DNA of 64,000 nucleotides from Hoeflea sp. BAL378. GTDB taxonomy: Bacteria > Pseudomonadota > Alphaproteobacteria > Rhizobiales > Rhizobiaceae. Positions 1-64,000 of this stretch are shown here, in pieces. Numbering within the stretch: the stretch's first letter is position 1; each line of letters begins with the position of its first letter. Under the pieces are notes generated by a model, which was given only the letters and a program-made list of their open reading frames with translations, searched no databases and was not told the DNA's origin. Where the stretch lies: contig NZ_JRJG01000003.1 in assembly GCF_000759435.1 (NCBI RefSeq), positions 1 through 64,000 on the forward strand. Reading direction: 5' to 3'. The translations under genes and the position numbers were made by a program.

Positions 1-36
1 GCGGGATACACAATATCACACGCGGCGGAATTCAAG

Positions 37-1104
37 TTACAAGGTGAAGAGGCGCTGCCTGGAGAGCTTCTCGATCGCGGCGAATTCCCTGCTTCTGGCC
101 GATGCCTCGATGAGCGATCCCGAGAACGAGCCCGACATGATCGCATCATAGTTTGCCTTGAAGGCCGCGACACAGGCATCAATGGCCGAGCCGATCGCGC
201 GAGCTCGGGCATAGGCGATGATCTCGTCGGTCGTTCGGTCGGCCAGGTCGACGTTGGGAATGCCGGCGAGCGACTGAAGATGCTTCAGGACGACGTCCTC
301 GGTGAAGTCGCCGGACGCGTAGGCGTCCTCGAGATCGAGGATGTTGTAGCAGATGTCGTCGGCGGCCTCGACGAGGAAGACAAGCGGGTGACGGCGCCAC
401 CAGCGATCCGCGCCGATGGTTTCCACGGGCAGCCCCACCGCTTCGGCGACCTGGGCGAACAGCTCGGCATCGCTCTCAAACACGCCGAATTTCTTGAGCC
501 CGCGATACGGTTGCGTTGCGCTGGCGCGGACTCTGGCGGTCACCGGATACTTCGCGAAGGCGCCGAGCACGCCCATCGAGAGGCGCATGCCGCCCTCGTT
601 CCGGTACATCTCGAGCCTGCTGATGATCCTGAAGCCCTGCGCGTTCCCCTCGAAATCCTGGAATTCCAATCGAAGCGGCGCCTCGATCGCGCCGAACAGT
701 TCGGACGGACCGCGGAAGCGCTCCGCGAACCAGCTTCCGATCGCCGCCTCCCCCGAGTGCCCAAAGGGCGGGTTCCCTATGTCGTGGGCAAGGCACGCTG
801 CCTGGGTCATCCCGGCGACGACGTGTTTTTCGCCTGCGTCGAGTCCGTGCTCTCTTTCGAGCCAATCGCCAACGGCAATGCCTAGGGAGCGGCCCACGCT
901 CGCCGTCTCGACGCTGTGGATAAGTCGATGATGCAGGTGATCGTTTTCGTATAAGGGATGGACTTGCGTCTTGTTGGCCAGACGACGAAAGGGAGCCGAG
1001 AACGTAATTCGATCGGCGTCCTGAATGAAGGTCGGGCGGTCGGGCTTCTCAATGTAATTTGTGTCGCACAAACGCCTGCGGTCGAGGAGGTTTTGCCAAT
1101 CCAC
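37..1104 (-). CDS. dgt: dGTPase-like HD-domain dNTP triphosphohydrolase, C-terminally shortened
   Basis: HD-superfamily enzyme expected to hydrolyse dGTP/dNTP to the nucleoside and triphosphate. Metal-binding motifs are visible: the first His in LIHSVE (about residue 63) and the HD pair in LAHDIGNPPFGHSGE (about 107-108), plus a later acidic stretch VEAADDICYN. The N-terminus (DWQNLLDRRR, FSAPFRRLANKTQV) is typical of the Dgt family. I prefer the GTG at 1104 because GGAG lies 7 bases upstream; a TTG at 1134 would add 10 residues. The 355-residue product stops at RQRLFTL, whereas family members usually run on for roughly another 100 residues, so the C-terminal helical part is missing. It follows the radical SAM gene on the same strand after 105-135 bp, probably one operon. 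It could be housekeeping, but the neighbours suggest an accessory nucleotide-depletion role. Confidence 0.85.
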   Translation of the reverse strand: MDWQNLLDRRRLCDTNYIEKPDRPTFIQDADRITFSAPFRRLANKTQVHPLYENDHLHHRLIHSVETASVGRSLGIAVGDWLEREHGLDAGEKHVVAGMTQAACLAHDIGNPPFGHSGEAAIGSWFAERFRGPSELFGAIEAPLRLEFQDFEGNAQGFRIISRLEMYRNEGGMRLSMGVLGAFAKYPVTARVRASATQPYRGLKKFGVFESDAELFAQVAEAVGLPVETIGADRWWRRHPLVFLVEAADDICYNILDLEDAYASGDFTEDVVLKHLQSLAGIPNVDLADRTTDEIIAYARARAIGSAIDACVAAFKANYDAIMSGSFSGSLIEASARSREFAAIEKLSRQRLFTL

Positions 1105-1239
1105 GGGATTTCTCCAACTATCTGTGCGCCACAACTATCACGTCAGTGGCAGCCAAGGACAGCGGTGTAAACCGCAGATACAGGAATTAGGCCGGGGTGT
1201 ATCGAACACCCGCTGTCGGTCGCGGATATCGCCAGTGGC

Positions 1240-2625
1240 TCACGCGGGCTCCAGGGCGAAGGGCAGCCGGGCTGGATCTGCAGCCGCGAGGTCCCTGTCG
1301 AAATCGGCGCGGGCGTAATCCCTCGGATAGTAGCTGAAGCTCTTGAGGTCGAAATAGGAACTGGTATCCATAAATCGGCGAGAGAGCGAAAGGCTTGCCG
1401 CCTCGGCCTCGTCAGCGTCGAAGTGCTTGCTGAGGTGCATCACCGTGATGCCGGTTGCTTCGGCGCTCGCCGGATCGACCGGCCTGGCCCCGCGGGCGAT
1501 CCAATCACTCAGCAACGGATCAGCCGTCTTAGGCGGCCCGTAGGCGATGACCGGGCCGACGGACACGCCTGCAATCGCCGAAGCGTGGTTGTCAAGCCAT
1601 GCCGTAGTTTCGTCGAGGGTCTTCTGTGTTTCGCCGGCATAGAGCAACACATTCGCTTTGACCCGCACGCCGTGTTTGCGGCAAGCCTCAACGAGGTCAG
1701 CCGCGCGCCTGAGGTACCTGTCGGGATCACGGGACTTCCCCATGGCCAGGATTTGTGCCGGAGAGGCTGTCTCCAGCCCAAGGTCGATGACTTTTAACCC
1801 TCCCTGCGCCAAGGCAGCGACCGATTCCGGTGTCATGGAGTCCACCCGGGTCTCCGTCCGCCAGCCGATTCGGAGTCCCAAGTGCTCGATCGCTGAAGCG
1901 AATCGCTCGCTCCACTGGCGACCGGGCGCGAACATCGACGCCTGAAGGTAGGGGTGAATCTCAGCTCCGCGATACTGCTCCTGGACGAGAGCCATCGACG
2001 CCGCAAGGTCGTCGGGATCACGCAGCTTCTCGAGCGGGATATCGCGCTCCTCGCAGAAGACGCATTTCATGCCGCAACCGCGAGAGGCCTCCACGCTCGG
2101 CTGATACCGCTCGTAGCCGTCCACGAGAAGGTGGTTCAATGTGAACCCGGGTGTCGGTGCCGAGAGCCTGCGAAGGTCGGGGTTCCCGCTCAAAAGGCTT
2201 TCTACGATGGGCTCGCCAAGCCCCTCGACGAGAATGTCGGCTTCCGGCAGCTTGGTCCGCAACCACGCGACATCAGGCCCGACCACCCACCTGCCTCCGA
2301 CAACGATGCGACAGTCGGGGTCCGCCCTCTTTGCGAGGGCGCAAAAGGCCTTGGCCCAGTCGAGGGCGTAGAAGCTCGGGATGGATACCATGAGTGGAAA
2401 GGTTGAAGGCAGCGCCCCCATCGCCACAAGGCGCTCCAATGCCACCTCCGGCGTGTCATGATCCCCATGAAGTAGAAAAGTTTCGTAGCCCTTGAGTTGC
2501 AACATCGTTGTCAACGACAAGGCGCCATAGTTGAGGTACAGTTGTCTGCGGGCGAGGGAATGGTCGCGCTTTTTCGGGGCGGACATACCGGCGGAAACAA
2601 AGACAACAACATTCGATCGAGCCAT
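1240..2625 (-). CDS. B12-binding-domain-type radical SAM protein
   Basis: 461-residue radical SAM enzyme. The N-terminal half (residues about 4-150) looks like the Rossmann-like cobalamin-binding domain that precedes many radical SAM cores (NVVVFVS at the start, IVVGGRWV and LVEGLGE in the middle). The 4Fe-4S cluster motif is C184-x3-C188-x2-C191 in SRGCGMKCVFCEERD. Later strands ETRVDS and DLGLETAS fit the TIM-barrel core. No canonical B12-binding DxHxxG motif is evident, so actual cobalamin use is uncertain. Substrate unknown. It is transcribed away from the thymidylate-kinase-like gene with a 44-bp gap, and towards the dGTPase. That pairing suggests modification of a nucleotide or nucleic-acid substrate, by analogy with viperin-plus-kinase loci, but this is inference only. 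Confidence 0.8.
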   Translation of the reverse strand: MARSNVVVFVSAGMSAPKKRDHSLARRQLYLNYGALSLTTMLQLKGYETFLLHGDHDTPEVALERLVAMGALPSTFPLMVSIPSFYALDWAKAFCALAKRADPDCRIVVGGRWVVGPDVAWLRTKLPEADILVEGLGEPIVESLLSGNPDLRRLSAPTPGFTLNHLLVDGYERYQPSVEASRGCGMKCVFCEERDIPLEKLRDPDDLAASMALVQEQYRGAEIHPYLQASMFAPGRQWSERFASAIEHLGLRIGWRTETRVDSMTPESVAALAQGGLKVIDLGLETASPAQILAMGKSRDPDRYLRRAADLVEACRKHGVRVKANVLLYAGETQKTLDETTAWLDNHASAIAGVSVGPVIAYGPPKTADPLLSDWIARGARPVDPASAEATGITVMHLSKHFDADEAEAASLSLSRRFMDTSSYFDLKSFSYYPRDYARADFDRDLAAADPARLPFALEPA

Positions 2626-2669
2626 GAGCTGCCTTTCTGCGGGGCCGGCTAATGATATAGGAGTTCAAC
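2626..2669. promoter_or_regulatory. Short divergent intergenic region between radical SAM and TMK-like genes
   Basis: Only 44 bp separate the two divergent start codons. On the plus strand AGGAG (2659-2663) precedes a TTG start at 2670, and an AT-rich TAATGATAT stretch lies just before it. On the minus strand AAGG precedes the ATG at 2625. There is too little room for two independent back-to-back promoters, so promoters must overlap the coding regions or be shared. Confidence 0.4.
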
Positions 2670-3281
2670 TTGTCGTTTGTAAGCATTGAGGGAATCGACG
2701 GCAGCGGAAAATCGGTGCAGGTGAAACGTCTTGTTGAACACCTGCGTGCGGAAGGCAGGAATGTCGTGCAAACGAAGGAGCCTGACGGCGGCCGGCTCGG
2801 AAAGGAAATCCGCGCCATCTTGACCCAAGGCGACCGGCAGCTTGAGCGTGTGGAGGAACTGCTATTGGTCAACGCAGCACGGTACGACCACGTCAGGAGC
2901 GTGATTAGCCCGGCCTTGGCCCGCGGAGACTGGGTTGTGTCGGATCGCTACTTCGATTCCACCTACGCACTGCAGGTCTTTGGCGCGGCCGCGGACCTCA
3001 GCCCTCTCCTCGACGCCGTTCTTAGCGCTGTTGTGGGGGACGCCCGCCCGCATGCAACCATCATACTCGACTTGCCACACGACAGGGCGGCGGGGCGCAG
3101 GAAAATCCGGGAAGACGGTGCCGGCGATCCCGCCGAAGACAGGCGGAATTTCGCACAAATTGCAGACGGCTTCCGTTCGGCCGCAACGAACGACCCCGCG
3201 CGCTGTCATCTAGTGAATGCTGACCGCACCGAGGAGGAGGTGGCAGCCGACATTTGGCTGAAAATTTCCACCCTGCTGTAG
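2670..3281 (+). CDS. tmk: Thymidylate kinase-like (d)NMP kinase
   Basis: 203-residue P-loop kinase of the thymidylate kinase family, which phosphorylates dTMP to dTDP. Walker A is GIDGSGKS (residues 8-15), the DR(Y) motif is DRYFDSTYALQ (92-102), and an Arg-rich LID-like segment (RRKIREDG) follows. Length is normal for TMK. The start is TTG at 2670, supported by AGGAG 6 bases upstream and by the family N-terminus SFVSIEG. It sits divergently beside a radical SAM enzyme and near a dGTPase, not in the usual holB/tmk DNA-replication context, so it is probably a second, specialised nucleotide kinase whose substrate may differ from dTMP. Confidence 0.8.
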   Translation: MSFVSIEGIDGSGKSVQVKRLVEHLRAEGRNVVQTKEPDGGRLGKEIRAILTQGDRQLERVEELLLVNAARYDHVRSVISPALARGDWVVSDRYFDSTYALQVFGAAADLSPLLDAVLSAVVGDARPHATIILDLPHDRAAGRRKIREDGAGDPAEDRRNFAQIADGFRSAATNDPARCHLVNADRTEEEVAADIWLKISTLL

Positions 3282-3356
3282 ATCCGGAACGAAGGCCGCG
3301 TCCGTCCACTTCGACAGTGAAACCGGAGGGCGGGCTTTGAAATCCATGATAAAGCC

Positions 3357-3485
3357 ATGGACAACCAGCTTCTCCACCTACTTATTCAAAGACTGATCGA
3401 CGCGATAACGGTCATGGGACCCGGTGCGATCTTCGAACGGTTTGGCACGACCCTGTCGTTCGCTACTGCCGAGACGTCCGTTTAG
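3357..3485 (+). pseudogene. Stump of an unrecognised gene cut off at the IS66 remnant
   Basis: A 42-codon frame starts at ATG 3357 and reads MDNQLLHLLIQRLIDAITVM followed by GPGAIFERFG, an amphipathic N-terminus that looks like a real protein beginning. It then turns into unrelated sequence and stops at 3483-3485, exactly where the truncated IS66 tnpB ends on the other strand. I infer that a larger gene downstream of the kinase was interrupted by IS66. Family not recognised. Confidence 0.4.
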
Positions 3486-3766
3486 CCAAGCTGTGCAGGC
3501 GTGATTACCACCGAGCCATCGGCCGCCGATGGCCAGATGAAGCGCCCGCGTTCAAGCTTCTTGGTGAACAGGCAGGCTCCCTGTCCGTCATGCCAGATGA
3601 CCTTGATCAGGCCACCACCACGCCCGCGGAATACGAACAGGTGTCCGCACATCGGATCGCGCTTCAGCGTCTCCTGCACCATCAGCGACAGGCCGGGAAA
3701 GCCTTTGCGCATGTCGGTATGGCCTGTCGCAAGCCAGACCTTCACACCAACAGGAACCGGGATCAT
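3482..3766 (-). pseudogene. tnpB: IS66 family TnpB (Orf2), 3'-truncated
   Basis: 94 residues matching IS66 TnpB: MIPVPVGVKVWLATGHTDMR at the N-terminus, then KGFPGL, GHLFVFRGRGG and DGQGACLFTKKLERGRFIWP, as in the family. The protein stops at ITPAQLG, about 10-20 residues short of the usual C-terminus, which normally ends near a GIDW motif. The ATG at 3766 overlaps the tnpA stop as ATGA. TnpB is an accessory factor of unknown biochemical role needed for efficient IS66 transposition. Confidence 0.85.
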
Positions 3767-4173
3767 CGCCGACCCAGCACACAATCGAGAATGCGGCCCA
3801 GGGCATCCGTGTCGATGTCACTGTCCACGCGGACACGCCGGCCCCGACCCAGTTCAATCGTCACATCGCTGCGCTTTCGGCGGGAGTGTGATGGACCAGA
3901 CGCTTCTGAGGAAATCGGTTGGGCTACTGACGCTGCTTCGGACACGATCACAGGCACCAGCGTGCTCGCCGCTTGTGTCCTCGGCTCCGCTATCTGGCAA
4001 AGCTCCTTGCGCCAACGGAAGAGCTGACTGACATGGATGCCGGCCGCCCGCGCAATCTCGGAAAGCACGGCTCCAGGCTCAAGGCAGGCCGCAACAAGCC
4101 GTTCCTTCTCTTCACGGGACCAGCGCCGACGGCGCTCCACAGAGGTTATGATTTCAATCGGACGCTTCGTCAT
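3763..4173 (-). CDS. tnpA: IS66 family TnpA (Orf1), helix-turn-helix accessory protein
   Basis: 136 residues. The N-terminal helix-turn-helix region (SREEKERLVAACLEPGAVLS, then EIARAAGIHVSQLFRWRKEL) is characteristic of IS66/IS3-type Orf1, and the C-terminal RVRVDSDIDTDALGRILDCV is the usual IS66 TnpA tail. It overlaps tnpB by four bases. The frame is intact but the rest of the element is broken. Its upstream side carries a perfect hairpin at 4182-4201. Confidence 0.85.
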   Translation of the reverse strand: MTKRPIEIITSVERRRRWSREEKERLVAACLEPGAVLSEIARAAGIHVSQLFRWRKELCQIAEPRTQAASTLVPVIVSEAASVAQPISSEASGPSHSRRKRSDVTIELGRGRRVRVDSDIDTDALGRILDCVLGRR

Positions 4174-4181
4174 AGGACTAC

Positions 4182-4201
4182 TCCTAGTGTTTGCACTAGG
4201 A
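4182..4201 (-). promoter_or_regulatory. Perfect inverted repeat just upstream of IS66 tnpA
   Basis: TCCTAGTG (4182-4189), loop TTTG, CACTAGGA (4194-4201): an 8-bp perfect dyad ending 9 bases before the tnpA start. It may act as an operator for TnpA or as an mRNA hairpin limiting translation. The structure is seen; the role is a guess. Confidence 0.4.
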
Positions 4202-4700
4202 CTTCCGATGTTCGCCTCAACCTCGCAAGACGGCCCTCACCGGGGGGGTACCTGTTGTCGCTTGGTAGTTATTTGTAAGAATGCGCCGAATTGGCCCAAG
4301 TTTGCCATTTAATTGTGCGAATTTCGATTGTCGGGTTCTCAAATTAAGTGCATGTGTGTCAACGGCGGAGATTGTCGAGGTGAACAACAGCATGAGGCCG
4401 GTTAGCATTGTGGCCATTATGACCAAGGGAAAAAGCACGTGTAACCCGGACTGTCGTCTCCGAAGGAAGAAAATTTTCTATTAGCGTCAAATCACCGAAG
4501 CACCTCCTGCAGCCAGTCAAACGATTGAAGCCAAACTTCTCGATGATCAGAATGTTTCGGAGCAGGCGGAGGCGCCGCTGAATCAAATTCTGCCGCGGGC
4601 CGGTACGCGTTGGGAGTCTGGTGGTGCGACAATGGAATCGGTGGGAACAGAGAACGCCTGGATTGTCGAGCGGATCCTCGATCGCGGCGCCATGTCGGGT
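4202..4700. other. About 500 bp without a convincing gene
   Basis: Lies between the IS66 remnant and the end of the cytochrome c gene. The only plausible frame is 4217-4438 on the minus strand (73 codons) with a hydrophobic start MLFPLVIMATMLTGLMLLFT, a possible membrane segment, but there is no recognised family and the C-terminal half is not convincing. Probably junction debris of the IS66 insertion. Confidence 0.4.
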
Positions 4701-6035
4701 CTATCGACTTACGGAGATTTGCGCCGCGTACCACGCGGAGACGGCTTGTATCTGTTCTTGCGTCATGTTCTCGGCGATCTCTGCCATGACGTGCGAATAT
4801 TGAGTGCCCCCGCGCGTTCCTTCCTTCCAGAGATGAAGGTGCTCCGAGAGGTACCATTCCGGCTGACCGGAGAGATAGGGATAATACGGGTTTCGGGCGC
4901 GGCCGGCTGCGCTGTGGCAGCTCTGACAGGCTGGAAGCTTGCGGGAGGCGATGCCCTCCAGTGCGATGCCCCGCCCGAGCTCCAGAAGTTCATCCCGGCT
5001 GGCCGGAGGCCCCGCAGCCGCTGCCATCGGCACCGCGCTTCCCCCGGCATCGCCTTCGCCCTCGAGCACCCCCGCCTCGTCCTGCCGGCTTTGGGCGGGG
5101 ATGACCAGCGTTTCGACCGCATCCGGTGGGGCGGATGCGGGCGCGTCGTCGCTGGTGTCGAAACCTGCCGGTCCGAGAGCAGCCACGCCTTCGTCTCCGG
5201 AACCAGGGGGCGCTGGTTGCGCTGCAAAGTAGCGCGCGAGTTCGGCGAGCACCTCGGTCTCGTAGCGGGTCGCGGGCGGTTCCATGTAACCGCTCTGGCG
5301 GTCGCCGCGCGCAAAGGCGAGCAGGGTGGCGTAGAGATAGGGCGCGGGTTGGCCGGCGATCACCGGAAAGGCGTGGCGGGCTTCGCCCTCTCCGCGGCCC
5401 AGCCCGTCGCGACCGTGGCAGCGGGCGCAATCGGTGAGTGCGCTGTCGATGATGCCGTCGAGTGCGGGCATCGTTTCACCGCCCGCTTCGAGTTCTTCGT
5501 CAGCCAATCCGCTGCCCAGCGCGAGGTCCGCATATTCGGCCCGGGACATGTCGGGAAGGGCCCGAAGAAAGGCCACCTGCGCCCAGACCTCGTCCTTGCG
5601 GTCCTGCGCCGGCCAGGCCGGCATCCCCGAATACTTGATGCCGTTCCTGACGATCCAGAACAGCTCCTCGTCGCTCCATTCCGCAACCTTCTCCTCGAGG
5701 CGCGGCGGCGAGGGCACCATCTCCTCGACCACCGGTGATTGCGGCACGCCGGGGGCGCCGTGGCAGGACGCGCAGCCGGTCGCGTAATGCCCGGCCGCGC
5801 GACGCACCAGCATCGGGTCGTCGAGGTCGATCACCTCGGGCTTCGAGATCAGCATCGATTGTGTTCTGACAGCATTCTCCATCGTCCAGCCAAGGAACCA
5901 TTGTGTCACCGACCAATGCCCGGCCGAGGCAGCGATCGAAACCAGGCCTATCCAGCCGACCATCAGCGCGCCCGTCACGCCAAGCACGGCGAGGCCGGCG
6001 AGCCTCTTCCAGGTGATGACGACGTTCAGATGCAT
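4701..6035 (-). CDS. Triheme c-type cytochrome
   Basis: 444-residue exported electron-transfer protein. An N-terminal membrane anchor or uncleaved signal (LAGLAVLGVTGALMVGWIGL, about residues 12-31) is followed by three heme c sites: CASCH (88-92), CARCH (203-207) and CQSCH (370-374). Candidate Met ligands include SGMPAW. A low-complexity Ala/Pro/Glu linker (about 275-345) separates the second and third domains. It is the last gene of the caa3-oxidase operon, 28 bp after a small membrane protein, so a role as electron donor to or subunit of that oxidase is likely. The third domain resembles the cytochrome c553/c4 type. The C-terminus reaches the stop normally. Confidence 0.88.
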   Translation of the reverse strand: MHLNVVITWKRLAGLAVLGVTGALMVGWIGLVSIAASAGHWSVTQWFLGWTMENAVRTQSMLISKPEVIDLDDPMLVRRAAGHYATGCASCHGAPGVPQSPVVEEMVPSPPRLEEKVAEWSDEELFWIVRNGIKYSGMPAWPAQDRKDEVWAQVAFLRALPDMSRAEYADLALGSGLADEELEAGGETMPALDGIIDSALTDCARCHGRDGLGRGEGEARHAFPVIAGQPAPYLYATLLAFARGDRQSGYMEPPATRYETEVLAELARYFAAQPAPPGSGDEGVAALGPAGFDTSDDAPASAPPDAVETLVIPAQSRQDEAGVLEGEGDAGGSAVPMAAAAGPPASRDELLELGRGIALEGIASRKLPACQSCHSAAGRARNPYYPYLSGQPEWYLSEHLHLWKEGTRGGTQYSHVMAEIAENMTQEQIQAVSAWYAAQISVSR

Positions 6036-6063
6036 GGTACCCTCCCGGGCGGTCGCGCGCGCA

Positions 6064-6441
6064 TTACCGGCAGTCCCAGAAAACGAGGACCGGCAGCGTC
6101 TCGAAGACCACCGCGGCGAACGAGAGCGCGGCGAGAAGCAGCGTCGAGAATTCCAGGAAGCGCTCGCGCGCCTCAGGCGTGTCCTGGTTGTTGCTGTAGC
6201 CGCCGCCGTCGGCGCGCCATTCGCGCCAGGCGCGGCGGGCTATCAGCAGGATCAGCAGCAGGCAGACCGCGGTGACTCCGGCGATCGCCGCGCGCGTGCC
6301 GCCGATGGTGTTGAAAATATCATCATTCGGCGCACACCGGTAAGCCGCCAGGAAATAGCTGAACAGGAAATGGAAGCCCCAGATGGTCGGCGCGGCGACC
6401 AGGGTCCAGAGGTTGTCTTGCGTCTTGCCGAATACCTGCAT
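6064..6441 (-). CDS. Small membrane protein of the caa3 oxidase operon
   Basis: 125 residues with three hydrophobic segments (LVAAPTIWGFHFLFSYFLAA, AAIAGVTAVCLLLILLIA, LLAALSFAAVVFETLPVLVF). WGFHFLFSYFLAA near the N-terminus is conserved in short proteins that commonly follow fused cox genes in proteobacteria. The start is 9 bp after the stop of the fused subunit I-III gene and the gene is followed closely by a cytochrome c. It is probably an oxidase subunit or assembly protein, analogous to subunit IV, but no named family can be assigned from sequence alone. Confidence 0.65.
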   Translation of the reverse strand: MQVFGKTQDNLWTLVAAPTIWGFHFLFSYFLAAYRCAPNDDIFNTIGGTRAAIAGVTAVCLLLILLIARRAWREWRADGGGYSNNQDTPEARERFLEFSTLLLAALSFAAVVFETLPVLVFWDCR

Positions 6442-6450
6442 GTATCGCCC

Positions 6451-8997
6451 TCACATCAGAACGGGGAGATAGGCGAGCGTCCCCACTGTGACGATCACCG
6501 TGAGCCCGACGAAGTGCCAGTAAAGTGCGACATTGAAGATATCGATGTCGTGTGCTGGCGTCATCCGCCCCGCCAGCGAGCGGGCGAGGCAGTATCCAAG
6601 CATGAGACTTCCCGCGACGCCGTGCGCGGCGGTCCAGATGGTGATCACCCAGACCGTCGCCGGATAGACGTGTGCCGTGGGGCGGAGACCCGTGACATAT
6701 GGTCCCCAGAGGAGCGCCGCACTGGCGGCGAGGGCAACGAGCGCGCCTGCCGCCATGAGCACCCGGGCGCGTCCGATGCGGCCTGCCTGGTTCGAAAGCC
6801 GTGCGCCGAAGGCCGTCGCCCAGGCGACCGCGAAAAGGCCGAAAGCGACGGTGGGCCAGAGCACGCCGGGGCCGACCGTTGACGGCGGCGGGAAATCCGC
6901 GTGGATAGTGAAGAAGTAGTAATAGCCGAAGACCAGTCCGAGGAATGCGGTTGCGTCGCCCATCATCATGATGAACATGGCCCACCAGCCGACGGAATGC
7001 GGCCCGGACTTGTAGAGCGGCAGCTTCAGGCCGAGGCCAACGTCCTTCTCCGGCTTCTCCGGGATCACGGCGGTGCCGCGCCAGAGCCAGACCATGATCG
7101 AGATCGTCGACAGCCCCATCGCGACGATCGTCGCAGCCCACCAGTGGAAGGTCGCGAAGATGAACATCGCTCCGGTGAAGACCGCGGCGATCATCGGCAT
7201 GAAGCTTGGTCCCGGCACGCGCAGGCATTGCAGCGGCTTGCCGTCGAGGACCGAGGTGATGATCGTCTCGCGCTTCATCTCCGCGGCGTCGGAAAGGTAG
7301 AACCTGCCGTTGTCGACGTCATCGATGAAGTTCGGCTGCTCCCAGATCGGATAGCGCGAGGTGACGGCCGGAATGGAGCGGACGCCCCAGCTCTCGCCGG
7401 GCATCTCGACCAGCCATTCCAGCGTGCCAGCGTTCCAGGGATTGCGTTTCGCGTAGGGCTCGTTGCCGCGCGGGCGCAGCACGTCCCAGACGATGATCAG
7501 GATCCCGGCGGCAAAGACAAAGGCGCCGACGCTCGAGATCATGTTGGCGGTGCCGACGCCGAGACTTTCCGGATAGGTCCAGACGCGCCGGGGCATGCCG
7601 GCAAGGCCGGAGTAGTGCATCGGCAGGAAAGCGAGGTTGAAGCCGGCGAACATCATCCAGAAGGCGATGCGCCCGAGCCTGTCGGAAAGCTTCCGGCCGC
7701 TGACCAGTGGCCAGTAGTAATAGACGCCTGCGGCGACCGGAAACAGCATGCCGCCGATCAGGACGTAGTGCAGGTGCGCCACGACGAAATAAGTGTCGTG
7801 CGCCTGCCAGTCGAACGGCGCGAGCGCCACCATGACGCCGGTAAGCCCGCCGATCACGAAGTTGGCGAGCGCCCCGGACACGAACAGCATCGGCACCGAG
7901 TGGATCACCCGACCGGTCAGAAGCGTCGCGATGAAGACGAAGATCTGCACGCCCGTCGGGATCGCCACCGCTTCGGACGCAGCCGAGAAGAAGCCGAGCG
8001 AGATCGAGGGCAGTCCCGTGGTGTACATGTGATGCACCCACAGGCCGAACGAGATGAAGCCGGTGCCGACTGCGGCGAGCACGATCCAGGAATAGCCGAG
8101 GATCGGCCTTTGCGCAAAGGTCGGCACGATCATGGCGACAAGCGCGATCGCCGGCAGGAATACGATGTAGACCTCCGGATGGCCAAAGATCCAGAACAGG
8201 TGCTGCCACAGGACTGGATCGCCGCCGCGACTGGGGTCGAAGAACGGCCAGTCGAACAACCGTTCGAGTTCGAACAGGATGTCGCCGGCGATCAGGGGCG
8301 GAAAGGCGAACAGGATCATGCCCGCGACGACCAGCACATACCAGGCGTAAAGCGGCATCAGGTTGAGCCGCATTCCCGGCGGCCGGCATTTCAGAGTTCC
8401 GACGATCAGTTCGACCGCCGCGGCGAGGGAGGCGACCTCGATGAACGACAGGCCGAGCAGCCAGATGTCGGGTCCGTAGCCAGGTGTGAATTCCTCCTCC
8501 GTTGTCAGCGGCGGATACATGAACCAGCCCGAACTCGGCGCCTGGCCGAAGAAGATCGAGCCCATGACGAAAACGCCGCCGATTAGGAAGCACCAGAACC
8601 CGAAAGCCGAAAGCCGCGGGAATGGCAGGTCGCGTGCGCCGAGCAACTGCGGCAGCAGGATGATCGCAACCGCCTCGAAGATCGGCACTGCGAAGAGAAA
8701 CATCATCGCCGTGCCATGCAGCGTGAACGCCTGGTTGTAGAAGTCGGGCGTGACGAGGTCGTTCTCCGGCACCGCCAGTTGCGCCCGTACGATGAGCGCC
8801 AGCACGCCCGCAGACAGCATGAAGATGAAGGACAGCGCGGTGTACCAGATGCCGACTTCGGTATTGTTGACGGCCGACCAGTAGCGCCAGCCTTTCGGCG
8901 CCGCCCAGACCTCGCGCAGCCGGGCCTCCTGCGCGCGACGGACCGCTTCGTCATCCTGATCGGGTCCAGTCGGTGTTCGGTCCGTGGTGTCGGTCAT
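6451..8997 (-). CDS. ctaD: Cytochrome c oxidase, fused subunits I and III
   Basis: 848-residue fusion. The first about 600 residues are heme-copper oxidase subunit I: LHGTAMMFLF (heme a His), GHPEVYIVFLPA (CuB His, D-channel Glu and cross-linked Tyr, so A1-type), WVHHMYTTG (CuB His pair) and AHLHYVLIGG (heme ligands). The remaining about 200 residues carry subunit III helices, e.g. GWWAMFIMMMGDATAFLGLV and YWHFVGLTVIVTV. It reduces O2 to water and pumps protons in the inner membrane. The ATG at 8997 overlaps the subunit II stop (ATGA), so I choose it over an in-frame start 18 bases upstream. Fused CoxI-III is known in caa3-type enzymes. Confidence 0.95.
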   Translation of the reverse strand: MTDTTDRTPTGPDQDDEAVRRAQEARLREVWAAPKGWRYWSAVNNTEVGIWYTALSFIFMLSAGVLALIVRAQLAVPENDLVTPDFYNQAFTLHGTAMMFLFAVPIFEAVAIILLPQLLGARDLPFPRLSAFGFWCFLIGGVFVMGSIFFGQAPSSGWFMYPPLTTEEEFTPGYGPDIWLLGLSFIEVASLAAAVELIVGTLKCRPPGMRLNLMPLYAWYVLVVAGMILFAFPPLIAGDILFELERLFDWPFFDPSRGGDPVLWQHLFWIFGHPEVYIVFLPAIALVAMIVPTFAQRPILGYSWIVLAAVGTGFISFGLWVHHMYTTGLPSISLGFFSAASEAVAIPTGVQIFVFIATLLTGRVIHSVPMLFVSGALANFVIGGLTGVMVALAPFDWQAHDTYFVVAHLHYVLIGGMLFPVAAGVYYYWPLVSGRKLSDRLGRIAFWMMFAGFNLAFLPMHYSGLAGMPRRVWTYPESLGVGTANMISSVGAFVFAAGILIIVWDVLRPRGNEPYAKRNPWNAGTLEWLVEMPGESWGVRSIPAVTSRYPIWEQPNFIDDVDNGRFYLSDAAEMKRETIITSVLDGKPLQCLRVPGPSFMPMIAAVFTGAMFIFATFHWWAATIVAMGLSTISIMVWLWRGTAVIPEKPEKDVGLGLKLPLYKSGPHSVGWWAMFIMMMGDATAFLGLVFGYYYFFTIHADFPPPSTVGPGVLWPTVAFGLFAVAWATAFGARLSNQAGRIGRARVLMAAGALVALAASAALLWGPYVTGLRPTAHVYPATVWVITIWTAAHGVAGSLMLGYCLARSLAGRMTPAHDIDIFNVALYWHFVGLTVIVTVGTLAYLPVLM

Positions 8998-9989
8998 TCG
9001 AGCTTCCCCAGCCATTGCGCGATTGCGGTGATCTCCTCCTCGGGGAGTATTCCGAAGGCCGGCATCTCCACGCCCGGCTTGATGTGCTCGGCCGAGCGGA
9101 TGAACGCCGCGAAATTTTCCACGGTTGTAGGAAGCAGGCCCGCGGCGATTGTGCGCCGGCTCGCCACATGGGTCAGGTCGGGTCCGACGTCACCGTCCGC
9201 GGCGGTGCCGCGCACGGTATGGCAGGCGGCGCAGCCGTTCTGCACGAACAGTCTGGCGCCGGAGCCGTCGGTTGTCGCGGCGGGGAGCGCCTGCGACGCG
9301 ACATAGGCTTCGAACTCCGCCTCGGGCACCACGACGACGCGGAATCCCATATAGGTGTGAGCCGTTCCGCAGTACTCGGCGCAGGCGCCATTGAAGACGC
9401 CGGGTCTGGTGGGCTCCAGCACCAGACGGTTCACCCGGCCGGGTATGGCATCCATCTTCCCAGCCAGCGGCGGCACCCAGAAGGAGTGGATGACGTCGGG
9501 GCTGCTCAACAGGATCTCGGTGCGCTTGCCGAGCGGAATCCAGATCTCGTTCGCGCTCGGGACGCCGCCACGCGGCAGGTTGCGGATAACGCCGGGCTCG
9601 CCCTCGACGGCATAGGCCACCCGCCACCAGAACCGTTCTGCGGAGACGGCGATGGTGGGTCCGTCAGCTGCGCGCCGCAGTTCCGGCATCATCGTCAGAC
9701 CCCACCAGAGCAGCCCCGCCAGGACCACGGCCGGAAAGACGCAGCCGCCCCAGACGATCAGCCGAATGCCGGATCTGTCCGAATAGGGCCCCGACTTCCC
9801 CCTGGCGGCATAGTAGCTGACGCCGATCACGACGATCCAGATGGCGGTGCCGCCGGCCAGCATGATCCAGAACAGGGTGAGCACGCGCTCCGCCTCGACT
9901 CCCGCCGGATCGAAGGCGGACTGCGCGCCCTGGCAGCCGGTAAGCACGGCACCCGAAAGTCCTGCCGCAATGGTCCCGGGTCGCGTCAT
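8994..9989 (-). CDS. ctaC: Cytochrome c oxidase subunit II with C-terminal cytochrome c domain (caa3 type)
   Basis: 331 residues. The N-terminus has a lipobox-like LTGC (Cys19), suggesting lipoprotein anchoring, then two membrane helices (about 38-60 and 76-98). The CuA site is complete: His168 (DVIHSFW), Cys203, Cys207, His211 and Met214 in CAEYCGTAHTYMGF. A fused cytochrome c domain follows with CAACH (253-257) and a distal Met in MPAFG. Electrons therefore enter through the covalently attached heme c, typical of caa3 oxidases. It overlaps both neighbours by four bases (ctaG upstream, fused ctaD-E downstream), indicating strict translational coupling. Confidence 0.95.
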   Translation of the reverse strand: MTRPGTIAAGLSGAVLTGCQGAQSAFDPAGVEAERVLTLFWIMLAGGTAIWIVVIGVSYYAARGKSGPYSDRSGIRLIVWGGCVFPAVVLAGLLWWGLTMMPELRRAADGPTIAVSAERFWWRVAYAVEGEPGVIRNLPRGGVPSANEIWIPLGKRTEILLSSPDVIHSFWVPPLAGKMDAIPGRVNRLVLEPTRPGVFNGACAEYCGTAHTYMGFRVVVVPEAEFEAYVASQALPAATTDGSGARLFVQNGCAACHTVRGTAADGDVGPDLTHVASRRTIAAGLLPTTVENFAAFIRSAEHIKPGVEMPAFGILPEEEITAIAQWLGKLE

Positions 9990-10921
9990 CGGGGGAGGCC
10001 CTCACACTGCGGCATCAAGCTGGTGGCGACGCGCCTTTCCGGGGAGCGGAGCAGAACAGCTACCCGGATGACCAGGGCCAGCAGATACATCATTGACTGG
10101 ACAACCATCATCAGGACGCCCGCAAGTTGCTGATCTTCCAAAAGAGTGACGCCCCAGGGGAGGCCGCGATCCAGGTAGCTTTCGTAAAAGGCACGTGAGG
10201 AGAAGGCAAGCAGTGCACCCAGGACGAGCGAGAACTTGAAGTTCACAAACAGAGCCAGGATCGCCGATCCGAACTCGTCGCTTCGCATGCGCAGAATGGC
10301 CGTCCAGAACAGAAGTCCTGCGGCGAGCATCGAGCCGTGCATCAGCCAGTGCACGAAATCATTTTCGAGCGACAGCGCGATCGCCGCCGGAATGTGCCAC
10401 AAAGTGAATACGAGCAGTTGCAGAATGGTTGCGACATCAATGCGGGTCACGAATTCCCAGAACCTGCGCCACGGCTGCCAGCGGACCGCAAGCGCCAGCC
10501 CGCGTTGCCATTCTCTCGGCAGGGACCGGATCATTGTCGGCATCGGAAGACCCAGCACGAGGAGTGGTGCGGCCATCCCCATCAGCACGATGCGCTGCGC
10601 CATGTGGGCGGAAAAGAGGCTTTCGCCAATGGCGTCGAGCGGCCAGACGAGACCTGCCCAGAGTGTGGTCAGCCCGAGCGCAAAAAGCCCCGCCCGCCAC
10701 GCCGCCGTGCCGCGGCCGAAACCGGCGCGGCTCCAGGCGAGGCGCAGACCACGTCCGTAGAGCAACGCCGCGATCGCGATGGGCACCACGACGCTCGGCT
10801 GCAGCGACCATGCGGTCCAGAAGTCGTGTGGCGATATCGGTGTACCCTCGGTATGGGCGCCAGCGCTGGAGGCGACCATGGCCGCAACGCAGAAGCCGAC
10901 AGTGAGCCAAGCTCCCGGCAC
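9986..10921 (-). CDS. ctaG: CtaG-family cytochrome c oxidase assembly protein (caa3_CtaG)
   Basis: Polytopic membrane protein of the Caa3_CtaG family (about seven helices), required for assembly of caa3 oxidase, probably at the CuB/CuA maturation step. Recognisable motifs are HMAQRIVLMGMAAPLLVLG, ALVIRVAVLLRS at the C-terminus and many conserved His/Met in helices. The frame is open to 11053, but I place the start at GTG 10921 because it gives a clean signal-like segment (AWLTVGFCVAAMVASSAGAH) and the upstream residues look like non-coding Arg/Gly-rich translation and overlap the next gene. The start is moderately certain. The stop overlaps the subunit II start by four bases. Confidence 0.85.
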   Translation of the reverse strand: MPGAWLTVGFCVAAMVASSAGAHTEGTPISPHDFWTAWSLQPSVVVPIAIAALLYGRGLRLAWSRAGFGRGTAAWRAGLFALGLTTLWAGLVWPLDAIGESLFSAHMAQRIVLMGMAAPLLVLGLPMPTMIRSLPREWQRGLALAVRWQPWRRFWEFVTRIDVATILQLLVFTLWHIPAAIALSLENDFVHWLMHGSMLAAGLLFWTAILRMRSDEFGSAILALFVNFKFSLVLGALLAFSSRAFYESYLDRGLPWGVTLLEDQQLAGVLMMVVQSMMYLLALVIRVAVLLRSPERRVATSLMPQCEGLPR

Positions 10922-11034
10922 ATGCCCGCGTGCACAAAGTCGCGAGGCTGCGTCTGCCCCGGACAGGAGACGGATTGCCGCACGGCCTGCGCGGTCACGC
11001 AAACCGCGGGCAGGGCAGGGGGGTGGCGATCCGG

Positions 11035-11397
11035 TCACACCCCGCCCGCCCATTCCGCAGCCGCGTCCAGCGCGCTTGCTTCGAACCAGCGCATCTCGGC
11101 ATGGGTCAAGGCCTTAGCGAGGGTGGTTCCCCAGTGCTGCCACGCCGCCTCGCCGACAACGGCGATGCGGGAGAAATCGTTTCGATGGGCGGTGTCCATC
11201 TTGAAGTCTTCTCGCATTGCAGCGAGGCCCGTGTACCCTTGGAAATTCGTCAGATCGACCACGAGGCCGGGCTCTTCTACAGATGCAAGTCGCTCGTGCA
11301 GCAACGCGTGCATCTGCTCAAGCTCGCTTTCGCTGAGCTTGCCCTCGCAGGCGATTCCGATGACGTCGTCACGATTTATCCGGGTCTCGGTGAACAT
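11035..11397 (-). CDS. SpoIIAA-like (STAS-type) protein
   Basis: 120 residues of the SpoIIAA-like/DUF3478 family, a STAS-related fold of unknown biochemical role often found near metal or stress genes. Visible features are IGIACEGKLSESELEQMHAL, LVVDLTNFQGY, the conserved middle AAMREDFKMDTAHRNDFSRI and AVVGE. ATG 11397 is preferred over more upstream starts because the family begins close to this point; it overlaps the end of the CDF gene by 29 bases. It is sandwiched between metal transporters and the oxidase operon. Confidence 0.75.
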   Translation of the reverse strand: MFTETRINRDDVIGIACEGKLSESELEQMHALLHERLASVEEPGLVVDLTNFQGYTGLAAMREDFKMDTAHRNDFSRIAVVGEAAWQHWGTTLAKALTHAEMRWFEASALDAAAEWAGGV

Positions 11398-12340
11398 GGT
11401 CTTCCTCCTGTTCTTCGGGATTGCCGTGACCATAGAGGTCAGCATTTTCGTGCGCTCGGTTCTCATGCTTGAATTCAAGGGTGGAATGCGCGATGCCGAA
11501 CCGATCGTTCAGCCTGTCCTTGATCTCATTCTTGATGGCCTCGAGCCGCGACCAATCGTCGGCAGTCACGACGACATGGCAGTCGAGTGCCGCCTCATGC
11601 TCCTGCATCTGCCAGAGATGCACATGGTGGACATCTCCGACGCCCTCGACGCCGCGCAGGGTTCTGACGACATCGCCGCCGTCGATCTCCGGCGGGCTGC
11701 CGAGCATCAGCGTCCGGATCGGAGTGCCGATCTCTGTTATGGCAAGATAGAGGATATAAAGTGCGATGCCGATGGTGATCGCCGGGTCGACCCAGCGCAT
11801 GTCATAGAGGATGATGAGGGCGCCGCCGATGATGACCGCGACGGAAGCCAGCGCATCCGAGAGATTGTGCAGGAAAAGCGCGCGAATGTTCACGCTGCCC
11901 TTCTGCATCGAATAGGTGAGCATCGCTGTCAGCGTGTCGACCGCGAGTGCGACAGCGCCCAGTATGACGACAGTCCAGCCCTGGACCTGGGGTGGGTCGA
12001 TCATCCGCATTCCGCCCTCATAGATCAGGTAGAAGCCGACAAGAACAAGCGTGGTGTAGTTGATCAGCGCCGCGACGATCTCGATGCGGCCATAGCCAAA
12101 CGTCATGCGCTCGTCCGGGGGCCGTCGAGAAATCTTGCGTGCGGCAAAGGCAATGAGCAGCGACGCCATGTCGGAGAAGTTGTGCAGTGCGTCTGCGATC
12201 AGGGCAAGGCTGCCAGACAGAATACCTCCCGCTATCTGTGCGACGGTCAGAACTCCGTTCGCCCAGATAGCGATGGAGACCCGCCGGTCGCCCGATTGCG
12301 GGTCGATATGGCCATGGCTATGGTCATGAGGCATTTGCAT
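11369..12340 (-). CDS. Cation diffusion facilitator (CzcD/ZitB-like)
   Basis: 323-residue CDF transporter that exports Zn2+, Cd2+ or Co2+ by proton antiport across the inner membrane. It has a His-rich N-terminus (HDHSHGH), six predicted helices, transport-site motifs ALIADALHNFSDMAS and LFLHNLSDALASV (H/D pairs), and a cytoplasmic C-terminal domain with HHVHLWQM. The tail is again His/Glu-rich (HVHRD). Start at ATG 12340 with AGGA upstream; an ATG six bases later is also possible. It overlaps the ZIP gene by 17 bases and the SpoIIAA-like gene by 29 bases, so the three are co-translated. Confidence 0.9.
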   Translation of the reverse strand: MQMPHDHSHGHIDPQSGDRRVSIAIWANGVLTVAQIAGGILSGSLALIADALHNFSDMASLLIAFAARKISRRPPDERMTFGYGRIEIVAALINYTTLVLVGFYLIYEGGMRMIDPPQVQGWTVVILGAVALAVDTLTAMLTYSMQKGSVNIRALFLHNLSDALASVAVIIGGALIILYDMRWVDPAITIGIALYILYLAITEIGTPIRTLMLGSPPEIDGGDVVRTLRGVEGVGDVHHVHLWQMQEHEAALDCHVVVTADDWSRLEAIKNEIKDRLNDRFGIAHSTLEFKHENRAHENADLYGHGNPEEQEEDHVHRDPDKS

Positions 12341-13139
12341 ATGTCCTGCTTTGCTCGATCCCTGAACTGCTCTGGCCGGTCGATCCGCCACCGCGGGCCA
12401 TGACTGTCTCCAGACCGGCGGAAACCAGGGTAAAGAGAACGAAGCCGCCGACGAAGACCAGTGCCGAGAGGCGGTTGTCGGTCGCGGCCTCGTGTGCCTC
12501 CTCGAGCATGTCCTCGACTGCTGCGACCGACAGGAGCCCGGCGACGAAGCTCAGCGCGGCGTATTTCGCTGCATCCGGCGCGCTTCGCAGCAGCAACCAT
12601 GCAAGTACAGCCGTCCCGAGGCAATAGAGAGGGAATGACAACGAGACCGCGATCCGCCGCTTGCGCGACACGCCGTTTTCTTTGAGGTTTGCCACGACCG
12701 AGTATCCCTCCGGAAAGTCGGCCAGTACCTGCCCCGCTGCCAACACAACGGCGAGCGAGGCACCAACCGCAGTGCCGGAGCCTATCATCAAGCCATCACC
12801 GGAGAGGTCGACAGCTACGGCAACATAAATCATCCACATACCGGTGCTGCCGCCGCTCTTCTCCGACGGCTTCATCTTCCCGATCAGCGTCTCGGCGCTG
12901 ATATAGGCCGCTCCCCCTGCTGCAAACGCCAGGGCAATCCACCAGCCGGCGAGATTTTCAAGTGCCTCGGGCATCAGCTCGATGGCCACCACGCCGATGA
13001 CGATGCCCGACGCCGCATGCAGCGCCAAGTTAAGAAGTCGTGGCGATGTCCGGACGAATTCGGCAACCATTGCGCCGGCGAAATTGCCGAGCCCAGGCAG
13101 AAGCGCGAGGCCAATGACCAGCCACAGGTTATTCACCAC
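12324..13139 (-). CDS. ZIP-family metal transporter
   Basis: 271 residues, eight hydrophobic segments. ZIP family signatures are present: LHAASGIVIGVVAIELMPEA in an early helix, DLSGDGLMIGSG in helix IV and DFPEGYSVVANLKENG in helix V, where the usual HxxxE metal site is D/E-rich instead. Most ZIPs import Zn2+, Fe2+ or Mn2+ into the cytoplasm. First gene of the minus-strand run that continues into CDF, SpoIIAA-like and oxidase genes. Pairing an importer-type with an exporter-type transporter suggests fine control of a metal, but the direction is not proven by sequence. Confidence 0.85.
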   Translation of the reverse strand: MVNNLWLVIGLALLPGLGNFAGAMVAEFVRTSPRLLNLALHAASGIVIGVVAIELMPEALENLAGWWIALAFAAGGAAYISAETLIGKMKPSEKSGGSTGMWMIYVAVAVDLSGDGLMIGSGTAVGASLAVVLAAGQVLADFPEGYSVVANLKENGVSRKRRIAVSLSFPLYCLGTAVLAWLLLRSAPDAAKYAALSFVAGLLSVAAVEDMLEEAHEAATDNRLSALVFVGGFVLFTLVSAGLETVMARGGGSTGQSSSGIEQSRTYANAS

Positions 13140-13579
13140 CGCTCCTTCACAATGCTGCCGTTCGCATTTGCTCCGTCCCGCACACCCGCTTCGCGCGCAT
13201 CACACACTGAAGCCGTCCTTGGGAGGCAAACTTAGCGGGACATGATTTGTTCCACCGTGTTGGTAAAAGGAACATGCCCGACTGCCGGCGCAGGTGCTGC
13301 AGTGACCACATATCGAATCCCGGAACCCTTGAGTTTCGCCGAGCCACCGGAGTGCAAGACGGGTTCCGCGGTCACTGTACCGTCCGCTGAGATAACCCTG
13401 CTCCCGGCACCGGACAGTTTTGCATCAAACATCGACGTAGGATCGACATCAACCAAAAAAAGATGATGCCGCTTAGCAACGTCCGTAACATGGGGAGAGT
13501 GTAGAATGCCCGTATTCATCACAAAAAATTAATCAGCGGTCATATAGACAAACCGCGCCAATGAAGTGACAAAGGCCTG
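13140..13579. other. Intergenic region with a weak minus-strand frame
   Basis: 440 bp between divergent genes. A 96-codon minus-strand frame (13232-13522) contains MMNTGILHSPHVTDVAKRHH and a GSGIRYVVTAAPAPAVGHVP segment; it has no recognised family, no clear signal peptide and only a modest ribosome site. It could be a small real protein, but I cannot support a function. The rest probably holds the promoters of the ZIP operon and of the small secreted protein. Confidence 0.3.
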
Positions 13580-13924
13580 ATGACTCGCGTGTTGACCTTT
13601 GTTGCAGCATTGTTGTTGGCGCTTCCAGCGCTGGCGCACCCGGCCAACGCTGTGGATGTGTTGCCTATCTGCCAAATCGCCGGTGACACGGTCGGGTGCA
13701 ATTCAACCGACAGTGAAGGTGCGCTTGGTTCAGGCGAGATCCCACTGGGTGAGAAAAGCGGAAACAAAGTTTCCGCGCACTGTCAGATGCACTTTGCGAT
13801 ATTTGCTGTCTCGAATGTTTCGCCAATCACGCATGAGGCGCAGGAGTATGACGCCAGCTTCAAAGCCTTGCTTCTCTTCGACATAGGATACGTGGTCCCG
13901 CGACCGCCAGACGCTCACGCTTGA
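13580..13924 (+). CDS. Small secreted protein, unknown function
   Basis: 114 residues with a clear signal peptide (RVLTFVAALLLALPALAHPANA, cleavage near residue 24) and a mature part containing three Cys (ICQ, GCN, HCQ) and a proline-rich end VVPRPPDAH. It resembles in size and plan two other small exported proteins in this window (36331 and 53728) that also open metal-related operons, similar to the DUF2946-type proteins linked to copper loci. Start ATG 13580. It is followed 54 bp later by an L,D-transpeptidase. Function unknown; periplasmic metal or thiol role is a guess. Confidence 0.6.
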   Translation: MTRVLTFVAALLLALPALAHPANAVDVLPICQIAGDTVGCNSTDSEGALGSGEIPLGEKSGNKVSAHCQMHFAIFAVSNVSPITHEAQEYDASFKALLLFDIGYVVPRPPDAHA

Positions 13925-13978
13925 ATATCAAACGCGCATTCTGCGCCATCGGAAAATTCAACGACGTGAGTGTGAAAC

Positions 13979-14539
13979 ATGATTTCGAGAAGAGGACTGC
14001 TGTTTGGCATTGGCGCTGGCCTTGCCACCTCCTGTGGGCTTCCCGCCTACGCCCACGACGACAAGTTCAAGCTGGACGAGAAATTCGAACCACAAAGTAC
14101 CAGCTTCAGCGGTTACGAGCCCGGTACGATAATTATCGACCCGAAAAACCACTTCCTATATTTGCAACTCGAGACAGGCATGGCGCGCCGTTACGGGGTG
14201 GGCGTTGGGCGGTCCGGCCTGGCTTTCCGCGGACAAGCGGAGGTGGGACGAAAAGCCAAGTGGCCATCGTGGACTCCTACAGCAAACATGATCAGACGCA
14301 ATCCGAAGAAGTACGGACGTTTCGCCAAGGGTGTGCCCGGTGGCCCGAAGAACCCGCTGGGCTCGCGAGCCCTTTACCTATATCGGGATGGGCGCGATAC
14401 GCTTTACCGGATCCACGGCACGACAGAGCCATCGTCGATCGGGCGTTCAGTTTCGAATGGCTGCATCCGCATGATCAACGAACATGTCGAAGATCTCTTT
14501 GAGCGGGTGCCGGTCGGCGCCCGGGTTGTGGTGCTGTAG
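13979..14539 (+). CDS. L,D-transpeptidase (YkuD domain)
   Basis: 186 residues. The Tat-like signal peptide begins ISRRGLLFGIGAG and is followed by a YkuD domain. The catalytic signature is HGTTEP...GRSVSNGCIRM near residues 141-160, with the nucleophilic Cys and the conserved His/Ser/Arg. Such enzymes make 3-3 peptidoglycan cross-links or attach proteins to peptidoglycan in the periplasm. A strong intrinsic terminator follows the gene, separating it from the next L,D-transpeptidase. Start ATG 13979. Confidence 0.9.
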   Translation: MISRRGLLFGIGAGLATSCGLPAYAHDDKFKLDEKFEPQSTSFSGYEPGTIIIDPKNHFLYLQLETGMARRYGVGVGRSGLAFRGQAEVGRKAKWPSWTPTANMIRRNPKKYGRFAKGVPGGPKNPLGSRALYLYRDGRDTLYRIHGTTEPSSIGRSVSNGCIRMINEHVEDLFERVPVGARVVVL

Positions 14540-14571
14540 CATCAAAACCGTTCTTCACATTCAAGAACTTG

Positions 14572-14608
14572 CGAGCCGCAGATCAGCCCCGGATTTGCGG
14601 CTCGTTTT
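14572..14608 (+). terminator. Rho-independent terminator after the first L,D-transpeptidase
   Basis: CGAGCCGCA (14572-14580) pairs perfectly with TGCGGCTCG (14596-14604) across a 15-base loop and is followed by TTTT. Placement 33 bp after the stop fits an intrinsic terminator. Confidence 0.8.
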
Positions 14609-14635
14609 CCCCGATGTTTTTTGAACGAGTCCACG

Positions 14636-15316
14636 ATGAAAGAAACTATGAACCGCCGTCAATTCATTTGTGCAGCAGCGGGCTCTTCAGTGCTGGCTTT
14701 GTCCGGATGCACAACCGCAACCAAGACCGGACAGCTGGATGAGAAGCCTTCGCCGGATCCAAGGTTGAGCAATGTCCGGGTAATGTACGGACCGATGCCA
14801 GACGAACGGTTCCCCCTCCCCGCTATCAACATAGACAAGGTGCCATCAAAATTCTGGAGGCGTCAGGTGAATTTCAACAGCCCGTATCCGGTAGGCACAG
14901 TGATCGTCAACACAAAGACATATTTCCTTCATCTGATCCAGGAAAATGGAAAAGCCATGCGTTATGGCGTTGGCCTTGGCCGGCAGGGTTTCGAGTGGTC
15001 GGGTGAAGGCGTGATCCAATGGAAGCAGGCATGGCCGAAATGGACCCCGCCCGAAGAAATGATCGCGCGACAACCTGACTTGGCAAAATGGAGCGCGAGC
15101 AATGGCGGCATGCCGCCCGGGCTAAACAATCCTCTCGGCGCGCGAGCCCTCTACATCTTCCAGAATGGCGTGGACACGCTCTATCGCATCCATGGATCGC
15201 CGGAATACTGGACAATAGGTAAATCGGTGTCGAGCGGGTGTGTGCGCATGATCAATCAGGATGTTGTTGATCTCTATGGCCGGGTCACCAGCGGAGCCCG
15301 GCTGATAGTGATCTGA
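14636..15316 (+). CDS. L,D-transpeptidase lipoprotein (YkuD domain)
   Basis: 226 residues, a second YkuD enzyme clearly related to the preceding one but with a lipobox (VLALSGC) for outer- or inner-membrane anchoring after an RRQF Tat-like start. Catalytic motif HGSPEYWTIGKSVSSGCVRM near the C-terminus with Cys nucleophile. ATG 14636 is chosen; an ATG four codons further and an upstream TTG are alternatives. It is followed within 22 bp by a YafK-type enzyme, so the two form an operon. Confidence 0.88.
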   Translation: MKETMNRRQFICAAAGSSVLALSGCTTATKTGQLDEKPSPDPRLSNVRVMYGPMPDERFPLPAINIDKVPSKFWRRQVNFNSPYPVGTVIVNTKTYFLHLIQENGKAMRYGVGLGRQGFEWSGEGVIQWKQAWPKWTPPEEMIARQPDLAKWSASNGGMPPGLNNPLGARALYIFQNGVDTLYRIHGSPEYWTIGKSVSSGCVRMINQDVVDLYGRVTSGARLIVI

Positions 15317-15337
15317 CGCCAAAGGCAAGAAACGGAA

Positions 15338-16384
15338 ATGATGCTGAAAATGATCGGGTCCAAGCGACGAATAAAACAAGGGTTTCGACCCAGCTTGATC
15401 GGTGTCCTTTTGGCGGGCGTGATAGTGTCTGGATGTGTGACGAAGACGCTTGAGCTTGATGACCGAGGCAATATTCCTATCCCCCAAAAGACAATTGCGC
15501 AAATGCGGGAGATGGGCATGAAGCCCGCAGATCCGGTGCTGGTTCGCATCTTCAAACAGGAGAGTGAACTGGAAGTTTGGAAGCGAAACGCGACCGGCAA
15601 GTATGCGCTGATGAAGACTTATCCGATGTGCCGATGGTCGGGCGTTTTGGGCCCAAAAAAACTCGAAGGTGACCGCCAGGCACCTGAAGGTTTCTACACT
15701 GTGGGTCTAGGTGGATTGAACCCGAAGTCGCAATACTACCTTTCCTTCGATCTCGGCTATCCGAACCGGCTGGAGCGCGCAAAGGGCTACACCGGTTCGG
15801 CCCTGATGGTTCACGGAGCATGTTCTTCCTCGGGTTGTTTTGCTATTTCTGACGAGCATGTTGCGGAAGTTTACGCCCTTGTCCGGGATGCCTTGCGTGG
15901 CGGGCAACAGGCTGTCCAGGTCCAGTCGTATCCGTTTCGGATGACGCCAGAAAACCTTGCCGCGCACCGCGAAAATCCCAATTTTGAATTCTGGATGGAC
16001 CTAAAGACAGGTTATGATCGCTTTGAAGTGTTGCGCCAGCCTCCCCGTTTTCAATTCTGCGAGGGACGCTACAGGTTTGGCGAGCCCGTCAACGGCAATA
16101 TGCCCGCCGATCCGCTTGGACAATGTCCGGCCTTTGAACCGGAGATCCAGCAAGTGGCAGAGAGGTCGGTGGGGGATCTTGAGAGAATGAAAGACCTGCT
16201 CAGCGCTGGCCAGAATGTCGGCCTTGCTTATTCGGATGGGGGAATGAATCCGATCTTCCGAAAAATTCTGGCCAAGAAGGGCCCGCAATATTTGTCGGAA
16301 ATCACTTCATCGACTTCTGTACCCGTTAGTCGGCCGAAAGCAGCGCTTGCCGATCCTTTCGGTGCCGGATCGAAGGCCCGCTAA
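15338..16384 (+). CDS. YafK/DpaA-type L,D-transpeptidase-fold lipoprotein
   Basis: 348 residues. Lipoprotein signal (LAGVIVSGC) followed by a YafK-like domain: VRIFKQESELEVWKR, then GDRQAPEGFYTV, SFDLGYPN and the catalytic MVHGACSSSGCFAISDEH (Cys in SGCFA). YafK/DpaA in E. coli hydrolyses the link between Braun lipoprotein and peptidoglycan rather than making cross-links. The last about 130 residues extend beyond the core and are unassigned. It overlaps the end of the convergent DUF1624 gene by four bases. Confidence 0.85.
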   Translation: MMLKMIGSKRRIKQGFRPSLIGVLLAGVIVSGCVTKTLELDDRGNIPIPQKTIAQMREMGMKPADPVLVRIFKQESELEVWKRNATGKYALMKTYPMCRWSGVLGPKKLEGDRQAPEGFYTVGLGGLNPKSQYYLSFDLGYPNRLERAKGYTGSALMVHGACSSSGCFAISDEHVAEVYALVRDALRGGQQAVQVQSYPFRMTPENLAAHRENPNFEFWMDLKTGYDRFEVLRQPPRFQFCEGRYRFGEPVNGNMPADPLGQCPAFEPEIQQVAERSVGDLERMKDLLSAGQNVGLAYSDGGMNPIFRKILAKKGPQYLSEITSSTSVPVSRPKAALADPFGAGSKAR

Positions 16385-17094
16385 AACAGGCGCGACAGAG
16401 GAACGATGATCGCCAGCATCACGGGTTGGTGAAGCAGATAGATCGGCAGGCTGTGGCGGCCCAGCCAGCCGAGCCGTGCGAAGAAAGCGTTTTCCGCACC
16501 AGCACTGGCCATCCGGCTCTTATTGATGTTCACGACCTTGGCGAAGCTCATGCCAAGAAGTGTAATGCCTGCCCAAGGAAACACCGGAACGAAATCATTG
16601 CTGAGAGGTGGGTTGGCTGAAAGGCCGATCCAGGCTAGCCAGCGGGGATCGAAAGCAGACAGCGATAGGTACCAGGGAAGCGCCATTATCGCCAGGCCGG
16701 TAATCAGGCTGGCCGAAGCCGGGAGCCTGACAAACATCACCCCGAGGAGGCTTGCGACCGCGATCGAATGCAGGATTCCGAAGTACACAAATGCGTCGGG
16801 GAAAGTGAACCATGTTACAATGCTTATCGCCAAGGCCGCGACAACAATGATGGCCAACCGGCGGAAAAATGTCCGAGCTCTCAACTCTGTGCCATGCGCC
16901 AGAACCAGACTCACTCCTGCAAGGAACATGAAGCTCCCGGCCAGCAAACGCCCGAATGCGAGCCACAGCGGATGGAAAGCCACGCCCGATACAAATCCCG
17001 TGAATTCCAGATCCCAGACGAAATGGAAAAGAACCACGCCGGCAATTGCCGCCCCTCGTGCTGCGTCAACGGCTAGCAATCTGTTTTTTCTCAT
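16381..17094 (-). CDS. DUF1624 / heparan-alpha-glucosaminide N-acetyltransferase-like membrane protein
   Basis: 237 residues with about seven membrane segments. The N-terminus RKNRLLAVDAARGAAIAGVV is the hallmark of the DUF1624/HGSNAT acyltransferase-type family (LDxxRGxA), and the ending HSLPIYLLHQPVMLAIIVPL is also typical. These proteins are thought to transfer acyl groups across the membrane; substrate unknown. ATG 17094 is preferred; a GTG five codons upstream is possible. It is convergent with the YafK gene. Confidence 0.85.
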   Translation of the reverse strand: MRKNRLLAVDAARGAAIAGVVLFHFVWDLEFTGFVSGVAFHPLWLAFGRLLAGSFMFLAGVSLVLAHGTELRARTFFRRLAIIVVAALAISIVTWFTFPDAFVYFGILHSIAVASLLGVMFVRLPASASLITGLAIMALPWYLSLSAFDPRWLAWIGLSANPPLSNDFVPVFPWAGITLLGMSFAKVVNINKSRMASAGAENAFFARLGWLGRHSLPIYLLHQPVMLAIIVPLSRLF

Positions 17095-17349
17095 GCTGTT
17101 CACTCTCACCTTGTTCGCCGACCGTTAAGCGACGGATATTTCTGAACTCTCTCGCGCCCGCGGTGCATACATGCCAGCCCCAAGAACATTGTTTTCAGCG
17201 CCTTTCAGAACGGAGTGTCCAGCCGTTGTCCTGCCGCTGCCAGCGGCCACAGGACCCTCTCCCCCCAGCGCCATCGAAGCCCAGCAGGCAATAAGCCGTC
17301 CATTTCAACCAGCGGTGCCGCCGTATGGATGATAAACAGTCCAAACGGA

Positions 17350-17790
17350 TCAATGATCCTTTTCGTCCTGCAAGTGACGGTGATCGGTCGCACAAAGCGA
17401 ATGATCGCTCAACACCTCAATAACTCGGCAATCTGCGATCTTGCCACCTGCGCACTGCACGACCATGCGATTGAGTTCAACTTTCAGCGAGGCGAGACGT
17501 GCGAGGCGTTTCTCTATTTCTGCCAATTGAGCTTTGGCAATCGCATCGGCTGCTGCGCACGGCTGATCAGGATGGTCAGAGAGGCTGAGCAGATCGCGGA
17601 TTGCGTCAAGCGTAAAACCAAGTTCACGCGCATGTCGGACGAAGGTTAGACGGTCAAGCGCCTTACGGTTGTATAGTCTCTGGTTTCCAGCGCTACGCTC
17701 AGCCTCCGGCAACAAGCCGATTTGCTCATAATAGCGGATGGTCGGCACCTTGACCCCCGCCGCCTGCCCAAGTTTTCCAATGGTCAGCAT
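17350..17790 (-). CDS. cadR: MerR-family heavy-metal regulator (CadR/PbrR-like)
   Basis: 146 residues. MerR winged-helix start MLTIGKLGQAAGVKVPTIRY, then YEQIGLLPEAERSAGNQRLY, a coiled-coil dimer helix, and metal-binding Cys near residue 79 (QPCAAAD) and in the C-terminal loop (VVQCAGGKIADCRVIEVL), the CadR/PbrR/ZntR arrangement. A His-containing tail (ATDHRHLQDEKDH) may add metal ligands. The frame extends far upstream, but ATG 17790 gives the canonical N-terminus and leaves the operator outside the gene. It should activate the divergent P-type ATPase by untwisting the over-long promoter at 17801-17831. Confidence 0.88.
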   Translation of the reverse strand: MLTIGKLGQAAGVKVPTIRYYEQIGLLPEAERSAGNQRLYNRKALDRLTFVRHARELGFTLDAIRDLLSLSDHPDQPCAAADAIAKAQLAEIEKRLARLASLKVELNRMVVQCAGGKIADCRVIEVLSDHSLCATDHRHLQDEKDH

Positions 17791-17800
17791 AACTTTTCTC

Positions 17801-17831
17801 TTGAAGCTACAGTAGCTAGAGACATTAAAAG
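17801..17831 (+). promoter_or_regulatory. MerR-type operator/promoter for the metal ATPase
   Basis: TTGAAG (-35, 17801-17806) and an AT-rich -10 near 17825-17831 are separated by about 18-19 bp, the long spacer of MerR-regulated promoters. Between them is a perfect dyad AGCTAC-A-GTAGCT (17805-17817). The sequence resembles known CadR/PbrR operators (TTGA, central TAGTA, CTAGAG). The transcription start should fall near 17838, downstream of the in-frame GTG at 17834. Confidence 0.8.
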
Positions 17832-17884
17832 GGGTGACTGAAGATATCAAGCCCGAGAAACTCCTGTTGAGCGAAGGAAAAAAA

Positions 17885-20128
17885 ATGTCGGAAGCGGAAG
17901 CAAAAAAGGGAATCAGTTGCGACTGGACTGTATCTGGCATGGACTGCGGGTCTTGTGCGACGAAGGTCAAGGACGCCGTGGCACGCCTGCCGGGCGTTAC
18001 CGGCGTCGAGGTCGGCATTATGTCCGAACGCCTGCGCCTGACGCTGGACGAAGGTGAGACCGGCCGGGACAAGATTGAAAAAACTGTTCGGGCGCTCGGT
18101 TACGGTATCGAGCCACGCGTGGCGACGGCGGCGCCGGACGAAGCTGTCGATCCAGGTGCAAGCCTCGCCGGCCACTCCCAGGCCGGCGGCAAGGCAAAAG
18201 ATCATTCTGGTCATGGGGGTCCCGGCCACGTACACGACGATCCCGCAGATCGAGGCAAGCGGTGGTACCAGACGCCCAAGGGCAGGCTAGTGATCTTTAC
18301 CGCACTGCTTCTGATGGCGGCCTGGGGAGTGGAACTGATTGTTCCGGAGGTGGGCAACTGGGCCTTTGTCGCCGCGTGTCTGATCGGAGTTGCTCCCGTC
18401 GCCCGCCGTGCGTTTGCCGCGTTGCGCATGGGGCAGCCTTTCACCATCGAAAGCCTGATGACGGTTGCCGCTATCGGCGCACTGTTCATCAATGCGGCGG
18501 AAGAGGCGGCGCTGGTTGTTTTCCTCTTTGCAGTGGGCGAAGTCCTGGAAGGCGTGGCGGCAGGCAAGGCGCGCGACGGGATACGGGCGCTTGCCAATCT
18601 CGTCCCAAAAACGGCGCTTCTGGAGCTGGACGGCGTCACGCGCGAAGTGCCGGCAGCAAGTCTTGCTATAGGACAGATCGTGCTCGTCCGTCCCGGCGAT
18701 CGTATTCCGGCAGACGGCGAGATCACAGAAGGCACCTCCGGGGTGGACGACAGTCCGGTAACTGGTGAAAGTGTGCCGGTGAACAAAGGTCCGGGCGATC
18801 CTGTATTTGCAGGATCGATCAATACCGAAGCCGCCCTGCGGATTACCGTAACCAAAGCCGCCGAAGACAATACCATCTCACGCATCATTCGCCTCGTGGA
18901 AGAGGCCGAGGAGGCTCGCGCGCCGACCGAGCGGTTTATCGACCGCTTCAGCCGCTGGTACATGCCCGCGATCGTCACTGTCGCGGCGCTGGTCGTGCTC
19001 GTGCCGCCAATGGCTTTTGGCCAGCCTTGGGGTACCTGGGTTTACCGCGGGCTGGCGCTCTTGTTGATAGGTTGCCCCTGTGCCCTCGTGATCTCGGTTC
19101 CCGCCTCCATCGCTTCGGCACTTTCCACCGGTGCGCGGCGGGGCCTTCTCTTGAAAGGCGGCGCCGTGATTGAAGCGACTGCCAAGGTGAGCCGCGTGGC
19201 CTTCGACAAGACCGGGACGTTGACTCATGGGCGACCGGTGGTGACAGATGTCGTGACCTTGGGAAAAACAACCGAGGCCGAGCTTCTCTCTGTCGCGGCG
19301 GGCGTAGAAGGCGGCTCCAGCCATCCCTTGGCTGTCGCCATTTTGCGCAAGGCCGAGGAAGAAGGCATAGTGATCCCACCGGCACGCGATGCAAAGGCGC
19401 TGATGGGCAAGGGTGTGACCGCCACGGTAGGCGGCGCTTCCGCTTGGGTGACTTCCCCCGGATATGCCAGGGAGAACGCCGGGATTGACGAGTCCGACCT
19501 CGCCCAGACCACAACGTTTGAGGAAGAGGGCAAGACCGCTGTGGTGGTCTTCCGCGAGAAGACCCCGCTCGGCATTATCGCTGTGCGTGACGAACCGCGC
19601 TCCGATGCGCCCGAAGCGGTTCGCCAGCTGAAAGCCATCGGTATTACACCCATCATCCTGACCGGAGACAATCCGCGTACGGCAGCGGCAATAGCGCAAA
19701 ACCTGGGCATGGAATATCAGGCCGACATGATGCCCGAAGACAAGCTTAAAGCCATTCGCGACATGAGCGAACATGGCGGCGTGATGATGATCGGAGACGG
19801 CATCAATGACGCCCCAGCCCTCAAGCAGGCAAGCGTTGGCGTAGCCATGGGATCGGGGACCGATGTCGCGCTCGAAACGGCCGATGCGGCCATCCTGCGT
19901 GACCGGGTGACCGACATTCCGGCGACCATCCGGCTTACCCGTGCCGCAATGGCCAACATTCGCCAGAACGTTACCATTGCGCTCGGTCTGAAAGCGGTCT
20001 TCCTCGTGACATCCGTTTTGGGGCTGACCGGTCTCTGGATCGCGATTATGGCCGATACCGGAGCGACGGTGCTCGTCACGCTGAACGCGTTGCGGCTGCT
20101 GCGTTTCAATCCAGAGCAGGAGGCCTGA
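17885..20128 (+). CDS. zntA: Heavy-metal P1B-type ATPase (Zn/Cd/Pb exporter)
   Basis: About 747 residues. An N-terminal heavy-metal-associated domain with GMDCGSC is followed by a His-rich linker (DHSGHGGPGHVHDD), eight predicted helices, the CPCALV motif in the transport helix, phosphorylation site DKTGT, the SSHPLA motif and MVGDGIND-like MMIGDGINDAP. The CPC plus this layout is typical of P1B-2 pumps that expel Zn2+, Cd2+ and Pb2+. An in-frame GTG at 17834 exists, but it would lie upstream of the likely transcription start, so I choose ATG 17885 with GAAGGA 7 bases before it. First gene of an operon with ICMT-like, lspA, dsbB and dsbA-like genes. Confidence 0.93.
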   Translation: MSEAEAKKGISCDWTVSGMDCGSCATKVKDAVARLPGVTGVEVGIMSERLRLTLDEGETGRDKIEKTVRALGYGIEPRVATAAPDEAVDPGASLAGHSQAGGKAKDHSGHGGPGHVHDDPADRGKRWYQTPKGRLVIFTALLLMAAWGVELIVPEVGNWAFVAACLIGVAPVARRAFAALRMGQPFTIESLMTVAAIGALFINAAEEAALVVFLFAVGEVLEGVAAGKARDGIRALANLVPKTALLELDGVTREVPAASLAIGQIVLVRPGDRIPADGEITEGTSGVDDSPVTGESVPVNKGPGDPVFAGSINTEAALRITVTKAAEDNTISRIIRLVEEAEEARAPTERFIDRFSRWYMPAIVTVAALVVLVPPMAFGQPWGTWVYRGLALLLIGCPCALVISVPASIASALSTGARRGLLLKGGAVIEATAKVSRVAFDKTGTLTHGRPVVTDVVTLGKTTEAELLSVAAGVEGGSSHPLAVAILRKAEEEGIVIPPARDAKALMGKGVTATVGGASAWVTSPGYARENAGIDESDLAQTTTFEEEGKTAVVVFREKTPLGIIAVRDEPRSDAPEAVRQLKAIGITPIILTGDNPRTAAAIAQNLGMEYQADMMPEDKLKAIRDMSEHGGVMMIGDGINDAPALKQASVGVAMGSGTDVALETADAAILRDRVTDIPATIRLTRAAMANIRQNVTIALGLKAVFLVTSVLGLTGLWIAIMADTGATVLVTLNALRLLRFNPEQEA

Positions 20129-20132
20129 TATC

Positions 20133-20756
20133 ATGATTTCCAGCTTTGGTTGGTCCGTGCTGGTCCTTCTTTTTGGCTACCTTTCCCTCTTCTTCTGGGG
20201 CAGCGCGATCGCAGCACGGGCAGCGGGAAAGCCGGTATGGCTGTTTGGCCGTGCCAGGGGACGTGACCGATGGGCCGCAATGGGGTTCCGTGCGGCCTTT
20301 GTTCTGGCTTCTGTTGCGCCGCTACTTTGGTTGGTGATGCCTGTCTTGCGCGAGATGGATCCGTTCTGGAGCCGAGGCTCTACAGCAGCGCTTGGTCTGA
20401 TCGGCGTGTTCGTAGCAGGGATCGGCGCGATGCTTGCCTTCGCGGCGCAAATGTCGATGGGGAGTTCGTGGCGCGTTGGTGTAACCGAGGGAGCGACCGG
20501 CAACCTAGTCTCGGACGGACTCTATCGGTTCAGCCGCAATCCCACCTTTGTCGGTCAATTCATGCTTCTGGCCGGTATCAGTCTAGCGGTTCCAGCAATC
20601 CCGACGATTCTTGCCCCGCTGATCTTTTTCTGGTCAGCCTCGATACAGGTTCGTTCCGAGGAGGCTATACTTAGCCAAGCGTTGGGGCGGGATTATGAGC
20701 AGTATGCCGCAACTGTGCCGCGTTGGGTTAGCATGCGTCGCGGTATAAGGCCATGA
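20133..20756 (+). CDS. Isoprenylcysteine carboxyl methyltransferase-like membrane protein
   Basis: 207 residues with about five helices and the ICMT/PEMT-type C-terminal signature LVSDGLYRFSRNPTFVGQFM followed by RSEEAILSQALGRDYEQYAA. In bacteria such proteins are frequent next to heavy-metal resistance genes; the actual methyl acceptor is unknown. It starts 4 bp after the ATPase stop and overlaps lspA by four bases. Confidence 0.85.
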   Translation: MISSFGWSVLVLLFGYLSLFFWGSAIAARAAGKPVWLFGRARGRDRWAAMGFRAAFVLASVAPLLWLVMPVLREMDPFWSRGSTAALGLIGVFVAGIGAMLAFAAQMSMGSSWRVGVTEGATGNLVSDGLYRFSRNPTFVGQFMLLAGISLAVPAIPTILAPLIFFWSASIQVRSEEAILSQALGRDYEQYAATVPRWVSMRRGIRP

Positions 20757-21238
20757 ACGCTCGGTGGATGTGGGCATTGATCGGAGCCACAACAACCGCT
20801 GATCAACTGACCAAGGCGGCGGCCTTGTCGCTGCTCTTGCAGGGTAATTCAGTGGCAGTTTTGCCCGGATTGGATCTGACGCTCGGCTTTAATGAAGGGG
20901 TGAGCTTTGGTCTGTTCTCTGACCTCATGGCTGGTAAACCGCTGGTCATGGCCGCGCTGACCGGCACCTTGACCGTGGTCCTCGCCATCATGGCATTTCG
21001 GGCGCGTCACCCGGTCGAACAGATCGGATTTTCTCTGATAGTGGGTGGCGCGCTTGGCAATGTGGTTGATCGGTTGCGACAGGGCGCAGTCACTGATTTC
21101 ATAGATCTCTCTTTTCAGGGCTGGCGCTGGCCAACTTTTAACACAGCCGATATTGCGATTACGTTTGGTGCTCTGTTTATCGTGTTCGCCACATTCGCTT
21201 CACACCGATCCAAGGACACCGTCGTTGACCAATCCTGA
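20753..21238 (+). CDS. lspA: Lipoprotein signal peptidase (signal peptidase II), first copy
   Basis: 161 residues, four helices. The aspartyl protease sites are visible: Asp in GNVVDRLRQGAVTDFIDL and Asp in FNTADIAITFG. It also has the conserved DQLTK near the N-terminus and GFNEGVSFGLF. It cleaves prolipoproteins after lipid modification at the inner membrane. An accessory LspA downstream of a metal ATPase is known from lead-resistance loci (pbrC-type fusions and neighbours). Overlaps the genes on both sides. Confidence 0.92.
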   Translation: MNARWMWALIGATTTADQLTKAAALSLLLQGNSVAVLPGLDLTLGFNEGVSFGLFSDLMAGKPLVMAALTGTLTVVLAIMAFRARHPVEQIGFSLIVGGALGNVVDRLRQGAVTDFIDLSFQGWRWPTFNTADIAITFGALFIVFATFASHRSKDTVVDQS

Positions 21239-21662
21239 CCCTCAATCATTGTCCGGCGAGGATATGCCCTTGCTGGCGGCGTTCGTAATCGCTCTGGCCG
21301 CAACACTTGGCGCTCTCTTCATTGGGGAAGTGCTCGAACAGATGCCCTGTACTCTTTGCTGGTACCAACGCATTGCCATGTTTCCCCTGGTGCCCATCGT
21401 CGGCCTTTCGATCTGGCGCGCCGACGGCATGGCCCGACCCTACGGCCTGCCGTTGGCAGCGGCCGGCCTGATGTTGGCGGGTTGGCATTCCGGCCTTTAC
21501 TCCGGCTGGATCCAAGAGGCTGTCACGCCTTGTGCAAAAGCCGGGCCGTCCTGCACCGATCAGGCCCAGACTATCCTTGGCCTGCCCATTCCCTATCTAT
21601 CCCTGATCGCCTTTGGAGCGATCCTCAGTTGCCTTGTTCTATCGAAAGGAAGACGCGCATGA
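21225..21662 (+). CDS. dsbB: DsbB-like disulfide bond formation protein
   Basis: 145 residues, four helices. First redox pair CTLC in EQMPCTLCWYQRIAMFPL, second pair Cys in VTPCAKAGPSC, both typical of DsbB, which reoxidises DsbA and passes electrons to quinone. I use TTG 21225 because AAGGA lies 8 bases upstream and it overlaps the lspA end; ATG 21264 is the alternative shorter start. Ends with an ATGA overlap with the following DsbA-like gene, its likely partner. Confidence 0.88.
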   Translation: MTNPDPQSLSGEDMPLLAAFVIALAATLGALFIGEVLEQMPCTLCWYQRIAMFPLVPIVGLSIWRADGMARPYGLPLAAAGLMLAGWHSGLYSGWIQEAVTPCAKAGPSCTDQAQTILGLPIPYLSLIAFGAILSCLVLSKGRRA

Positions 21663-22312
21663 ACAGACGCACTCTCTTGATCGGAGCTTCGGCTCTCGGG
21701 CTAGCCGCTTTCGGAGGCGGTGCCTTCTTCCTGACCCGGCGCCAACAATTGACCGAGGCCGAGGCAGTAACCCCGGCAGTTGATGAGGCGCAGTTGATTC
21801 GAGATTATTCGCCAAGCTTCGGCCCCGATGAGGCTCCGGTCACCCTTGTTGAATTTTTTGATCCCTCCTGCGAGGCCTGCAGGGCCTTTCATCCGGCAGT
21901 TCAGGCAATACGCGAAGAGTTCCCGGAGCAGGTGCGCGTAGTCATGCGCTACACTGTGTTCCATGAAGGATCGGACGAGGCGGTACGTATCCTGGAGACC
22001 GCACGAATGCAGGACAAGTTTGAACCTGTGCTCAATGCCATCCTGAAGCAGCAACCAGCATGGGCTGTGCACGGTGCACCGCGTATGGACTTGGCCTGGC
22101 AGATCGCGGCGGCTGCCGGTCTTGATCTGGAACGGGCCAAGAGCGACAGGTTGTTTCCCGGAATTACAGCAATTCTGAACCAGGATAAGGCAGATGTCGA
22201 AGCGGTGGGTATCCGTCAGACTCCCACCTTTTTTCTAAACGGGCGCGAACTGTCGGAACCCAGTTTGGACGGCCTCATAGCCGAAGTCCGCAGCGCGGTC
22301 GAGAATTCGTGA
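21659..22312 (+). CDS. DsbA-family thiol:disulfide oxidoreductase
   Basis: 217 residues. The Tat-like N-terminus (NRRTLLIGASALGLAAFGGG) is followed by a DsbA-type thioredoxin fold: VTLVEFFDPSCEACRAFHPA with active-site CEAC, and the cis-Pro loop RQTPTFFLNGREL. Probably oxidises periplasmic thiols with the adjacent DsbB. The start overlaps the dsbB stop and has AAGGAAG upstream. Related to the second DsbA-like protein at 42550. Confidence 0.9.
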   Translation: MNRRTLLIGASALGLAAFGGGAFFLTRRQQLTEAEAVTPAVDEAQLIRDYSPSFGPDEAPVTLVEFFDPSCEACRAFHPAVQAIREEFPEQVRVVMRYTVFHEGSDEAVRILETARMQDKFEPVLNAILKQQPAWAVHGAPRMDLAWQIAAAAGLDLERAKSDRLFPGITAILNQDKADVEAVGIRQTPTFFLNGRELSEPSLDGLIAEVRSAVENS

Positions 22313-22319
22313 GGGTTCA

Positions 22320-22778
22320 TCAAGGCCGATTGGCATAGGATTCGAAAAGGGCGAGTGTCTGCTCGCTGACATGATGTTCAATCCCCTCGGCATCACGCTC
22401 CGCCGTTTCGGGGTCAAGTCCGAGACGGATCAGGAACCGCAATACGATCTCGTGGCGACGGCGGCATTCTAGGGCAAGTGCGCTGCCTTCGCTGGTCAGG
22501 AAAACCGAGCGATACTTGGCGCGGGTGATCAGGCCCTCGCGGGCAAGCCGGTCGAGTGTCTTTGTCACCGTAGGCACCCGCACGCCCAACCGTGCGGCAA
22601 TATCGACCGGTCGGGCCTCGCCTTGCTCCTGGATCAGGTCCGCAATCAGTTCGACATAGTCTTCGGCCAACTCGTTACGCCGCGCCTCGCGTACGCCCTG
22701 AAAGACCTCAGCCCTGGCATCTGCGGAGCGCTCATCGGTCACGTTGGGAGCTGCTGGTGATAGGTCATGCTTCATCAT
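22320..22778 (-). CDS. mntR: DtxR-family manganese-responsive regulator MntR
   Basis: 152 residues. Winged helix (VDIAARLGVRVPTVTKTLDR, LAREGLITRAKYRSVFLTSE) and metal-binding dimer domain (RRRHEIVLRFL, EGIEHHVSEQTL), typical of MntR. With Mn2+ bound it should repress manganese import. The frame opens at a TTG at 22808, but MMKHDLS at 22778 is the better start. No mntH lies here; the divergent neighbour is a multicopper oxidase followed by a ZIP transporter, which could be its target. Confidence 0.88.
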   Translation of the reverse strand: MMKHDLSPAAPNVTDERSADARAEVFQGVREARRNELAEDYVELIADLIQEQGEARPVDIAARLGVRVPTVTKTLDRLAREGLITRAKYRSVFLTSEGSALALECRRRHEIVLRFLIRLGLDPETAERDAEGIEHHVSEQTLALFESYANRP

Positions 22779-22828
22779 TCCGGCATGTTGCACAGCGTGG
22801 CTTGACAAGTAAATGCGCCGTGTGAAAA

Positions 22829-22844
22829 GTTAGCACAGACTAAC
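22829..22844. promoter_or_regulatory. Inverted repeat between mntR and the multicopper oxidase
   Basis: GTTAG (22829-22833), six-base spacer CACAGA, CTAAC (22840-22844). It sits in the short divergent region, a plausible site for MntR or another dimeric regulator. Assignment is by position and symmetry only. Confidence 0.4.
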
Positions 22845-22895
22845 TATGTGCGCCGAGACTTCACGCGCGACGCTCTCACCGGAAAGCCTTGACCC

Positions 22896-24104
22896 ATGCC
22901 CAACAATGTACCCGACCATATGCGCGCCAAGGGGACCGCGTTGGAACTGTCGCGGCCGATCTCCTCAGCTGGGGAGACCGCATTTCCGATTGACCCGTCT
23001 CGTCGCGCTTTGCTTATCGGTGGCTTTGCCACTGCCAGCGGCGCCGCCATAATGGCAAGTGGCGCAAAGTCGCAGACCGTGCCCAACCCAATGGAAGGGC
23101 ACGACATGTCGGCCATGCAAGCTGATCCCTATGCTGCGCCGATGCCGGGCATGGCCCACGGCAACATGACGATGGTTGGCTTGGTTGATCACGCCAAAAA
23201 CGGCTTCGACCCGACCGCAATGCTGACAGACTGGGAGACGGGGCGGACTGAATTTCTACCCGATGGCCGGACGTTGCGCACTTTCGAAGTCGACGCCATC
23301 GATAGGGAAATAGAAATCGCCCCCGGGATTTTCTTCCCCGCGTGGACCTTCAATGGCCGCGTTCCGGGTCCAGCCCTGAGGGCAAAAGAAGGCGAACGGT
23401 TGCGAATCATTTTCCGCAACTTTGGCTCACATCCCCATTCCATGCATTTTCACGGCATCCATTCGGCGCGGATGGACGGGGTTCCCGGCGCCGGATTGAT
23501 CGGGCCCGGCGAGGAATTCATCTACGAGTTCGACGCCAAGCCATTCGGTTGTCACCTCTATCATTGCCACGCGTTGCCACTGAAGCGGCACATGCACAAA
23601 GGCATGTATGGCCTGTTCGTCATCGATCCTGACCCGGCCTTGCACCCCGAGCATGCGGCAGTGGCCGCCTCTCGCCTGCTCGGAAGCCCCGAGAATGCCG
23701 AATGGCAGGAGATGGCGATGGTGATGAATGCCTTCGACACCAATTTTGACGGCGGCAACGAGGTCTATGCCTGCAATACCGTGGGCCAAGCCTATATGAA
23801 CACGCCGATCCGCATCGACAAGTCGCGCCCGATCCGAATCTACCTCCTGAATGTAACGGAATTCGACCCGATCAACTCCTTCCATCTGCACGCGAATTTC
23901 TTTGACTATTACGACACAGGAACCACCCTGACGCCGGCCCAGCGCACAGTCGATGTGATCATGCAGTGCCAGGCGCAGCGTGGAATCCTGGAGTTCAGTT
24001 TCGCCGAGCACGAACCCGGCATGTACATGTTTCATGCACATCAGTCCGAGTTCACCGAACTGGGCTGGATCGGCATGTTCGACGTACAGGAGCCTGCAGC
24101 ATGA
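22896..24104 (+). CDS. Multicopper oxidase
   Basis: 402 residues. The Tat-type segment PSRRALLIGGFATASGAAIM begins about residue 35 and is followed by a Met/His-rich stretch (MEGHDMSAM, MPGMAHGNMTM). The cupredoxin domains carry the four copper-binding His motifs: HSMHFHG, CHLYHCHALPL, FHLHANF and MFHAHQSEF. Type 1/trinuclear ligands are therefore present, though the last motif lacks the usual HCHIxxHxxxG(M/L) form. Likely a periplasmic metal or cuprous oxidase. The stop overlaps the start of a ZIP transporter (ATGA), suggesting that oxidation and uptake of the same metal are coupled. Confidence 0.85.
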   Translation: MPNNVPDHMRAKGTALELSRPISSAGETAFPIDPSRRALLIGGFATASGAAIMASGAKSQTVPNPMEGHDMSAMQADPYAAPMPGMAHGNMTMVGLVDHAKNGFDPTAMLTDWETGRTEFLPDGRTLRTFEVDAIDREIEIAPGIFFPAWTFNGRVPGPALRAKEGERLRIIFRNFGSHPHSMHFHGIHSARMDGVPGAGLIGPGEEFIYEFDAKPFGCHLYHCHALPLKRHMHKGMYGLFVIDPDPALHPEHAAVAASRLLGSPENAEWQEMAMVMNAFDTNFDGGNEVYACNTVGQAYMNTPIRIDKSRPIRIYLLNVTEFDPINSFHLHANFFDYYDTGTTLTPAQRTVDVIMQCQAQRGILEFSFAEHEPGMYMFHAHQSEFTELGWIGMFDVQEPAA

Positions 24105-25282
24105 GCGACCAAACCCATACGGGCCGATCCGCGCTGACCCGGCTCATGCTAGTTCTGGTGCCGCTTGCGGCCATGCTCGTCGCATTTGTCTGGATTGCCT
24201 CAATCGATCCCCTACGCGGTTTCAACAACGGCGCTCCGCCGGTCGAAGCGCCAACTGTGGAGCGGACCATTCTTGACGAGACCGGAATCGGGCTGAGGGT
24301 CCGCGCCGGAGGATCAGATCCCATGGTGATTGCCCAAGTGGCGGTGGACGACGCGTTCTGGTCCTTCACGCAGGACCCGGCCGGACCGATTGAGCGAGGC
24401 GACGCCGTCTGGGTCCGGATTCCCTATCCTTGGGTTCTTGGAGAGGCCCACCTGGTGAATCTGCTGTCGAGCACGGGAACGGGATTTGAGCACGAAATAG
24501 CGGTGGCCGTGCCGACGCCAAAGGCCACGGGCACCCAGTTGCGGACACAGGCGCTGATCGGGGCGATCGTCGGTCTTCTGCCGGTTGCGCTTGGTCTGAT
24601 GTTCTATCCGGCCATGCGTGGTGTCGGGTCGACCGGGATGAATTTCCTGCTCGCGCTGACCGTGGGTCTGCTGGCGTTCCTGCTCGTCGACATGACCGCC
24701 GAGGCGCTCGAGTTGGCAGCCGGGGCCGCCGCATTATTCCAGGGGTCTGCCATGGTCTGGCTGGCGGGTTTGTCGAGTTTTCTGCTGTTAATGGCGATCG
24801 GACGCTGGCGGGGCCAGCCCGAGGGTCTTGCCTTGGCGTTTTTCATCGCTCTTGGCATCGGACTGCACAATTTTGGCGAGGGGCTGGCGATCGGCGGCGC
24901 CTTTGCCGCCGGGTCGGCGGGGCTTGGCACCTTCTTGGTCCTTGGCTTTGCCCTGCACAATGTGACCGAAGGGATCGGCATCGCGGCACCGATGCTGCGA
25001 TTCCGTCCTCCGCTGTGGACCTTCCCCGCCCTGACGCTTCTGGCAGGCGGTCCGGCCGTGCTGGGGATGTGGGCGGGCAGCCTCGCCTATGCACCTCAAT
25101 GGTCGGCATTGGCGCTGGCCGTTGGCGCCGGCGCGATCCTCCAGGTGATGATCGAAGTCGGTTCCTACCTGATGCGCCAGAACCGTGACCGCCAGGCCGT
25201 GCTGTTTTCCCCTGCTGTGATCGGAGGCTTTCTTGGCGGAATCGCGTTCATGTATGCCACTGCGGCACTGATCAAGGTTTAG
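24101..25282 (+). CDS. ZIP-family metal transporter with N-terminal periplasmic extension
   Basis: 393 residues. The first about 145 residues comprise one helix (LMLVLVPLAAMLVAFVWIAS) and a non-membrane part; the C-terminal two thirds form a ZIP transporter with metal-site motifs GIGLHNFGEGLAIGGAF and GFALHNVTEGIGIAAP. It probably imports a divalent metal (Mn, Fe or Zn). The extra N-terminal domain is unusual for ZIP proteins. The start overlaps the multicopper oxidase stop. It lies beside MntR. Confidence 0.85.
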   Translation: MSDQTHTGRSALTRLMLVLVPLAAMLVAFVWIASIDPLRGFNNGAPPVEAPTVERTILDETGIGLRVRAGGSDPMVIAQVAVDDAFWSFTQDPAGPIERGDAVWVRIPYPWVLGEAHLVNLLSSTGTGFEHEIAVAVPTPKATGTQLRTQALIGAIVGLLPVALGLMFYPAMRGVGSTGMNFLLALTVGLLAFLLVDMTAEALELAAGAAALFQGSAMVWLAGLSSFLLLMAIGRWRGQPEGLALAFFIALGIGLHNFGEGLAIGGAFAAGSAGLGTFLVLGFALHNVTEGIGIAAPMLRFRPPLWTFPALTLLAGGPAVLGMWAGSLAYAPQWSALALAVGAGAILQVMIEVGSYLMRQNRDRQAVLFSPAVIGGFLGGIAFMYATAALIKV

Positions 25283-25438
25283 AGTATTCGTACTGGCGGG
25301 AATCATTTGTACGCCGGGATTTGGTGATCTGGCATGAAGCGTGTGGCGTTGCGCCATGCGACATGGGACCTGACCAATGCGCTCCACGCAAACTCGCTGG
25401 TGTCCACTTCGGGCGACCGCACAGTGGCGTGATGGCAC

Positions 25439-25469
25439 TTGAAGCTCTAGGGGCTTGAGGTTCTAAAGG
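25439..25469 (+). promoter_or_regulatory. MerR-type promoter upstream of the SCO-PCuAC-SCO operon
   Basis: TTGAAG (-35, 25439-25444), near-dyad CTCTAG-GGG-CTTGAG (25445-25459, one mismatch) and an AT-rich TCTAAAGG giving a 17-19 bp spacer. This resembles CueR/CadR-controlled promoters. The regulator could be the CadR-like protein at 17350 or one outside the window. Confidence 0.5.
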
Positions 25470-25500
25470 TAGGGGAACGGAAGCAAACGAACCAGTGCAA

Positions 25501-26088
25501 ATGACGGGTGTGCAGAAGATTCTCTGGGGGGTGGCTGGTGCGGCTTTGTTGGTCTTCGCCGGGCTCGTGCTTATGGCAAACCGTGCGACAGCACCCCCGG
25601 CTGATACTCCCTTCCGCCCAACTTTCGCGCTGCCCGATGCTGAAGGGCGGCTTCGGACCGCGGAAGAATTTTCGGGCAAGCATCTTCTGGTATTTTTCGG
25701 CTTCACCAACTGCCCTGATGTCTGTCCCAGGACGCTGATCGAGGTTGCGCAGGTGATGGATGGTCTTGGCGGTCAGGCTGACCTTGTGCAACCGCTGTTC
25801 ATCTCCATCGACCCGACACGAGACCGCGGCCTGGAACTTGCTGAATATACTGCGGCTTTTCACCCCTCAATCCTCGGTCTGGCCGGCGAGGAGGCGCAGA
25901 CCCGCGCGGCAGCCGGCAGTTTCCGGATTCTCTATGAGCGCGAGAACAATTCCGGCGCGCCGGACGGTTACACTATGGCACACAGCGCATCACTCTACCT
26001 GATCGGACCTGACGGAGACTGGCTGCGTCAGTTCAGCTATGGCACGCCAGCAAGTGAAAACCTGAACGACCTCAAGCAAAGATTGTGA
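25501..26088 (+). CDS. SCO1/SenC family copper chaperone (copy 1)
   Basis: 195 residues. An N-terminal helix anchors a thioredoxin-like domain with copper site CxxxC in FGFTNCPDVCPRTL and the distal His in MAHSASLYL. SCO proteins deliver copper to the CuA site of cytochrome oxidase. ATG 25501 chosen (a GTG two codons earlier exists). The stop overlaps the start of a PCuAC gene. Confidence 0.9.
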   Translation: MTGVQKILWGVAGAALLVFAGLVLMANRATAPPADTPFRPTFALPDAEGRLRTAEEFSGKHLLVFFGFTNCPDVCPRTLIEVAQVMDGLGGQADLVQPLFISIDPTRDRGLELAEYTAAFHPSILGLAGEEAQTRAAAGSFRILYERENNSGAPDGYTMAHSASLYLIGPDGDWLRQFSYGTPASENLNDLKQRL

Positions 26089-26567
26089 ATACGATGAAAT
26101 ATCTTCTGACCGCTCTCCTTCTCAGCCTATCCGCCACCCCGGTGCTGGCGTGTGAAACCGTTCAACTTGGCTCGCTCGAAATCTCGGAAGCCTGGTCGCG
26201 AGCTTCGATCGGAATGGCCCGGCCCGGCGCCTTCTACGTCACCATCCGCAACATCGGCGCGACGGACGATGCGCTTGCCGGCATCGCGACGCCGGTGTCC
26301 GGAAAGCCCATGCTGCACGAAACGGTGGTGAAGGATGGCGTGGCTTCGATGCCGCACGCGCCGGCGATCCCCGTGCCAGCAGATTCCACCGTGCAATTGG
26401 AGCCAGGCGGCTATCACGGCATGCTGATGGGTCTTACACAGGTGCTGAAGGAAGGCGAGACGTTCCCGGTTACACTGACGTTCCGCGATGCAGGCGACGT
26501 GACCGTTCCCGTGGCGATCCGGGGAATGGGTGCGAAAGATGCAGGCTGCGTGGACAAAAAAGATTGA
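26085..26567 (+). CDS. PCuAC-type periplasmic copper chaperone
   Basis: 160 residues with signal peptide (LLTALLLSLSATPVLA). Copper motif H-x10-M...H-x-M: HETVVKDGVASM and later GGYHGMLMG; EAWSRASIG is a family hallmark. It binds Cu(I) and works with SCO in CuA assembly. GTG 26085 overlaps the SCO stop; ATG 26094 is the alternative. It sits between two SCO genes. Confidence 0.9.
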   Translation: MNTMKYLLTALLLSLSATPVLACETVQLGSLEISEAWSRASIGMARPGAFYVTIRNIGATDDALAGIATPVSGKPMLHETVVKDGVASMPHAPAIPVPADSTVQLEPGGYHGMLMGLTQVLKEGETFPVTLTFRDAGDVTVPVAIRGMGAKDAGCVDKKD

Positions 26568-27172
26568 GACGCCGTACGCTACTTGTTATCGGGGCGTCGG
26601 GCGTTGGCGCACTGGCCTTCACGCTCGGTCTGGGGTGGTGGCAGAACCGGGACAGCCTGCAACCGGGCTCCGCTCTGTTGCCATTGCCCATCGGCAAGAT
26701 GTCCTTCACCCTGACGAACCACCGTGGCGTGACGGTGACGCCATCAGAGTGGATTGGCCGCCCGACAATGGTCTTTTTCGGCTTTACCTGGTGCCCCGAT
26801 GTTTGTCCGACGACGCTGAGCGATATTTCGCTCTGGCTGCAAGATCTCGGCCCTGACGCAGACCGGATGAATATCTTTCTGGTTAGTGTCGACCCGGAGC
26901 GCGACACGCCACAGGTTCTTGCCGACTACCTGTCGAACTTCGATCCAAGAATCACCGGCCTGACGGGGTCACTTGCCGAGATCAAGCGCGCCGTGGAAGT
27001 ATTCCGCGCAACATTCGAGAAAGTGCCGAGGGAGGATGACTATACCATAGACCATACCGCCGGCGTGTTCCTGTTTCGGGCGGACGGGCGATTTGGCGGG
27101 ATTATCGATTATCACGAGGATCGGCGTGTGGCTCTGCCGAAGATCCAGAGGTTGTTGAAAGCGGCTAGCTGA
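26564..27172 (+). CDS. SCO1/SenC family copper chaperone (copy 2)
   Basis: 202 residues. The RRTLL start with an N-terminal helix is followed by a SCO domain: FGFTWCPDVCPTTL (Cu CxxxC), SVDPERDTP and distal His in DHTAGVFLF. The start is TTG 26564, coupled to the PCuAC stop. Closest in layout to the SCO copy at 40857. Confidence 0.88.
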   Translation: MRRRTLLVIGASGVGALAFTLGLGWWQNRDSLQPGSALLPLPIGKMSFTLTNHRGVTVTPSEWIGRPTMVFFGFTWCPDVCPTTLSDISLWLQDLGPDADRMNIFLVSVDPERDTPQVLADYLSNFDPRITGLTGSLAEIKRAVEVFRATFEKVPREDDYTIDHTAGVFLFRADGRFGGIIDYHEDRRVALPKIQRLLKAAS

Positions 27173-27600
27173 CCGGCTCTGTTGGCTTGGTGTTGTGGTC
27201 GCAAAACAAGCCGCCTTCACGACGAACTTCATGCGGTGCTCTTGAAGAGTTCCGACGTTGACCCGGCTTGCGGCGACAGGTTGCCTTTCGATCCTGTTGG
27301 ACCCCACAAGCTCTGATGTTCAGCCTGCCGTTGGGAAATCGGATACTTCCTCACTCGTCGCTAAACTGTTGTGGGTGGAAGCACTTTCGCGACATCTGCA
27401 ACCAATCAATGCGGCTGCGTTGCATGCCCCACCCCTGAGGAGACCTAAGCCCCCAATCACCTGTACGCTGGATGCGCTGACTTCAAGGCGCGCATGGCAT
27501 AGATTGCGTCACTCACATCCCGTTCTTGGGTCTGACAAAAAGATGGCGCCACCGGGATAGCCATTCCCGTAATTCCATATAGACCTTCCCCGAAGCCAAA
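27173..27600. other. About 430 bp without a supported gene
   Basis: Between the second SCO gene and the ACR3-like permease. Open frames here lack ribosome sites and protein-like composition. Presumably contains the promoter of the permease. Confidence 0.5.
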
Positions 27601-28587
27601 ATGACAAACGAAAGAGTTCGATTGACCCTCCTGCGTGAAACCCTGGAGAACCGTCAGATCCCCATCTATTTTGGCGCTGTCGTCCTCGGCATGATTGTGG
27701 CGGTAACTCTCAACGGAATGACGGCGCTGGAAATCGGCATCAACCCCGCGCTGGCATTCATGTTATTCGTGACGTTCCTCCAGGTCCCCCTAGCCGAGTT
27801 GCGAGTGGCCTTCTCGCGCTTTCGCTTTCTTGGCGTCCTGCTGCTGACCAATTTCGTTGTGGTTCCTGTTCTGGTGGGAGCCCTTGTTCAGTTTCTGCCG
27901 CCCGATCCGATGATAAGGCTAGGCGTGCTGTTGGTGCTTCTCGCGCCATGCATCGACTATGTCGTAACCTTCTCGCATCTCGGTCGTGCCGATGCCCGTC
28001 TCCTGCTAGCTGCGACGCCCGCGCTTCTGGTCATCCAGATGATGATGCTTCCCGTCTACCTGGGTTTTTTCCTTGGCCCTGAGGCTGGGTCTCTTGTGAC
28101 AGCGGGGCCATTTGTTCACGCATTCGCCTGGTTGATTGCGGTCCCGCTTGTCTTCTCCGCTCTCGTCCAGTTTTGGGCCATCAAAAGTGCCGCGGGGGCA
28201 CGTGTAGCCTCGGTTCTTGGGCTGCTCCCAGTTCCCGCGACAGCGTTTGTATTATTCGTTGTCGTGGCCGCTGTGGTGCCGCAACTCGGCCCCGCACTTG
28301 ATGACACGTTACGGGTCGTCCCGATTTACGTGGCATATGCGGTTATTGCACCCTTGGCGGGATGGGGCATGAGCAGGCTGTTTTGCCTTGATGCGCCAGC
28401 CGGGCGGGCCCTCGCGTTCAGTGCCGCAACGCGTAATTCTCTCGTCGTCCTTCCGCTGGCATTCGCTGTTCCCGGCGCGGTCCCACTCCTTCCTGCGATC
28501 ATTGTCACGCAGACATTGATCGAACTTATAAGCGAGTTGGCGTATGTCCGTCTGGCGCCAATGTTTGGTTCCAAAACCGCTGCATGA
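27601..28587 (+). CDS. ArsB/ACR3-like arsenite permease (bile acid:sodium symporter family)
   Basis: 328 residues, about ten helices. LVLLAPCIDYVVTFSHLGRA contains the conserved Cys and loop of the arsenic-resistance branch of the BASS/ACR3 superfamily; AFSAATRNSLVVLPLAFAVP is the second family signature. Probably exports arsenite at the inner membrane. No arsR or arsC directly adjoins, so the substrate is inferred from family resemblance. Confidence 0.75.
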   Translation: MTNERVRLTLLRETLENRQIPIYFGAVVLGMIVAVTLNGMTALEIGINPALAFMLFVTFLQVPLAELRVAFSRFRFLGVLLLTNFVVVPVLVGALVQFLPPDPMIRLGVLLVLLAPCIDYVVTFSHLGRADARLLLAATPALLVIQMMMLPVYLGFFLGPEAGSLVTAGPFVHAFAWLIAVPLVFSALVQFWAIKSAAGARVASVLGLLPVPATAFVLFVVVAAVVPQLGPALDDTLRVVPIYVAYAVIAPLAGWGMSRLFCLDAPAGRALAFSAATRNSLVVLPLAFAVPGAVPLLPAIIVTQTLIELISELAYVRLAPMFGSKTAA

Positions 28588-29066
28588 CGGATCCATCGAC
28601 GGAGGCCGTGACACGAAACAACGGCAAAAATTCCTGTATGGTGCTGATGCTGCTGACTTGAGACGGAGGGGAGCATTTTTATCTCTGCGTTCGTTACTCT
28701 ACCCGAGGGCTGCGCTTTTACTGCTCAGCCGTGCCTTCAGGAACCTATCTCCGATGAGATTGACGAAATACCTTGGGGACAAAGCATGCGGACGGCAGGA
28801 TGCGATACCTGCAAGCTGATCCTGACGGCATGACGGCATGAAGAATCGCGGGTTGAGAGATTAAATTCAGCAGCATCCGCGCGGCGGACCAGTGATCCAT
28901 CAGGATCATCCGCAGAGGCGGAAATGCCCAAGCACGAACGATGGGGCTCGCAAATAAATCGGATAAATTTTTAGAGAAATAAGTATAAATTCGTTAAACA
29001 TGCCCATTTGCGGGATATTATACTCTTCATTGTAATCCTCTCCTCAGCGAAGGGGAGAATAATCAG
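28588..29066. other. Long upstream region with a hairpin over the ribosome site of the next gene
   Basis: About 480 bp, AT-rich from 28940 onward. No gene is supported. Near its end CTCTCCT (29038-29044) can pair with AGGGGAG (29051-29057) with one G-U pair; this paired strand is also the ribosome-binding site for ATG 29067, so translation may be structure-controlled. Confidence 0.4.
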
Positions 29067-30131
29067 ATGCAAATTCAATATAAATCGAAAACATGTTCCA
29101 GTGTATCTGCATCCGCACTCGTGTTGCTCTGCGCTTCATTCGCACAGGCTTATGCCTACGAAACACTCGAAACAAATCCTGAAGTTCTTATGAGCTCCAG
29201 TGCCGCTGCTCCCCTCGTGCAGAACCGGAATGTCGCCTGGGGTTCAGCGTGGCTGACCACGGCATACCTCACCACGACCCTTGACCTGACCCAAGCCGGC
29301 CTCGCTCCCCTTGATCTTGATGTCGATCCTGTCTTTGACTTTGCTTCCACCAACGACCTCGCACTACCATCGGTGCTCACAAGACTTGCCGATAAGGGCC
29401 TGGCGGAGAATCCGGCTCTCAATGAAAAGACGATCGAACAGGCCCAGATCATCACCGCCTCGATTCCTGCGATGTCGGCCCCCGCTAGGGTGTCGATCAG
29501 CCAGACAATTCGTCAGGAAGCGCCTTTGTTCGGCGCCTACAGGATCCGCTTCGGCAAGATCAAGAGTGGTGCCCGCATATCCGGCCTGATCAAGAAGGCT
29601 GTCACTTCCGGCACACCCGACGACATTTGCACCGAAAAGTGCGCAGACCTTGCCGATCAACTTGCGTTGAGCGGATCAACTGTCAGCGAGCAACTCCGCC
29701 ACGTCTCAGCATCAGTCAACAGAATTGTCGCCTACAAGGCAGACGACCAGAACCATGAACGGGTGGACTACTGGTCGACGCCCGGTGAAATTCTGGATCG
29801 CAGCAGTGGCGATTGCGAAGACTACGCCATCCTGAAAATGGCTTTGCTGGCCCGCCTCGATGTTCCTATGAGCGCCATGGAAATAGTCGTGCTCAAGGAT
29901 ACCAGCCGTAATCTATTTCACGCCGTTCTGTCTGTTGCATTTGAGAATCGTAGCCTGATCCTCGACAACGTGACCGATGCTGTTGAAGCTGACACGGCGA
30001 AGGAAAGCTATGAGCCTCTGTTTTCGATTTCTGGCACCGCAAACTACGTATTCGGCTACAAGGGTGGCAAGTCCAACCTTACGGCCTCACTCAAGGAGCT
30101 CGGAGCAATTGCGCCAGGTGCAGGCTTCTGA
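29067..30131 (+). CDS. Transglutaminase-like cysteine proteinase (BTLCP), large form
   Basis: 354 residues with signal peptide (SASALVLLCASFAQAYA). The C-terminal 180 residues are a BTLCP domain: catalytic Cys in SSGDCEDYAILKM, His in LFHAVLSVAF, Asp in LILDNVTD. BTLCPs in alphaproteobacteria are periplasmic proteases of the LapG kind or of unknown target. The N-terminal 170 residues are not assigned. AGGGGAG precedes the ATG by 9 bases. A smaller relative lies at 35321. Confidence 0.85.
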   Translation: MQIQYKSKTCSSVSASALVLLCASFAQAYAYETLETNPEVLMSSSAAAPLVQNRNVAWGSAWLTTAYLTTTLDLTQAGLAPLDLDVDPVFDFASTNDLALPSVLTRLADKGLAENPALNEKTIEQAQIITASIPAMSAPARVSISQTIRQEAPLFGAYRIRFGKIKSGARISGLIKKAVTSGTPDDICTEKCADLADQLALSGSTVSEQLRHVSASVNRIVAYKADDQNHERVDYWSTPGEILDRSSGDCEDYAILKMALLARLDVPMSAMEIVVLKDTSRNLFHAVLSVAFENRSLILDNVTDAVEADTAKESYEPLFSISGTANYVFGYKGGKSNLTASLKELGAIAPGAGF

Positions 30132-30243
30132 GCGCATAAGCCTGGCACAATTCTCCAATCGAACTTGCATTTCCGGATGAAGTGACATGCGAAAACGGGG
30201 TGGTTGAACGATCCGGTCGACGGATTTTGGGTCAATCGGATGC

Positions 30244-30262
30244 TCTGCCCGATCAGGGCAGA
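30244..30262. terminator. Hairpin between convergent genes
   Basis: TCTGCCC (30244-30250), loop GATCA, GGGCAGA (30256-30262): a perfect 7-bp stem between the proteinase gene and the convergent antitoxin gene. It lacks a T-run, so terminator function is tentative. Confidence 0.4.
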
Positions 30263-30309
30263 TCACCCTTTCCATCGGCAACAGTGTGCGGGCGTGGCGG
30301 AAAAATCGG

Positions 30310-30513
30310 TTAGCTCAGCTTATCGGCCTCGTCGTTGTTGAGACGAAACGCGCGCCTAATCTCCTGCCCGTGGGTCAGGCTCTCATAGCGTTCCATCGAC
30401 ATGATGACGTAGCGCGGCTTGCGGTGCTTGGTGATCGCGACCGGCGAGATAGTCGCGGCTTCAAACAGATCGCCGGTCTTGCGGGTCAGGTCAGCGACGG
30501 CAAATTCTTTCAT
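30310..30513 (-). CDS. Orphan Phd/YefM-type antitoxin
   Basis: 67 residues with the Phd fold pattern: KEFAVADLTRKTGDLFEAA, then PVAITKHRKPRYVIMSMERY. Phd proteins bind DNA and neutralise a toxin of the Doc or RelE class. No toxin gene of suitable size adjoins on either side, so this appears to be an orphan or the toxin has been lost. Confidence 0.8.
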   Translation of the reverse strand: MKEFAVADLTRKTGDLFEAATISPVAITKHRKPRYVIMSMERYESLTHGQEIRRAFRLNNDEADKLS

Positions 30514-30804
30514 GGCTGCACCTCAGCTACAGTTAAGCAGAATATATATTTTTTCTGCAAACTTAAAGTGGTGGGAAGGGTTTTGAGCTTCCCCGCGTCT
30601 TCGCTGCAGCTGCTTGATGCGGGGGCAATGTGACGACCCGACCGTCCCTTTGAAATGGATCAGGTCCGCGGCCTGGCCCTGGACTCCTATGGCCGGGAAT
30701 GGTGATTTGCGCCGGTGTCCTGCCGAGGGCGGTAGGCTCATGCGCGACCTGCAATCGACAGGACCGCGAAAATGGAGCCCTGCGCCAGCAATAGCCCGCT
30801 TCGA

Positions 30805-31167
30805 TCAGCTGGTGCCATAGTTCCCGCAGGTATCTACGGCGCACGCGGTCTGCGCCAGCAGCGCGTCGCTAAGCAAAAACAGATCATTCAGACGTTGATC
30901 GCTCAGGCGATAATGGACAAAACGGCCGCGTTGTTCGCCGTAGACGAGGCCGCATTCGCTGAGACATCGCAGATGGTTCGAGGCATTTGACTGCGACAGA
31001 CCCGTGATCGCGACGATCTCGCCGACGGACAACGGCCGCGTGCGCAGGGCATCAAGAATTGACAAACGCGAGGCATCGGCCAATCCCCGGAACAGTTTCG
31101 TACGCAGAGCAAAGGTTGTGTCTTTGATCCGCTCCAGCTCTTCGAAATTACTAGACATATCAGTCAT
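30805..31167 (-). CDS. ArsR/SmtB-family metal-responsive repressor (CmtR-like)
   Basis: 120 residues. Winged helix VGEIVAITGLSQSNASNHLR followed by CLSECGLVYGEQRGRFVHYR; Cys in CLSEC and in the tail ACAVDTC suggest a CmtR/CadC-type metal site for Cd/Pb. ATG 31167 preferred; upstream sequence is not protein-like. Divergent from the HMA-CDF transporter, which it probably represses through the dyad at 31157-31176. Confidence 0.85.
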   Translation of the reverse strand: MTDMSSNFEELERIKDTTFALRTKLFRGLADASRLSILDALRTRPLSVGEIVAITGLSQSNASNHLRCLSECGLVYGEQRGRFVHYRLSDQRLNDLFLLSDALLAQTACAVDTCGNYGTS

Positions 31168-31176
31168 GGATGATAT
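31157..31176. promoter_or_regulatory. Candidate ArsR/SmtB operator
   Basis: ATATCA (31157-31162), eight bases, TGATAT (31171-31176): a dyad over the repressor start codon within an AT-rich divergent region before the transporter gene. Symmetry and location fit an ArsR-family operator. Confidence 0.5.
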
Positions 31177-31205
31177 ATATTCTCTCTTGAGTAGGAAAGA
31201 TAGCC

Positions 31206-32099
31206 ATGACAATAACAGCATCAGCGAACGACGAGGAGACCGCGCGCTACCGCGTCACCGGCATGGATTGCCCCTCCTGCGCGGCCAAGATCGAGAAGGC
31301 AGTGCGCTCGGTTGGAGTGGACGAGGTAAAGGTTTCGACTGCTACGCAGATCATGACGTTGCACGTAAGCGACTCCGTGTCCTGCCTCCCGGAGGTCGAA
31401 CGCGCTGTCAGCGGTATCGGTTACCGGCTTGACCGTCTAGATGAGCCCCAAGCCAACTCCGAGGGCGACATTGACGATCTGCCCAAGGACCTATCGCATA
31501 TTACACCGGCCTACAAACGGGCGCTGTGGATGGTGGTCCTGCTCAATGTCGGCTACGGAATCATCGAGATGTTCGGTGGCTTCATTTCTGGGTCGCAGGC
31601 GCTAAAGGCCGACGCACTCGATTTCTTGGGCGATGGCCTCATTACTTTTCTGGGCATCCTCGCCATCGGGTGGAGCCTTGTCTGGCGCGCCCGTTCCGCC
31701 TTAATCCAAGGCCTTTTCCTTGGGGCGCTCGGACTTGGGGTCCTTGTAAACACGGCCTATCGGGTGCTGGTGCAGCAGCAGCCCGAGGCCGAACTGATGG
31801 GCCTGTTCGCACTGGTCGCGCTCGTCGTCAATGTCGTTGCGGTTCTTCCATTGCTGTCCCACCGAACCGGCGACGCGAATGTGCGGGCGGTCTGGCTGTT
31901 TTCGCGCAACGACGCGATCGGAAACGCAGCCGTCGTCGTGGCGGCCGGCCTGGTGGCTTGGACCGGAACGGCTTGGCCGGACCTCGTCGTCGCCGCCGTG
32001 ATCGCCGGCCTGTTCCTGCAGTCGTCCTGGTCAATCATCCGCGACGCCCGCAGCGATTTGCGGGAAGCTTCGTCGACACGGCGGAGCGCTCCGGCATGA
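31206..32099 (+). CDS. HMA-domain cation diffusion facilitator-like transporter
   Basis: 297 residues. An N-terminal heavy-metal-associated domain (GMDCPSCAAKIEKAV, Cys pair) is fused to a CDF-like membrane domain: GYGIIEMFGGFISGSQALKA, DALDFLGDGLITFLG, and SRNDAIGNAAVVVAAG, which carry the D/N metal-site positions. The cytoplasmic C-terminal CDF domain is absent. It probably exports a thiophilic metal (Cd/Zn/Cu/Hg) handed over by the HMA domain. Regulated by the divergent ArsR-type gene. Confidence 0.85.
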   Translation: MTITASANDEETARYRVTGMDCPSCAAKIEKAVRSVGVDEVKVSTATQIMTLHVSDSVSCLPEVERAVSGIGYRLDRLDEPQANSEGDIDDLPKDLSHITPAYKRALWMVVLLNVGYGIIEMFGGFISGSQALKADALDFLGDGLITFLGILAIGWSLVWRARSALIQGLFLGALGLGVLVNTAYRVLVQQQPEAELMGLFALVALVVNVVAVLPLLSHRTGDANVRAVWLFSRNDAIGNAAVVVAAGLVAWTGTAWPDLVVAAVIAGLFLQSSWSIIRDARSDLREASSTRRSAPA

Positions 32100-32181
32100 T
32101 ATCGAGCCGCAAACCCGACCGCTCCTTCACGAACCGCGCCTTGTCGATCAGCTCGACCCGGACAACCTGTCACGGAGGAGC

Positions 32182-33181
32182 ATGAGCACTTGGATATGGG
32201 TTGCCGTTTTGTTGGCGGCCGTCTTCGCGGCGGAATGGGGTTCCGATCATCTGGCGGAGCCCCTTCGTAAGCTGCGCAAGCAGTGGGCTCTCAGCCGCTG
32301 CTGGGGGCTCTCTGATCGGCATTGCCACTGCAAGTCCGGAAGTCGGCGTAAACGTTACCAGTGCCGTGCGGGGCGTCACCGATATCGGCCTCGGGGCAAT
32401 GCTCGGCTCGACCGCCATCGGCATCCCCGCACTCGTCTCCGTCGGCTATCTCGCAACGCGCAGGCGCGACATCCCCGATGATCCGGGACATCAACAGCAC
32501 CTGCGCGAGCATCTATTGCGTGTTGATCCGAAAGCAGCAACCGTGCAGGCCCTTCCATATCTCGGCATATTGGCGCTCGCCGCTCTCCTGATCCTTCCTG
32601 CGCCCTGGCAGGGGCTGCAGCCAATTGATGGCGGGGTCCTGTTGGCCGCCTATGTCGCCTATGCCGCCCAGGCATTTTTTCGCGGCCGCGAGAAGCCCGA
32701 GCAGGTCGAGTGGTCGCGCAGGGGGATCTGGATGGCGGTCGCCGGCGTTGGCGTTCTCGCACTCGGCGCCTATTTCACCGTCATCTCTACGCAAAATCTA
32801 GTGCAGGCGTTCGGCATCTCGCCGATCATCGGCGGCCTGTTCATTACTGCGCCTGTTGCCGCCCTGCCAGAGATCTTCGCGTCCTGGAAGGTGTCGCGGA
32901 GCGGCCAGATCACGCCGGCACTCACCAACATCATCGGCGATCACGCCATGACCATGACGGTCGGATTTCTGCCCCTGGCGCTTGTCGGGACGCAGATCGG
33001 CAACTTCCGTCTGGTCTGGGTGAGTTTCGTCTTTGTCGCGCTTATGCCTGCGCTCTACGCGGCGTTCGTCCGCTGGGGCGGGTCCGAATCAGGCTTCCGA
33101 CGCTGGCAGGTTCTTAGCCTGGTTGGCGTCTACGCTACCTATGTAGCCGTCGTTGTCGTCTGGGTGCTGGAGCTGGTCTGA
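32182..33181 (+). pseudogene. Na/Ca exchanger-family (sodium:calcium antiporter-like) gene, frameshifted
   Basis: The ATG at 32182 begins MSTWIWVAVLLAAVFAAEWG and reads in frame to about RKLRKQW; the continuation LSAAAGGSLIGIATASPEVG is in another frame and runs to 33181. Adding one G in the GGG run at 32285-32287 restores a single about 333-residue frame with the repeated alpha motifs GIATASPEVGVN and TAPVAALPEIFASW, typical of the Na_Ca_ex family. It is either a sequencing error or a recent loss. The stop overlaps the next gene's ATG. Confidence 0.75.
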
Positions 33182-33896
33182 TGGAGATTTCCAGCATCGG
33201 AGTAGCAACAGCCTTCGCCGCAGGCGTGATATCCCTTTTGTCACCCTGCGTTCTGCCGCTAGTACCGGGCTATATATCCTATGTCGCTGGGCGCACGATC
33301 AGCGCTGACGGGGTTCCGACCCATTCCGGGATGAAGGCGGGGAGCCGACCCCGCGGCCTCAGCCTCTGCTTCGTTGTCGGCTTCTCGACCGTGTTCGTCT
33401 TGCTCGGGGCCAGTGCGACCGCGTTGGGCGGACTCCTGCGCACGCATCTTTACGAAGCAAACCTGATCGGCGGTGTGATCGTCGTCATCTTCGGCTTGTT
33501 CACAACCGGCCTTGTACCGATGCCTTGGCTCGATCGTGACGTTCGGTTCCATTCCAGTCCGAACAGCGGCGGGCGCTTGGTCTGCCTATTTCGGTCTCGC
33601 TTTCGCGTTCGGCTGGACCCCATGCATCGGACCTGTGCTGGGCTCGATCCTGGCCCCATCCGCCGCCAACGCCACGGTTGCAGCGGGACGGCACTGTTAT
33701 CCTGGCCGTTCTGTTCATGCGCGGATGCATGACACGGCTGTTGTCAATGCGCCGAACTGGTCGGGTGCTCAAAATCGTCGCTGGCGGGGTGAAGGTGGTC
33801 ATGGTGGTCATGGCTATTGCCATGATCACCGGCCATCTCTCCAGCTTTGCAATTTGGCTCCTCCGGACGTTCCCGGCCCTCGGCCGAATCGGCTGA
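33181..33896 (+). pseudogene. ccdA: Decayed ccdA-like thiol transporter gene
   Basis: The N-terminal half matches CcdA (SLLSPCVLPLVPGYISYVAG with the first redox Cys). Near 33575 the frame shifts; the other frame continues YFGLAFAFGWTPCIGPVLGS with the second Cys. A second shift occurs near 33688, and the segment corresponding to YSLGLGVPFLLAAV in the intact copy (43423) is missing, before the end HLSSFAIWLLRTFPALGRIG returns at 33896. At least two frameshifts plus a deletion make this a pseudogene. An intact relative exists 10 kb downstream. Confidence 0.85.
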
Positions 33897-33923
33897 GCCG
33901 GAGTTTATAAGGGATTATGCGAT

Positions 33924-34388
33924 ATGCTCAGGCTCGGCCTTCCAATCGCCCTTGGCGGATTTTTCCTTGATCAGGCGACGAAATGGTTGGTCCTGAACTA
34001 TGTCATGATTCCACCTCGGGTCATCCCCGTCACCGACTTCTTTAATCTCGTGCTCGGCTACAACTCCGGCGTAAGCTTCGGATTGTTCGGCGAGGCTCCG
34101 GTTTGGATCCTGATGACGTTCACGCTCGCCATAGCTGTGGGGCTCCTTGTCTGGATCAAGCAAACCGACAACCGTCTCACGGCCGCCGCCCTCGGGCTTA
34201 TCGTCGGGGGCGCGATGGGCAATCTGCTCGACCGGCTGCGGCAGGGCGCCGTGACAGATTTTCTGGATTTTTACATTGGCGGTTATCATTGGCCAGCCTT
34301 CAATCTTGCCGACGTGGCGATCGTATGCGGGGTGGGGCTCTTGCTCATCGAGAGCGTCCTAGCCGGAGATGACAAGAAAGCCCCGTAG
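33924..34388 (+). CDS. lspA: Lipoprotein signal peptidase, second copy
   Basis: 154 residues with LspA catalytic Asp in GNLLDRLRQGAVTDFLDF and FNLADVAIVCG, plus DQATKWL and YNSGVSFGLFG. Clearly related to but distinct from the copy at 20753. It follows the decayed ccdA gene by 27 bp. Confidence 0.92.
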   Translation: MLRLGLPIALGGFFLDQATKWLVLNYVMIPPRVIPVTDFFNLVLGYNSGVSFGLFGEAPVWILMTFTLAIAVGLLVWIKQTDNRLTAAALGLIVGGAMGNLLDRLRQGAVTDFLDFYIGGYHWPAFNLADVAIVCGVGLLLIESVLAGDDKKAP

Positions 34389-34875
34389 CGCCTGAACCAG
34401 TGCCTGCCCGATGAAGGACGCTTCAATGCCTCTGATGCCTTGCACTGAAACGCCGGACGCCACTTCGGCCCTTATCAAGGATACGTATCGGTTTATATCG
34501 AAGCGATGTCGGAAGTATGGGGTAGAATCGGGCATTTCCGTGCTCTGCTCCCATTTGGGATTTCGCGCTGGGCCTAGAATATTGGCCAGGCCGTCGTGCG
34601 ATCAGCCAAGAGTGGAAACATGCCAATCCGTGACCCCGGCTCGCTCACGACGTCTTTCTCCGCACCGAGTTCCATCCACTCGGCATCCTGCTCGGACAAG
34701 ATCCAGAGGCAAAGACGGTCTTCCACCCGATTGCGATAGCGAGTCGTACATCCGAGCTGGGAACCAGTTTCTTTTGGAAGCACGCCGCCGTCTTTCGGGT
34801 CAGCGTGCCTTCCAGCGACGAGCAGCTTCGTGTATCGATCTCGACAAATTGGCAAGATCAGGCAATGGACAAAAA
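34389..34875. other. Region with an open frame lacking a start
   Basis: A protein-like frame on the plus strand runs from about 34636 to 34879 without a usable start codon (e.g. FHPLGILLGQDPEAKTVFHP and SFFWKHAAVFRVSVPSSDEQ), ending in a TGA that overlaps the ATG of the next small gene. It may be the 3' end of a gene broken upstream. No family recognised. Confidence 0.3.
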
Positions 34876-35067
34876 ATGACCGACACTTCTCTGCGACTTT
34901 CGATCGAAGAATCGTACACGTTGGCGCGACAGCGCAAGCGCCGGAACATTTATCTGTTATTGGCACTGTGCTGCTTCGCAGTAACCGTGTTTGGCGTGAG
35001 CATCACTCACCTGCAGTCGGAAACCCAGATGGATCCGTTGCCTTCACAGCCAATCACCGACAAGTGA
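34876..35067 (+). CDS. Small single-helix membrane protein
   Basis: 63 residues: charged cytoplasmic start (SIEESYTLARQRKRRN), one helix (IYLLLALCCFAVTVFGVSIT) and a short polar tail. Size and plan recall CoxF-type or other small oxidase-associated proteins, but similarity is too general for a name. The start overlaps the end of an upstream open frame. Confidence 0.5.
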   Translation: MTDTSLRLSIEESYTLARQRKRRNIYLLLALCCFAVTVFGVSITHLQSETQMDPLPSQPITDK

Positions 35068-35103
35068 TTGGCTGTGTGCCGATGGTGCATCCATAATTTG
35101 GGG

Positions 35104-35340
35104 ATGGATCACACCGGACTTTCGCACCTGCTGGCACGTATCGGCCTTTTTAGCGCGACGACCTTGGCGGCCTATTCGGGCTTTGCAATCCTGTTTGGCC
35201 TATTTTGTCTTGTCGGAGGCCATAACATGATGGAAGCATTGTACGGAGGGTTCGCGAGCTTTTTGCTAGCTATTGTTGTAGGCGCTGGAGCTGTTTGGAT
35301 ATCAACCCCCAGCGCACAATTCAACCAGACACGAGACTGA
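35104..35340 (+). CDS. Small two-helix membrane protein
   Basis: 78 residues with hydrophobic segments ATTLAAYSGFAILFGLFCLV and GGFASFLLAIVVGAGAVWIS. Unknown function. Its end overlaps the 3' end of the convergent transglutaminase-like gene by 20 bases. Confidence 0.45.
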   Translation: MDHTGLSHLLARIGLFSATTLAAYSGFAILFGLFCLVGGHNMMEALYGGFASFLLAIVVGAGAVWISTPSAQFNQTRD

Positions 35341-35911
35341 CCCATGTGTTGGGGTCATGTTGCGATTGGCGCTTGAGGAAATAGAGTTCTGCTTCTTTCC
35401 AGAGCAGAACCCGAGGTTCAACGTTGTCCAGAACGAAATCCCCGCGGTCTGTGACAACGGTCAGGACGGCATGTCCGCCTCCGTTTGCGTCCCGTGCAAC
35501 AGTCATGGATAGCGCACCCAGCGGAACTCCACGCTGATTTAGGCGTTTGCGCTTTTCCAGTGCGTAGTCCTCGCAATCGCCTACATTGTCGGGATACTCC
35601 CAACGCTCTTCAATCCCGAAAATCTCGCTGTCGGGCAGAGGAGCAACAGCTGTATTCACGTCGTGGTTGGTCTGGATGATGTCCTTCCAGAGTTCGCGTG
35701 TCAATTCGACGATCTGGCCATCTGCCGGGCGGTCACAGCGATCGGCGTAGCGCTGGCAATAGTCATAATAGCCGATAGGTATTGTCGTTCTGCCGAATGT
35801 CTCCATGTTTGCGGCGCTGGCGGGCTGCGTCGGGTTGAGATGGAGTGCATTGGCGCCGGCGGTGCCGCAGGACAAGGCGAGCGCAAGCGCCGCAATAATT
35901 GACTTTCCCAT
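35321..35911 (-). CDS. Transglutaminase-like cysteine proteinase (BTLCP), short form
   Basis: 196 residues with signal peptide (IIAALALALSCGTAGANA). BTLCP catalytic triad: Cys in NVGDCEDYALEKRKRLNQRG, His in GGGHAVLTVV, Asp in FVLDNVEPRV. This is the common rhizobial form of the family; target unknown. Second BTLCP of the window. Confidence 0.9.
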   Translation of the reverse strand: MGKSIIAALALALSCGTAGANALHLNPTQPASAANMETFGRTTIPIGYYDYCQRYADRCDRPADGQIVELTRELWKDIIQTNHDVNTAVAPLPDSEIFGIEERWEYPDNVGDCEDYALEKRKRLNQRGVPLGALSMTVARDANGGGHAVLTVVTDRGDFVLDNVEPRVLLWKEAELYFLKRQSQHDPNTWVSLVSG

Positions 35912-36330
35912 GTTGAACCTTTCCCCAAAGTTGATGGAAAGACACTACGAGAAACAGATAAAAACTGGGAAAAATCAAAGACTTGGATTTCTCTCAAATG
36001 CAGTTCAAATGCTGCATTAGCAACACACGAATTAGAAACAATTGGATAGCTGAACTTTAGATCAACCGAGATGAGACCACCGCGTCGTTTGTCGTGGTAT
36101 CTCCGCCAAAGGATGTGAACCGAGAGACTTGATCGCCGACTTGATATCTTGCCTGCAGTCTATCGTGATGGCTTTGTTTGGTAGCTCAGTGCGAAATCAC
36201 ACGCCTATCCGCTTGGAAAATCGGATAGGATCGGACACCAGTTCCACAATTGATGCGTTCCTGAACCCTTACAGGCGGTGCGACAAAACGTGTATGGACA
36301 GGTCACCAAGTTTTAGCTATTCGATATGAG
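35912..36330. other. Intergenic region, 419 bp
   Basis: AT-richer stretch holding the promoter of the transglutaminase-like gene. GCAGTTCAAATGCTGC near 36000-36016 forms a small imperfect dyad. No gene seen. Confidence 0.4.
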
Positions 36331-36669
36331 ATGAAAAGGTATGCCCGCATTCTAACGATCCTCATGCTCGCCGTGTTCGCGGCGGGTTCGGTCGCGCATA
36401 CCGCGAATGCAGCCAGCATGAATACGACGATGGCCCTTACCGCCGTCGAGAACGGCGATATGGGCAGCTGCAAAGATTGCCCTGACGGCACCGGCGACAT
36501 GCAGCCGTGCGATTATATCTGCGTTTCTCCCTTGTCGGCCATCCTGCCATCGGGCGAGCCCGGCCTGCCTGAGGCGGTGACGACCACCGAAGAAGCGGTT
36601 TATCGAAGCATGGCCGGACGCACCGGACTGCCGAACCCTTACCCTCCGAGATCCTCCATCCTGAGCTGA
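36331..36669 (+). CDS. Small secreted Cys-containing protein, unknown function
   Basis: 112 residues with signal peptide (ILTILMLAVFAAGSVAHTANA) and a mature Cys cluster (SCKDCPDG, PCDYICVSP). The C-terminal PYPPRSS resembles the ending of the small protein at 53728. It opens the copper/thiol operon and is related in plan to DUF2946-type copper-linked proteins. Ligand unknown. Confidence 0.65.
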   Translation: MKRYARILTILMLAVFAAGSVAHTANAASMNTTMALTAVENGDMGSCKDCPDGTGDMQPCDYICVSPLSAILPSGEPGLPEAVTTTEEAVYRSMAGRTGLPNPYPPRSSILS

Positions 36670-36802
36670 CGCTGCCCGGAATCCGTTCCGGCTAGCTGCG
36701 GCTGACTTCATGCGCGACCAATCTGATCGTTCATGGTCCTACTCAGCATCGCGGGTTCGCGCATTGCTGGATCGAGCACCCCCTCAGGATAGTTGGAACA
36801 TC

Positions 36803-37741
36803 ATGACATTGCTTTTGCCGACGCCGACGCGTCGAGCCTTTCTCACGTCCGCTGTGGCCTTCGGGGCCAGTGCAGTGCTCTTGGTTTCGATAAACCGAGT
36901 AGCGCGCGCCGTACCGGGCAAAACACCTTCCGCAATCGCTTTCGATGGCAATGCGCTCATCGTTGGAGGTGCCGGGTTCATCCGCCGCGACGACGGCGGA
37001 GTGTCCACACCGCTGCCCGGTCCGAAAGACGGCAGCATTCTTTCGCTTGCGACGCACGACGGCCGTGCCGGTCGGATTGCAGCGGGGCTGTCCAATGGGG
37101 GCGTTGCGCTATCCGAAGACGGCGGGCAGAGCTGGGAGGCGAGAAGCAAGGGTTTACCCGAGGCTCCAGTAGTTGCTGTCGCAGCGGCTGCTTCAAACCC
37201 CGAAACCCTGTATGTTTCCGTTCATGGTGACGGTCTATGGAAAAGCGAAGATGCTGGCCGGTCTTGGGTCTTCGCGATGGACCGGCCTTGGCTGGCAGAT
37301 GCCGAACGCGACTTGACTGCATTGGCCTCGGTCGATCTGGCCTCGGGCATGGGCGGCATCTGGTTATACGCCGGAACCGGATTGGGTCTCACCCGCGTGC
37401 CCGATTGTTTCTGCCGTTGGCAGGACGTGCAGCCAGGCGATGCGATGGACGCTTTGGTATCCGGGGCTGCGCCTGCGCCGGAGGCACCGTTGCCCACCGG
37501 AGAACCTATCCACGCTTTGGTGAGCGCAGCGTCGGTTCCGATGAGGCTCTATGCCGCCCTACCTTCCGGTGTGTGGGCTTCTGCGGACGCGGGGGTCGTC
37601 TGGGCGCAACGCTCATCTTTCCGCACTGATGCGGTCGCCGTCCATCCCAACAATGCCGATCAAGTCGTTGCCCTTACCGCGGACGGTCTCATCCAAACTC
37701 GCGACGGCGGTCTGTCCTGGACCCCGCTCGCTAACAATTAA
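36803..37741 (+). CDS. Exported BNR/sialidase-like beta-propeller protein
   Basis: 312 residues. Tat signal TRRAFLTSAVAFGASAVLL, then repeated Asp-box (SxDxGxxW) motifs: SEDGGQSWE, SEDAGRSWV, SADAGVVWAQ and TRDGGLSWTP, indicating a small beta-propeller. ATG 36803 chosen since upstream residues are not signal-like. Enzymatic activity is not implied; similar proteins occur next to DUF411 genes in copper loci. Confidence 0.75.
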   Translation: MTLLLPTPTRRAFLTSAVAFGASAVLLVSINRVARAVPGKTPSAIAFDGNALIVGGAGFIRRDDGGVSTPLPGPKDGSILSLATHDGRAGRIAAGLSNGGVALSEDGGQSWEARSKGLPEAPVVAVAAAASNPETLYVSVHGDGLWKSEDAGRSWVFAMDRPWLADAERDLTALASVDLASGMGGIWLYAGTGLGLTRVPDCFCRWQDVQPGDAMDALVSGAAPAPEAPLPTGEPIHALVSAASVPMRLYAALPSGVWASADAGVVWAQRSSFRTDAVAVHPNNADQVVALTADGLIQTRDGGLSWTPLANN

Positions 37742-37752
37742 TGGAGAACAAC

Positions 37753-38235
37753 ATGAAAAAGATCTTTGTTGCCGCAACCGTTACCGCCCTGGCTGTCATT
37801 GGTAGTGTGGCGTTTACGGCGTTGACCTCGGCTCAAGCTCCCCAAGACGCAAGTGCCAGCGTTGCTGGTGCCAAGGCGATCACAATCTGGCGCGACCCCG
37901 GCTGTGGATGTTGCGATACCTATGCCGACTATCTGGAGATGAACGGCTTTTCCGTGACGCGCGTCGATGATCGCGCTTTCGACAAGCGCTCGGTTGAAAT
38001 GGGCGTTCCCGAGCGAGGTATCGGGTGTCACCTGGCCGAGATTGACGGCTATGTCGTAAGCGGGCTCGTGCCTGTCGAGATTATCGAACGGCTGGTCAGC
38101 GAGCGTCCAGATGTCACCGGCATCACGTTGCCCGGAATGCCGGGGAATGCTCCCGGCATGGCACCGGCAAAGACAGGCACGCTGAAGACCTACGCCTTCG
38201 GCAAGGACGGCGTCGCCGTTTACTCCGATGAGTGA
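37753..38235 (+). CDS. DUF411 periplasmic metal-binding protein
   Basis: 160 residues with signal peptide. The DUF411 core is RDPGCGCCDTYADYLEMNGF and GIGCHLAEIDGYVVSGLVPV, with the CGCC metal-binding site. DUF411 proteins are linked to copper/silver resistance. ATG 37753 has GGAG upstream. It overlaps the tiny Met-rich membrane gene that follows. Confidence 0.9.
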   Translation: MKKIFVAATVTALAVIGSVAFTALTSAQAPQDASASVAGAKAITIWRDPGCGCCDTYADYLEMNGFSVTRVDDRAFDKRSVEMGVPERGIGCHLAEIDGYVVSGLVPVEIIERLVSERPDVTGITLPGMPGNAPGMAPAKTGTLKTYAFGKDGVAVYSDE

Positions 38236-38371
38236 TGGCATGAACTGTATGATGGATGGCTCCATGATGGACTTTATGATGTTCGGAGGTGGTCTGTTCA
38301 GCCTTCTGATCCTGGCTGTTCTGGTCCTCGGCATTTTCGCGTTGGTGAAGTTTCTGCGGGGGCGGCAATGA
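38228..38371 (+). CDS. Tiny Met-rich single-helix membrane protein
   Basis: 47 residues: a Met-dense start (MSDGMNCMMDGSMMDFMM, eight Met and one Cys in the first 18) followed by one helix (LFSLLILAVLVLGIFALVKF) and a basic end. It overlaps DUF411 by 8 bases and the cytochrome c gene by 4 bases (ATGA), so it is embedded in the operon. A second gene of the same design is at 45437. The Met cluster suggests Cu(I)/Ag(I) binding at the outer membrane face. Confidence 0.75.
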   Translation: MSDGMNCMMDGSMMDFMMFGGGLFSLLILAVLVLGIFALVKFLRGRQ

Positions 38372-38853
38372 GGCGGATGATGCTCCTCCTTTCCGCTGCC
38401 ACCTTTTCGGGTCTGACAGCTATCGCCGCGCAGGGGCAATCGCAAAGTTCCGGTACGCAAGCCAAAGACCTGACCGTGCTGGGTTATCCTGTGACAGACG
38501 AGCAGATCACCCTCGGAAGGCAAGTTTATGCGCAAAACTGCGCCTCCTGCCATGGCGCCGAGCTCCAGGGTCAGCCGAACTGGAGGCGCAGGCTGGAGAA
38601 CGGCCGCATGCCGGCGCCGCCCCATGACGAGAGCGGCCACACCTGGCATCACTCGGACCAGGACCTGTTCGACATCACCAAGTTCGGCGTCGGCGGTGTC
38701 GTTGCGGGCTATGAGAGCGACATGCCCGCCTTCGAGGACATCCTGAGCAACGAGGAGATCGCAGCGGTACTCGCATTCATCAAGAGTACCTGGCCCGAGC
38801 GCCAGCGGGAATCACAGGCTCGAGTGACGGCCAAAGCCGGTGGTGGGTTATGA
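38368..38853 (+). CDS. Monoheme c-type cytochrome
   Basis: 161 residues with signal peptide and one heme site CASCH in YAQNCASCHGAELQG; candidate Met ligands occur in SDMPAF. Similar cytochromes accompany copper-resistance operons. Both ends overlap the neighbouring genes by four bases. Confidence 0.9.
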   Translation: MRRMMLLLSAATFSGLTAIAAQGQSQSSGTQAKDLTVLGYPVTDEQITLGRQVYAQNCASCHGAELQGQPNWRRRLENGRMPAPPHDESGHTWHHSDQDLFDITKFGVGGVVAGYESDMPAFEDILSNEEIAAVLAFIKSTWPERQRESQARVTAKAGGGL

Positions 38854-39452
38854 CTATGGACAGTGAACAGTCGTTCGCCAAAACGGGACGAAGCGTCTTG
38901 GCCTTCCTGCCGCTTACTGTCGCTGCGGTGCTTGCCATCTTTCTGGCCTGGGGCTTGACCCAAGACCCTGGCAGTCTTCCATCCGCGCTCATCGGCAAGG
39001 TGGTGCCGGAATTTGACCTGCCGCCGGTTCAGGGGCGATCGCTCGGGCTGTCGAGCGATGATCTCAAAGGAGAGGTATCGCTGGTCAATGTCTTTGCTTC
39101 CTGGTGCGTTGCCTGCCGCGAAGAGCACCCTCTGTTCATGAAGCTTGCAGCGCAAGGCACCGTGCCGCTGCACGGCCTCAACTACAAGGATCAGCCGGAC
39201 GATGCGGCGAAATGGCTGGACAACCTCGGGGACCCATACACGCGCACCGGAGCCGACATCAGTGGGCACGTGGCGATCGATTGGGGCGTCTATGGCGTAC
39301 CCGAAACCTTTGTGGTCGATGCGGACGGGCTCATCGCCTACAAACATATCGGACCGGTGAACGAAGAGGTGCTCGCGAAAACCATCCTGCCGCTGGTGGA
39401 ATCATTGCGCCAGCGGACCGCGGACCAGAAGATGCGGGGCGCTGGTTCATGA
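38850..39452 (+). CDS. DsbE/CcmG-like thioredoxin
   Basis: 200 residues. N-terminal helix, then PEFDLPPVQGRSLGL and active site CVAC in VFASWCVACREEHPLF; GVYGVPETFVVDADG is the typical CcmG C-terminal motif. A membrane-anchored thiol reductant for apocytochrome or other targets. Coupled on both sides by ATGA overlaps. Confidence 0.9.
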   Translation: MTMDSEQSFAKTGRSVLAFLPLTVAAVLAIFLAWGLTQDPGSLPSALIGKVVPEFDLPPVQGRSLGLSSDDLKGEVSLVNVFASWCVACREEHPLFMKLAAQGTVPLHGLNYKDQPDDAAKWLDNLGDPYTRTGADISGHVAIDWGVYGVPETFVVDADGLIAYKHIGPVNEEVLAKTILPLVESLRQRTADQKMRGAGS

Positions 39453-40060
39453 CGGCTCTATTGCATACAAAACGCACAATTTTAATCGCACTTGCGGCTG
39501 GGGGGCTCGTGGTGGTCGCGCTCGCAGTCACCGCCGCAATGATTTACATCGACGGCGATAAAGGCGCCTACCCCGTTAGCGACAAACGAGGCGCAACACT
39601 ATTGCCCCAGTCCTTCGTCATGCACGAAACGCCTCGGCCGCTTCCCGTGGTCACGTTCGAGGACGGGGCAGGTCAGGCTCTCACGCTGGTCTCATTCAAA
39701 GGCACAACCGTTCTGCTCAACATCTGGGCGACCTGGTGCGTGCCCTGCCGCGAGGAAATGCCAACGCTCGACGCGCTTCAGGCAAAACTCGGCGGCCCCG
39801 GTTTCGAGGTTGTGCCTCTCTCTGTCGACCGGGCCGGGCCGGAGGTGGTCCGCAAATTCTATGCCGAGATCGGTATCCGGAATCTCGGTCTCTATATCGA
39901 TGCCTCGATGCGGGCTTCGTTCGACCTTGCGGCCGTCGGCCTGCCAACGACGCTCCTCATTGATGCTGAAGGGCAGGAACTGGGACGGCTGGTCGGCCCG
40001 GCAGAATGGGACGCGCCCGAGATGATCGATTTTCTCAAAACACATCAGACCTCGAACTGA
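39449..40060 (+). CDS. TlpA-family thiol:disulfide oxidoreductase
   Basis: 203 residues with an N-terminal helix and TlpA domain: LLNIWATWCVPCREEMPTLD (CVPC) and LPTTLLIDAEGQELGR. TlpA reduces periplasmic copper chaperones such as SCO and CuA sites in rhizobia, which fits the many SCO genes nearby. ATG 39449 overlaps the previous stop. Confidence 0.9.
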   Translation: MTALLHTKRTILIALAAGGLVVVALAVTAAMIYIDGDKGAYPVSDKRGATLLPQSFVMHETPRPLPVVTFEDGAGQALTLVSFKGTTVLLNIWATWCVPCREEMPTLDALQAKLGGPGFEVVPLSVDRAGPEVVRKFYAEIGIRNLGLYIDASMRASFDLAAVGLPTTLLIDAEGQELGRLVGPAEWDAPEMIDFLKTHQTSN

Positions 40061-40073
40061 AAAGGAAGCCTTC

Positions 40074-40505
40074 ATGGATAAGTCACGACAATACAGCACC
40101 GAGGACGGTTCGTTTGGCCGCGATGTTCTCTACGCGCTTCGCTACTACCTCGGCGGCCGTCGCGGATACCTCATACTTGCGGCGGTCCTGATTGCTGGCG
40201 GTCTCGCGTTTAATTGGAGTTGGCTAGCCGCGGCAGGCATAGCGCCGCTGCTCCTCACAGCACTGCCGTGTGTCGCCATGTGCGCGCTCGGACTCTGCAT
40301 GAACAAGGTTACCGGCGGTTCCTGCAAGTCAAACCAGGCCGGAAACCCTGCTGCCGCAGACGGTGAACCTTCATTACCGGGCGGAGCCCAAAATGACCTC
40401 TTGTCGGACGAAACCGTGCAACACGCACAATCCGTCAGTGTGGCGGTTTCGTCCCGGCATTCCCTATCCCTAACCAAGCAGAAAAGGAACACGACCGATG
40501 ATTAA
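40074..40505 (+). CDS. Membrane protein with Cys-rich helix end
   Basis: 143 residues. A hydrophobic stretch (GYLILAAVLIAGGLAFNWSW, AAAGIAPLLLTALPCVAMCA) ends in a Cys cluster LPCVAMCALGLCMNKVTGGSC (four Cys), then a polar tail. The cluster suggests metal or redox function. It overlaps the Met-rich protein gene. Not a named family that I recognise. Confidence 0.65.
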   Translation: MDKSRQYSTEDGSFGRDVLYALRYYLGGRRGYLILAAVLIAGGLAFNWSWLAAAGIAPLLLTALPCVAMCALGLCMNKVTGGSCKSNQAGNPAAADGEPSLPGGAQNDLLSDETVQHAQSVSVAVSSRHSLSLTKQKRNTTDD

Positions 40506-40797
40506 ACCTATCAAGTCTCTCACTATGGCTGCCGTTCTGATGATCAACATCGCCGCAGTCCCGACCCTTCAAGCCGCTGAGCACAAAACTCCAAGCAACC
40601 AGGGCTCCATGATGGAAGAGGGCAGCATGGGGAACAACAAAGATATGATGAATCAGGACGGAATGTCCGGCATGGGCGGAATGGACGGCATGATGGGCAT
40701 GATGAAAATGATGGCCCAGATGGCGCCGATGATGGAGCAGTGCACCAAGTTGATGGCCAGCATGACAGACAACATGAAGACGTCGGCAGACCAATAG
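40498..40797 (+). CDS. Met-rich periplasmic protein
   Basis: 99 residues with signal peptide (cleavage near LQAA). The mature part contains about 20 Met in about 70 residues, e.g. GMSGMGGMDGMMGMMKMMAQ, plus one Cys. Such Met runs bind Cu(I) or Ag(I). Likely a periplasmic copper buffer. A strong hairpin follows. Confidence 0.75.
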   Translation: MIKPIKSLTMAAVLMINIAAVPTLQAAEHKTPSNQGSMMEEGSMGNNKDMMNQDGMSGMGGMDGMMGMMKMMAQMAPMMEQCTKLMASMTDNMKTSADQ

Positions 40798-40808
40798 GAG
40801 GCTGAGAT

Positions 40809-40841
40809 CCCCCCGCCCGGACATTTGGTCCGAGCGGGGGG
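40809..40841 (+). terminator. GC-rich hairpin after the Met-rich protein gene
   Basis: CCCCCCGC (40809-40816) and CGGAC (40818-40822) pair with GTCCG (40828-40832) and GCGGGGGG (40834-40841), with one mismatch and a 5-base loop. No T-run follows, so it may attenuate rather than fully terminate before the SCO gene 16 bp later. Confidence 0.55.
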
Positions 40842-40856
40842 CTGCGAGAAACAGAC

Positions 40857-41498
40857 ATGACATCAGGCAAAACAACACATCTCAGACGAATTCGCTACGG
40901 CCTGTGGTTCCTGGTGACCATTGCCGCGTTGGTGATCGGTGGTGCCTATTTCGTCCGGACGATCGGCGTCCGCGAGCCGCCGTCGGTCACCACCGGCGAG
41001 GCCGCAATTCGCTCCGAGTTTTCGTTGATCGACCACAACGGAAATCGCGTGACCGAGGCCGACTTCCTCGGGCGCTGGCAACTCGTGTTCTTCGGATTCA
41101 CCTATTGCCCCGACGTCTGCCCGACCACGCTCGCCTACATGGCGAATGTGCTGGATCGGTTTGGCGGCGAGGTCGAGCGGGTCGCACCGATCTTCATCAC
41201 CGTCGACCCGTCGCGCGATACGCCGGAGGTGATGGCGGAATATGTCCAGGCCTTCCACCCGAAGCTGGTTGGACTGACCGGATCCGAAGCCGCGGTTGCC
41301 GCAGCTGCCCAATCCTTCCGCGTCTACTACGAGAAGATGGAAGAGGAAACAGCGCCGGACGGATATCTGATGGCGCACTCCGGGCACATCTACCTGATGA
41401 CACCCGAAGGCCGCTTTGAGGATGTCTTCCGCGAAGGCGAACAGTCCGCGGAAGAGATGGCCGTCGATGTCCTTGCAAGAATGAATAGAAAACAATGA
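40857..41498 (+). CDS. SCO1/SenC family copper chaperone (copy 3)
   Basis: 213 residues, N-terminal helix, SCO domain with CPDVC in FGFTYCPDVCPTTLAYM, VDPSRDTPEVMAEY and distal His in MAHSGHIYL. The start overlaps no gene but the stop overlaps the frameshifted PCuAC gene by four bases. Confidence 0.9.
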   Translation: MTSGKTTHLRRIRYGLWFLVTIAALVIGGAYFVRTIGVREPPSVTTGEAAIRSEFSLIDHNGNRVTEADFLGRWQLVFFGFTYCPDVCPTTLAYMANVLDRFGGEVERVAPIFITVDPSRDTPEVMAEYVQAFHPKLVGLTGSEAAVAAAAQSFRVYYEKMEEETAPDGYLMAHSGHIYLMTPEGRFEDVFREGEQSAEEMAVDVLARMNRKQ

Positions 41499-41948
41499 TG
41501 AAAATACTGATTGCAATAGCGGTGGCGGTCTGGGCGGGCGGCATCGCCGACACTCGCAGAGGAGAGCGTCCGCATTTCCGATGCATGGGCGCGCGCCTCC
41601 GTCCTCGCGTCCCGGCCGGTCGCCTCCTATCTCACGATCGAGAGTGCTGTGGCGGATCGGCTCCTCGGTGTGGCCACGCCTGTCGCCGGCCACGTCATGA
41701 TTCACGCAGTCGAAAAGGACGGCGACATAAGCCGCATGAAACACATCGAAACGCTTGAATTGCCATCGGGTGAGCGGTTTACGCTCGCGCCCGGCGGCAT
41801 GCACCTGATGCTGATGGGACTGCAAGACAAACTCAGCGAGGGAACGACATTCCCTATGACGCTCAACTTCGAGAACGCCGGAGAGATCAAGATAGAGGTC
41901 TCCGTGCTCGGAATAGCGGCCGAGGGGCCAAGGGAGGTTTCTGAATGA
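41495..41948 (+). pseudogene. PCuAC-type copper chaperone gene with a frameshift
   Basis: ATG 41495 gives a signal-peptide-like MMKILIAIAVAVWAGGIAD. Around 41552 the frame must shift to continue LAEESVRISDAWARASVLAS and then the copper motif H-x10-M (IHAVEKDGDISRM) and GGMHLMLMG to 41948. One extra base or two missing bases near 41551-41554 explain it. It is either an assembly error or a damaged gene; the rest is intact and the end overlaps the next ATG. Confidence 0.8.
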
Positions 41949-42571
41949 AGCGCTTCCTAATCCTGGCCGCCCTGCTGGTCGCACAGCCGGCATTCGCAAA
42001 CCATCCCGGTGAGCGCATCGATGAGGTGATGACCGATCGCGAACTGGCCTTCGAGGTCGCGGATCGCCCTTCCACGCCCGAACTCAGCCTCGAAGAACCG
42101 GACGGTGACGTCCTGCGCCTCGGCGATCTCCATGATCAGATCATCGTGCTGAGCTTTGTTCCGCAGAACTGTGACAGTCCATGCACCAAACAGCAAGCCG
42201 TTCTCGCAGGCGTGCAGGAACAGGTGAATGCTTCGCCGATGAAGCAAATGGTCACGTTTGTAACCGTCCTTGACGCAGATGCCTCGACCCAGGCTCCGTC
42301 GGACCAGGCGAACTGGCGGCGCGTGATCCCATCGGACGACGAGACAACCGCCAGTCTGGCGGATCGATTTGCGGCGTTCAGCGGCCGCGACCAGGAGTTG
42401 CCGATGGCGCATGTCATCGACCGCAACGGACGGCATGCCGGTATTTTCCATGGATCCGATTTCAGCAAGACAAATCTGACCCTCTACATCAACCAGCTCA
42501 TCAACAACGCGCATGCGCCAATGCCGCCTACCGAAAAGGGGTGGTGGGGATGGCTGACAGGTCTGTTCTGA
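41945..42571 (+). CDS. SCO-like thioredoxin-fold protein (copy 4)
   Basis: 208 residues with signal peptide. It has a SCO-type fold with CDSPC in SFVPQNCDSPCTKQQAVL, i.e. C-x3-C like SCO but with a different core, and a distal His in MAHVIDRNG. C-terminal GWWGWLTGLF is an odd aromatic tail. Probably a divergent SCO. It overlaps the start of the DsbA-like gene by 22 bases. Confidence 0.75.
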   Translation: MKRFLILAALLVAQPAFANHPGERIDEVMTDRELAFEVADRPSTPELSLEEPDGDVLRLGDLHDQIIVLSFVPQNCDSPCTKQQAVLAGVQEQVNASPMKQMVTFVTVLDADASTQAPSDQANWRRVIPSDDETTASLADRFAAFSGRDQELPMAHVIDRNGRHAGIFHGSDFSKTNLTLYINQLINNAHAPMPPTEKGWWGWLTGLF

Positions 42572-43392
42572 ACAGCGGGAGAAGGAAGTTGACGCAATTT
42601 TCGAAATTCACGGGGCGCCGCTTCGGCTTTCTCATGCTGCCCCTGCTGCTGATCATTGCGGCAGGCGCCTGGTATCTGCTCGATCCGGGGTTCAGGACCG
42701 GCCAGCAGCCTACTATCGGATCGGAGAACCTGCCGCAGGACGCGTTTGAGCGGCGGGTGCGCGACTATCTTGTAGCCAATCCGGAGGTCATCGTCGAGGC
42801 CATGCAGAACCTCGAACGAAAGCAACGGGAGGTGGAACAGACAGAAGCGCAGGCGGCCCTTGCCACCCATCGTGATGAACTGCTCAACAGCCCGGAAAGT
42901 CCAGTCGGTGGCAATCCGCAAGGCGATGTGACGTTGGTCGAATTCTTTGATTACAATTGTTCCTACTGCCGCCAGGTTGCGCCAACGATGATGGCGGCGG
43001 AAGCAGACGATCTGAAACTACGCATCGTCTACAAGGAGTTTCCCATCCTCGGGCCAAATTCCGTGTTCGCAGCCAAGGCAGCTCTTGCGGCCCGCCAGCA
43101 GAACCTCTACCCCGAATTCCATAAAGCAATGATGCAGGTGTCAGGAGCTGCCGACGAGGGGCGAGTGATGGAGGTTGCTGGGCAAATCGGCCTGGATGTC
43201 GAGCTGCTGCGAAACGATATGGCTGATGCTGCTGTCGACGCTGAAATCGCGCGCAACCTTGCGCTCGCCCAAGTTCTGCGGATCAACGGTACGCCGGGCT
43301 TTGTTATCGGTGACGAAATATTGCGCGGCGCCACCGACCTGCAAACCATGCAAACGCTGATCGCGCGTGCCCGGAAAAGCGGTGACCGGTGA
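42550..43392 (+). CDS. DsbA/ScsC-like disulfide oxidoreductase
   Basis: 280 residues. N-terminal helix (LMLPLLLIIAAGAWYLLD), a helical segment that could oligomerise (residues about 60-100, NPEVIVEAMQNLERKQREVE), then a DsbA fold with CSYC in VEFFDYNCSYCRQVAPTM and cis-Pro NGTPGFVIGDEIL. The plan resembles ScsC/PmScsC copper-tolerance proteins. ATG 42550 chosen, though a GTG three codons earlier is possible. Confidence 0.85.
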   Translation: MADRSVLNSGRRKLTQFSKFTGRRFGFLMLPLLLIIAAGAWYLLDPGFRTGQQPTIGSENLPQDAFERRVRDYLVANPEVIVEAMQNLERKQREVEQTEAQAALATHRDELLNSPESPVGGNPQGDVTLVEFFDYNCSYCRQVAPTMMAAEADDLKLRIVYKEFPILGPNSVFAAKAALAARQQNLYPEFHKAMMQVSGAADEGRVMEVAGQIGLDVELLRNDMADAAVDAEIARNLALAQVLRINGTPGFVIGDEILRGATDLQTMQTLIARARKSGDR

Positions 43393-43422
43393 GCTCGGAA
43401 GAAGACTTGAAAGGCCCTCCGA

Positions 43423-44163
43423 ATGCTTGAACTCTCCAATATTGGTATCCTGAGCGCCTTCGTTGCCGGCATTGTCTCGTTCCTGTCGCCTTGCGTACTG
43501 CCGTTGGTGCCGGGGTATGTTTCCTATGTCGCCGGCCGGTCGACGTTTACATCACCCTCAGGTGAGGTTTCTATTGCGCGAAGCGCAGCGCTCGGTTTCA
43601 GCCTCTGCTTCGTGCTCGGCTTCACAACCGTCTTTGTCATCCTTGGAGCCAGCGCTACAGCGTTGGGGCAATTGCTGCTTCGCTACCGCTTCGAGATGAA
43701 CATCGTCGGAGGCGGGATTGTTACGCTGTTCGGGTTGTTCATGCTCGGAACCATTCGACCCACGTGGATGATGCGCGAGGCACGGTTTCACCTGGATCTG
43801 CCCGGCGGCAAGGCCGTATCGTCCTATGTGCTCGGCCTGGCATTCGCCTTCGGCTGGACCCCCTGCATCGGTCCGATCCTCGGTGCCATTTTGACCGTTG
43901 GCGCGGCATCAGCCTCGGTCGCCGACGGCGTCGCACTATTAGCGATCTACTCGCTGGGCCTCGGTGTGCCGTTCCTGCTTGCCGCCGTTTTCACCGGCGC
44001 CTTGGCAGCAAGATTGAAGACCTTCGGTCGCCTCGGGCGTATTCTGCGGACATTCGCCGGAGCGGTTATGATCTTGATGGGAGTCGCCATGATGACAGGA
44101 TATCTGTCCTCTTTCGCCTTCTGGCTTTTGGAGACGTTCCCGTTGCTGTCTACAATCGGCTAG
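43423..44163 (+). CDS. ccdA: Cytochrome c biogenesis/thiol transport protein CcdA (intact copy)
   Basis: 246 residues, six helices. Redox Cys in SPCVLPLVPGYVSYVAG and FGWTPCIGPILGAILTVG. Carries electrons from cytoplasmic thioredoxin to periplasmic acceptors such as CcmG/TlpA or ScsC, several of which are encoded next to it. Intact counterpart of the decayed copy at 33181. Confidence 0.95.
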   Translation: MLELSNIGILSAFVAGIVSFLSPCVLPLVPGYVSYVAGRSTFTSPSGEVSIARSAALGFSLCFVLGFTTVFVILGASATALGQLLLRYRFEMNIVGGGIVTLFGLFMLGTIRPTWMMREARFHLDLPGGKAVSSYVLGLAFAFGWTPCIGPILGAILTVGAASASVADGVALLAIYSLGLGVPFLLAAVFTGALAARLKTFGRLGRILRTFAGAVMILMGVAMMTGYLSSFAFWLLETFPLLSTIG

Positions 44164-44244
44164 GCCAACGGCCCGTTGAGGAAATTGTGATTTGACATTC
44201 CCGTCGCTGAAAGGCGCAGGCTTGACTTTTATAGGGAGGTAGCT

Positions 44245-44451
44245 GTGATCTCGAAAACCGAAATCCTGGAGCGGGATATCCTGCGCGTGTTCAGATATGC
44301 CTGCCGGCAAGGTCGGCCGGACATCGCTGAATTCATGCTCGCAGCACTGGAGAAACTGGATGGTGAGCACGCGAGGTCTACTGTGAGAAACCGTCCACTG
44401 ATCGATTCCTATCGCGATCTGATCGAGCCCCGCGACTCCTGGAAGCCGTAA
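44245..44451 (+). CDS. Small hypothetical protein
   Basis: 68 residues starting at GTG 44245 with GGGAGG upstream. Mostly helical and charged (ERDILRVFRYACRQGRPDIA, EFMLAALEKLDGE). No known family recognised. Confidence 0.55.
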   Translation: MISKTEILERDILRVFRYACRQGRPDIAEFMLAALEKLDGEHARSTVRNRPLIDSYRDLIEPRDSWKP

Positions 44452-44856
44452 ATTCTACGGACAGGCGCAATCGCCCACCACGGCACTCTTGTCAGTTGTT
44501 GTTTTGATGGCGACGGTCGTGTTTGATATATCCGTTGCCAGCGTCGAAGCTATCGCCACCGCTTCGGCCGATGCTGGGTAGCGGCGATAGCAAGAGGCGA
44601 TGTCGGTAGAGAAGCGTAGGTTCGCGAGACCGGCATTGTCGGCTGGATTTCGCCGCGAGTTGCTGCATTTGCGCCTGCACCCGTCATTCTGCCTGGTGCT
44701 ACCGGCCTGTTGTCGGCCGGATCGAGGGGGGAAGATACACACTACCCCGCAGGTATCGTGTCCGACATCTACTGCAAAGAATCCTTCTGATTGTGCCGGG
44801 CTCGGAACATATTCCGGGATTCTCCGTTGTACTCGCCTAAGAAAAGGAGTGTTGAC
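44452..44856. other. Intergenic region, 405 bp
   Basis: No supported gene. A minus-strand frame overlapping this stretch has no protein-like features. It ends with AAAAGGAG, the ribosome site of the CBS gene. Confidence 0.45.
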
Positions 44857-45291
44857 ATGCAAGTTCAGGAAATTATGACGCGCGACCCTGCCTGTTGCGG
44901 CCCAAATAGCACCATTCAGGATGCAGCAAGGATTATGGCTGACAAATCGGTAGGGTCGGTTCCCGTGCTCAACGACGCCGGGGAACCGGTGGGTATCGTG
45001 ACCGATCGCGACATCTGCTGCGGCGCAGTCGCCGAAGGCAGGACGAATGAGACTCCCGTATCCGAAGTGATGTCCACCGACCTGCTGACGACGACACCGG
45101 ATGAGGACGTTTCGTCATGCTGCGACAAGATGGAAGAACGGCAAGTCCGGCGGGCCGTCGTTACAGACAATACAGGCAAGTGTTGTGGGATGATTGCCCA
45201 AGCGGACATAGCGCGTGATGCCGACGGTGAAGAGACCGCCGAACTTGTACAGGAGATCTCGAAGTCGGATCGGAAATCTGGCTGCTGCTGA
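44857..45291 (+). CDS. Twin-CBS-domain protein with five Cys-Cys pairs
   Basis: 144 residues. Two CBS repeats (about 7-60 and 72-125): SVGSVPVLNDAGEPVGIVTD and RRAVVTDNTGKCCGMIAQAD. Cys pairs occur at 13-14, 54-55, 88-89, 109-110 and at the very C-terminus (143-144). CBS pairs usually bind adenosyl ligands; the vicinal Cys pairs suggest binding of As(III), Hg, Cu(I) or redox sensing. Start ATG 44857 with AAGGAG upstream. Confidence 0.85.
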   Translation: MQVQEIMTRDPACCGPNSTIQDAARIMADKSVGSVPVLNDAGEPVGIVTDRDICCGAVAEGRTNETPVSEVMSTDLLTTTPDEDVSSCCDKMEERQVRRAVVTDNTGKCCGMIAQADIARDADGEETAELVQEISKSDRKSGCC

Positions 45292-45436
45292 ATTTTCGGT
45301 GAGAGACTCGCGGCGGCTGGCGTGTTCGCTCACGCTGGCAGCCGCGTAGCCCGCGTCACTACGTTCCAGCACGGGAAAGTAAGCCGGGCGGGAGCGCCGG
45401 CTCAATTCGGGACAGAAATAAAAACAAGGAGATTGG

Positions 45437-45544
45437 ATGATGATGGATGGTGGCATGATGCTCGGTATGGGATTTATATGGCTTCTTGTCGTGGCGTTGC
45501 TGGTTCTAGCGGTTGTGGCGTTGGTGAAATACCTGCGCACATAG
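45437..45544 (+). CDS. Tiny Met-rich single-helix membrane protein (second copy)
   Basis: 35 residues: MMMDGGMMLGMGF with six Met in the first 11, then one helix (IWLLVVALLVLAVVALVKYL) and a basic end RT. Preceded by AAGGAGA. The same architecture as the 47-residue protein at 38228, including the ALVK(F/Y)L ending. It lies directly before the SDR-SPW-VKOR fusion gene. Confidence 0.7.
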   Translation: MMMDGGMMLGMGFIWLLVVALLVLAVVALVKYLRT

Positions 45545-45564
45545 CTTGAAACCGGAGCGAGACC

Positions 45565-48120
45565 ATGACGGATGAAAGCAGGCCTGTCGTCATTGTTACT
45601 GGGTCAAGCGGATTTCTTGGTTCCGCAGTGGTGCGCCGGTTGCACCGAACCTATCGCGTCGTCGGACTTGACCGGTATGCGCCGCCGCATCCCCCACATC
45701 AGGCCGAATGCGTCTGTTTCGACATCACCGATCAGGTAAGTGTCGATATCGCGCTTGAACGCGTGCGATTTGCGTATGGCGACAGGATAGCCGCCTGCGT
45801 TCACCTCGCGGGCTATTTCGATCTCAGCGGCGAGGATGATCCCGCATATGATGCCGTCACGGTGGAGGGTTCGAAACGGCTGCTGAAGGGGCTTCAGGCG
45901 TTCGAGCTGGAACAGTTCATCTTCGCGTCCACCATGCTTGCACATGCGCCGACCGAGCCAGGCGAGCCGATAGACGAGAATCATCCTCTCGATCCCAAGT
46001 TTCCTTACCGCGCGTCGAAGGTGCGCACGGAGAAGGTATTGCGCGAGGAGCGGGGCGAGGAGAAACTCGTGCTGATGCGCCCTGCGGGCATCTACGATGA
46101 CAAGGGGCAGTCGACATTTCTGACCCACCAGATCGCCCGCATTCACGAACGACGGTTCAGCGGTAAGGTCTATCCCGGTGATCTGTCGCGCGGGCAGGCC
46201 TTCCTGCATCTCGATGATTTTCTCGACGCCGTGGAACGCATCGTCGACCGCCGCGCCAATCTGCCGGACGTCTTTCCGGTGCTTTTGGGCGAGGCCGACC
46301 CGATTCGGTTCGGAGAGTTGCAGCGCCTGATCGGGCGCGAGCTACATGACGAGGACTGGGTCACCTGGAATGTGCCACCACAGCTGGCCAAGCTGGGCGC
46401 ATGGACGGAGAACAGGATTTTTGGCGAGGACGCCTTTATCCGGGCATGGATGGTCGATATTTCCAGCGATCACTATGAGCTCGATCTTTCGGCGGCGAAA
46501 AAGCACCTGGATTGGAAGCCTGAGCACAGTCTGCGCGACGACATGCCGGGAATTCTTCAGCGCCTGAAGGTCGATCCCTACGGGTGGTACGAAGCGAACG
46601 GATTGAACGCCGCCCGGGTTTCGGCGGCCAAGGTCGAGAACGCCGCGGCGGAAGAGGCTGCCAAGAAGGCGCCGTCCGAGGCCGAAGCGAACGAGGACAG
46701 GCGTAAGCACGACGCGCATATGCGAAAGATGCATTTCTCGATGCTTTGGGTGCATTGGCTCGTCATGGCCCTGGGCCTCTGGCTTGCCACCGCGCCATCT
46801 GTTTTCGGCACCTTCGATCAGACCGAGTTCAGCGCTGCGGTCCAGCGGGTGACGGCGGATCGCGGGCTATGGCCTGCCGCGACCCGAAGCTGGCTGACCG
46901 CGTGGAACGATGTCTTTACCGGGCTTGCCATCATGGTCTTTGCCGGCCTTTCTCTGCGCCCCGGCAATGGCTGGGCACAATGGGCGAATGCAGCATTGGG
47001 GGTCTGGTTGCTGGCGGCGCCGCTGGTGTTTTGGACGCCGGATGCGGCCGTCTATGCAAACGACACGCTGATCGGCGCACTTGTCATCGCCTTGACAATC
47101 CTGATCCCCATGATGCCTGGCATGTCGCGCGGGGGGATGATGGATGACTCCGACATTCCGCCCGGCTGGACCTATTGCCCTTCCACATATGTCCAGCGCC
47201 TGCCGATCATCGCGCTGGGTGTCGTAGGCTTTCTCCTGTCGCGTATCCTGTCTGCCTACCAGCTCGGCCACATCGATGGCGTCTGGGAACCGTTCTTTTC
47301 GTCCCCCTCGTCGCTCAATGGCACTGAATACATCATCACCTCGGATGTCTCGAAAGCTTGGCCCATTGCAGATGGCGGCCTTGGTGCCATGAGCTACATG
47401 TTCGAAATATTGATGGGCGTGATGGGCAGCCGTCGGCGGTGGCGCACGATGCCTTGGATGGTTGCACTGTTCGGGATTGTGGTCGGGCCGCTCGGCGTCG
47501 TCAGCATCTATTTCATCATCATACAGCCGATTGCGATCGGTACCTATTGCACGATCTGCCTGATGGCGGCACTGGCGATGCTGATCATGATCCCGTTCTC
47601 GCTCGATGAGATTGTCGCGATGGTGCAGTTCATGGTTTGGAACACGCGCCGGGGCAGGCCGTTCTGGCGCGCGTTCTTCAGGGGTGATTCTCTGCCCGGT
47701 GGTTCGACCGGCGGCGAAATGAGCTTCGACGCGCCACCTATGCAGATCCTGCGGCAAAGCGCAGTCGGCGTCACCGTACCATGGACACTTGGGCTGAGTG
47801 CTGCAATCGGTGCCTTCCTGATGCTGGCGTCTCGCTCGGTCTTTGGTAATGAAGCGGCAATGGCAAACAGCGACCACCTGCTGGGTGCATTGGTCCTGAC
47901 CACCGCCGTCATCGCCTGGGCCGAGGTGGCACGCCCGCTGCGATTCTTGAACGTCATTTTTGGGCTATGGCTGGTAGTCGCACCGCTGCTGCTAAGCGGC
48001 AGTACGGTGGCCGGCAGCTTCTTTGGGATTGCAGCGGGGATTTCACTGGTGGCACTGAGCCTGCCCCGAGGACGCCGCAGCAAAGAGCATTATGGAAGCT
48101 GGGACAGATATATCCTCTAA
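45565..48120 (+). CDS. SDR epimerase - SPW repeat - VKOR multidomain fusion protein
   Basis: 851 residues. Residues about 1-330 are an extended SDR/NAD-dependent epimerase: VTGSSGFLGSAV (GxxGxxG) and catalytic YRASK. A charged linker (about 345-390) leads to SPW-type membrane repeats (MLWVHWLVMALGLWLATAPS), then a VKOR-like four-helix domain with the redox pair CTIC in YCTICLMAALAM, then a second SPW-like block near the C-terminus. This suggests a membrane enzyme linking NAD(P)-dependent chemistry to quinone/thiol redox. Substrate unknown. Confidence 0.85.
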   Translation: MTDESRPVVIVTGSSGFLGSAVVRRLHRTYRVVGLDRYAPPHPPHQAECVCFDITDQVSVDIALERVRFAYGDRIAACVHLAGYFDLSGEDDPAYDAVTVEGSKRLLKGLQAFELEQFIFASTMLAHAPTEPGEPIDENHPLDPKFPYRASKVRTEKVLREERGEEKLVLMRPAGIYDDKGQSTFLTHQIARIHERRFSGKVYPGDLSRGQAFLHLDDFLDAVERIVDRRANLPDVFPVLLGEADPIRFGELQRLIGRELHDEDWVTWNVPPQLAKLGAWTENRIFGEDAFIRAWMVDISSDHYELDLSAAKKHLDWKPEHSLRDDMPGILQRLKVDPYGWYEANGLNAARVSAAKVENAAAEEAAKKAPSEAEANEDRRKHDAHMRKMHFSMLWVHWLVMALGLWLATAPSVFGTFDQTEFSAAVQRVTADRGLWPAATRSWLTAWNDVFTGLAIMVFAGLSLRPGNGWAQWANAALGVWLLAAPLVFWTPDAAVYANDTLIGALVIALTILIPMMPGMSRGGMMDDSDIPPGWTYCPSTYVQRLPIIALGVVGFLLSRILSAYQLGHIDGVWEPFFSSPSSLNGTEYIITSDVSKAWPIADGGLGAMSYMFEILMGVMGSRRRWRTMPWMVALFGIVVGPLGVVSIYFIIIQPIAIGTYCTICLMAALAMLIMIPFSLDEIVAMVQFMVWNTRRGRPFWRAFFRGDSLPGGSTGGEMSFDAPPMQILRQSAVGVTVPWTLGLSAAIGAFLMLASRSVFGNEAAMANSDHLLGALVLTTAVIAWAEVARPLRFLNVIFGLWLVVAPLLLSGSTVAGSFFGIAAGISLVALSLPRGRRSKEHYGSWDRYIL

Positions 48121-48285
48121 CGGGGCCGGCGAAGTTTCGCGGTTGTTGAGCCACCGGATCGCGAAACGGGGACCCGGCGAACTTTGATCCCCACTCTATC
48201 CACGCCTCACCGCCGATGAGGCAATGCGGAAGAAATCGTTTCGGTGGGCGGTATGGCGGCGTCGCCTTAATTTGAAAAGGCCGTC
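48121..48285. other. Junction region with a fragment similar to the SpoIIAA-like gene
   Basis: About 35 bases near 48222-48255 match, with few mismatches, the SpoIIAA-like gene near 11165-11200 (minus-strand reading TAHRNDFFRIA versus TAHRNDFSRIA). Probably a leftover fragment moved with the IS6 element. Confidence 0.4.
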
Positions 48286-48965
48286 AGAGTGTTGCTGCGG
48301 CCGACATTATGTGGCGTTCAGCAGCGTGATTAGAAGCCATAGCCTCAGTGCGAGGCGTTCGGCGATCGGCGGCAGTTTGATGTTTGCGGTGAATTAGAAA
48401 GAGGTTCGAAATAGGGCCGCGGCTTGAAACGAATCGTTGGCATTGCGTGGCTGACTTGAACCGCATCATGATCCGTTCCCTCCTCCTTATCCGGAGATGG
48501 GAATTCTCGGCCCGATTGTTCAGCCCCTAATGCGAACGATGCTCAATGCCGGGCATGATATCGCTTTTGTGGCGTCGTAGGAGCAGAGTTTGTCGGTCAC
48601 TATCACACGGGGCGTGACGCCCTGGCCTTTGAGCAACTTGCGCATCAATTTCAGCGCTGCCTTTTTGTTGCGACGGCTTTGCAAAAGGGCATCGAGAACA
48701 TAGCCTTCAGCATCGACGGTTCGCCAGAGCCAGTACTTTCTGTCCCTTCATCGTTACCACCATTCATCGAGGTGCCATTTATCGGCAAAGCCGCGCTTTG
48801 AGCGCCGAGGGAGCGAAGTCGCAAATTCGGAGCCAAATTTGGCATCACATTCCGATACCGTCTGAAACGAAACGTCGATCCCGCGCTCTGCAAGCAAAAG
48901 GAGAAGTTTTCATGCCAAATGCTCTAACGCACAAAACTTAAGGCGACGCTGCCCCATTGCCATAG
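48286..48965 (-). pseudogene. IS6-family transposase remnant
   Basis: Minus-strand translation in shifting frames gives IS6/IS26-type pieces: LLAERGIDVSFQTV, then KRGFADKWHLDEW, WRTVDAEGYVLDALLQSRRN, KKAALKLMRKLLKGQGVTPR, VIVTDKLCSYDA and a C-terminal RFVSSRGPISNLFLIHRKHQ. Several frameshifts and a stop interrupt the frame, so the element is dead. Family members mediate replicon fusion and copy number changes in resistance regions. Confidence 0.8.
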
Positions 48966-49064
48966 GTCCTCACCCTACTTGGATAAACATGCACTCCGTA
49001 CAATCGGAAGGGAGTCAACACATGAGAAGACCGCTGCAGCAACGTGACTGAACCCCTTGCGTCG
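48966..49064. other. Short spacer before the mercury operon end
   Basis: Contains no gene. Possible IS6 boundary. Confidence 0.3.
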
Positions 49065-50513
49065 TCACCCCGCACAGCAGGAGAGCTTCGCCACATCCCT
49101 AGTAAACCCCTGGGCGGCGAGTTTCAGCCCCTCGACCGTGGTGAGGTAGGGAAAGATCGTTTCGCCGAGATCTTTCGTGGCCATCCCGAACTTAATCGCC
49201 AGCGCCATTGTCTGGATACTGTCGGCGCCTTCCGGTGCGAGGATCTGCGCACCGAGCAAGCGGCCGGTCTTTTTATCTGCCACCAGCTTGATGAGGCCAC
49301 GGGTATCGCGGGCAGCCAGCGCGCGCGGCACCTGGTCGAGCGGCACAACCGATGTCTTCACGTCGAATCCCTGTTTGCGGGCCTGGCTTTCCGAAAGCCC
49401 TACGCCCGCCACCTGCGGATCGGTGAACACCACCCATGGCATGGTGGTATTGTCATAGACGAGGCTATCGCCGTTCAGCGCATTGCGCACAGCGAGTTTG
49501 GCACCATAGGCCGCCATATAGACGAACTGATCGCGCCCGGTTACATCGCCAGCGGCATAGACGCCGGATTTCGAGGTGCGCATTCTGTCATCGACAGCAA
49601 TTCCACCACCCGGTGCCAGCCTTATGCCAGCTTCATCCAGGCCAAGGCCAGCCGTATTGGGTGTGCGTCCGGCGGTCATGAGGACCTGCTCGGCGGTGAG
49701 CGTTTCGGCACGACCACCCACATCAACGGACAGCCTGATTTCGCCATTTTGCTGCGCGATTCCGGAATAACTCAGTCCGGTGCGAACCGTGATGCCTTCG
49801 TTGGCCAGATAGCCGGCGAGCGCTTGCGCTATTTCGGGTTCTGCCCCGGGCAAGAGGCGCGAGCGCGTGACCAGCGTCACTCTGGTGCCGAGGCGCGCGA
49901 ACATCTGTGCAAGTTCACAGCCGATGTAGCCGCCGCCAATGACCAGAAGCGAGCGTGGCTGTTCCCCAAGCTCCAGCGCGGTGGTGCTGGTGAGGTAAGG
50001 AATATGCTCTATACCGGGGATGGAAGGAATCGCCGGCGATGCACCCGTGGCGATGATGATCTTGCCGGCGCTGATCGGACTTCCATCCACCAGCACGCCC
50101 GATCCATTGAGTCGTGCAATCCCCTCCATATATGCGACGCCATTATATTCGGGCAGCAGGTCGATATATTTCTTCTGCCTGAGCGTTCCGACCAGATCGT
50201 CCTTGGCCGCAACCAGCGCGCGCCAATCGCTGACGTGGGCTTCACCGGCAAGCCCCGGAAACCGGCCTGCCCTGCCTGCGCCATGCACCGCCTCGGCGGC
50301 ACGAATCATGGTCTTGGAGGGCACGCAGCCGACATTGACGCAGGTGCCGCCAATCGTACCATGGCCGATCAGCGCGACATTCGCCCCCTGTTCGGCGGCG
50401 GCGATCGCGGCGGAGAAGCCCGCCGAGCCGGCCCCGATAACGGCGATGTCGAAAGCTTGGCTTTCGGCCCCGCCGGTAGTGCAGCAGTCACCGGTGTCCA
50501 CTTGCTGGTCCAT
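49065..50513 (-). CDS. merA: Mercuric reductase
   Basis: 482 residues, FAD/NAD(P)H disulfide oxidoreductase reducing Hg(II) to Hg(0). FAD motif GAGSAGFSAA, redox Cys pair GGTCVNVGCVPSK, NADPH motif GGGYIGCELA, FAD motif VYAAGDVTG and the MerA-specific C-terminal vicinal Cys in KLSCCAG. No N-terminal NmerA domain. ATG 50513. Last gene of the mer operon. Confidence 0.95.
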   Translation of the reverse strand: MDQQVDTGDCCTTGGAESQAFDIAVIGAGSAGFSAAIAAAEQGANVALIGHGTIGGTCVNVGCVPSKTMIRAAEAVHGAGRAGRFPGLAGEAHVSDWRALVAAKDDLVGTLRQKKYIDLLPEYNGVAYMEGIARLNGSGVLVDGSPISAGKIIIATGASPAIPSIPGIEHIPYLTSTTALELGEQPRSLLVIGGGYIGCELAQMFARLGTRVTLVTRSRLLPGAEPEIAQALAGYLANEGITVRTGLSYSGIAQQNGEIRLSVDVGGRAETLTAEQVLMTAGRTPNTAGLGLDEAGIRLAPGGGIAVDDRMRTSKSGVYAAGDVTGRDQFVYMAAYGAKLAVRNALNGDSLVYDNTTMPWVVFTDPQVAGVGLSESQARKQGFDVKTSVVPLDQVPRALAARDTRGLIKLVADKKTGRLLGAQILAPEGADSIQTMALAIKFGMATKDLGETIFPYLTTVEGLKLAAQGFTRDVAKLSCCAG

Positions 50514-50573
50514 TGTCGTTTTCCTTTTTTTTTGATGGGGACTGTCGTCATGGCGATGCCCGAAAATCCTGCG

Positions 50574-51929
50574 TCACACCATTGAGCCGATGTCCGAGGC
50601 GTAGCTCGGATACGCAAAGATCATTGCCTTGATCTGGTTGGCGGTCAGGCCCGCTCCTATCGCCATGGCAAACAGGTTGATCTGTTCCTCGGCGCCCGGA
50701 CCTATCAGATGCGCGCCAAGGATTCGGCCGGTCTCCTGTTCGACAAGAACCTTGTAGCCCGTCCATTTCGCACCGACCCGCATTGAGGAATACCAGCTCT
50801 GTGTCTTCTCGAAGTGGGTGTCGAACTTCAGCCCCTTCTCCCGCGCAGCCGTCTCCGATAGTCCGACGGTCGCGACCATGGGCAGGGTGAAGACAACGCT
50901 CGGGATCGGCGGGTAGGACACGCTGCGCTCGTCTTTGCCAGCCAGCAGGTTCTCGGCGGCGATCCGGCCTTCGTAGGCTGAAACCGGGGTCAGGTTGGGG
51001 CCGCTGTCGGCGCAGTCTCCGGCGGCGAATATGTTTGGATTGGTGGTGCACATCGCGGCGTCGACCCTGATGCCACGTGGTCCATGCTCCACACCGGCGG
51101 CGGCGAGGTTCAGTCCGTCGATATCGGGCACACGTCCGGTGGCGTGGACGACGGTATCGCAGGTAACCACCTTGATGCCGCCCGGTGTCTCGAAGGAGAC
51201 GGCGAGTTTACCGCCCTGTTTCTCGATCTTCAGCACTTTCGCTTCGGTGCGCAGGGCGACACCGAGTTCGGCGGTGGCCTCGACCAGTATTGCGACAAGA
51301 TCTGGATCGAAATTGCCGAGCGGCCGCTCCGCCATCTCCAGAACCGTGACCTCGCTCGCACCGGCGCGTTTGGCGATATGAGCGAATTCCATAGCGATGA
51401 ATCCGCCGCCAACAAAGACGACCATGTCCGGCCGCTCCGGCAGGTCGAGGAAATCGGTGCTGGTCATTAGCAGCTCTTCGCCGGGGATGTTCAGCGTCAT
51501 CGGCCGCGCGCCGGTGGCGATGTGGAAATGCCTTGCGCGCAGGCTTTCCCCGTTCATCTCGATCGTGTCGGGGGCGGTGAACCGCGGGTCGCCATGCAGC
51601 GTCGCAACGCCCGCCTTTTCAAGCCCGGTCTCGATGCGCATCGGCATGGCGTCCGTGAAGCTGCGCTTGAAGGCCATCATGTCCTGCCAATCGACAGAGG
51701 TCTGAGCCTCAAGACCCTTGCCCTTCAGGTTCTGCGCCCAGTCCATGCCCTCGGTCACGGCCACCAGCATTTTCTTCGGGTCGCAACCGCGCAAGGCGCA
51801 GGTCCCGCCGTAGGGCAGGCTGTCGATGATGGCGACCTTCCAGCCTGCTGCCGCGGTCATCCGGGCAACCCCGCTGCCGCCGGTTCCGGCCCCGATCACT
51901 ATCAGGTCGTAGTCAAATGCGTCACTCAT
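50574..51929 (-). CDS. Glutathione reductase-like pyridine nucleotide-disulfide oxidoreductase
   Basis: 451 residues. FAD motif GAGTGGSGVA, redox Cys in GGTCALRGCDPKKML, NAD(P) motif GGGFIAMEFA, and the second FAD motif IFAAGDCAD. It belongs to the same superfamily as MerA but lacks the C-terminal Cys pair. Common in alphaproteobacterial mer operons, where it may regenerate a thiol used for mercury transfer. Confidence 0.85.
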   Translation of the reverse strand: MSDAFDYDLIVIGAGTGGSGVARMTAAAGWKVAIIDSLPYGGTCALRGCDPKKMLVAVTEGMDWAQNLKGKGLEAQTSVDWQDMMAFKRSFTDAMPMRIETGLEKAGVATLHGDPRFTAPDTIEMNGESLRARHFHIATGARPMTLNIPGEELLMTSTDFLDLPERPDMVVFVGGGFIAMEFAHIAKRAGASEVTVLEMAERPLGNFDPDLVAILVEATAELGVALRTEAKVLKIEKQGGKLAVSFETPGGIKVVTCDTVVHATGRVPDIDGLNLAAAGVEHGPRGIRVDAAMCTTNPNIFAAGDCADSGPNLTPVSAYEGRIAAENLLAGKDERSVSYPPIPSVVFTLPMVATVGLSETAAREKGLKFDTHFEKTQSWYSSMRVGAKWTGYKVLVEQETGRILGAHLIGPGAEEQINLFAMAIGAGLTANQIKAMIFAYPSYASDIGSMV

Positions 51930-51996
51930 GTGTGTCTCCTCCTCATCGGATTGGGCCGGCTCATCATGGTCGGCGCGGCAGTTCCGGGCTCGACAA

Positions 51997-52213
51997 TCAT
52001 GATCTCGTCAAGCGCCGCTTCCGGCGCCAGACGGCGTAGACGGCGAGGCCGATGAAAAAGCACCGGCGCGGGCAACCGGACATGGTCAAGGTAGCCGGTG
52101 ATTGCGGATAGGCCAACCACGCCCGCCAACACCAAAAGCGCCGGCGTGAAACAGCACAGCGCCGCAAATGCCGCGCCGTCGATCACGACGCCGAGTAGGG
52201 GCCGGTCGTTCAC
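51997..52213 (-). pseudogene. merF: Mercury transport protein MerF, frameshifted
   Basis: GTG 52213 starts NDRPLLGVVIDGAAFAALCC, with the vicinal Cys (CCFTPALLVLAGVVG) of MerF. Near 52055-52059 an extra T (A5 run on the plus strand) breaks the frame; the continuation IGLAVYAVWRRKRRLTRS* is in the next frame and ends at 51997. The intact reading would be about 72 residues, a normal MerF length. Confidence 0.8.
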
Positions 52214-52223
52214 CGCGTCAGCC

Positions 52224-52553
52224 CTATTTCGCGTGCGCGGGATACCCGGCGTTCTCCGAGGCTGTGGCGATGGAACCGATGGTTGCCTTGGACGGATCGA
52301 ACACGACGGTTGCGGTCCTGGCATCGAAATCGACCGTGACCAACCGAACGCCTTCAACGCTTTCCATTGCCTTTCTCACTGTGACGGGACACAGCGCGCA
52401 GGTCATGTCCGGTACATCGAAGGTGGTCGTCTTATCGCTCGAAGCTGCCTGAGCTGCCGCGACAGGGACCGGCGACGCGACAGTGGCGATGAGAGCCAGA
52501 CTGGATACGCCCAGCACAAGCAATCCGGTTGCAATGATGAATGTTGGTTTCAT
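52224..52553 (-). CDS. merP: Periplasmic mercury-binding protein MerP
   Basis: 109 residues: signal peptide (FIIATGLLVLGVSSLALIA...), then an HMA fold with VPDMTCALCPVTVRKAM (mercury Cys pair) and FDPSKATIGSIATASENAGY. It scavenges Hg(II) and passes it to MerT. Lies 13 bp from merT. Confidence 0.95.
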   Translation of the reverse strand: MKPTFIIATGLLVLGVSSLALIATVASPVPVAAAQAASSDKTTTFDVPDMTCALCPVTVRKAMESVEGVRLVTVDFDARTATVVFDPSKATIGSIATASENAGYPAHAK

Positions 52554-52566
52554 AACGGTCTTCTCC

Positions 52567-52965
52567 TTAGTAGAAAATCGGTGCCCACCAATTGATGGTC
52601 AGCGCCATCACGACCAGCATGGTCGAGAGCCACAGGGCGGTCTTGGTAATGCGGGAAGATTCTGGCCGGGCGCAGTAAGACCCTCCCTCGCAAGCAGGCC
52701 TGGCCTTGAAATAGATCTGCCTGAAACCGAGCCCAATGAAGACGAGCGCCACTCCGGCGAAGATCGGCTTGTAGGGCTCAAGCGCGGTGAGGTTGCCGAT
52801 CCAGGCGCCCGAAATGCCGAGAGTCAGCAGCACAAGCGGTGCAATGCAGCAGGTCGAAGCCAGAATGGCGCCGATGACACCGCCGACGGCGAACCATCCC
52901 TTCTTTCGATCCGACACCAGTATCGGCGCGTCCAGCGCCCCGGTTCCGATTTCCATGTCACTCAT
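52567..52965 (-). CDS. merT: Mercuric transport protein MerT
   Basis: 132 residues, three helices. The first helix has vicinal Cys (GAILASTCCIAPLVLLTLGI); a cytoplasmic loop Cys pair occurs in ACEGGSYC. It imports Hg(II) from MerP to MerA. First gene of the minus-strand mer operon, under the MerR operator. Confidence 0.95.
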   Translation of the reverse strand: MSDMEIGTGALDAPILVSDRKKGWFAVGGVIGAILASTCCIAPLVLLTLGISGAWIGNLTALEPYKPIFAGVALVFIGLGFRQIYFKARPACEGGSYCARPESSRITKTALWLSTMLVVMALTINWWAPIFY

Positions 52966-52995
52966 GCGGTGCGCCCTCGAATTTCATTCAAAGGC

Positions 52996-53026
52996 ACGCT
53001 ACAGTCTGTAGCAACTACAGACTCAA
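52996..53026 (-). promoter_or_regulatory. MerR operator/promoter of the mer operon
   Basis: On the minus strand TTGAGT (-35) and TAGCGT (-10) are separated by 19 bp, the classical MerR spacing. Between them is the perfect dyad GTCTGTAG-TTG-CTACAGAC (53004-53022 on the plus strand). It overlaps the merR promoter and allows autoregulation. Confidence 0.9.
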
Positions 53027-53040
53027 GGGGTTTGTGATCA

Positions 53041-53463
53041 ATGACCGATTACGTTTCCGGGAGGACATTGCAGCGCGCCGAACTGGCAAGGCGCACGAGC
53101 TGCAATCTCGAAACCATCCGCTATTACGAGAAGACCGGCATGATGCCGGACCCGCCACGCACGGCATCGGGCTACCGCATCTATGATGATAGCCACATTT
53201 CCCGCCTGCGTTTCATTCTGCGTGCCCGCGAACTCGGCTTTTCCGTTGAGCAGATCCGCGGTCTGCTCACCCTCGTTGACGATGGCACACAGACCTGCGC
53301 CGAAGTAAAGGATCGGACCGAACAGCATCTGGCCGATGTTCGCGCCAAGATCGTCGATCTCCAACGCATTGAGAAGGTTCTGGCGGAAACCGCCGCGCAA
53401 TGCTCCGGCAAGGATGTGCCTGAATGCCCGGTCCTGGAAGCGCTGACGTCTGAGCTCCCCTAG
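53041..53463 (+). CDS. merR: Mercury-responsive transcriptional regulator MerR
   Basis: 140 residues. DNA-binding part LARRTSCNLETIRYYEKTGM and MPDPPRTASGYRIYDDSHIS, dimer helix, and Hg ligands Cys (TCAEVKDR), Cys (AAQCSGKDVPECPVLEAL), the MerR triad. Divergent from merT. Confidence 0.93.
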   Translation: MTDYVSGRTLQRAELARRTSCNLETIRYYEKTGMMPDPPRTASGYRIYDDSHISRLRFILRARELGFSVEQIRGLLTLVDDGTQTCAEVKDRTEQHLADVRAKIVDLQRIEKVLAETAAQCSGKDVPECPVLEALTSELP

Positions 53464-53727
53464 CCATTCGTTTTGTAACGCCCGGATCGGCAACGGGAGA
53501 ATGCGCCAGACGGCATCGTCCCCGAAAAGCAGGGTAGGTGACGGCCTCGTTCTGCAAGTTCGCTAGTCAGTTTTTCCCAGCGCGGCATGAGTTCGTCGAC
53601 GCCCAGCCGATCTTGCCTGCGGGCAGACAATCAGACGCATCGGTTGATGTGGCGCAGCAGCATCCTCACATCATTTTCATTTTACAATTCCGAGAATTCC
53701 GTGTAGCCGGCAGGAAGAGGATGACGA

Positions 53728-54072
53728 ATGCTGCATTTTAAGGCACTTGCGAGACTGGTTGTTACGATCGCACTTTTGATGGTGTGGTCCGTATCGGTGA
53801 GCGTTGCATGCCCGATGGCTGAACATGTCTCTTCAGCCAGCATTGCAAGTGGCGATGTGGCGTGCTGCGCCGGCTCCGAAGATGGCCATCCAGAGATGGA
53901 TCCGGCGTGTGAAACCGTGGTGATCTGCGGTTTGCAGATACCCAATATCGAAGTCCGATATGACACGGCATCCGGCTCCAGCATCCTGTCGGCAATCGAT
54001 TGGCCGGTCGCCAATGCCGAACATCTGACGCGGTTCGATTCCGCGCCTCCTGGTTATCCTCCCCGTTCCTGA
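53728..54072 (+). CDS. Small secreted Cys-containing protein, unknown function
   Basis: 114 residues with signal peptide (VVTIALLMVWSVSVSVA). The mature part has Cys in ACCAGSEDGH, PACETVVICG, and ends APPGYPPRS. Same plan as proteins at 13580 and 36331. It opens the FixH-CusBA operon. Related to DUF2946-type proteins. Confidence 0.65.
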   Translation: MLHFKALARLVVTIALLMVWSVSVSVACPMAEHVSSASIASGDVACCAGSEDGHPEMDPACETVVICGLQIPNIEVRYDTASGSSILSAIDWPVANAEHLTRFDSAPPGYPPRS

Positions 54073-54165
54073 AGCGCGTTTGCGCCACCGGCCTGAAAAT
54101 TACCGCATGAATTGTGCGGCACCAGCCCATTTGGGCTTGCCCGGGAACGAAGGATAACTTGAAAC

Positions 54166-54567
54166 ATGTTCCGCATCCATCTCGTCGCCATGGTGGTGGC
54201 AACCCTTGCTGTCATTGCAGCCTCCTCTAGTGCCTATGCGGCCATCGCCGACTACGAGTTCCAGCTGGTTTCTCCAAGCGTCACGCAGGCAGACACCGCG
54301 ATCATCGCCGTGCGGATTGTTCATCGCAAAACGCTTGAACCGGTGAACGACGCCATCGTCTTTGCCTCGCGGCTCGACATGGAGCCGGACGGCATGGAAA
54401 CGATGACAGCTGCGCTCGAGGCTGCACCCGGTACAGAGGCGGGCGTTTACCGCTTCACCGCTGCACTGGCGATGGCCGGAGGGTGGAGGCTTTCACTGGC
54501 CGCCAAGATTCAGGGCGAAGAGGGCACGTTGCAAGGTCGCCTCGTCTTCCAGGCGGTGGACCAATGA
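54166..54567 (+). CDS. FixH/YtkA-like periplasmic protein
   Basis: 133 residues with signal peptide. Immunoglobulin-like beta domain with YEFQLVSPSVTQADTAIIAV, MEPDGMETMTAALEAAPGTE and GVYRFTAALAMAGGWRLSL, characteristic of the FixH/YtkA family often encoded before CusB-type adaptors. It overlaps cusB by four bases. May bind metal through Met residues. Confidence 0.8.
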   Translation: MFRIHLVAMVVATLAVIAASSSAYAAIADYEFQLVSPSVTQADTAIIAVRIVHRKTLEPVNDAIVFASRLDMEPDGMETMTAALEAAPGTEAGVYRFTAALAMAGGWRLSLAAKIQGEEGTLQGRLVFQAVDQ

Positions 54568-56081
54568 ACCAGATGTCATTCATCCCCGCCTCAGCCGCTG
54601 ATGCCGAACCGAACAACAAGCCCCGTCCCGGCAGGTGGCTGTTCATGACGGCCGTTGCCCTGCTTCTGACAAGCGCCGGAGGCGGCGCGGGGTATTGGGT
54701 TGCGAAGAACGAGGCCGGTTTTTCATTGGACATTCCCGTCCTTTCGCAATGGCTGGGTGATCCGCAACAGTTGACGACGCCAGTCGAAGGCGAGGGGCCG
54801 GTGATCTACTATCGTCACCCTGACGGGCTACCCGCCTATTCGGCGGGTCCACAAAAGACGCAGGATGGTAGGGAATTTGTTGCCGTCCACGCCAGCCAGG
54901 ACATCAATTTCGATCCGCAACCGGAAAAGGCAGCGGTATCGGATGCAAAGAAGATCTTGTTTTACCGCAACCCAATGGGCCTGCCGGATACGTCGCCGGA
55001 GCCCAAGAAGGACTGGATGGGGATGGACTACATTCCTGTCTACGAGGGCGAGGAAGAGGACGGCAACACGGTCAGGATCAGCCTTGGCAAGGTGCAGCGG
55101 TCAGGCGTGCGCACCGAACCGGCGGTGATGCGCCAACTCTCCCGGCCAATCCGAGCGCCCGGCGTCGCCAAGCCCGACGAACGCGCACTTTATTCGGTCT
55201 CGCTTCGCGCTGACGGCTTTATTGAAACCCTGTTCGCCAACGAGACCGGCAAGCTGGTGCGCAAGGGGGAACCCTTGTTCAAGGTCTACAGCCCGGAAAT
55301 GGTCAAGGTACAGGTGGATTACCGCATTGCCGGGAAAGAACGCAGTGCTCAGGCCGGCGCCTTGCAGCGATTGCGGAACCTGCAAATCCCCCAACAAATC
55401 ATCGAGACCCTGCAACGCACCAAGGAGCCTGTTGTATCGATTGACTGGCCCGCGCCCGCCACCGGGATCGTACTGAGAAGGAAGGCGATCGAAGGCATGA
55501 TGATGCGCGCCGGAGAGGAAATGCTCATGCTTTCCGATCTCTCAAGCGTCTGGGTGATCGCCGATGTCGCCGAGCAGGATCTTTCCGGCATCCTGACGGG
55601 ATCGACGGCGAAAGTCACCTTCCGCGCCTATCCCAACGAGACGTTCGCCGGCAGGGTCACGTTCATCCAGAACGAGTTGGAGATGAGCAGCCGCACCGCC
55701 AAGGTGCGTGTGGAAATCGACAATTTGGATCACCGCATCAAGTACGAGATGTTCGCCGATGTCGAATTCAATGCCGGTAGCGCCGATGCCGACCGGTTGG
55801 TCGTTCCAGATTCGGCGCTCATCGACAGCGGCAATCGGCAGGTTGTCCTGGTCGAACTTGGCGAAGGACGGTTTGATCCGAGACCGGTCAAGGTCGGCCT
55901 TCGCGGTGACGGATATGTCGAGATTGTCGAGGGTATCGCACCCGGCGAGAATGTCGTTGTCTCGGCCAATTTTCTGATCGACGCCGAGAGCAATCTGAAG
56001 GCCGCCCTTTCAAGCTTTACCTCGGGAGACGATTCCGAAGCCGGAAGCACGTCGGATGGCAAGGAAGAGGCGAAGCAATGA
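54564..56081 (+). CDS. cusB: CusB-type RND periplasmic adaptor
   Basis: 505 residues. N-terminal helix, then two heavy-metal-binding repeats (YYRHPDGLPAYSAGPQKTQD, FYRNPMGLPDTSPEPKKDWM with M-rich MGMDYIPVY), a biotinyl/lipoyl-like hairpin domain, and the adaptor C-terminus (EIVEGIAPGENVVVSANFLI). It links CusA to an outer-membrane channel; no CusC is visible. ATG 54564 overlaps the FixH-like stop and the gene overlaps cusA. Confidence 0.92.
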   Translation: MNQMSFIPASAADAEPNNKPRPGRWLFMTAVALLLTSAGGGAGYWVAKNEAGFSLDIPVLSQWLGDPQQLTTPVEGEGPVIYYRHPDGLPAYSAGPQKTQDGREFVAVHASQDINFDPQPEKAAVSDAKKILFYRNPMGLPDTSPEPKKDWMGMDYIPVYEGEEEDGNTVRISLGKVQRSGVRTEPAVMRQLSRPIRAPGVAKPDERALYSVSLRADGFIETLFANETGKLVRKGEPLFKVYSPEMVKVQVDYRIAGKERSAQAGALQRLRNLQIPQQIIETLQRTKEPVVSIDWPAPATGIVLRRKAIEGMMMRAGEEMLMLSDLSSVWVIADVAEQDLSGILTGSTAKVTFRAYPNETFAGRVTFIQNELEMSSRTAKVRVEIDNLDHRIKYEMFADVEFNAGSADADRLVVPDSALIDSGNRQVVLVELGEGRFDPRPVKVGLRGDGYVEIVEGIAPGENVVVSANFLIDAESNLKAALSSFTSGDDSEAGSTSDGKEEAKQ

Positions 56082-59000
56082 TTGCACGCCTCATTCGCTG
56101 GTCGGCCGGCAATCTTGGGCTGGTGCTGATCCTGACCGTTATCGCCTCGGCCGTCGGCGTGTATGCGGTCACGCGCGTGCCGCTGGACGCGATCCCCGAT
56201 CTCTCCGACACGCAGGTGATCATCTATACGGAATATACCGGGCAAGCCCCGCAAGTGATCGAGGATCAGGTCACTTATCCCCTGTCCACGGCGATGTTGT
56301 CGGTGCCGAAATCGAAAGTGGTGCGCGGCTTTTCGTTCTTCGGCGTCTCTTTCGTTTACGTAATTTTCGAGGAAGGAACTGACATCTATTGGGCGCGTTC
56401 GCGTGTTCTTGAGTATCTGTCCGCCGTGACGCGATCGCTGCCGCAGGGCGTCGTGCCGTCGCTCGGACCGGACGCCACCGGTGTCGGTTGGGTCTACCAA
56501 TACGCGGTGATGGCCAAGCAACGCACGCTTGCCGAACTGCGCACGACGCAAGACTGGCAGATCCGATTTGCCGTCGCCAAGGCGGAAGGGGTGGCCGAAG
56601 TCGCAAGTGTCGGCGGCTTTGTCCGCCAATACTCGATCGTTGTCGATCCCCGGCGTTTGCGCACCTTCGATCTGACGCTTGCCGACATCCGCACCGCCGT
56701 TCGCCAGTCCAACATGGATGTTGGCGGGCGTGTCGTCGAACTGGCCGAAACCGAGTTCATGGTGCGCGGGCGCGGTTATCTGCGTGGAATTGACGACCTC
56801 GAGCAGATCGTCTTGCGGGCGGAAGCGGGAACGTCGGTCCTGTTGAAGGACGTCGCGCGGGTCGAACTTGCACCGGATGAAAGGCGCGGCATCGCCGAGC
56901 TCGATGGCGAGGGCGAGGTCGTATCCGGCATCGCCATTCAGCGCTATGGCCAGAACGCGCTCGATGTCATTGCCAACATCAAGGACCGGTTGGCTGACAT
57001 ATCCACCAGCCTTCCCTTGGGCACTGAAATCGTTCCGGTCTATGACCGCTCGCTGCTGATCGAACGGGCGATCGAAACACTCAAGGCGACACTGATTGAA
57101 GAGAGCCTTATCGTCGCGCTGGTCTGTTTCATCTTCCTGCTTCACCTGCGCAGCGCGCTGGTCGCCATCGTCACCTTGCCGCTCGGAATCCTGATCGCCT
57201 ACACCTGCATGTGGGCGCTCGGCATATCCTCCAACATCATGAGCCTTGGCGGCATCGCCATTGCCATCGGCGCGATGATCGACGCGGCCATTGTCATGAT
57301 CGAGAATGCGCACAAGCATCTCGAACGGGCGCCGGAAGGCAAGCCGCGCACCGAGGTGCTGATGGAGGCGGCATCCGAAGTCGGCCCGTCCTTGTTTTTC
57401 TCCTTGCTCATCATCACGGTGTCGTTCCTGCCAATTTTCGCTCTGGAGGCGCAGGAAGGCCTGATGTTCAAGCCATTGGCCTGGACCAAGACCTTCGCCA
57501 TGGCGGCGGCAGCGCTTCTGTCGGTCCTGGTCGTTCCGGCTCTGATGGTGCTGTTCGTGCGCGGCCGCATCGTTCCCGAGCACCGCAATCCGGTCAATCG
57601 CCTGCTCATCTGGCTGTATCGGCCGATCATCGCAGCAGTGCTGAGGGCCAAGACCCTCACTGTCATGGTGGCAATATCCGTGCTTGCGGTCAGCGTCTGG
57701 CCTGCGACGAAGATCGGCTCCGAATTCATGCCAAGCCTCAATGAAGGCACGATCATGTACATGCCGACCACGTTGCCGGGGCTTTCCATCACCAAGTCTG
57801 CCGAATTGTTGCAGACACAAAACCGGATCATCAAGACCTTCCCGGAAGTGGAGAGTGTGTTCGGAAAGGCGGGCCGTGCGATGACTGCCACGGACCCGGC
57901 TCCGACCGAGATGTTCGAAACGGTGATCAATCTGAAACCTGAATCACAGTGGCGCCCCGGCGTCACCATTGATTCGCTGATCCAGGAAATGGATCGCGCC
58001 TTGCAGTTTCCTGGCGTTTCAAACGCATGGACCATGCCGATCAAGGCGCGCATCGACATGCTGGCGACCGGCATCCGGACGCCGGTCGGTGTGAAGGTGA
58101 TTGGACAGGATCTGGTCGAGATTGAAAAGCTCGCGCGTCAGATCGAGGCGGCGATCAAGACTGTGCCCGGAACCTCCAGTGCCTTCGCCGAGCGCATCAA
58201 CGGCGGGTACTATCTGGATATCGAGCCGGATCGCCGAGAGCTCGCGCGCTACGGACTGTCGATTGCCGACGTGCAGGAGGTGGTTGCTTCCGCCATCGGC
58301 GCGGAGACCGTGACCACGACTGTTGAGGGCCGCGAGCGCTACGCCGTCAGCATTCGGTATCCGCGCGACCTGCGCTCAGATCCGCAGGCGATCGCCCGCG
58401 AGGTGCTGGTGCCGCTTGCCGGAGGTGCGTCGATCCCGCTCGGCCAGATAGCCAAGGTTTCATTGGTCCGCGGGCCGGGTTCTATCCGGACCGAGAACGC
58501 ACAACTCGCCGCCTACATCTTCGTCGATGCCCGCGAACGCGATCTGGGCAGCTATGTCGCCGACGCCAAGAAAGCAGTGGCGCAGAGCGTTGACTTCCCG
58601 CCCGGCTACTATGCCATCTGGAGCGGCCAGTTCGAATTCTACGAACGTGCAAAAAAACGCCTCGCCATTGTCGTGCCGTTGACGCTGCTTCTGATCTTGC
58701 TGCTGCTCTATCTCAACTTCAGGCGCATTACGGAAACCTTGATTGTCATGTTGTCCTTGCCGTTTGCGCTGGTTGGCGGCCTGTGGCTGATGTGGTGGAT
58801 GGGCTTCAACCTCTCGGTTGCAGTCGCCGTCGGTTTTATTGCGCTTGCGGGTGTGGCGGCCGAGACTGGCGTCATTATGCTGATTTATCTCGACCACGCG
58901 CTCGATGCGCGCAAGGCATTGGCGCTGAAAGAGTGCCGTCAGCTGGACAAGTCCGACATTGCGGCGGCTATCATGGAAGGCGCCGTCGAACGCGTGCGCC

Positions 59001-59242
59001 CGAAGATGATGACTGTCGTTGCCATCATGGCAGGCCTGGTTCCAATTCTATGGAGCCATGGCACCGGATCGGAAATCATGCAGCGCATTGCCGTGCCGAT
59101 GATCGGCGGAATGGTGTCATCGACCATCCTGACACTGGTTGTCATCCCGGCAATTTATGCCCTGGTGAAGGGGTTCGGGCTCGAGCGCGCCCTGTCCCTG
59201 AACGGCGCACGAAAGCCGCAATCAGGTGTTCTGTCGACTTAG
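56078..59242 (+). CDS. cusA: CusA/CzcA-type heavy-metal RND efflux pump
   Basis: 1054 residues, 12 helices. N-terminal RND start (IRWSAGNLGLVLILTVIASA), GGIAIAIGAMIDAAIVMIEN with the conserved Asp in helix 4, and GFIALAGVAAETGVIMLIYL in the C-terminal half. Periplasmic Met-rich segments (e.g. EIMQRIAVPMIGGM) fit Cu(I)/Ag(I) export. Overlaps cusB by four bases and ends convergently with the LysR gene. Confidence 0.95.
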   Translation: MIARLIRWSAGNLGLVLILTVIASAVGVYAVTRVPLDAIPDLSDTQVIIYTEYTGQAPQVIEDQVTYPLSTAMLSVPKSKVVRGFSFFGVSFVYVIFEEGTDIYWARSRVLEYLSAVTRSLPQGVVPSLGPDATGVGWVYQYAVMAKQRTLAELRTTQDWQIRFAVAKAEGVAEVASVGGFVRQYSIVVDPRRLRTFDLTLADIRTAVRQSNMDVGGRVVELAETEFMVRGRGYLRGIDDLEQIVLRAEAGTSVLLKDVARVELAPDERRGIAELDGEGEVVSGIAIQRYGQNALDVIANIKDRLADISTSLPLGTEIVPVYDRSLLIERAIETLKATLIEESLIVALVCFIFLLHLRSALVAIVTLPLGILIAYTCMWALGISSNIMSLGGIAIAIGAMIDAAIVMIENAHKHLERAPEGKPRTEVLMEAASEVGPSLFFSLLIITVSFLPIFALEAQEGLMFKPLAWTKTFAMAAAALLSVLVVPALMVLFVRGRIVPEHRNPVNRLLIWLYRPIIAAVLRAKTLTVMVAISVLAVSVWPATKIGSEFMPSLNEGTIMYMPTTLPGLSITKSAELLQTQNRIIKTFPEVESVFGKAGRAMTATDPAPTEMFETVINLKPESQWRPGVTIDSLIQEMDRALQFPGVSNAWTMPIKARIDMLATGIRTPVGVKVIGQDLVEIEKLARQIEAAIKTVPGTSSAFAERINGGYYLDIEPDRRELARYGLSIADVQEVVASAIGAETVTTTVEGRERYAVSIRYPRDLRSDPQAIAREVLVPLAGGASIPLGQIAKVSLVRGPGSIRTENAQLAAYIFVDARERDLGSYVADAKKAVAQSVDFPPGYYAIWSGQFEFYERAKKRLAIVVPLTLLLILLLLYLNFRRITETLIVMLSLPFALVGGLWLMWWMGFNLSVAVAVGFIALAGVAAETGVIMLIYLDHALDARKALALKECRQLDKSDIAAAIMEGAVERVRPKMMTVVAIMAGLVPILWSHGTGSEIMQRIAVPMIGGMVSSTILTLVVIPAIYALVKGFGLERALSLNGARKPQSGVLST

Positions 59243-60153
59243 TTGCTGGGTGGAAAGCGGCTGACATTGGCGACGGCGTCACGGGCCTCAGTCGCGAAGC
59301 CGACGAACGCGTCGATGAGCCGGGAGGCCGGCGCGTCCGAGAGCCGGACGAGAAGCGATCGGAATTGTATGGCCGGCTTGAAAGGCCGCGTCACGAGTCC
59401 GGCAAGGTCGAGGCCGTCAAGGGAGAACGGATTGACGAGTCCGATACCGACACGGTGCCGCACCAGGTTGCAGACCGTGAGCGAATACTGCGTCTCGCCG
59501 ACGATCAGCGGCTGGACGCCGGCCTCCGCGAACAGACGATCGAACCGGGCTCGGGCGGCGTCACCACTGGCAAGTGTCACGAAACGCACGCCGTCAAGCA
59601 TCTCCGGCCGGATCTCGGCGCATTTGGCCAGCTCATGGTCCCAAGGCAGGATGCAGACGGCAGGCACGGCCGAGAACGGCTCCGCCGCCACCCCGGCCAG
59701 GCTGATTTCGTCGGCGGCGAAGCCGAGATCGAAATTGCCCGTCGCAACCTCTTCCCGCACATATTCCGAACTGCGCACCTGGAGCAGGACCGAAGCCTCC
59801 GGAAACGCCTGGGCAAAACGTCCGATGACAAGTGGCAGGAATGCATGGCCCAGCGCCGGCAGGCTGACCACCCGCAGGCGTGCGCGCGTGAAACTGCGAA
59901 TGTTCTCGGCGGCGAACCGCAGCCGCTCCAGTCCCGTGAAGACGCGTTGCACCTCTTCGAAAAGGGCTATTGCCTCTGCCGTCGGTTTCAGCCGGCCCTT
60001 TTCACGCTCGAACAGACAGAGGCGTGTCGCGGCCTCGAACTCGGCGATGTGGCGGCTGACGGCGGGCTGCGAGATGCGCAGCATATCGGCCGCGCGGCTT
60101 GCCGTACCTGAGAGCATCAGTGCCCGGAAGGCTTCTACCTGGCGGAAATTCAT
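59239..60153 (-). CDS. LysR-family transcriptional regulator
   Basis: 304 residues. Helix-turn-helix MNFRQVEAFRALMLSGTASR, then AADMLRISQPAVSRHIAEFE, and a substrate-binding domain. ATG 60153 chosen; a start 9 codons upstream exists. It is divergent from a PLP-dependent lyase and an amino-acid ABC transporter, probably their regulator responding to a sulfur or other amino acid. Overlaps the cusA end by four bases. Confidence 0.9.
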   Translation of the reverse strand: MNFRQVEAFRALMLSGTASRAADMLRISQPAVSRHIAEFEAATRLCLFEREKGRLKPTAEAIALFEEVQRVFTGLERLRFAAENIRSFTRARLRVVSLPALGHAFLPLVIGRFAQAFPEASVLLQVRSSEYVREEVATGNFDLGFAADEISLAGVAAEPFSAVPAVCILPWDHELAKCAEIRPEMLDGVRFVTLASGDAARARFDRLFAEAGVQPLIVGETQYSLTVCNLVRHRVGIGLVNPFSLDGLDLAGLVTRPFKPAIQFRSLLVRLSDAPASRLIDAFVGFATEARDAVANVSRFPPSN

Positions 60154-60267
60154 GAGACGTACCCTATCAGGTTTCTGCATAGACTATGTATAATTTTGTA
60201 TTTGTATTTATGGATCGTATTTCACACCATGTGCAAGAGATATTTGAGTAGCCAATTGGGATAGCCG

Positions 60268-61443
60268 ATGAAGACCGATACCGAACTGCTGAAGAACTGG
60301 GGCGACGACCTGCCGTTTCGCGCGCTCACGGTTCCGCCGCATCGTGGCTCGACCGTTCTTTTCGACACGGTCGCGGAGTTCTTCGATCGCCACCGGCAAT
60401 TCTATGACGGCTACGCCTACGGGCTCTACAGCCACCCGGCGGCCCGGGCACTCGAGAAAGCGATAGCCGCCCTCGAGGGAGGCGCGCGAGCTGTGCTGGC
60501 CCCTTCGGGGATGGCAGCTATCACGCTGGTCAACCTGACGGTGCTGTCGGCGGGCGACGAGATACTGATCCCCGAAAGCTCTTATGGTCCGTCGCGGCAG
60601 GCGGCGCGGCATCTTCTCGGTCCGCTCGGGATAGTGGCGCGCGACTACGCGCCCGACGCCGACATGAACGACCTGCTGTCGCCACGGACGCGCCTTGTCT
60701 GGGTCGAGGCGCCGGGCAGCTTCGGAATGGAGATGCAGGATATTCCGGGCATCGTCGCAGCCGCTCACCGGGCCGGCGCGGCCGTGGCCTCGGATGGCAC
60801 ATGGGCTTCGCCGCTCGGTTTCCGGGCACTGTCGCACGGAGTGGATTTCGCGGTGCAGGCATTGTCGAAATACATAAGCGGCCATTCGGACGTGCTGATG
60901 GGGTCGGTCGCCGTCGCCGACGAGGCCAGGTTCCGTTCCTTGAAGGACCGTTCGCGCACTTTGGGCTATGGCGTGTCCCCCGACGACTGCGCGCTCACCC
61001 TTCGGGGTCTGGGCACGCTGGCGGTGCGGCTGGACCGGCAGGCCGCGACGGCGCTGGCGCTGGCGGAGTGGCTGAGCACGCAGACCGGGGTGACGCGCGT
61101 GCTGCATCCCGCGCTTCCGGGCGATCCGGGCCACGCCCTTTGGGCGCGCGATTTCACCGGAGCTGGCGCAATCTTTTCGATGTTGCTTGACCCGCACCAC
61201 GCAGCGAACCTGCCGGCCTTCCTGGAAAACTGCGACGTCTTTCGCATCGGCGCAAGCTGGGGCGGACTTCACAGCCTGTTCGCGCCAGCGGACATGTCGG
61301 TACTGCGTGACCCGGTCCAGTGGGCCGACGCCGGCCCGCTGGTGCGTATCGGCGTCGGCCTTGAGGCGTTTGAGGATCTGCAACGGGATCTGGCGCGCGG
61401 GCTCGCACGCTACCGCGGCGCCGCGCGCGACGCGGCGGAATGA
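60268..61443 (+). CDS. metC: PLP-dependent cystathionine beta-lyase/Cys-Met metabolism enzyme
   Basis: 391 residues of the Cys/Met metabolism PLP family. Schiff-base Lys201 in QALSKYISGHSDVLMG, PLP-phosphate region LAPSGMAAI, Tyr51 in GYAYGLYSHP. Likely cleaves C-S bonds (beta-elimination). Followed by an amino-acid ABC transporter, suggesting uptake and breakdown of a sulfur amino acid. The MetC symbol is by family only. Confidence 0.85.
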   Translation: MKTDTELLKNWGDDLPFRALTVPPHRGSTVLFDTVAEFFDRHRQFYDGYAYGLYSHPAARALEKAIAALEGGARAVLAPSGMAAITLVNLTVLSAGDEILIPESSYGPSRQAARHLLGPLGIVARDYAPDADMNDLLSPRTRLVWVEAPGSFGMEMQDIPGIVAAAHRAGAAVASDGTWASPLGFRALSHGVDFAVQALSKYISGHSDVLMGSVAVADEARFRSLKDRSRTLGYGVSPDDCALTLRGLGTLAVRLDRQAATALALAEWLSTQTGVTRVLHPALPGDPGHALWARDFTGAGAIFSMLLDPHHAANLPAFLENCDVFRIGASWGGLHSLFAPADMSVLRDPVQWADAGPLVRIGVGLEAFEDLQRDLARGLARYRGAARDAAE

Positions 61444-61510
61444 CGATTGCGCCCGGGCGGTGCGCCAGGTCTGGGCTATAATGAACACGGCGCCAAAGGA
61501 GATGATCGAG

Positions 61511-62542
61511 ATGCGATTGAACAGGACAAAGATTGCGCTGCTTGCCGCCGGATCGGCGTTATTGTTGCCGGCCGCAGCGGTGGCTGGACCGACGCTCGAT
61601 GCGATCAAGGGCAGGGCCGAATTGAACTGCGGCGTCAGCACTGGCACGTCGATCGGCAAGAGCACGCTCGACGATCAGGGCAATTGGACCGGATTCGAGG
61701 CCGATTTCTGCCGTGCCGTCGCGGCGGCCATCCTTGGCGACGGCGCCAAGGTCAATTTCGTGCCGCTTGAGTTCAAGAATGCATTCACCTCGCTGCAGTC
61801 GGGCAGCGTCGACATGCTGGCGCGGTCGGCCACATGGACGATGTCGCGTGATACCGAGTTCGCATTGGAATGGGCCGGCATCTACATCTATGATGGCCAG
61901 GGCTTCCTGGTCAGCAAGGCAAGCGGCATCACGTCGGCCAAGGAACTTGCCGGAGCCTCGATCTGCGTGACCTCCGGCACCACGACCGAGCTCAATCTCG
62001 CCGACTATTTCCGGACCAATAGGATGGACTACACTCCGATCACCGTAAGCTCGCCCGACCAGAGCATCGCCAACCTGGAATCCGCCCGCTGTGACGCCTA
62101 TACCAACGAGGTGGGCGGGCTCGCCTCCTACCGGTTGGGTCTCTCGGATCCAGACTCCTACACCATCCTTGCCGACGTGATATCGAAAGAGCCGCTCGGG
62201 CCGGTTGTCCGCGAAGACGACCAGCAGTTCGAGGATGTGGTCGAGTGGACGCGCCATGCCCTGATCATCGCGGAGGAATTCGGCGTCACGCAGGCGAATG
62301 TTGCCGAGATGGCGGCGACGACCGAAAAGCCCGAACTTCGACGCTTCCTGGGCGCCGAAGGCGAATTCGGCACCAAACTGGGCATTCCGAATGACTGGGC
62401 CGTGAAGACGATCCAGACAACCGGCAACTACGGCGAGTTGTTCGAGCGCACGCTGGGCTCGAACAGCAAGGCAAACATCGCCCGTGGTGTGAACACGCTG
62501 TGGTCCCAGGGCGGGCTGCTGTACGCACCTCCGGTGCGATAA
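61511..62542 (+). CDS. aapJ: General L-amino-acid ABC transporter substrate-binding protein (AapJ-like)
   Basis: 343 residues with signal peptide (KIALLAAGSALLLPAAAVA). PBP type II fold: CGVSTGTSIGKSTLDDQGNW, GFEADFCRAVAAAILG, and SICVTSGTTTELNLADYFRT, as in AapJ/BztA. ATG 61511 chosen because AAGGAG is 9 bases upstream; earlier ATGs at 61481 and 61502 are less signal-like. Confidence 0.9.
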   Translation: MRLNRTKIALLAAGSALLLPAAAVAGPTLDAIKGRAELNCGVSTGTSIGKSTLDDQGNWTGFEADFCRAVAAAILGDGAKVNFVPLEFKNAFTSLQSGSVDMLARSATWTMSRDTEFALEWAGIYIYDGQGFLVSKASGITSAKELAGASICVTSGTTTELNLADYFRTNRMDYTPITVSSPDQSIANLESARCDAYTNEVGGLASYRLGLSDPDSYTILADVISKEPLGPVVREDDQQFEDVVEWTRHALIIAEEFGVTQANVAEMAATTEKPELRRFLGAEGEFGTKLGIPNDWAVKTIQTTGNYGELFERTLGSNSKANIARGVNTLWSQGGLLYAPPVR

Positions 62543-62552
62543 GGCGATTGCG

Positions 62553-63758
62553 ATGGCCGACGTGGTATCCAATGTGACCGATCGCGGCGTGCCCGTGTCG
62601 ACGCCGTCCGCACCGCGTCGCCGTCCCCGGAGGCGATGGCCGTGGGCGGCGCTCGCGCAGCAGGCGGCGGCCATCGCGCTTGTGGCGGCCGCCTTCGCCT
62701 ATCTCGGCACCAACATCACGCGCAACCTCGCTGCGAACGGGATGACGGGTGGCTTCGGCTTCCTCTGGCAGGAAGCGGGATTTGCGATGAGCTTCAGCCT
62801 CATCGAGATGAGCGAGTCCTCGACCTACGGGCGGGTGTTCCTGGCCGGCGTGCTCAACACGCTGTTCATTGCCGGTCTCAGCCTGGTCACGGCGACGGTT
62901 CTCGGGCTTGTCGTCGGCTTCGCCCGCGTCTCCGCCGCCCGGCCGCTGACCCTGGCCGCGACGGTCTATGTCGAGGCGCTGCGCAACGTACCGATGCTCC
63001 TGATCCTGATTTTCGTGCAAACCGTGGCGCTGCGGTCGCTGCCTGTGGTGCGTGAGGCCATTGCCATCGGCGATGCGGTCTATCTCAGCAACCGGGGCAT
63101 CTATTTTCCATGGCCTGAACCGGGGCAGGACCTTCGGCTCGCGCTTGGCGCGCTGGTGGCCGGGTGTCTGGGCCTCGTGGCAGCCTGGGTTCTGAGGCCG
63201 CGCACGCCCGTGCTGGTGCGGCGTGATCTTGCGGCGACGATTGCGGGGATAACCGTGGGCGTGATCCTGCTGGTCGTCGCGGTTCTAAATGTCGACTGGC
63301 AGCGTCCTGTGTTTCGGGGTTTCGACTTTCGGGGCGGCGCAAAGATGATGCCTGAATTCGCAGCGCTGCTGCTGGCGTTGACGCTTTACAACGCCGCCTT
63401 TATCGCCGAGATCGTTCGCGCCGGACTCCAGAGCGTCGATCATGGCCAGATCGAAGCCGCCCGCGCTCTGGGCCTGCGCGATGGCTTCATCCAGCGCCGC
63501 ATCGTATTGCCTCAGGCGCTGCGTCTCATGGTGCCGCCGCTCACCAATCAATACGTCCACCTGATCAAGGCGTCCTCGCTCGCCACCGTCGTCGGCTTTC
63601 CGGATCTGGTCGCCGTTTTTCTCGGCACTTCGCTGAACCAGACCGGGCGCGCGATCGAAATCGTGGTGATGACCGCGGCGGTCTATCTGACGCTCTGTCT
63701 CGGCCTTGGCGCGCTCTCGGCAGCCTGGAACACCCGCGTTAGCCTGAAGGGGCGCTGA
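62553..63758 (+). CDS. aapQ: Amino-acid ABC transporter permease (AapQ-like)
   Basis: 401 residues, about eight helices. FGFLWQEAGFAMSFSLI and the EAA loop region EAARALGLRDGFIQRRIVLP, then QALRLMVPPLTNQYVHLIKA, are typical of AapQ/BztB permeases. Coupled to aapJ and to a following aapM-like gene. Confidence 0.92.
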   Translation: MADVVSNVTDRGVPVSTPSAPRRRPRRRWPWAALAQQAAAIALVAAAFAYLGTNITRNLAANGMTGGFGFLWQEAGFAMSFSLIEMSESSTYGRVFLAGVLNTLFIAGLSLVTATVLGLVVGFARVSAARPLTLAATVYVEALRNVPMLLILIFVQTVALRSLPVVREAIAIGDAVYLSNRGIYFPWPEPGQDLRLALGALVAGCLGLVAAWVLRPRTPVLVRRDLAATIAGITVGVILLVVAVLNVDWQRPVFRGFDFRGGAKMMPEFAALLLALTLYNAAFIAEIVRAGLQSVDHGQIEAARALGLRDGFIQRRIVLPQALRLMVPPLTNQYVHLIKASSLATVVGFPDLVAVFLGTSLNQTGRAIEIVVMTAAVYLTLCLGLGALSAAWNTRVSLKGR

Positions 63759-63760
63759 CC

Positions 63761-64000
63761 ATGACCCTATCCACCATTCCGCCCCGCCTGCCACCCGAGG
63801 TCTCCCGCACCGGCATTTCGTCGGGCCTGCGCGGCATGGCGGCGGAAAGCCCGGTGAGCCTGATCCTTTGGTTTGCCCTGGCGCTGGGCGCCGCCTGGAT
63901 ACTCCCGGACCTCATCAGTTGGACGCTGCTCGATGCGACCTGGGTGGCCGAGGACAGAAGCGGGTGCGATCCGTCCGGCGCCTGCTGGGCCTTCATCGTC
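63761..64000 (+). CDS. aapM: Amino-acid ABC transporter permease (AapM-like), partial
   Basis: The first 80 residues are present; the gene continues beyond the right edge. MTLSTIPPRLPPEVSR, a helix LILWFALALGAAWILPDLIS and CDPSGACWAFIV match the AapM N-terminus. Starts 2 bp after the aapQ stop. Confidence 0.85.
   Translation, partial: MTLSTIPPRLPPEVSRTGISSGLRGMAAESPVSLILWFALALGAAWILPDLISWTLLDATWVAEDRSGCDPSGACWAFIV

Follow-up and report, generated by a model that had tools for sequence, protein, structure and literature searches.

A divergent radical SAM and thymidylate-kinase-like gene pair in Hoeflea sp. BAL378 as the possible core of a mobile, nucleotide-based anti-phage module

Introduction

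Does the gene group at the start of contig NZ_JRJG01000003.1 of Hoeflea sp. BAL378 (GCF_000759435.1) belong to a nucleotide-based defence system, and how would such a system work? We analyzed the window, that is the whole stretch of 64,000 nucleotides (positions 1-64,000, forward strand), in which a first-pass annotation had singled out a radical SAM (rSAM) enzyme, a thymidylate-kinase-like (TMK-like) protein and a dGTPase. Viperin, the rSAM enzyme best known for antiviral immunity, has ribonucleotides as substrates. With a confidence just short of even, we read the window locus as the degenerate form of a mobile anti-phage module, with a divergent rSAM and specialised TMK core and a modified-nucleotide mechanism.

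Results

Locus and lost partners

The three predicted genes were confirmed, and the first two are arranged divergently. The rSAM gene (1240-2625, minus strand) encodes an intact B12-class enzyme of 461 aa (Radical_SAM domain match, 2.6e-11), and a 44 bp intergenic stretch (2626-2669) separates it from the plus-strand gene of an intact nucleotide kinase of 203 aa (2670-3281; TIGR00041, 132.7 bits for a cut-off of 83.25). The Dgt-type dGTPase (37-1134, minus strand, 365 codons as listed; TIGR01353, 269 bits for a cut-off of 152.35) lies downstream of the rSAM gene as announced, in truncated form. It follows a Rhizobium WL3 protein up to residue 354 of 443, the WL3-type start corresponding to about position 1104 and not to the listed 1134, and the missing last 89 residues were found close to where another contig ends (G000:C12:43137-43403). 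The gene is therefore split between contigs C3 and C12, and this genome holds no complete copy of it; an intact copy in the related locus L006 scores 310.8 with TIGR01353. The sequence breaking into the gene (1-40, minus strand) behaves like a mobile element, since its 40 bases are repeated unchanged at C123:12350-12389 and C196:4520-4559, in each case no more than 4 bases from where the contig stops. The dGTPase also matched NF041026 "antiphage_dGTPase" (6e-41), with a score of 140.9 against a cut-off of 400.

On the other side of the core, the gene stump and IS66 debris noted earlier are both present, and the stump proved to be a partner that had not been recognised, namely the beginning of a gene for a STAND NTPase (remnant at 3357-3485, plus strand, with homology over 3357-3455). 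This gene is cut by the abutting IS66 TnpB and HTH_Tnp_1 transposase genes (3482-4173, minus strand). Of the module genes in the window, only the rSAM and TMK genes are intact, and two partners, the dGTPase and the STAND protein, are lost in the BAL378 genome. Neither the window TMK nor the dGTPase is the sole copy of its kind there, since the genome also carries a TMK on C197 (34% identity) and, on C48, a further dGTPase-like gene (39% identity over residues 30-163). Comparison of the window with L006 and L012 gave dN/dS of 0.06-0.15, a sign of purifying selection that speaks for the module.

Core enzymes

The three cysteines of the CX3CX2C cluster motif (C184, C188 and C191) are invariant across 38 aligned rSAM proteins. 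In agreement with the earlier view of an extra N-terminal domain and of a protein distinct from viperin, the rSAM model aligned over its whole length (residues 4-461) with B12-class enzymes, namely AprD4 (Z 26.1), MgmA (Z 24.6), OxsB (Z 24.3) and also TsrM, whereas viperins fitted the rSAM core alone (about residues 170-431, Z 12-13). AprD4 was the best match by structure and by sequence. Its substrate is an aminoglycoside sugar and no nucleotide, which counts against a nucleotide mechanism, and it is not known to contain cobalamin; the window fold is common to cobalamin enzymes and AprD4. Two further observations count against the mechanism: the B12-binding match (4.4e-5, 23.7 bits) falls under the Pfam cut-off of 32.1, and OxsB and OxsA are missing from the sequence-profile matches, OxsB entries from those of the rSAM enzyme at E up to 1 and OxsA from the listed names matching the SAMHD1-like partner described below.

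The substrate loops of the window kinase read KEPDGG and ALQV, where 28 ordinary TMKs have REPGG and AYQG. These changes were observed in 26-27 of the 28 module TMKs, drawn from several classes, and in none of the 28 ordinary ones, all from the window's class (Alphaproteobacteria; 28 of 30 control loci, L059 and L070 being left out as not found by motif). The TMK of L031 retains most ordinary loop residues. The loss of an aromatic residue at V67 was dropped as a diagnostic because the same position varies among the 28 ordinary TMKs.

Proposed mechanism

By analogy with viperin/CMPK2 and OxsB, the rSAM and TMK pair would most likely make a modified deoxynucleotide, and the dNTPase or STAND partner would most likely help to stop the phage. 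We infer the substrate, the product and the anti-phage effect as follows. The rSAM enzyme would alter a deoxynucleotide at its sugar or its base, and the TMK-like kinase would phosphorylate the altered monophosphate or supply the substrate. The modified di- or triphosphate would then accumulate and block phage DNA synthesis, while the HD dNTPase encoded next to the rSAM gene may clear competing normal dNTPs or trim the product. Its place would be taken by a STAND protein in another branch.

Recurrence and exchange of partners

The neighbourhood comparison bore out the proposed co-occurrence. Because a divergent TMK gene was observed 39-132 bp from the rSAM gene in 28 of 28 close loci (rSAM identity of about 52% or more), the pairing is far beyond chance; as L010 is nearly a copy of L009 and was still counted, the 28 loci amount to about 27 independent ones, and L045-L052 (8 of 41 loci) were left out of all counts for weak or short matches. 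Five of the 28 loci are plasmid records. A TMK was matched in 109 plasmid records, five of them at 50% identity or higher, and these five are precisely those carrying the rSAM gene. The association of rSAM and TMK is thus real and mobile. It is also rare, BAL378's own genome being the sole carrier among 289 genomes and likewise among 398. No relative was found in phage records (tblastn) or viral contigs; searched by fold, predicted structures of viral proteins yielded 12 hits with E of 0.001 or less, led by B12-class-like phage proteins with 13% identity.

An HD dNTPase gene lies behind the rSAM gene in 13 of the 28 loci, SAMHD1-like in 10 (match to 2o6i, 1.8e-44) and Dgt-type in 3; the same slot is filled by two HD enzymes unrelated by family. 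A STAND gene occupies the place behind the TMK gene in 16/28. HD and/or STAND genes are present in 26/28 and both in L012, L023 and L025; L031 has neither. Intact modules are carried by Rhizobium sp. WL3 (TMK, rSAM and dGTPase genes) and by Shinella curvata C3, which has a STAND gene as well. Since 13 loci carry STAND without an HD gene, the module can do without dNTP hydrolysis. These STAND-only loci, L031 with its largely ordinary TMK loops, and the relatives L035, L036, L037 and L041 described below count against the mechanism as proposed.

The STAND protein has about 900 aa, with an NB-ARC-like ATPase core and TPR repeats at the C-terminus. Foldseek with its structure model, which is only fair (pLDDT 75), placed Avs3 and Avs4 at ranks 2 and 3 with low TM-scores, and VIA-align returned mostly TPR proteins, with no Avs among the 50 listed. 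PADLOC models had no match in three STAND members. The N-terminus may be nuclease-like, a reading from a motif and predicted strands alone.

This exchange of the third gene around one core (HD only, STAND only or both) would also suit a signalling scheme, in which the rSAM/kinase product, instead of being the poison itself, would trigger or restrain interchangeable effectors. The ATPase core of the STAND protein fits such a role, as does Clover, whose dGTPase is activated by dTTP and shut down by a synthesised nucleotide (PMC12265719). However, HD and STAND are not strict alternatives, because some loci hold both, and we regard signalling as a rather unlikely account.

Among more distant rSAM relatives, placed on a tree built in quick mode with long outer branches, L040 lies beside another dGTPase, L038, L039 and L042 beside dCTP-deaminase-family genes, and L011, L043 and L044 beside an NMP kinase. 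L035, L036, L037 and L041 gave no match to the TMK, HD or STAND queries, and the Nostoc relatives adjoin a DNA methyltransferase and helicases.

Defence neighbourhood

PADLOC models matched numbered 169 among module neighbours (98 of 144 candidate proteins scanned, from 26 loci, window and L010 unused) and 5 in the control (98 of 100 proteins), figures that count models and not proteins, many models matching one protein, and that include the neighbouring genes shared by L017, L019 and L034. The models listed by name are the first 25 of the 169. The control regions, picked arbitrarily from further genomes of the same class as the window and with plasmids and islands unmatched, also had generic matches: mad2 in 3 proteins, ShosA, PsyrA and DpdF. 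Overall, these observations support a defence setting for the rSAM-TMK module.

A nucleoside natural-product locus of the oxetanocin or albucidin kind, whose product would leave the cell to act on competitors while the kinase and HD enzyme protect the producer, would share with OxsB/OxsA the pairing of a B12-class rSAM enzyme with an HD phosphohydrolase, and the fold match to OxsB agrees with it. Yet the clustered neighbourhoods hold no recurring transporter by the core, and the STAND genes and defence neighbours fit immunity better, which makes this origin improbable. Most improbable is a modified deoxynucleotide built into host DNA as a self label, for which the rSAM enzyme and dNMP-type kinase would be a plausible precursor pathway and the Nostoc methyltransferase and helicases suggestive neighbours, since the neighbour clusters lack a recurring polymerase or DNA-level reader and the loci are rare.

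Comparison with known systems

Returning to the modified-nucleotide module, we consider more doubtfully that it is a bacterial counterpart of viperin/CMPK2, in which a B12-class rSAM enzyme working on deoxynucleotides would yield a new antiviral nucleotide aimed at DNA, either a chain terminator or a messenger, with exchangeable SAMHD1-like, Dgt or STAND effectors. If true, a second, structurally distinct rSAM class would be tied to a dNMP-type kinase and dNTPases, which would suggest that bacteria make antiviral deoxynucleotide analogues or signals, possible drug leads with directly testable chemistry. The dNTPase/STAND exchange around one core would also illustrate how the lethal component of an immune module can be replaced.

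Literature results on PDC-M51 and on rSAM with TMK or dGTPase in phage defence, the wider set covered in part, held no description of the gene set; one paper that came up deals with a jumbo phage, and PMC10853773 concerns Dnd systems. A distant rSAM and TMK pair is already known as the PADLOC candidate PDC-M51 (A, rSAM; B, TMK-like), likewise a two-gene pair of B12-type rSAM enzyme and TMK-like kinase. The window kinase matched M51B (1.2e-12, 46 bits, model positions 1-140 of 191) whereas the window rSAM enzyme reached only 17 bits with M51A (5.1e-4; Nostoc rSAM, 2.8e-8), against 567 for a strong member. In this member, G483, the only one of PDC-M51 examined, the genes overlap on the same strand, an arrangement that may not define PDC-M51, while those of the 28 module loci are divergent; it shares 21% (rSAM) and 27% (TMK) identity with the window, and its 19 kb had no HD or STAND among the matches listed below E of about 1e-5. 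The first-pass interpretation is partly supported: the defence setting speaks for it, as do the co-occurrence of the genes and the further TMK and dGTPase-like copies in the genome, but we infer its antiviral activity and nucleotide chemistry, its dGTPase is broken, STAND went unrecognised and PDC-M51 was already listed.

In viperin (RSAD2)/CMPK2 and prokaryotic viperins, an rSAM enzyme likewise lies beside an inverted nucleotide kinase gene; excerpts of PMC10058120 describe this for human CMPK2, and those of PMC10058120 and PMC12889620 place both genes in an antiviral setting. Viperin, which makes ddh-nucleotides, is of another rSAM class, lacking the N-terminal B12-class region of the window enzyme, and the module partners would act on deoxynucleotides, unlike viperin/CMPK2. 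Oxetanocin OxsB/OxsA, with dAMP, dADP and dATP as OxsB substrates and the HD enzyme OxsA as partner (PMC13331322, in excerpt), shares the B12-class fold (404 aligned residues, 4.2 Å) and an HD phosphohydrolase partner; OxsB has about 730 residues in PDB chains, against 461 here, and the module differs by HD partners of Dgt or SAMHD1 type and by its extra TMK and STAND genes. As in the anti-phage dGTPases and Clover (CloA/CloB), a Dgt-type dGTPase is a likely effector in the module, although the window copy is broken and the Clover partner is a nucleotidyltransferase, where the module has, as far as seen, rSAM and TMK. Finally, Avs-type antiviral STAND ATPases have the same core and a repeat C-terminus in common with the module STAND protein, which differs from Avs in its size and its TPR repeats.

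Genes of the module and decay of the window copy

The trio of nucleotide-related genes described in the first-pass annotation was present at 37-3281, the window beginning at the start of its contig. A dGTPase gene (37-1134, minus strand; TIGR01353 at 269 bits, cut-off 152.35) lies behind a B12-class radical SAM gene (1240-2625, minus strand; Radical_SAM domain at 2.6e-11, B12-binding domain sub-threshold), and 44 bp from the start of the latter is a divergent thymidylate-kinase-like gene (TMK; 2670-3281, plus strand; TIGR00041 at 132.7 bits, cut-off 83.25). We also found the gene stump (3357-3485, plus strand) and the IS66 genes (3482-4173, minus strand) that had been placed beside the group. 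Since the same genome carries a second TMK on contig C197 (34% identity) and a second dGTPase-like gene on contig C48 (39% over residues 30-163), the window genes are extra copies and not the only ones. Genes for cytochrome c and for CtaG-type oxidase assembly adjoin the module (4701-11053, minus strand), and a multicopper oxidase lies farther along (22896-24104, plus strand). The window also holds an 851-aa frame with an unusual fusion of an NAD-dependent epimerase domain, SPW repeat and VKOR domain (45565-48120, plus strand) and a full-length AcrB-type RND efflux transporter gene (56078-59242, plus strand).

The window dGTPase parallels the intact protein of Rhizobium strain WL3 as far as residue 354 of 443, where it ends. 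The missing 89 residues, 89% identical to WL3, were located on contig C12 (43137-43403), 37 bases short of the contig end. Those 37 bases occur once; the 40 bases at the break in the window's contig also occur on contigs C123 and C196, no more than 4 bases from the contig ends, a recurrence compatible with a mobile element. The stump starts MDNQLLHLLIQRLIDAITVMGPGAIFERFG and resembles STAND NTPases encoded behind the TMK in related loci: 25 of 30 residues agree by eye with the start of the Shinella protein (L012), and the Pseudomonas protein (L008) matches at 48% (E 1.5e-4). Therefore, the radical SAM and TMK genes are intact in the window and both partners are cut. Compared with locus L006, dN/dS was 0.07 for the radical SAM gene, 0.14 for TMK and 0.06 for what is left of the dGTPase gene, indicating purifying selection that mostly predates the breaks. 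Overall, this is a decayed copy that is probably incomplete by now.

Recurrence of the gene set

A tblastn search of 72,556 plasmid records with the radical SAM protein (15 weaker records left out) yielded five close plasmid-borne relatives (61-93%; from Rhizobium, Sphingomonas, Pseudomonas and Burkholderia) and a Nostoc relative at 27%. TMK matches occurred in 109 plasmid records; the five at 50% identity or more were the same five, the next reaching 39.8% among the matches listed. A genome-collection scan gave 41 loci, of which 33 were used (L012-L044). We thus examined 40 loci (the window and L006-L044), in 28 of which the radical SAM protein is at least about 52% identical.

In these close loci the proposed grouping recurred in whole or in part. 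The divergent TMK lies 39-132 bp from the radical SAM gene (distance between tblastn match ends) in 28/28, and was absent from all 12 remaining loci (radical SAM identity 42% or less). An HD dNTPase follows the radical SAM gene in 13/28. Ten are SAMHD1-like (1.8e-44 to PDB 2o6i, about 1e-17 to SAMHD1 chains), nine of them on the same strand 72-145 bp away and one, in L028, on the opposite strand at 870 bp; three are Dgt-type (window, L006 and L012; 138-172 bp). A STAND gene stands behind TMK in 16/28, split in L020 and truncated where the contig ends in L022, to which the window adds its remnant only. Both partners occur in L012, L023 and L025, and both are missing from L015 and L031; L014 and L015 stop just past TMK, so that STAND is not judgeable in either. 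Across 27 loci, divergence of the radical SAM protein tracked that of TMK (r 0.87, a value that none of 5000 permutations reached), without control for relatedness. The module is rare: among 289 genomes of the class and 398 of the phylum, only the window's own carries it.

In a quick tree of 38 radical SAM proteins, those with TMK form one clade of 27 rows. The SAMHD1-like gene is found in early-branching L028 and L030 and in one eight-row group; the window, L006 and L012 cluster, and there the Dgt gene occupies this slot. Another group, of 13 rows, lacks HD and carries STAND in 12, the other row being L015, which ends just past TMK. The tree requires four changes in HD presence and five in STAND (window scored as STAND). 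The branches of several outer rows are long, so the sequence of events should be taken only as a lead.

Among more distant relatives, the radical SAM gene of L040 (38%, truncated at its start) has a dGTPase gene passing NF002205 32 bp behind it, and in a Bacteroidales genome a fusion of a SAMHD1-like HD domain with PRTase-CE (L033:6165-9167) lies some 2 kb downstream from a radical SAM relative at 41%. Genes of the dCTP-deaminase family lie beside the radical SAM gene (31-33%) in L038, L039 and L042; one in L038 passes TIGR02274 and its partner resembles that model weakly, and L042, whose radical SAM frame is broken, carries a TMK-like gene too. These paired genes belong to clostridial loci (L038:8634-9988, L039:8635-9987, L042:8775-12281). 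Three Nostoc loci (25%; L011:341-14844, L043, L044) have a P-loop NMP-kinase-like gene directly upstream, amid DNA methyltransferase and helicases; this kinase matches the PADLOC dCTPase model at 6e-12. By contrast, L035, L036, L037 and L041 gave no match to TMK, HD or STAND queries; L036 and L041 adjoin housekeeping-looking genes.

The kinase and STAND partners

We set the 28 system TMKs against 28 ordinary ones from the class to which the window belongs. R71, D92, R93 and Q102 are retained in both sets. In the system TMKs, REPGG becomes KEPDG (R36 to K in 27 versus 0 ordinary, G39 to D in 26 versus 0) and AYQG becomes A[F/L]QV (Y101 changed in 27 versus 0, G103 to V in 27 versus 0), and T after GK[ST] is retained in 3 versus 28. 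Most ordinary residues are retained in L031. The system TMKs form a distinct kinase subfamily, and the altered positions fall in loops that bind nucleotide in TMK structures, which makes an altered nucleotide substrate likely as a sequence-based prediction.

For the L012 STAND protein (predicted model, pLDDT 75), the top three Foldseek matches were a STAND-TPR protein, Avs3 and Avs4, with low TM-scores; Apaf-1 aligned to residues 152-455 (Z 13.9) and a plant NB-ARC domain to residues 182-454 (Z 13.8). Its N-terminus carries the conserved motif GG..D....DG...(V)E.S, which may be nuclease-like.

Probable defence setting and comparison with known systems

A PADLOC scan at 1e-10 covered 98 of the 144 neighbouring proteins from 26 loci, with 98 proteins from 20 arbitrary regions as the control. 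Matched models numbered 169 versus 5, counting models and not proteins, and with some loci sharing an island. The matches include LmuB of Lamassu (4 proteins) and GajA of Gabija (2 proteins). Close to the module in L006 is a gene annotated as 7-cyano-7-deazaguanine synthase, which is also part of Qat systems. Taken together, the gene set is real, mobile and modular, its core being the radical SAM enzyme and a specialised nucleotide kinase. A role in defence is likely; for the chemistry, nucleotide modification is the best reading, favoured with moderate confidence, and the product may be a poison or a messenger.

PADLOC assigned the window kinase to PDC-M51B (1.2e-12), the radical SAM protein matching PDC-M51A weakly (5e-4); PDC denotes a phage defence candidate. 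In the PDC-M51 pair of another genome (G483), the TMK-like gene follows and overlaps a strong M51A member on the same strand, whereas the window TMK is divergent, and identities to the window proteins are 21% (radical SAM) and 27% (TMK). Within 19 kb around that pair, no HD or STAND match was better than about 1e-5 among the matches listed. Within the literature searches made, we came across no paper dealing with PDC-M51 or with this gene set.

The AlphaFold model of the window radical SAM protein was confident (mean pLDDT 94.1), and its match to B12-class enzymes spanned the full length of the protein: AprD4 (Z 26.1, 386 aligned, 3.3 A), MgmA (Z 24.6, 357, 3.7 A), OxsB (Z 24.3, 404, 4.2 A) and TsrM (Z 23.0, 408, 4.1 A). 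Viperins cover only about residues 170-431 (Z 12-13; for the mouse protein 12.5, with 215 aligned, 3.8 A), in agreement with the earlier statement that the enzyme is not a viperin. AprD4 was also the top match in a PDB-sequence profile search (1.8e-5), among whose matches OxsB did not appear. OxsB is described as a ring-contracting enzyme that acts on the sugar of dAMP, dADP and dATP, with the HD enzyme OxsA as partner (PMC13331322). Human CMPK2, a nucleotide kinase gene, adjoins the viperin gene in inverted orientation (PMC10058120); the module has a similar layout of radical SAM and kinase genes, with a radical SAM enzyme of a different class.
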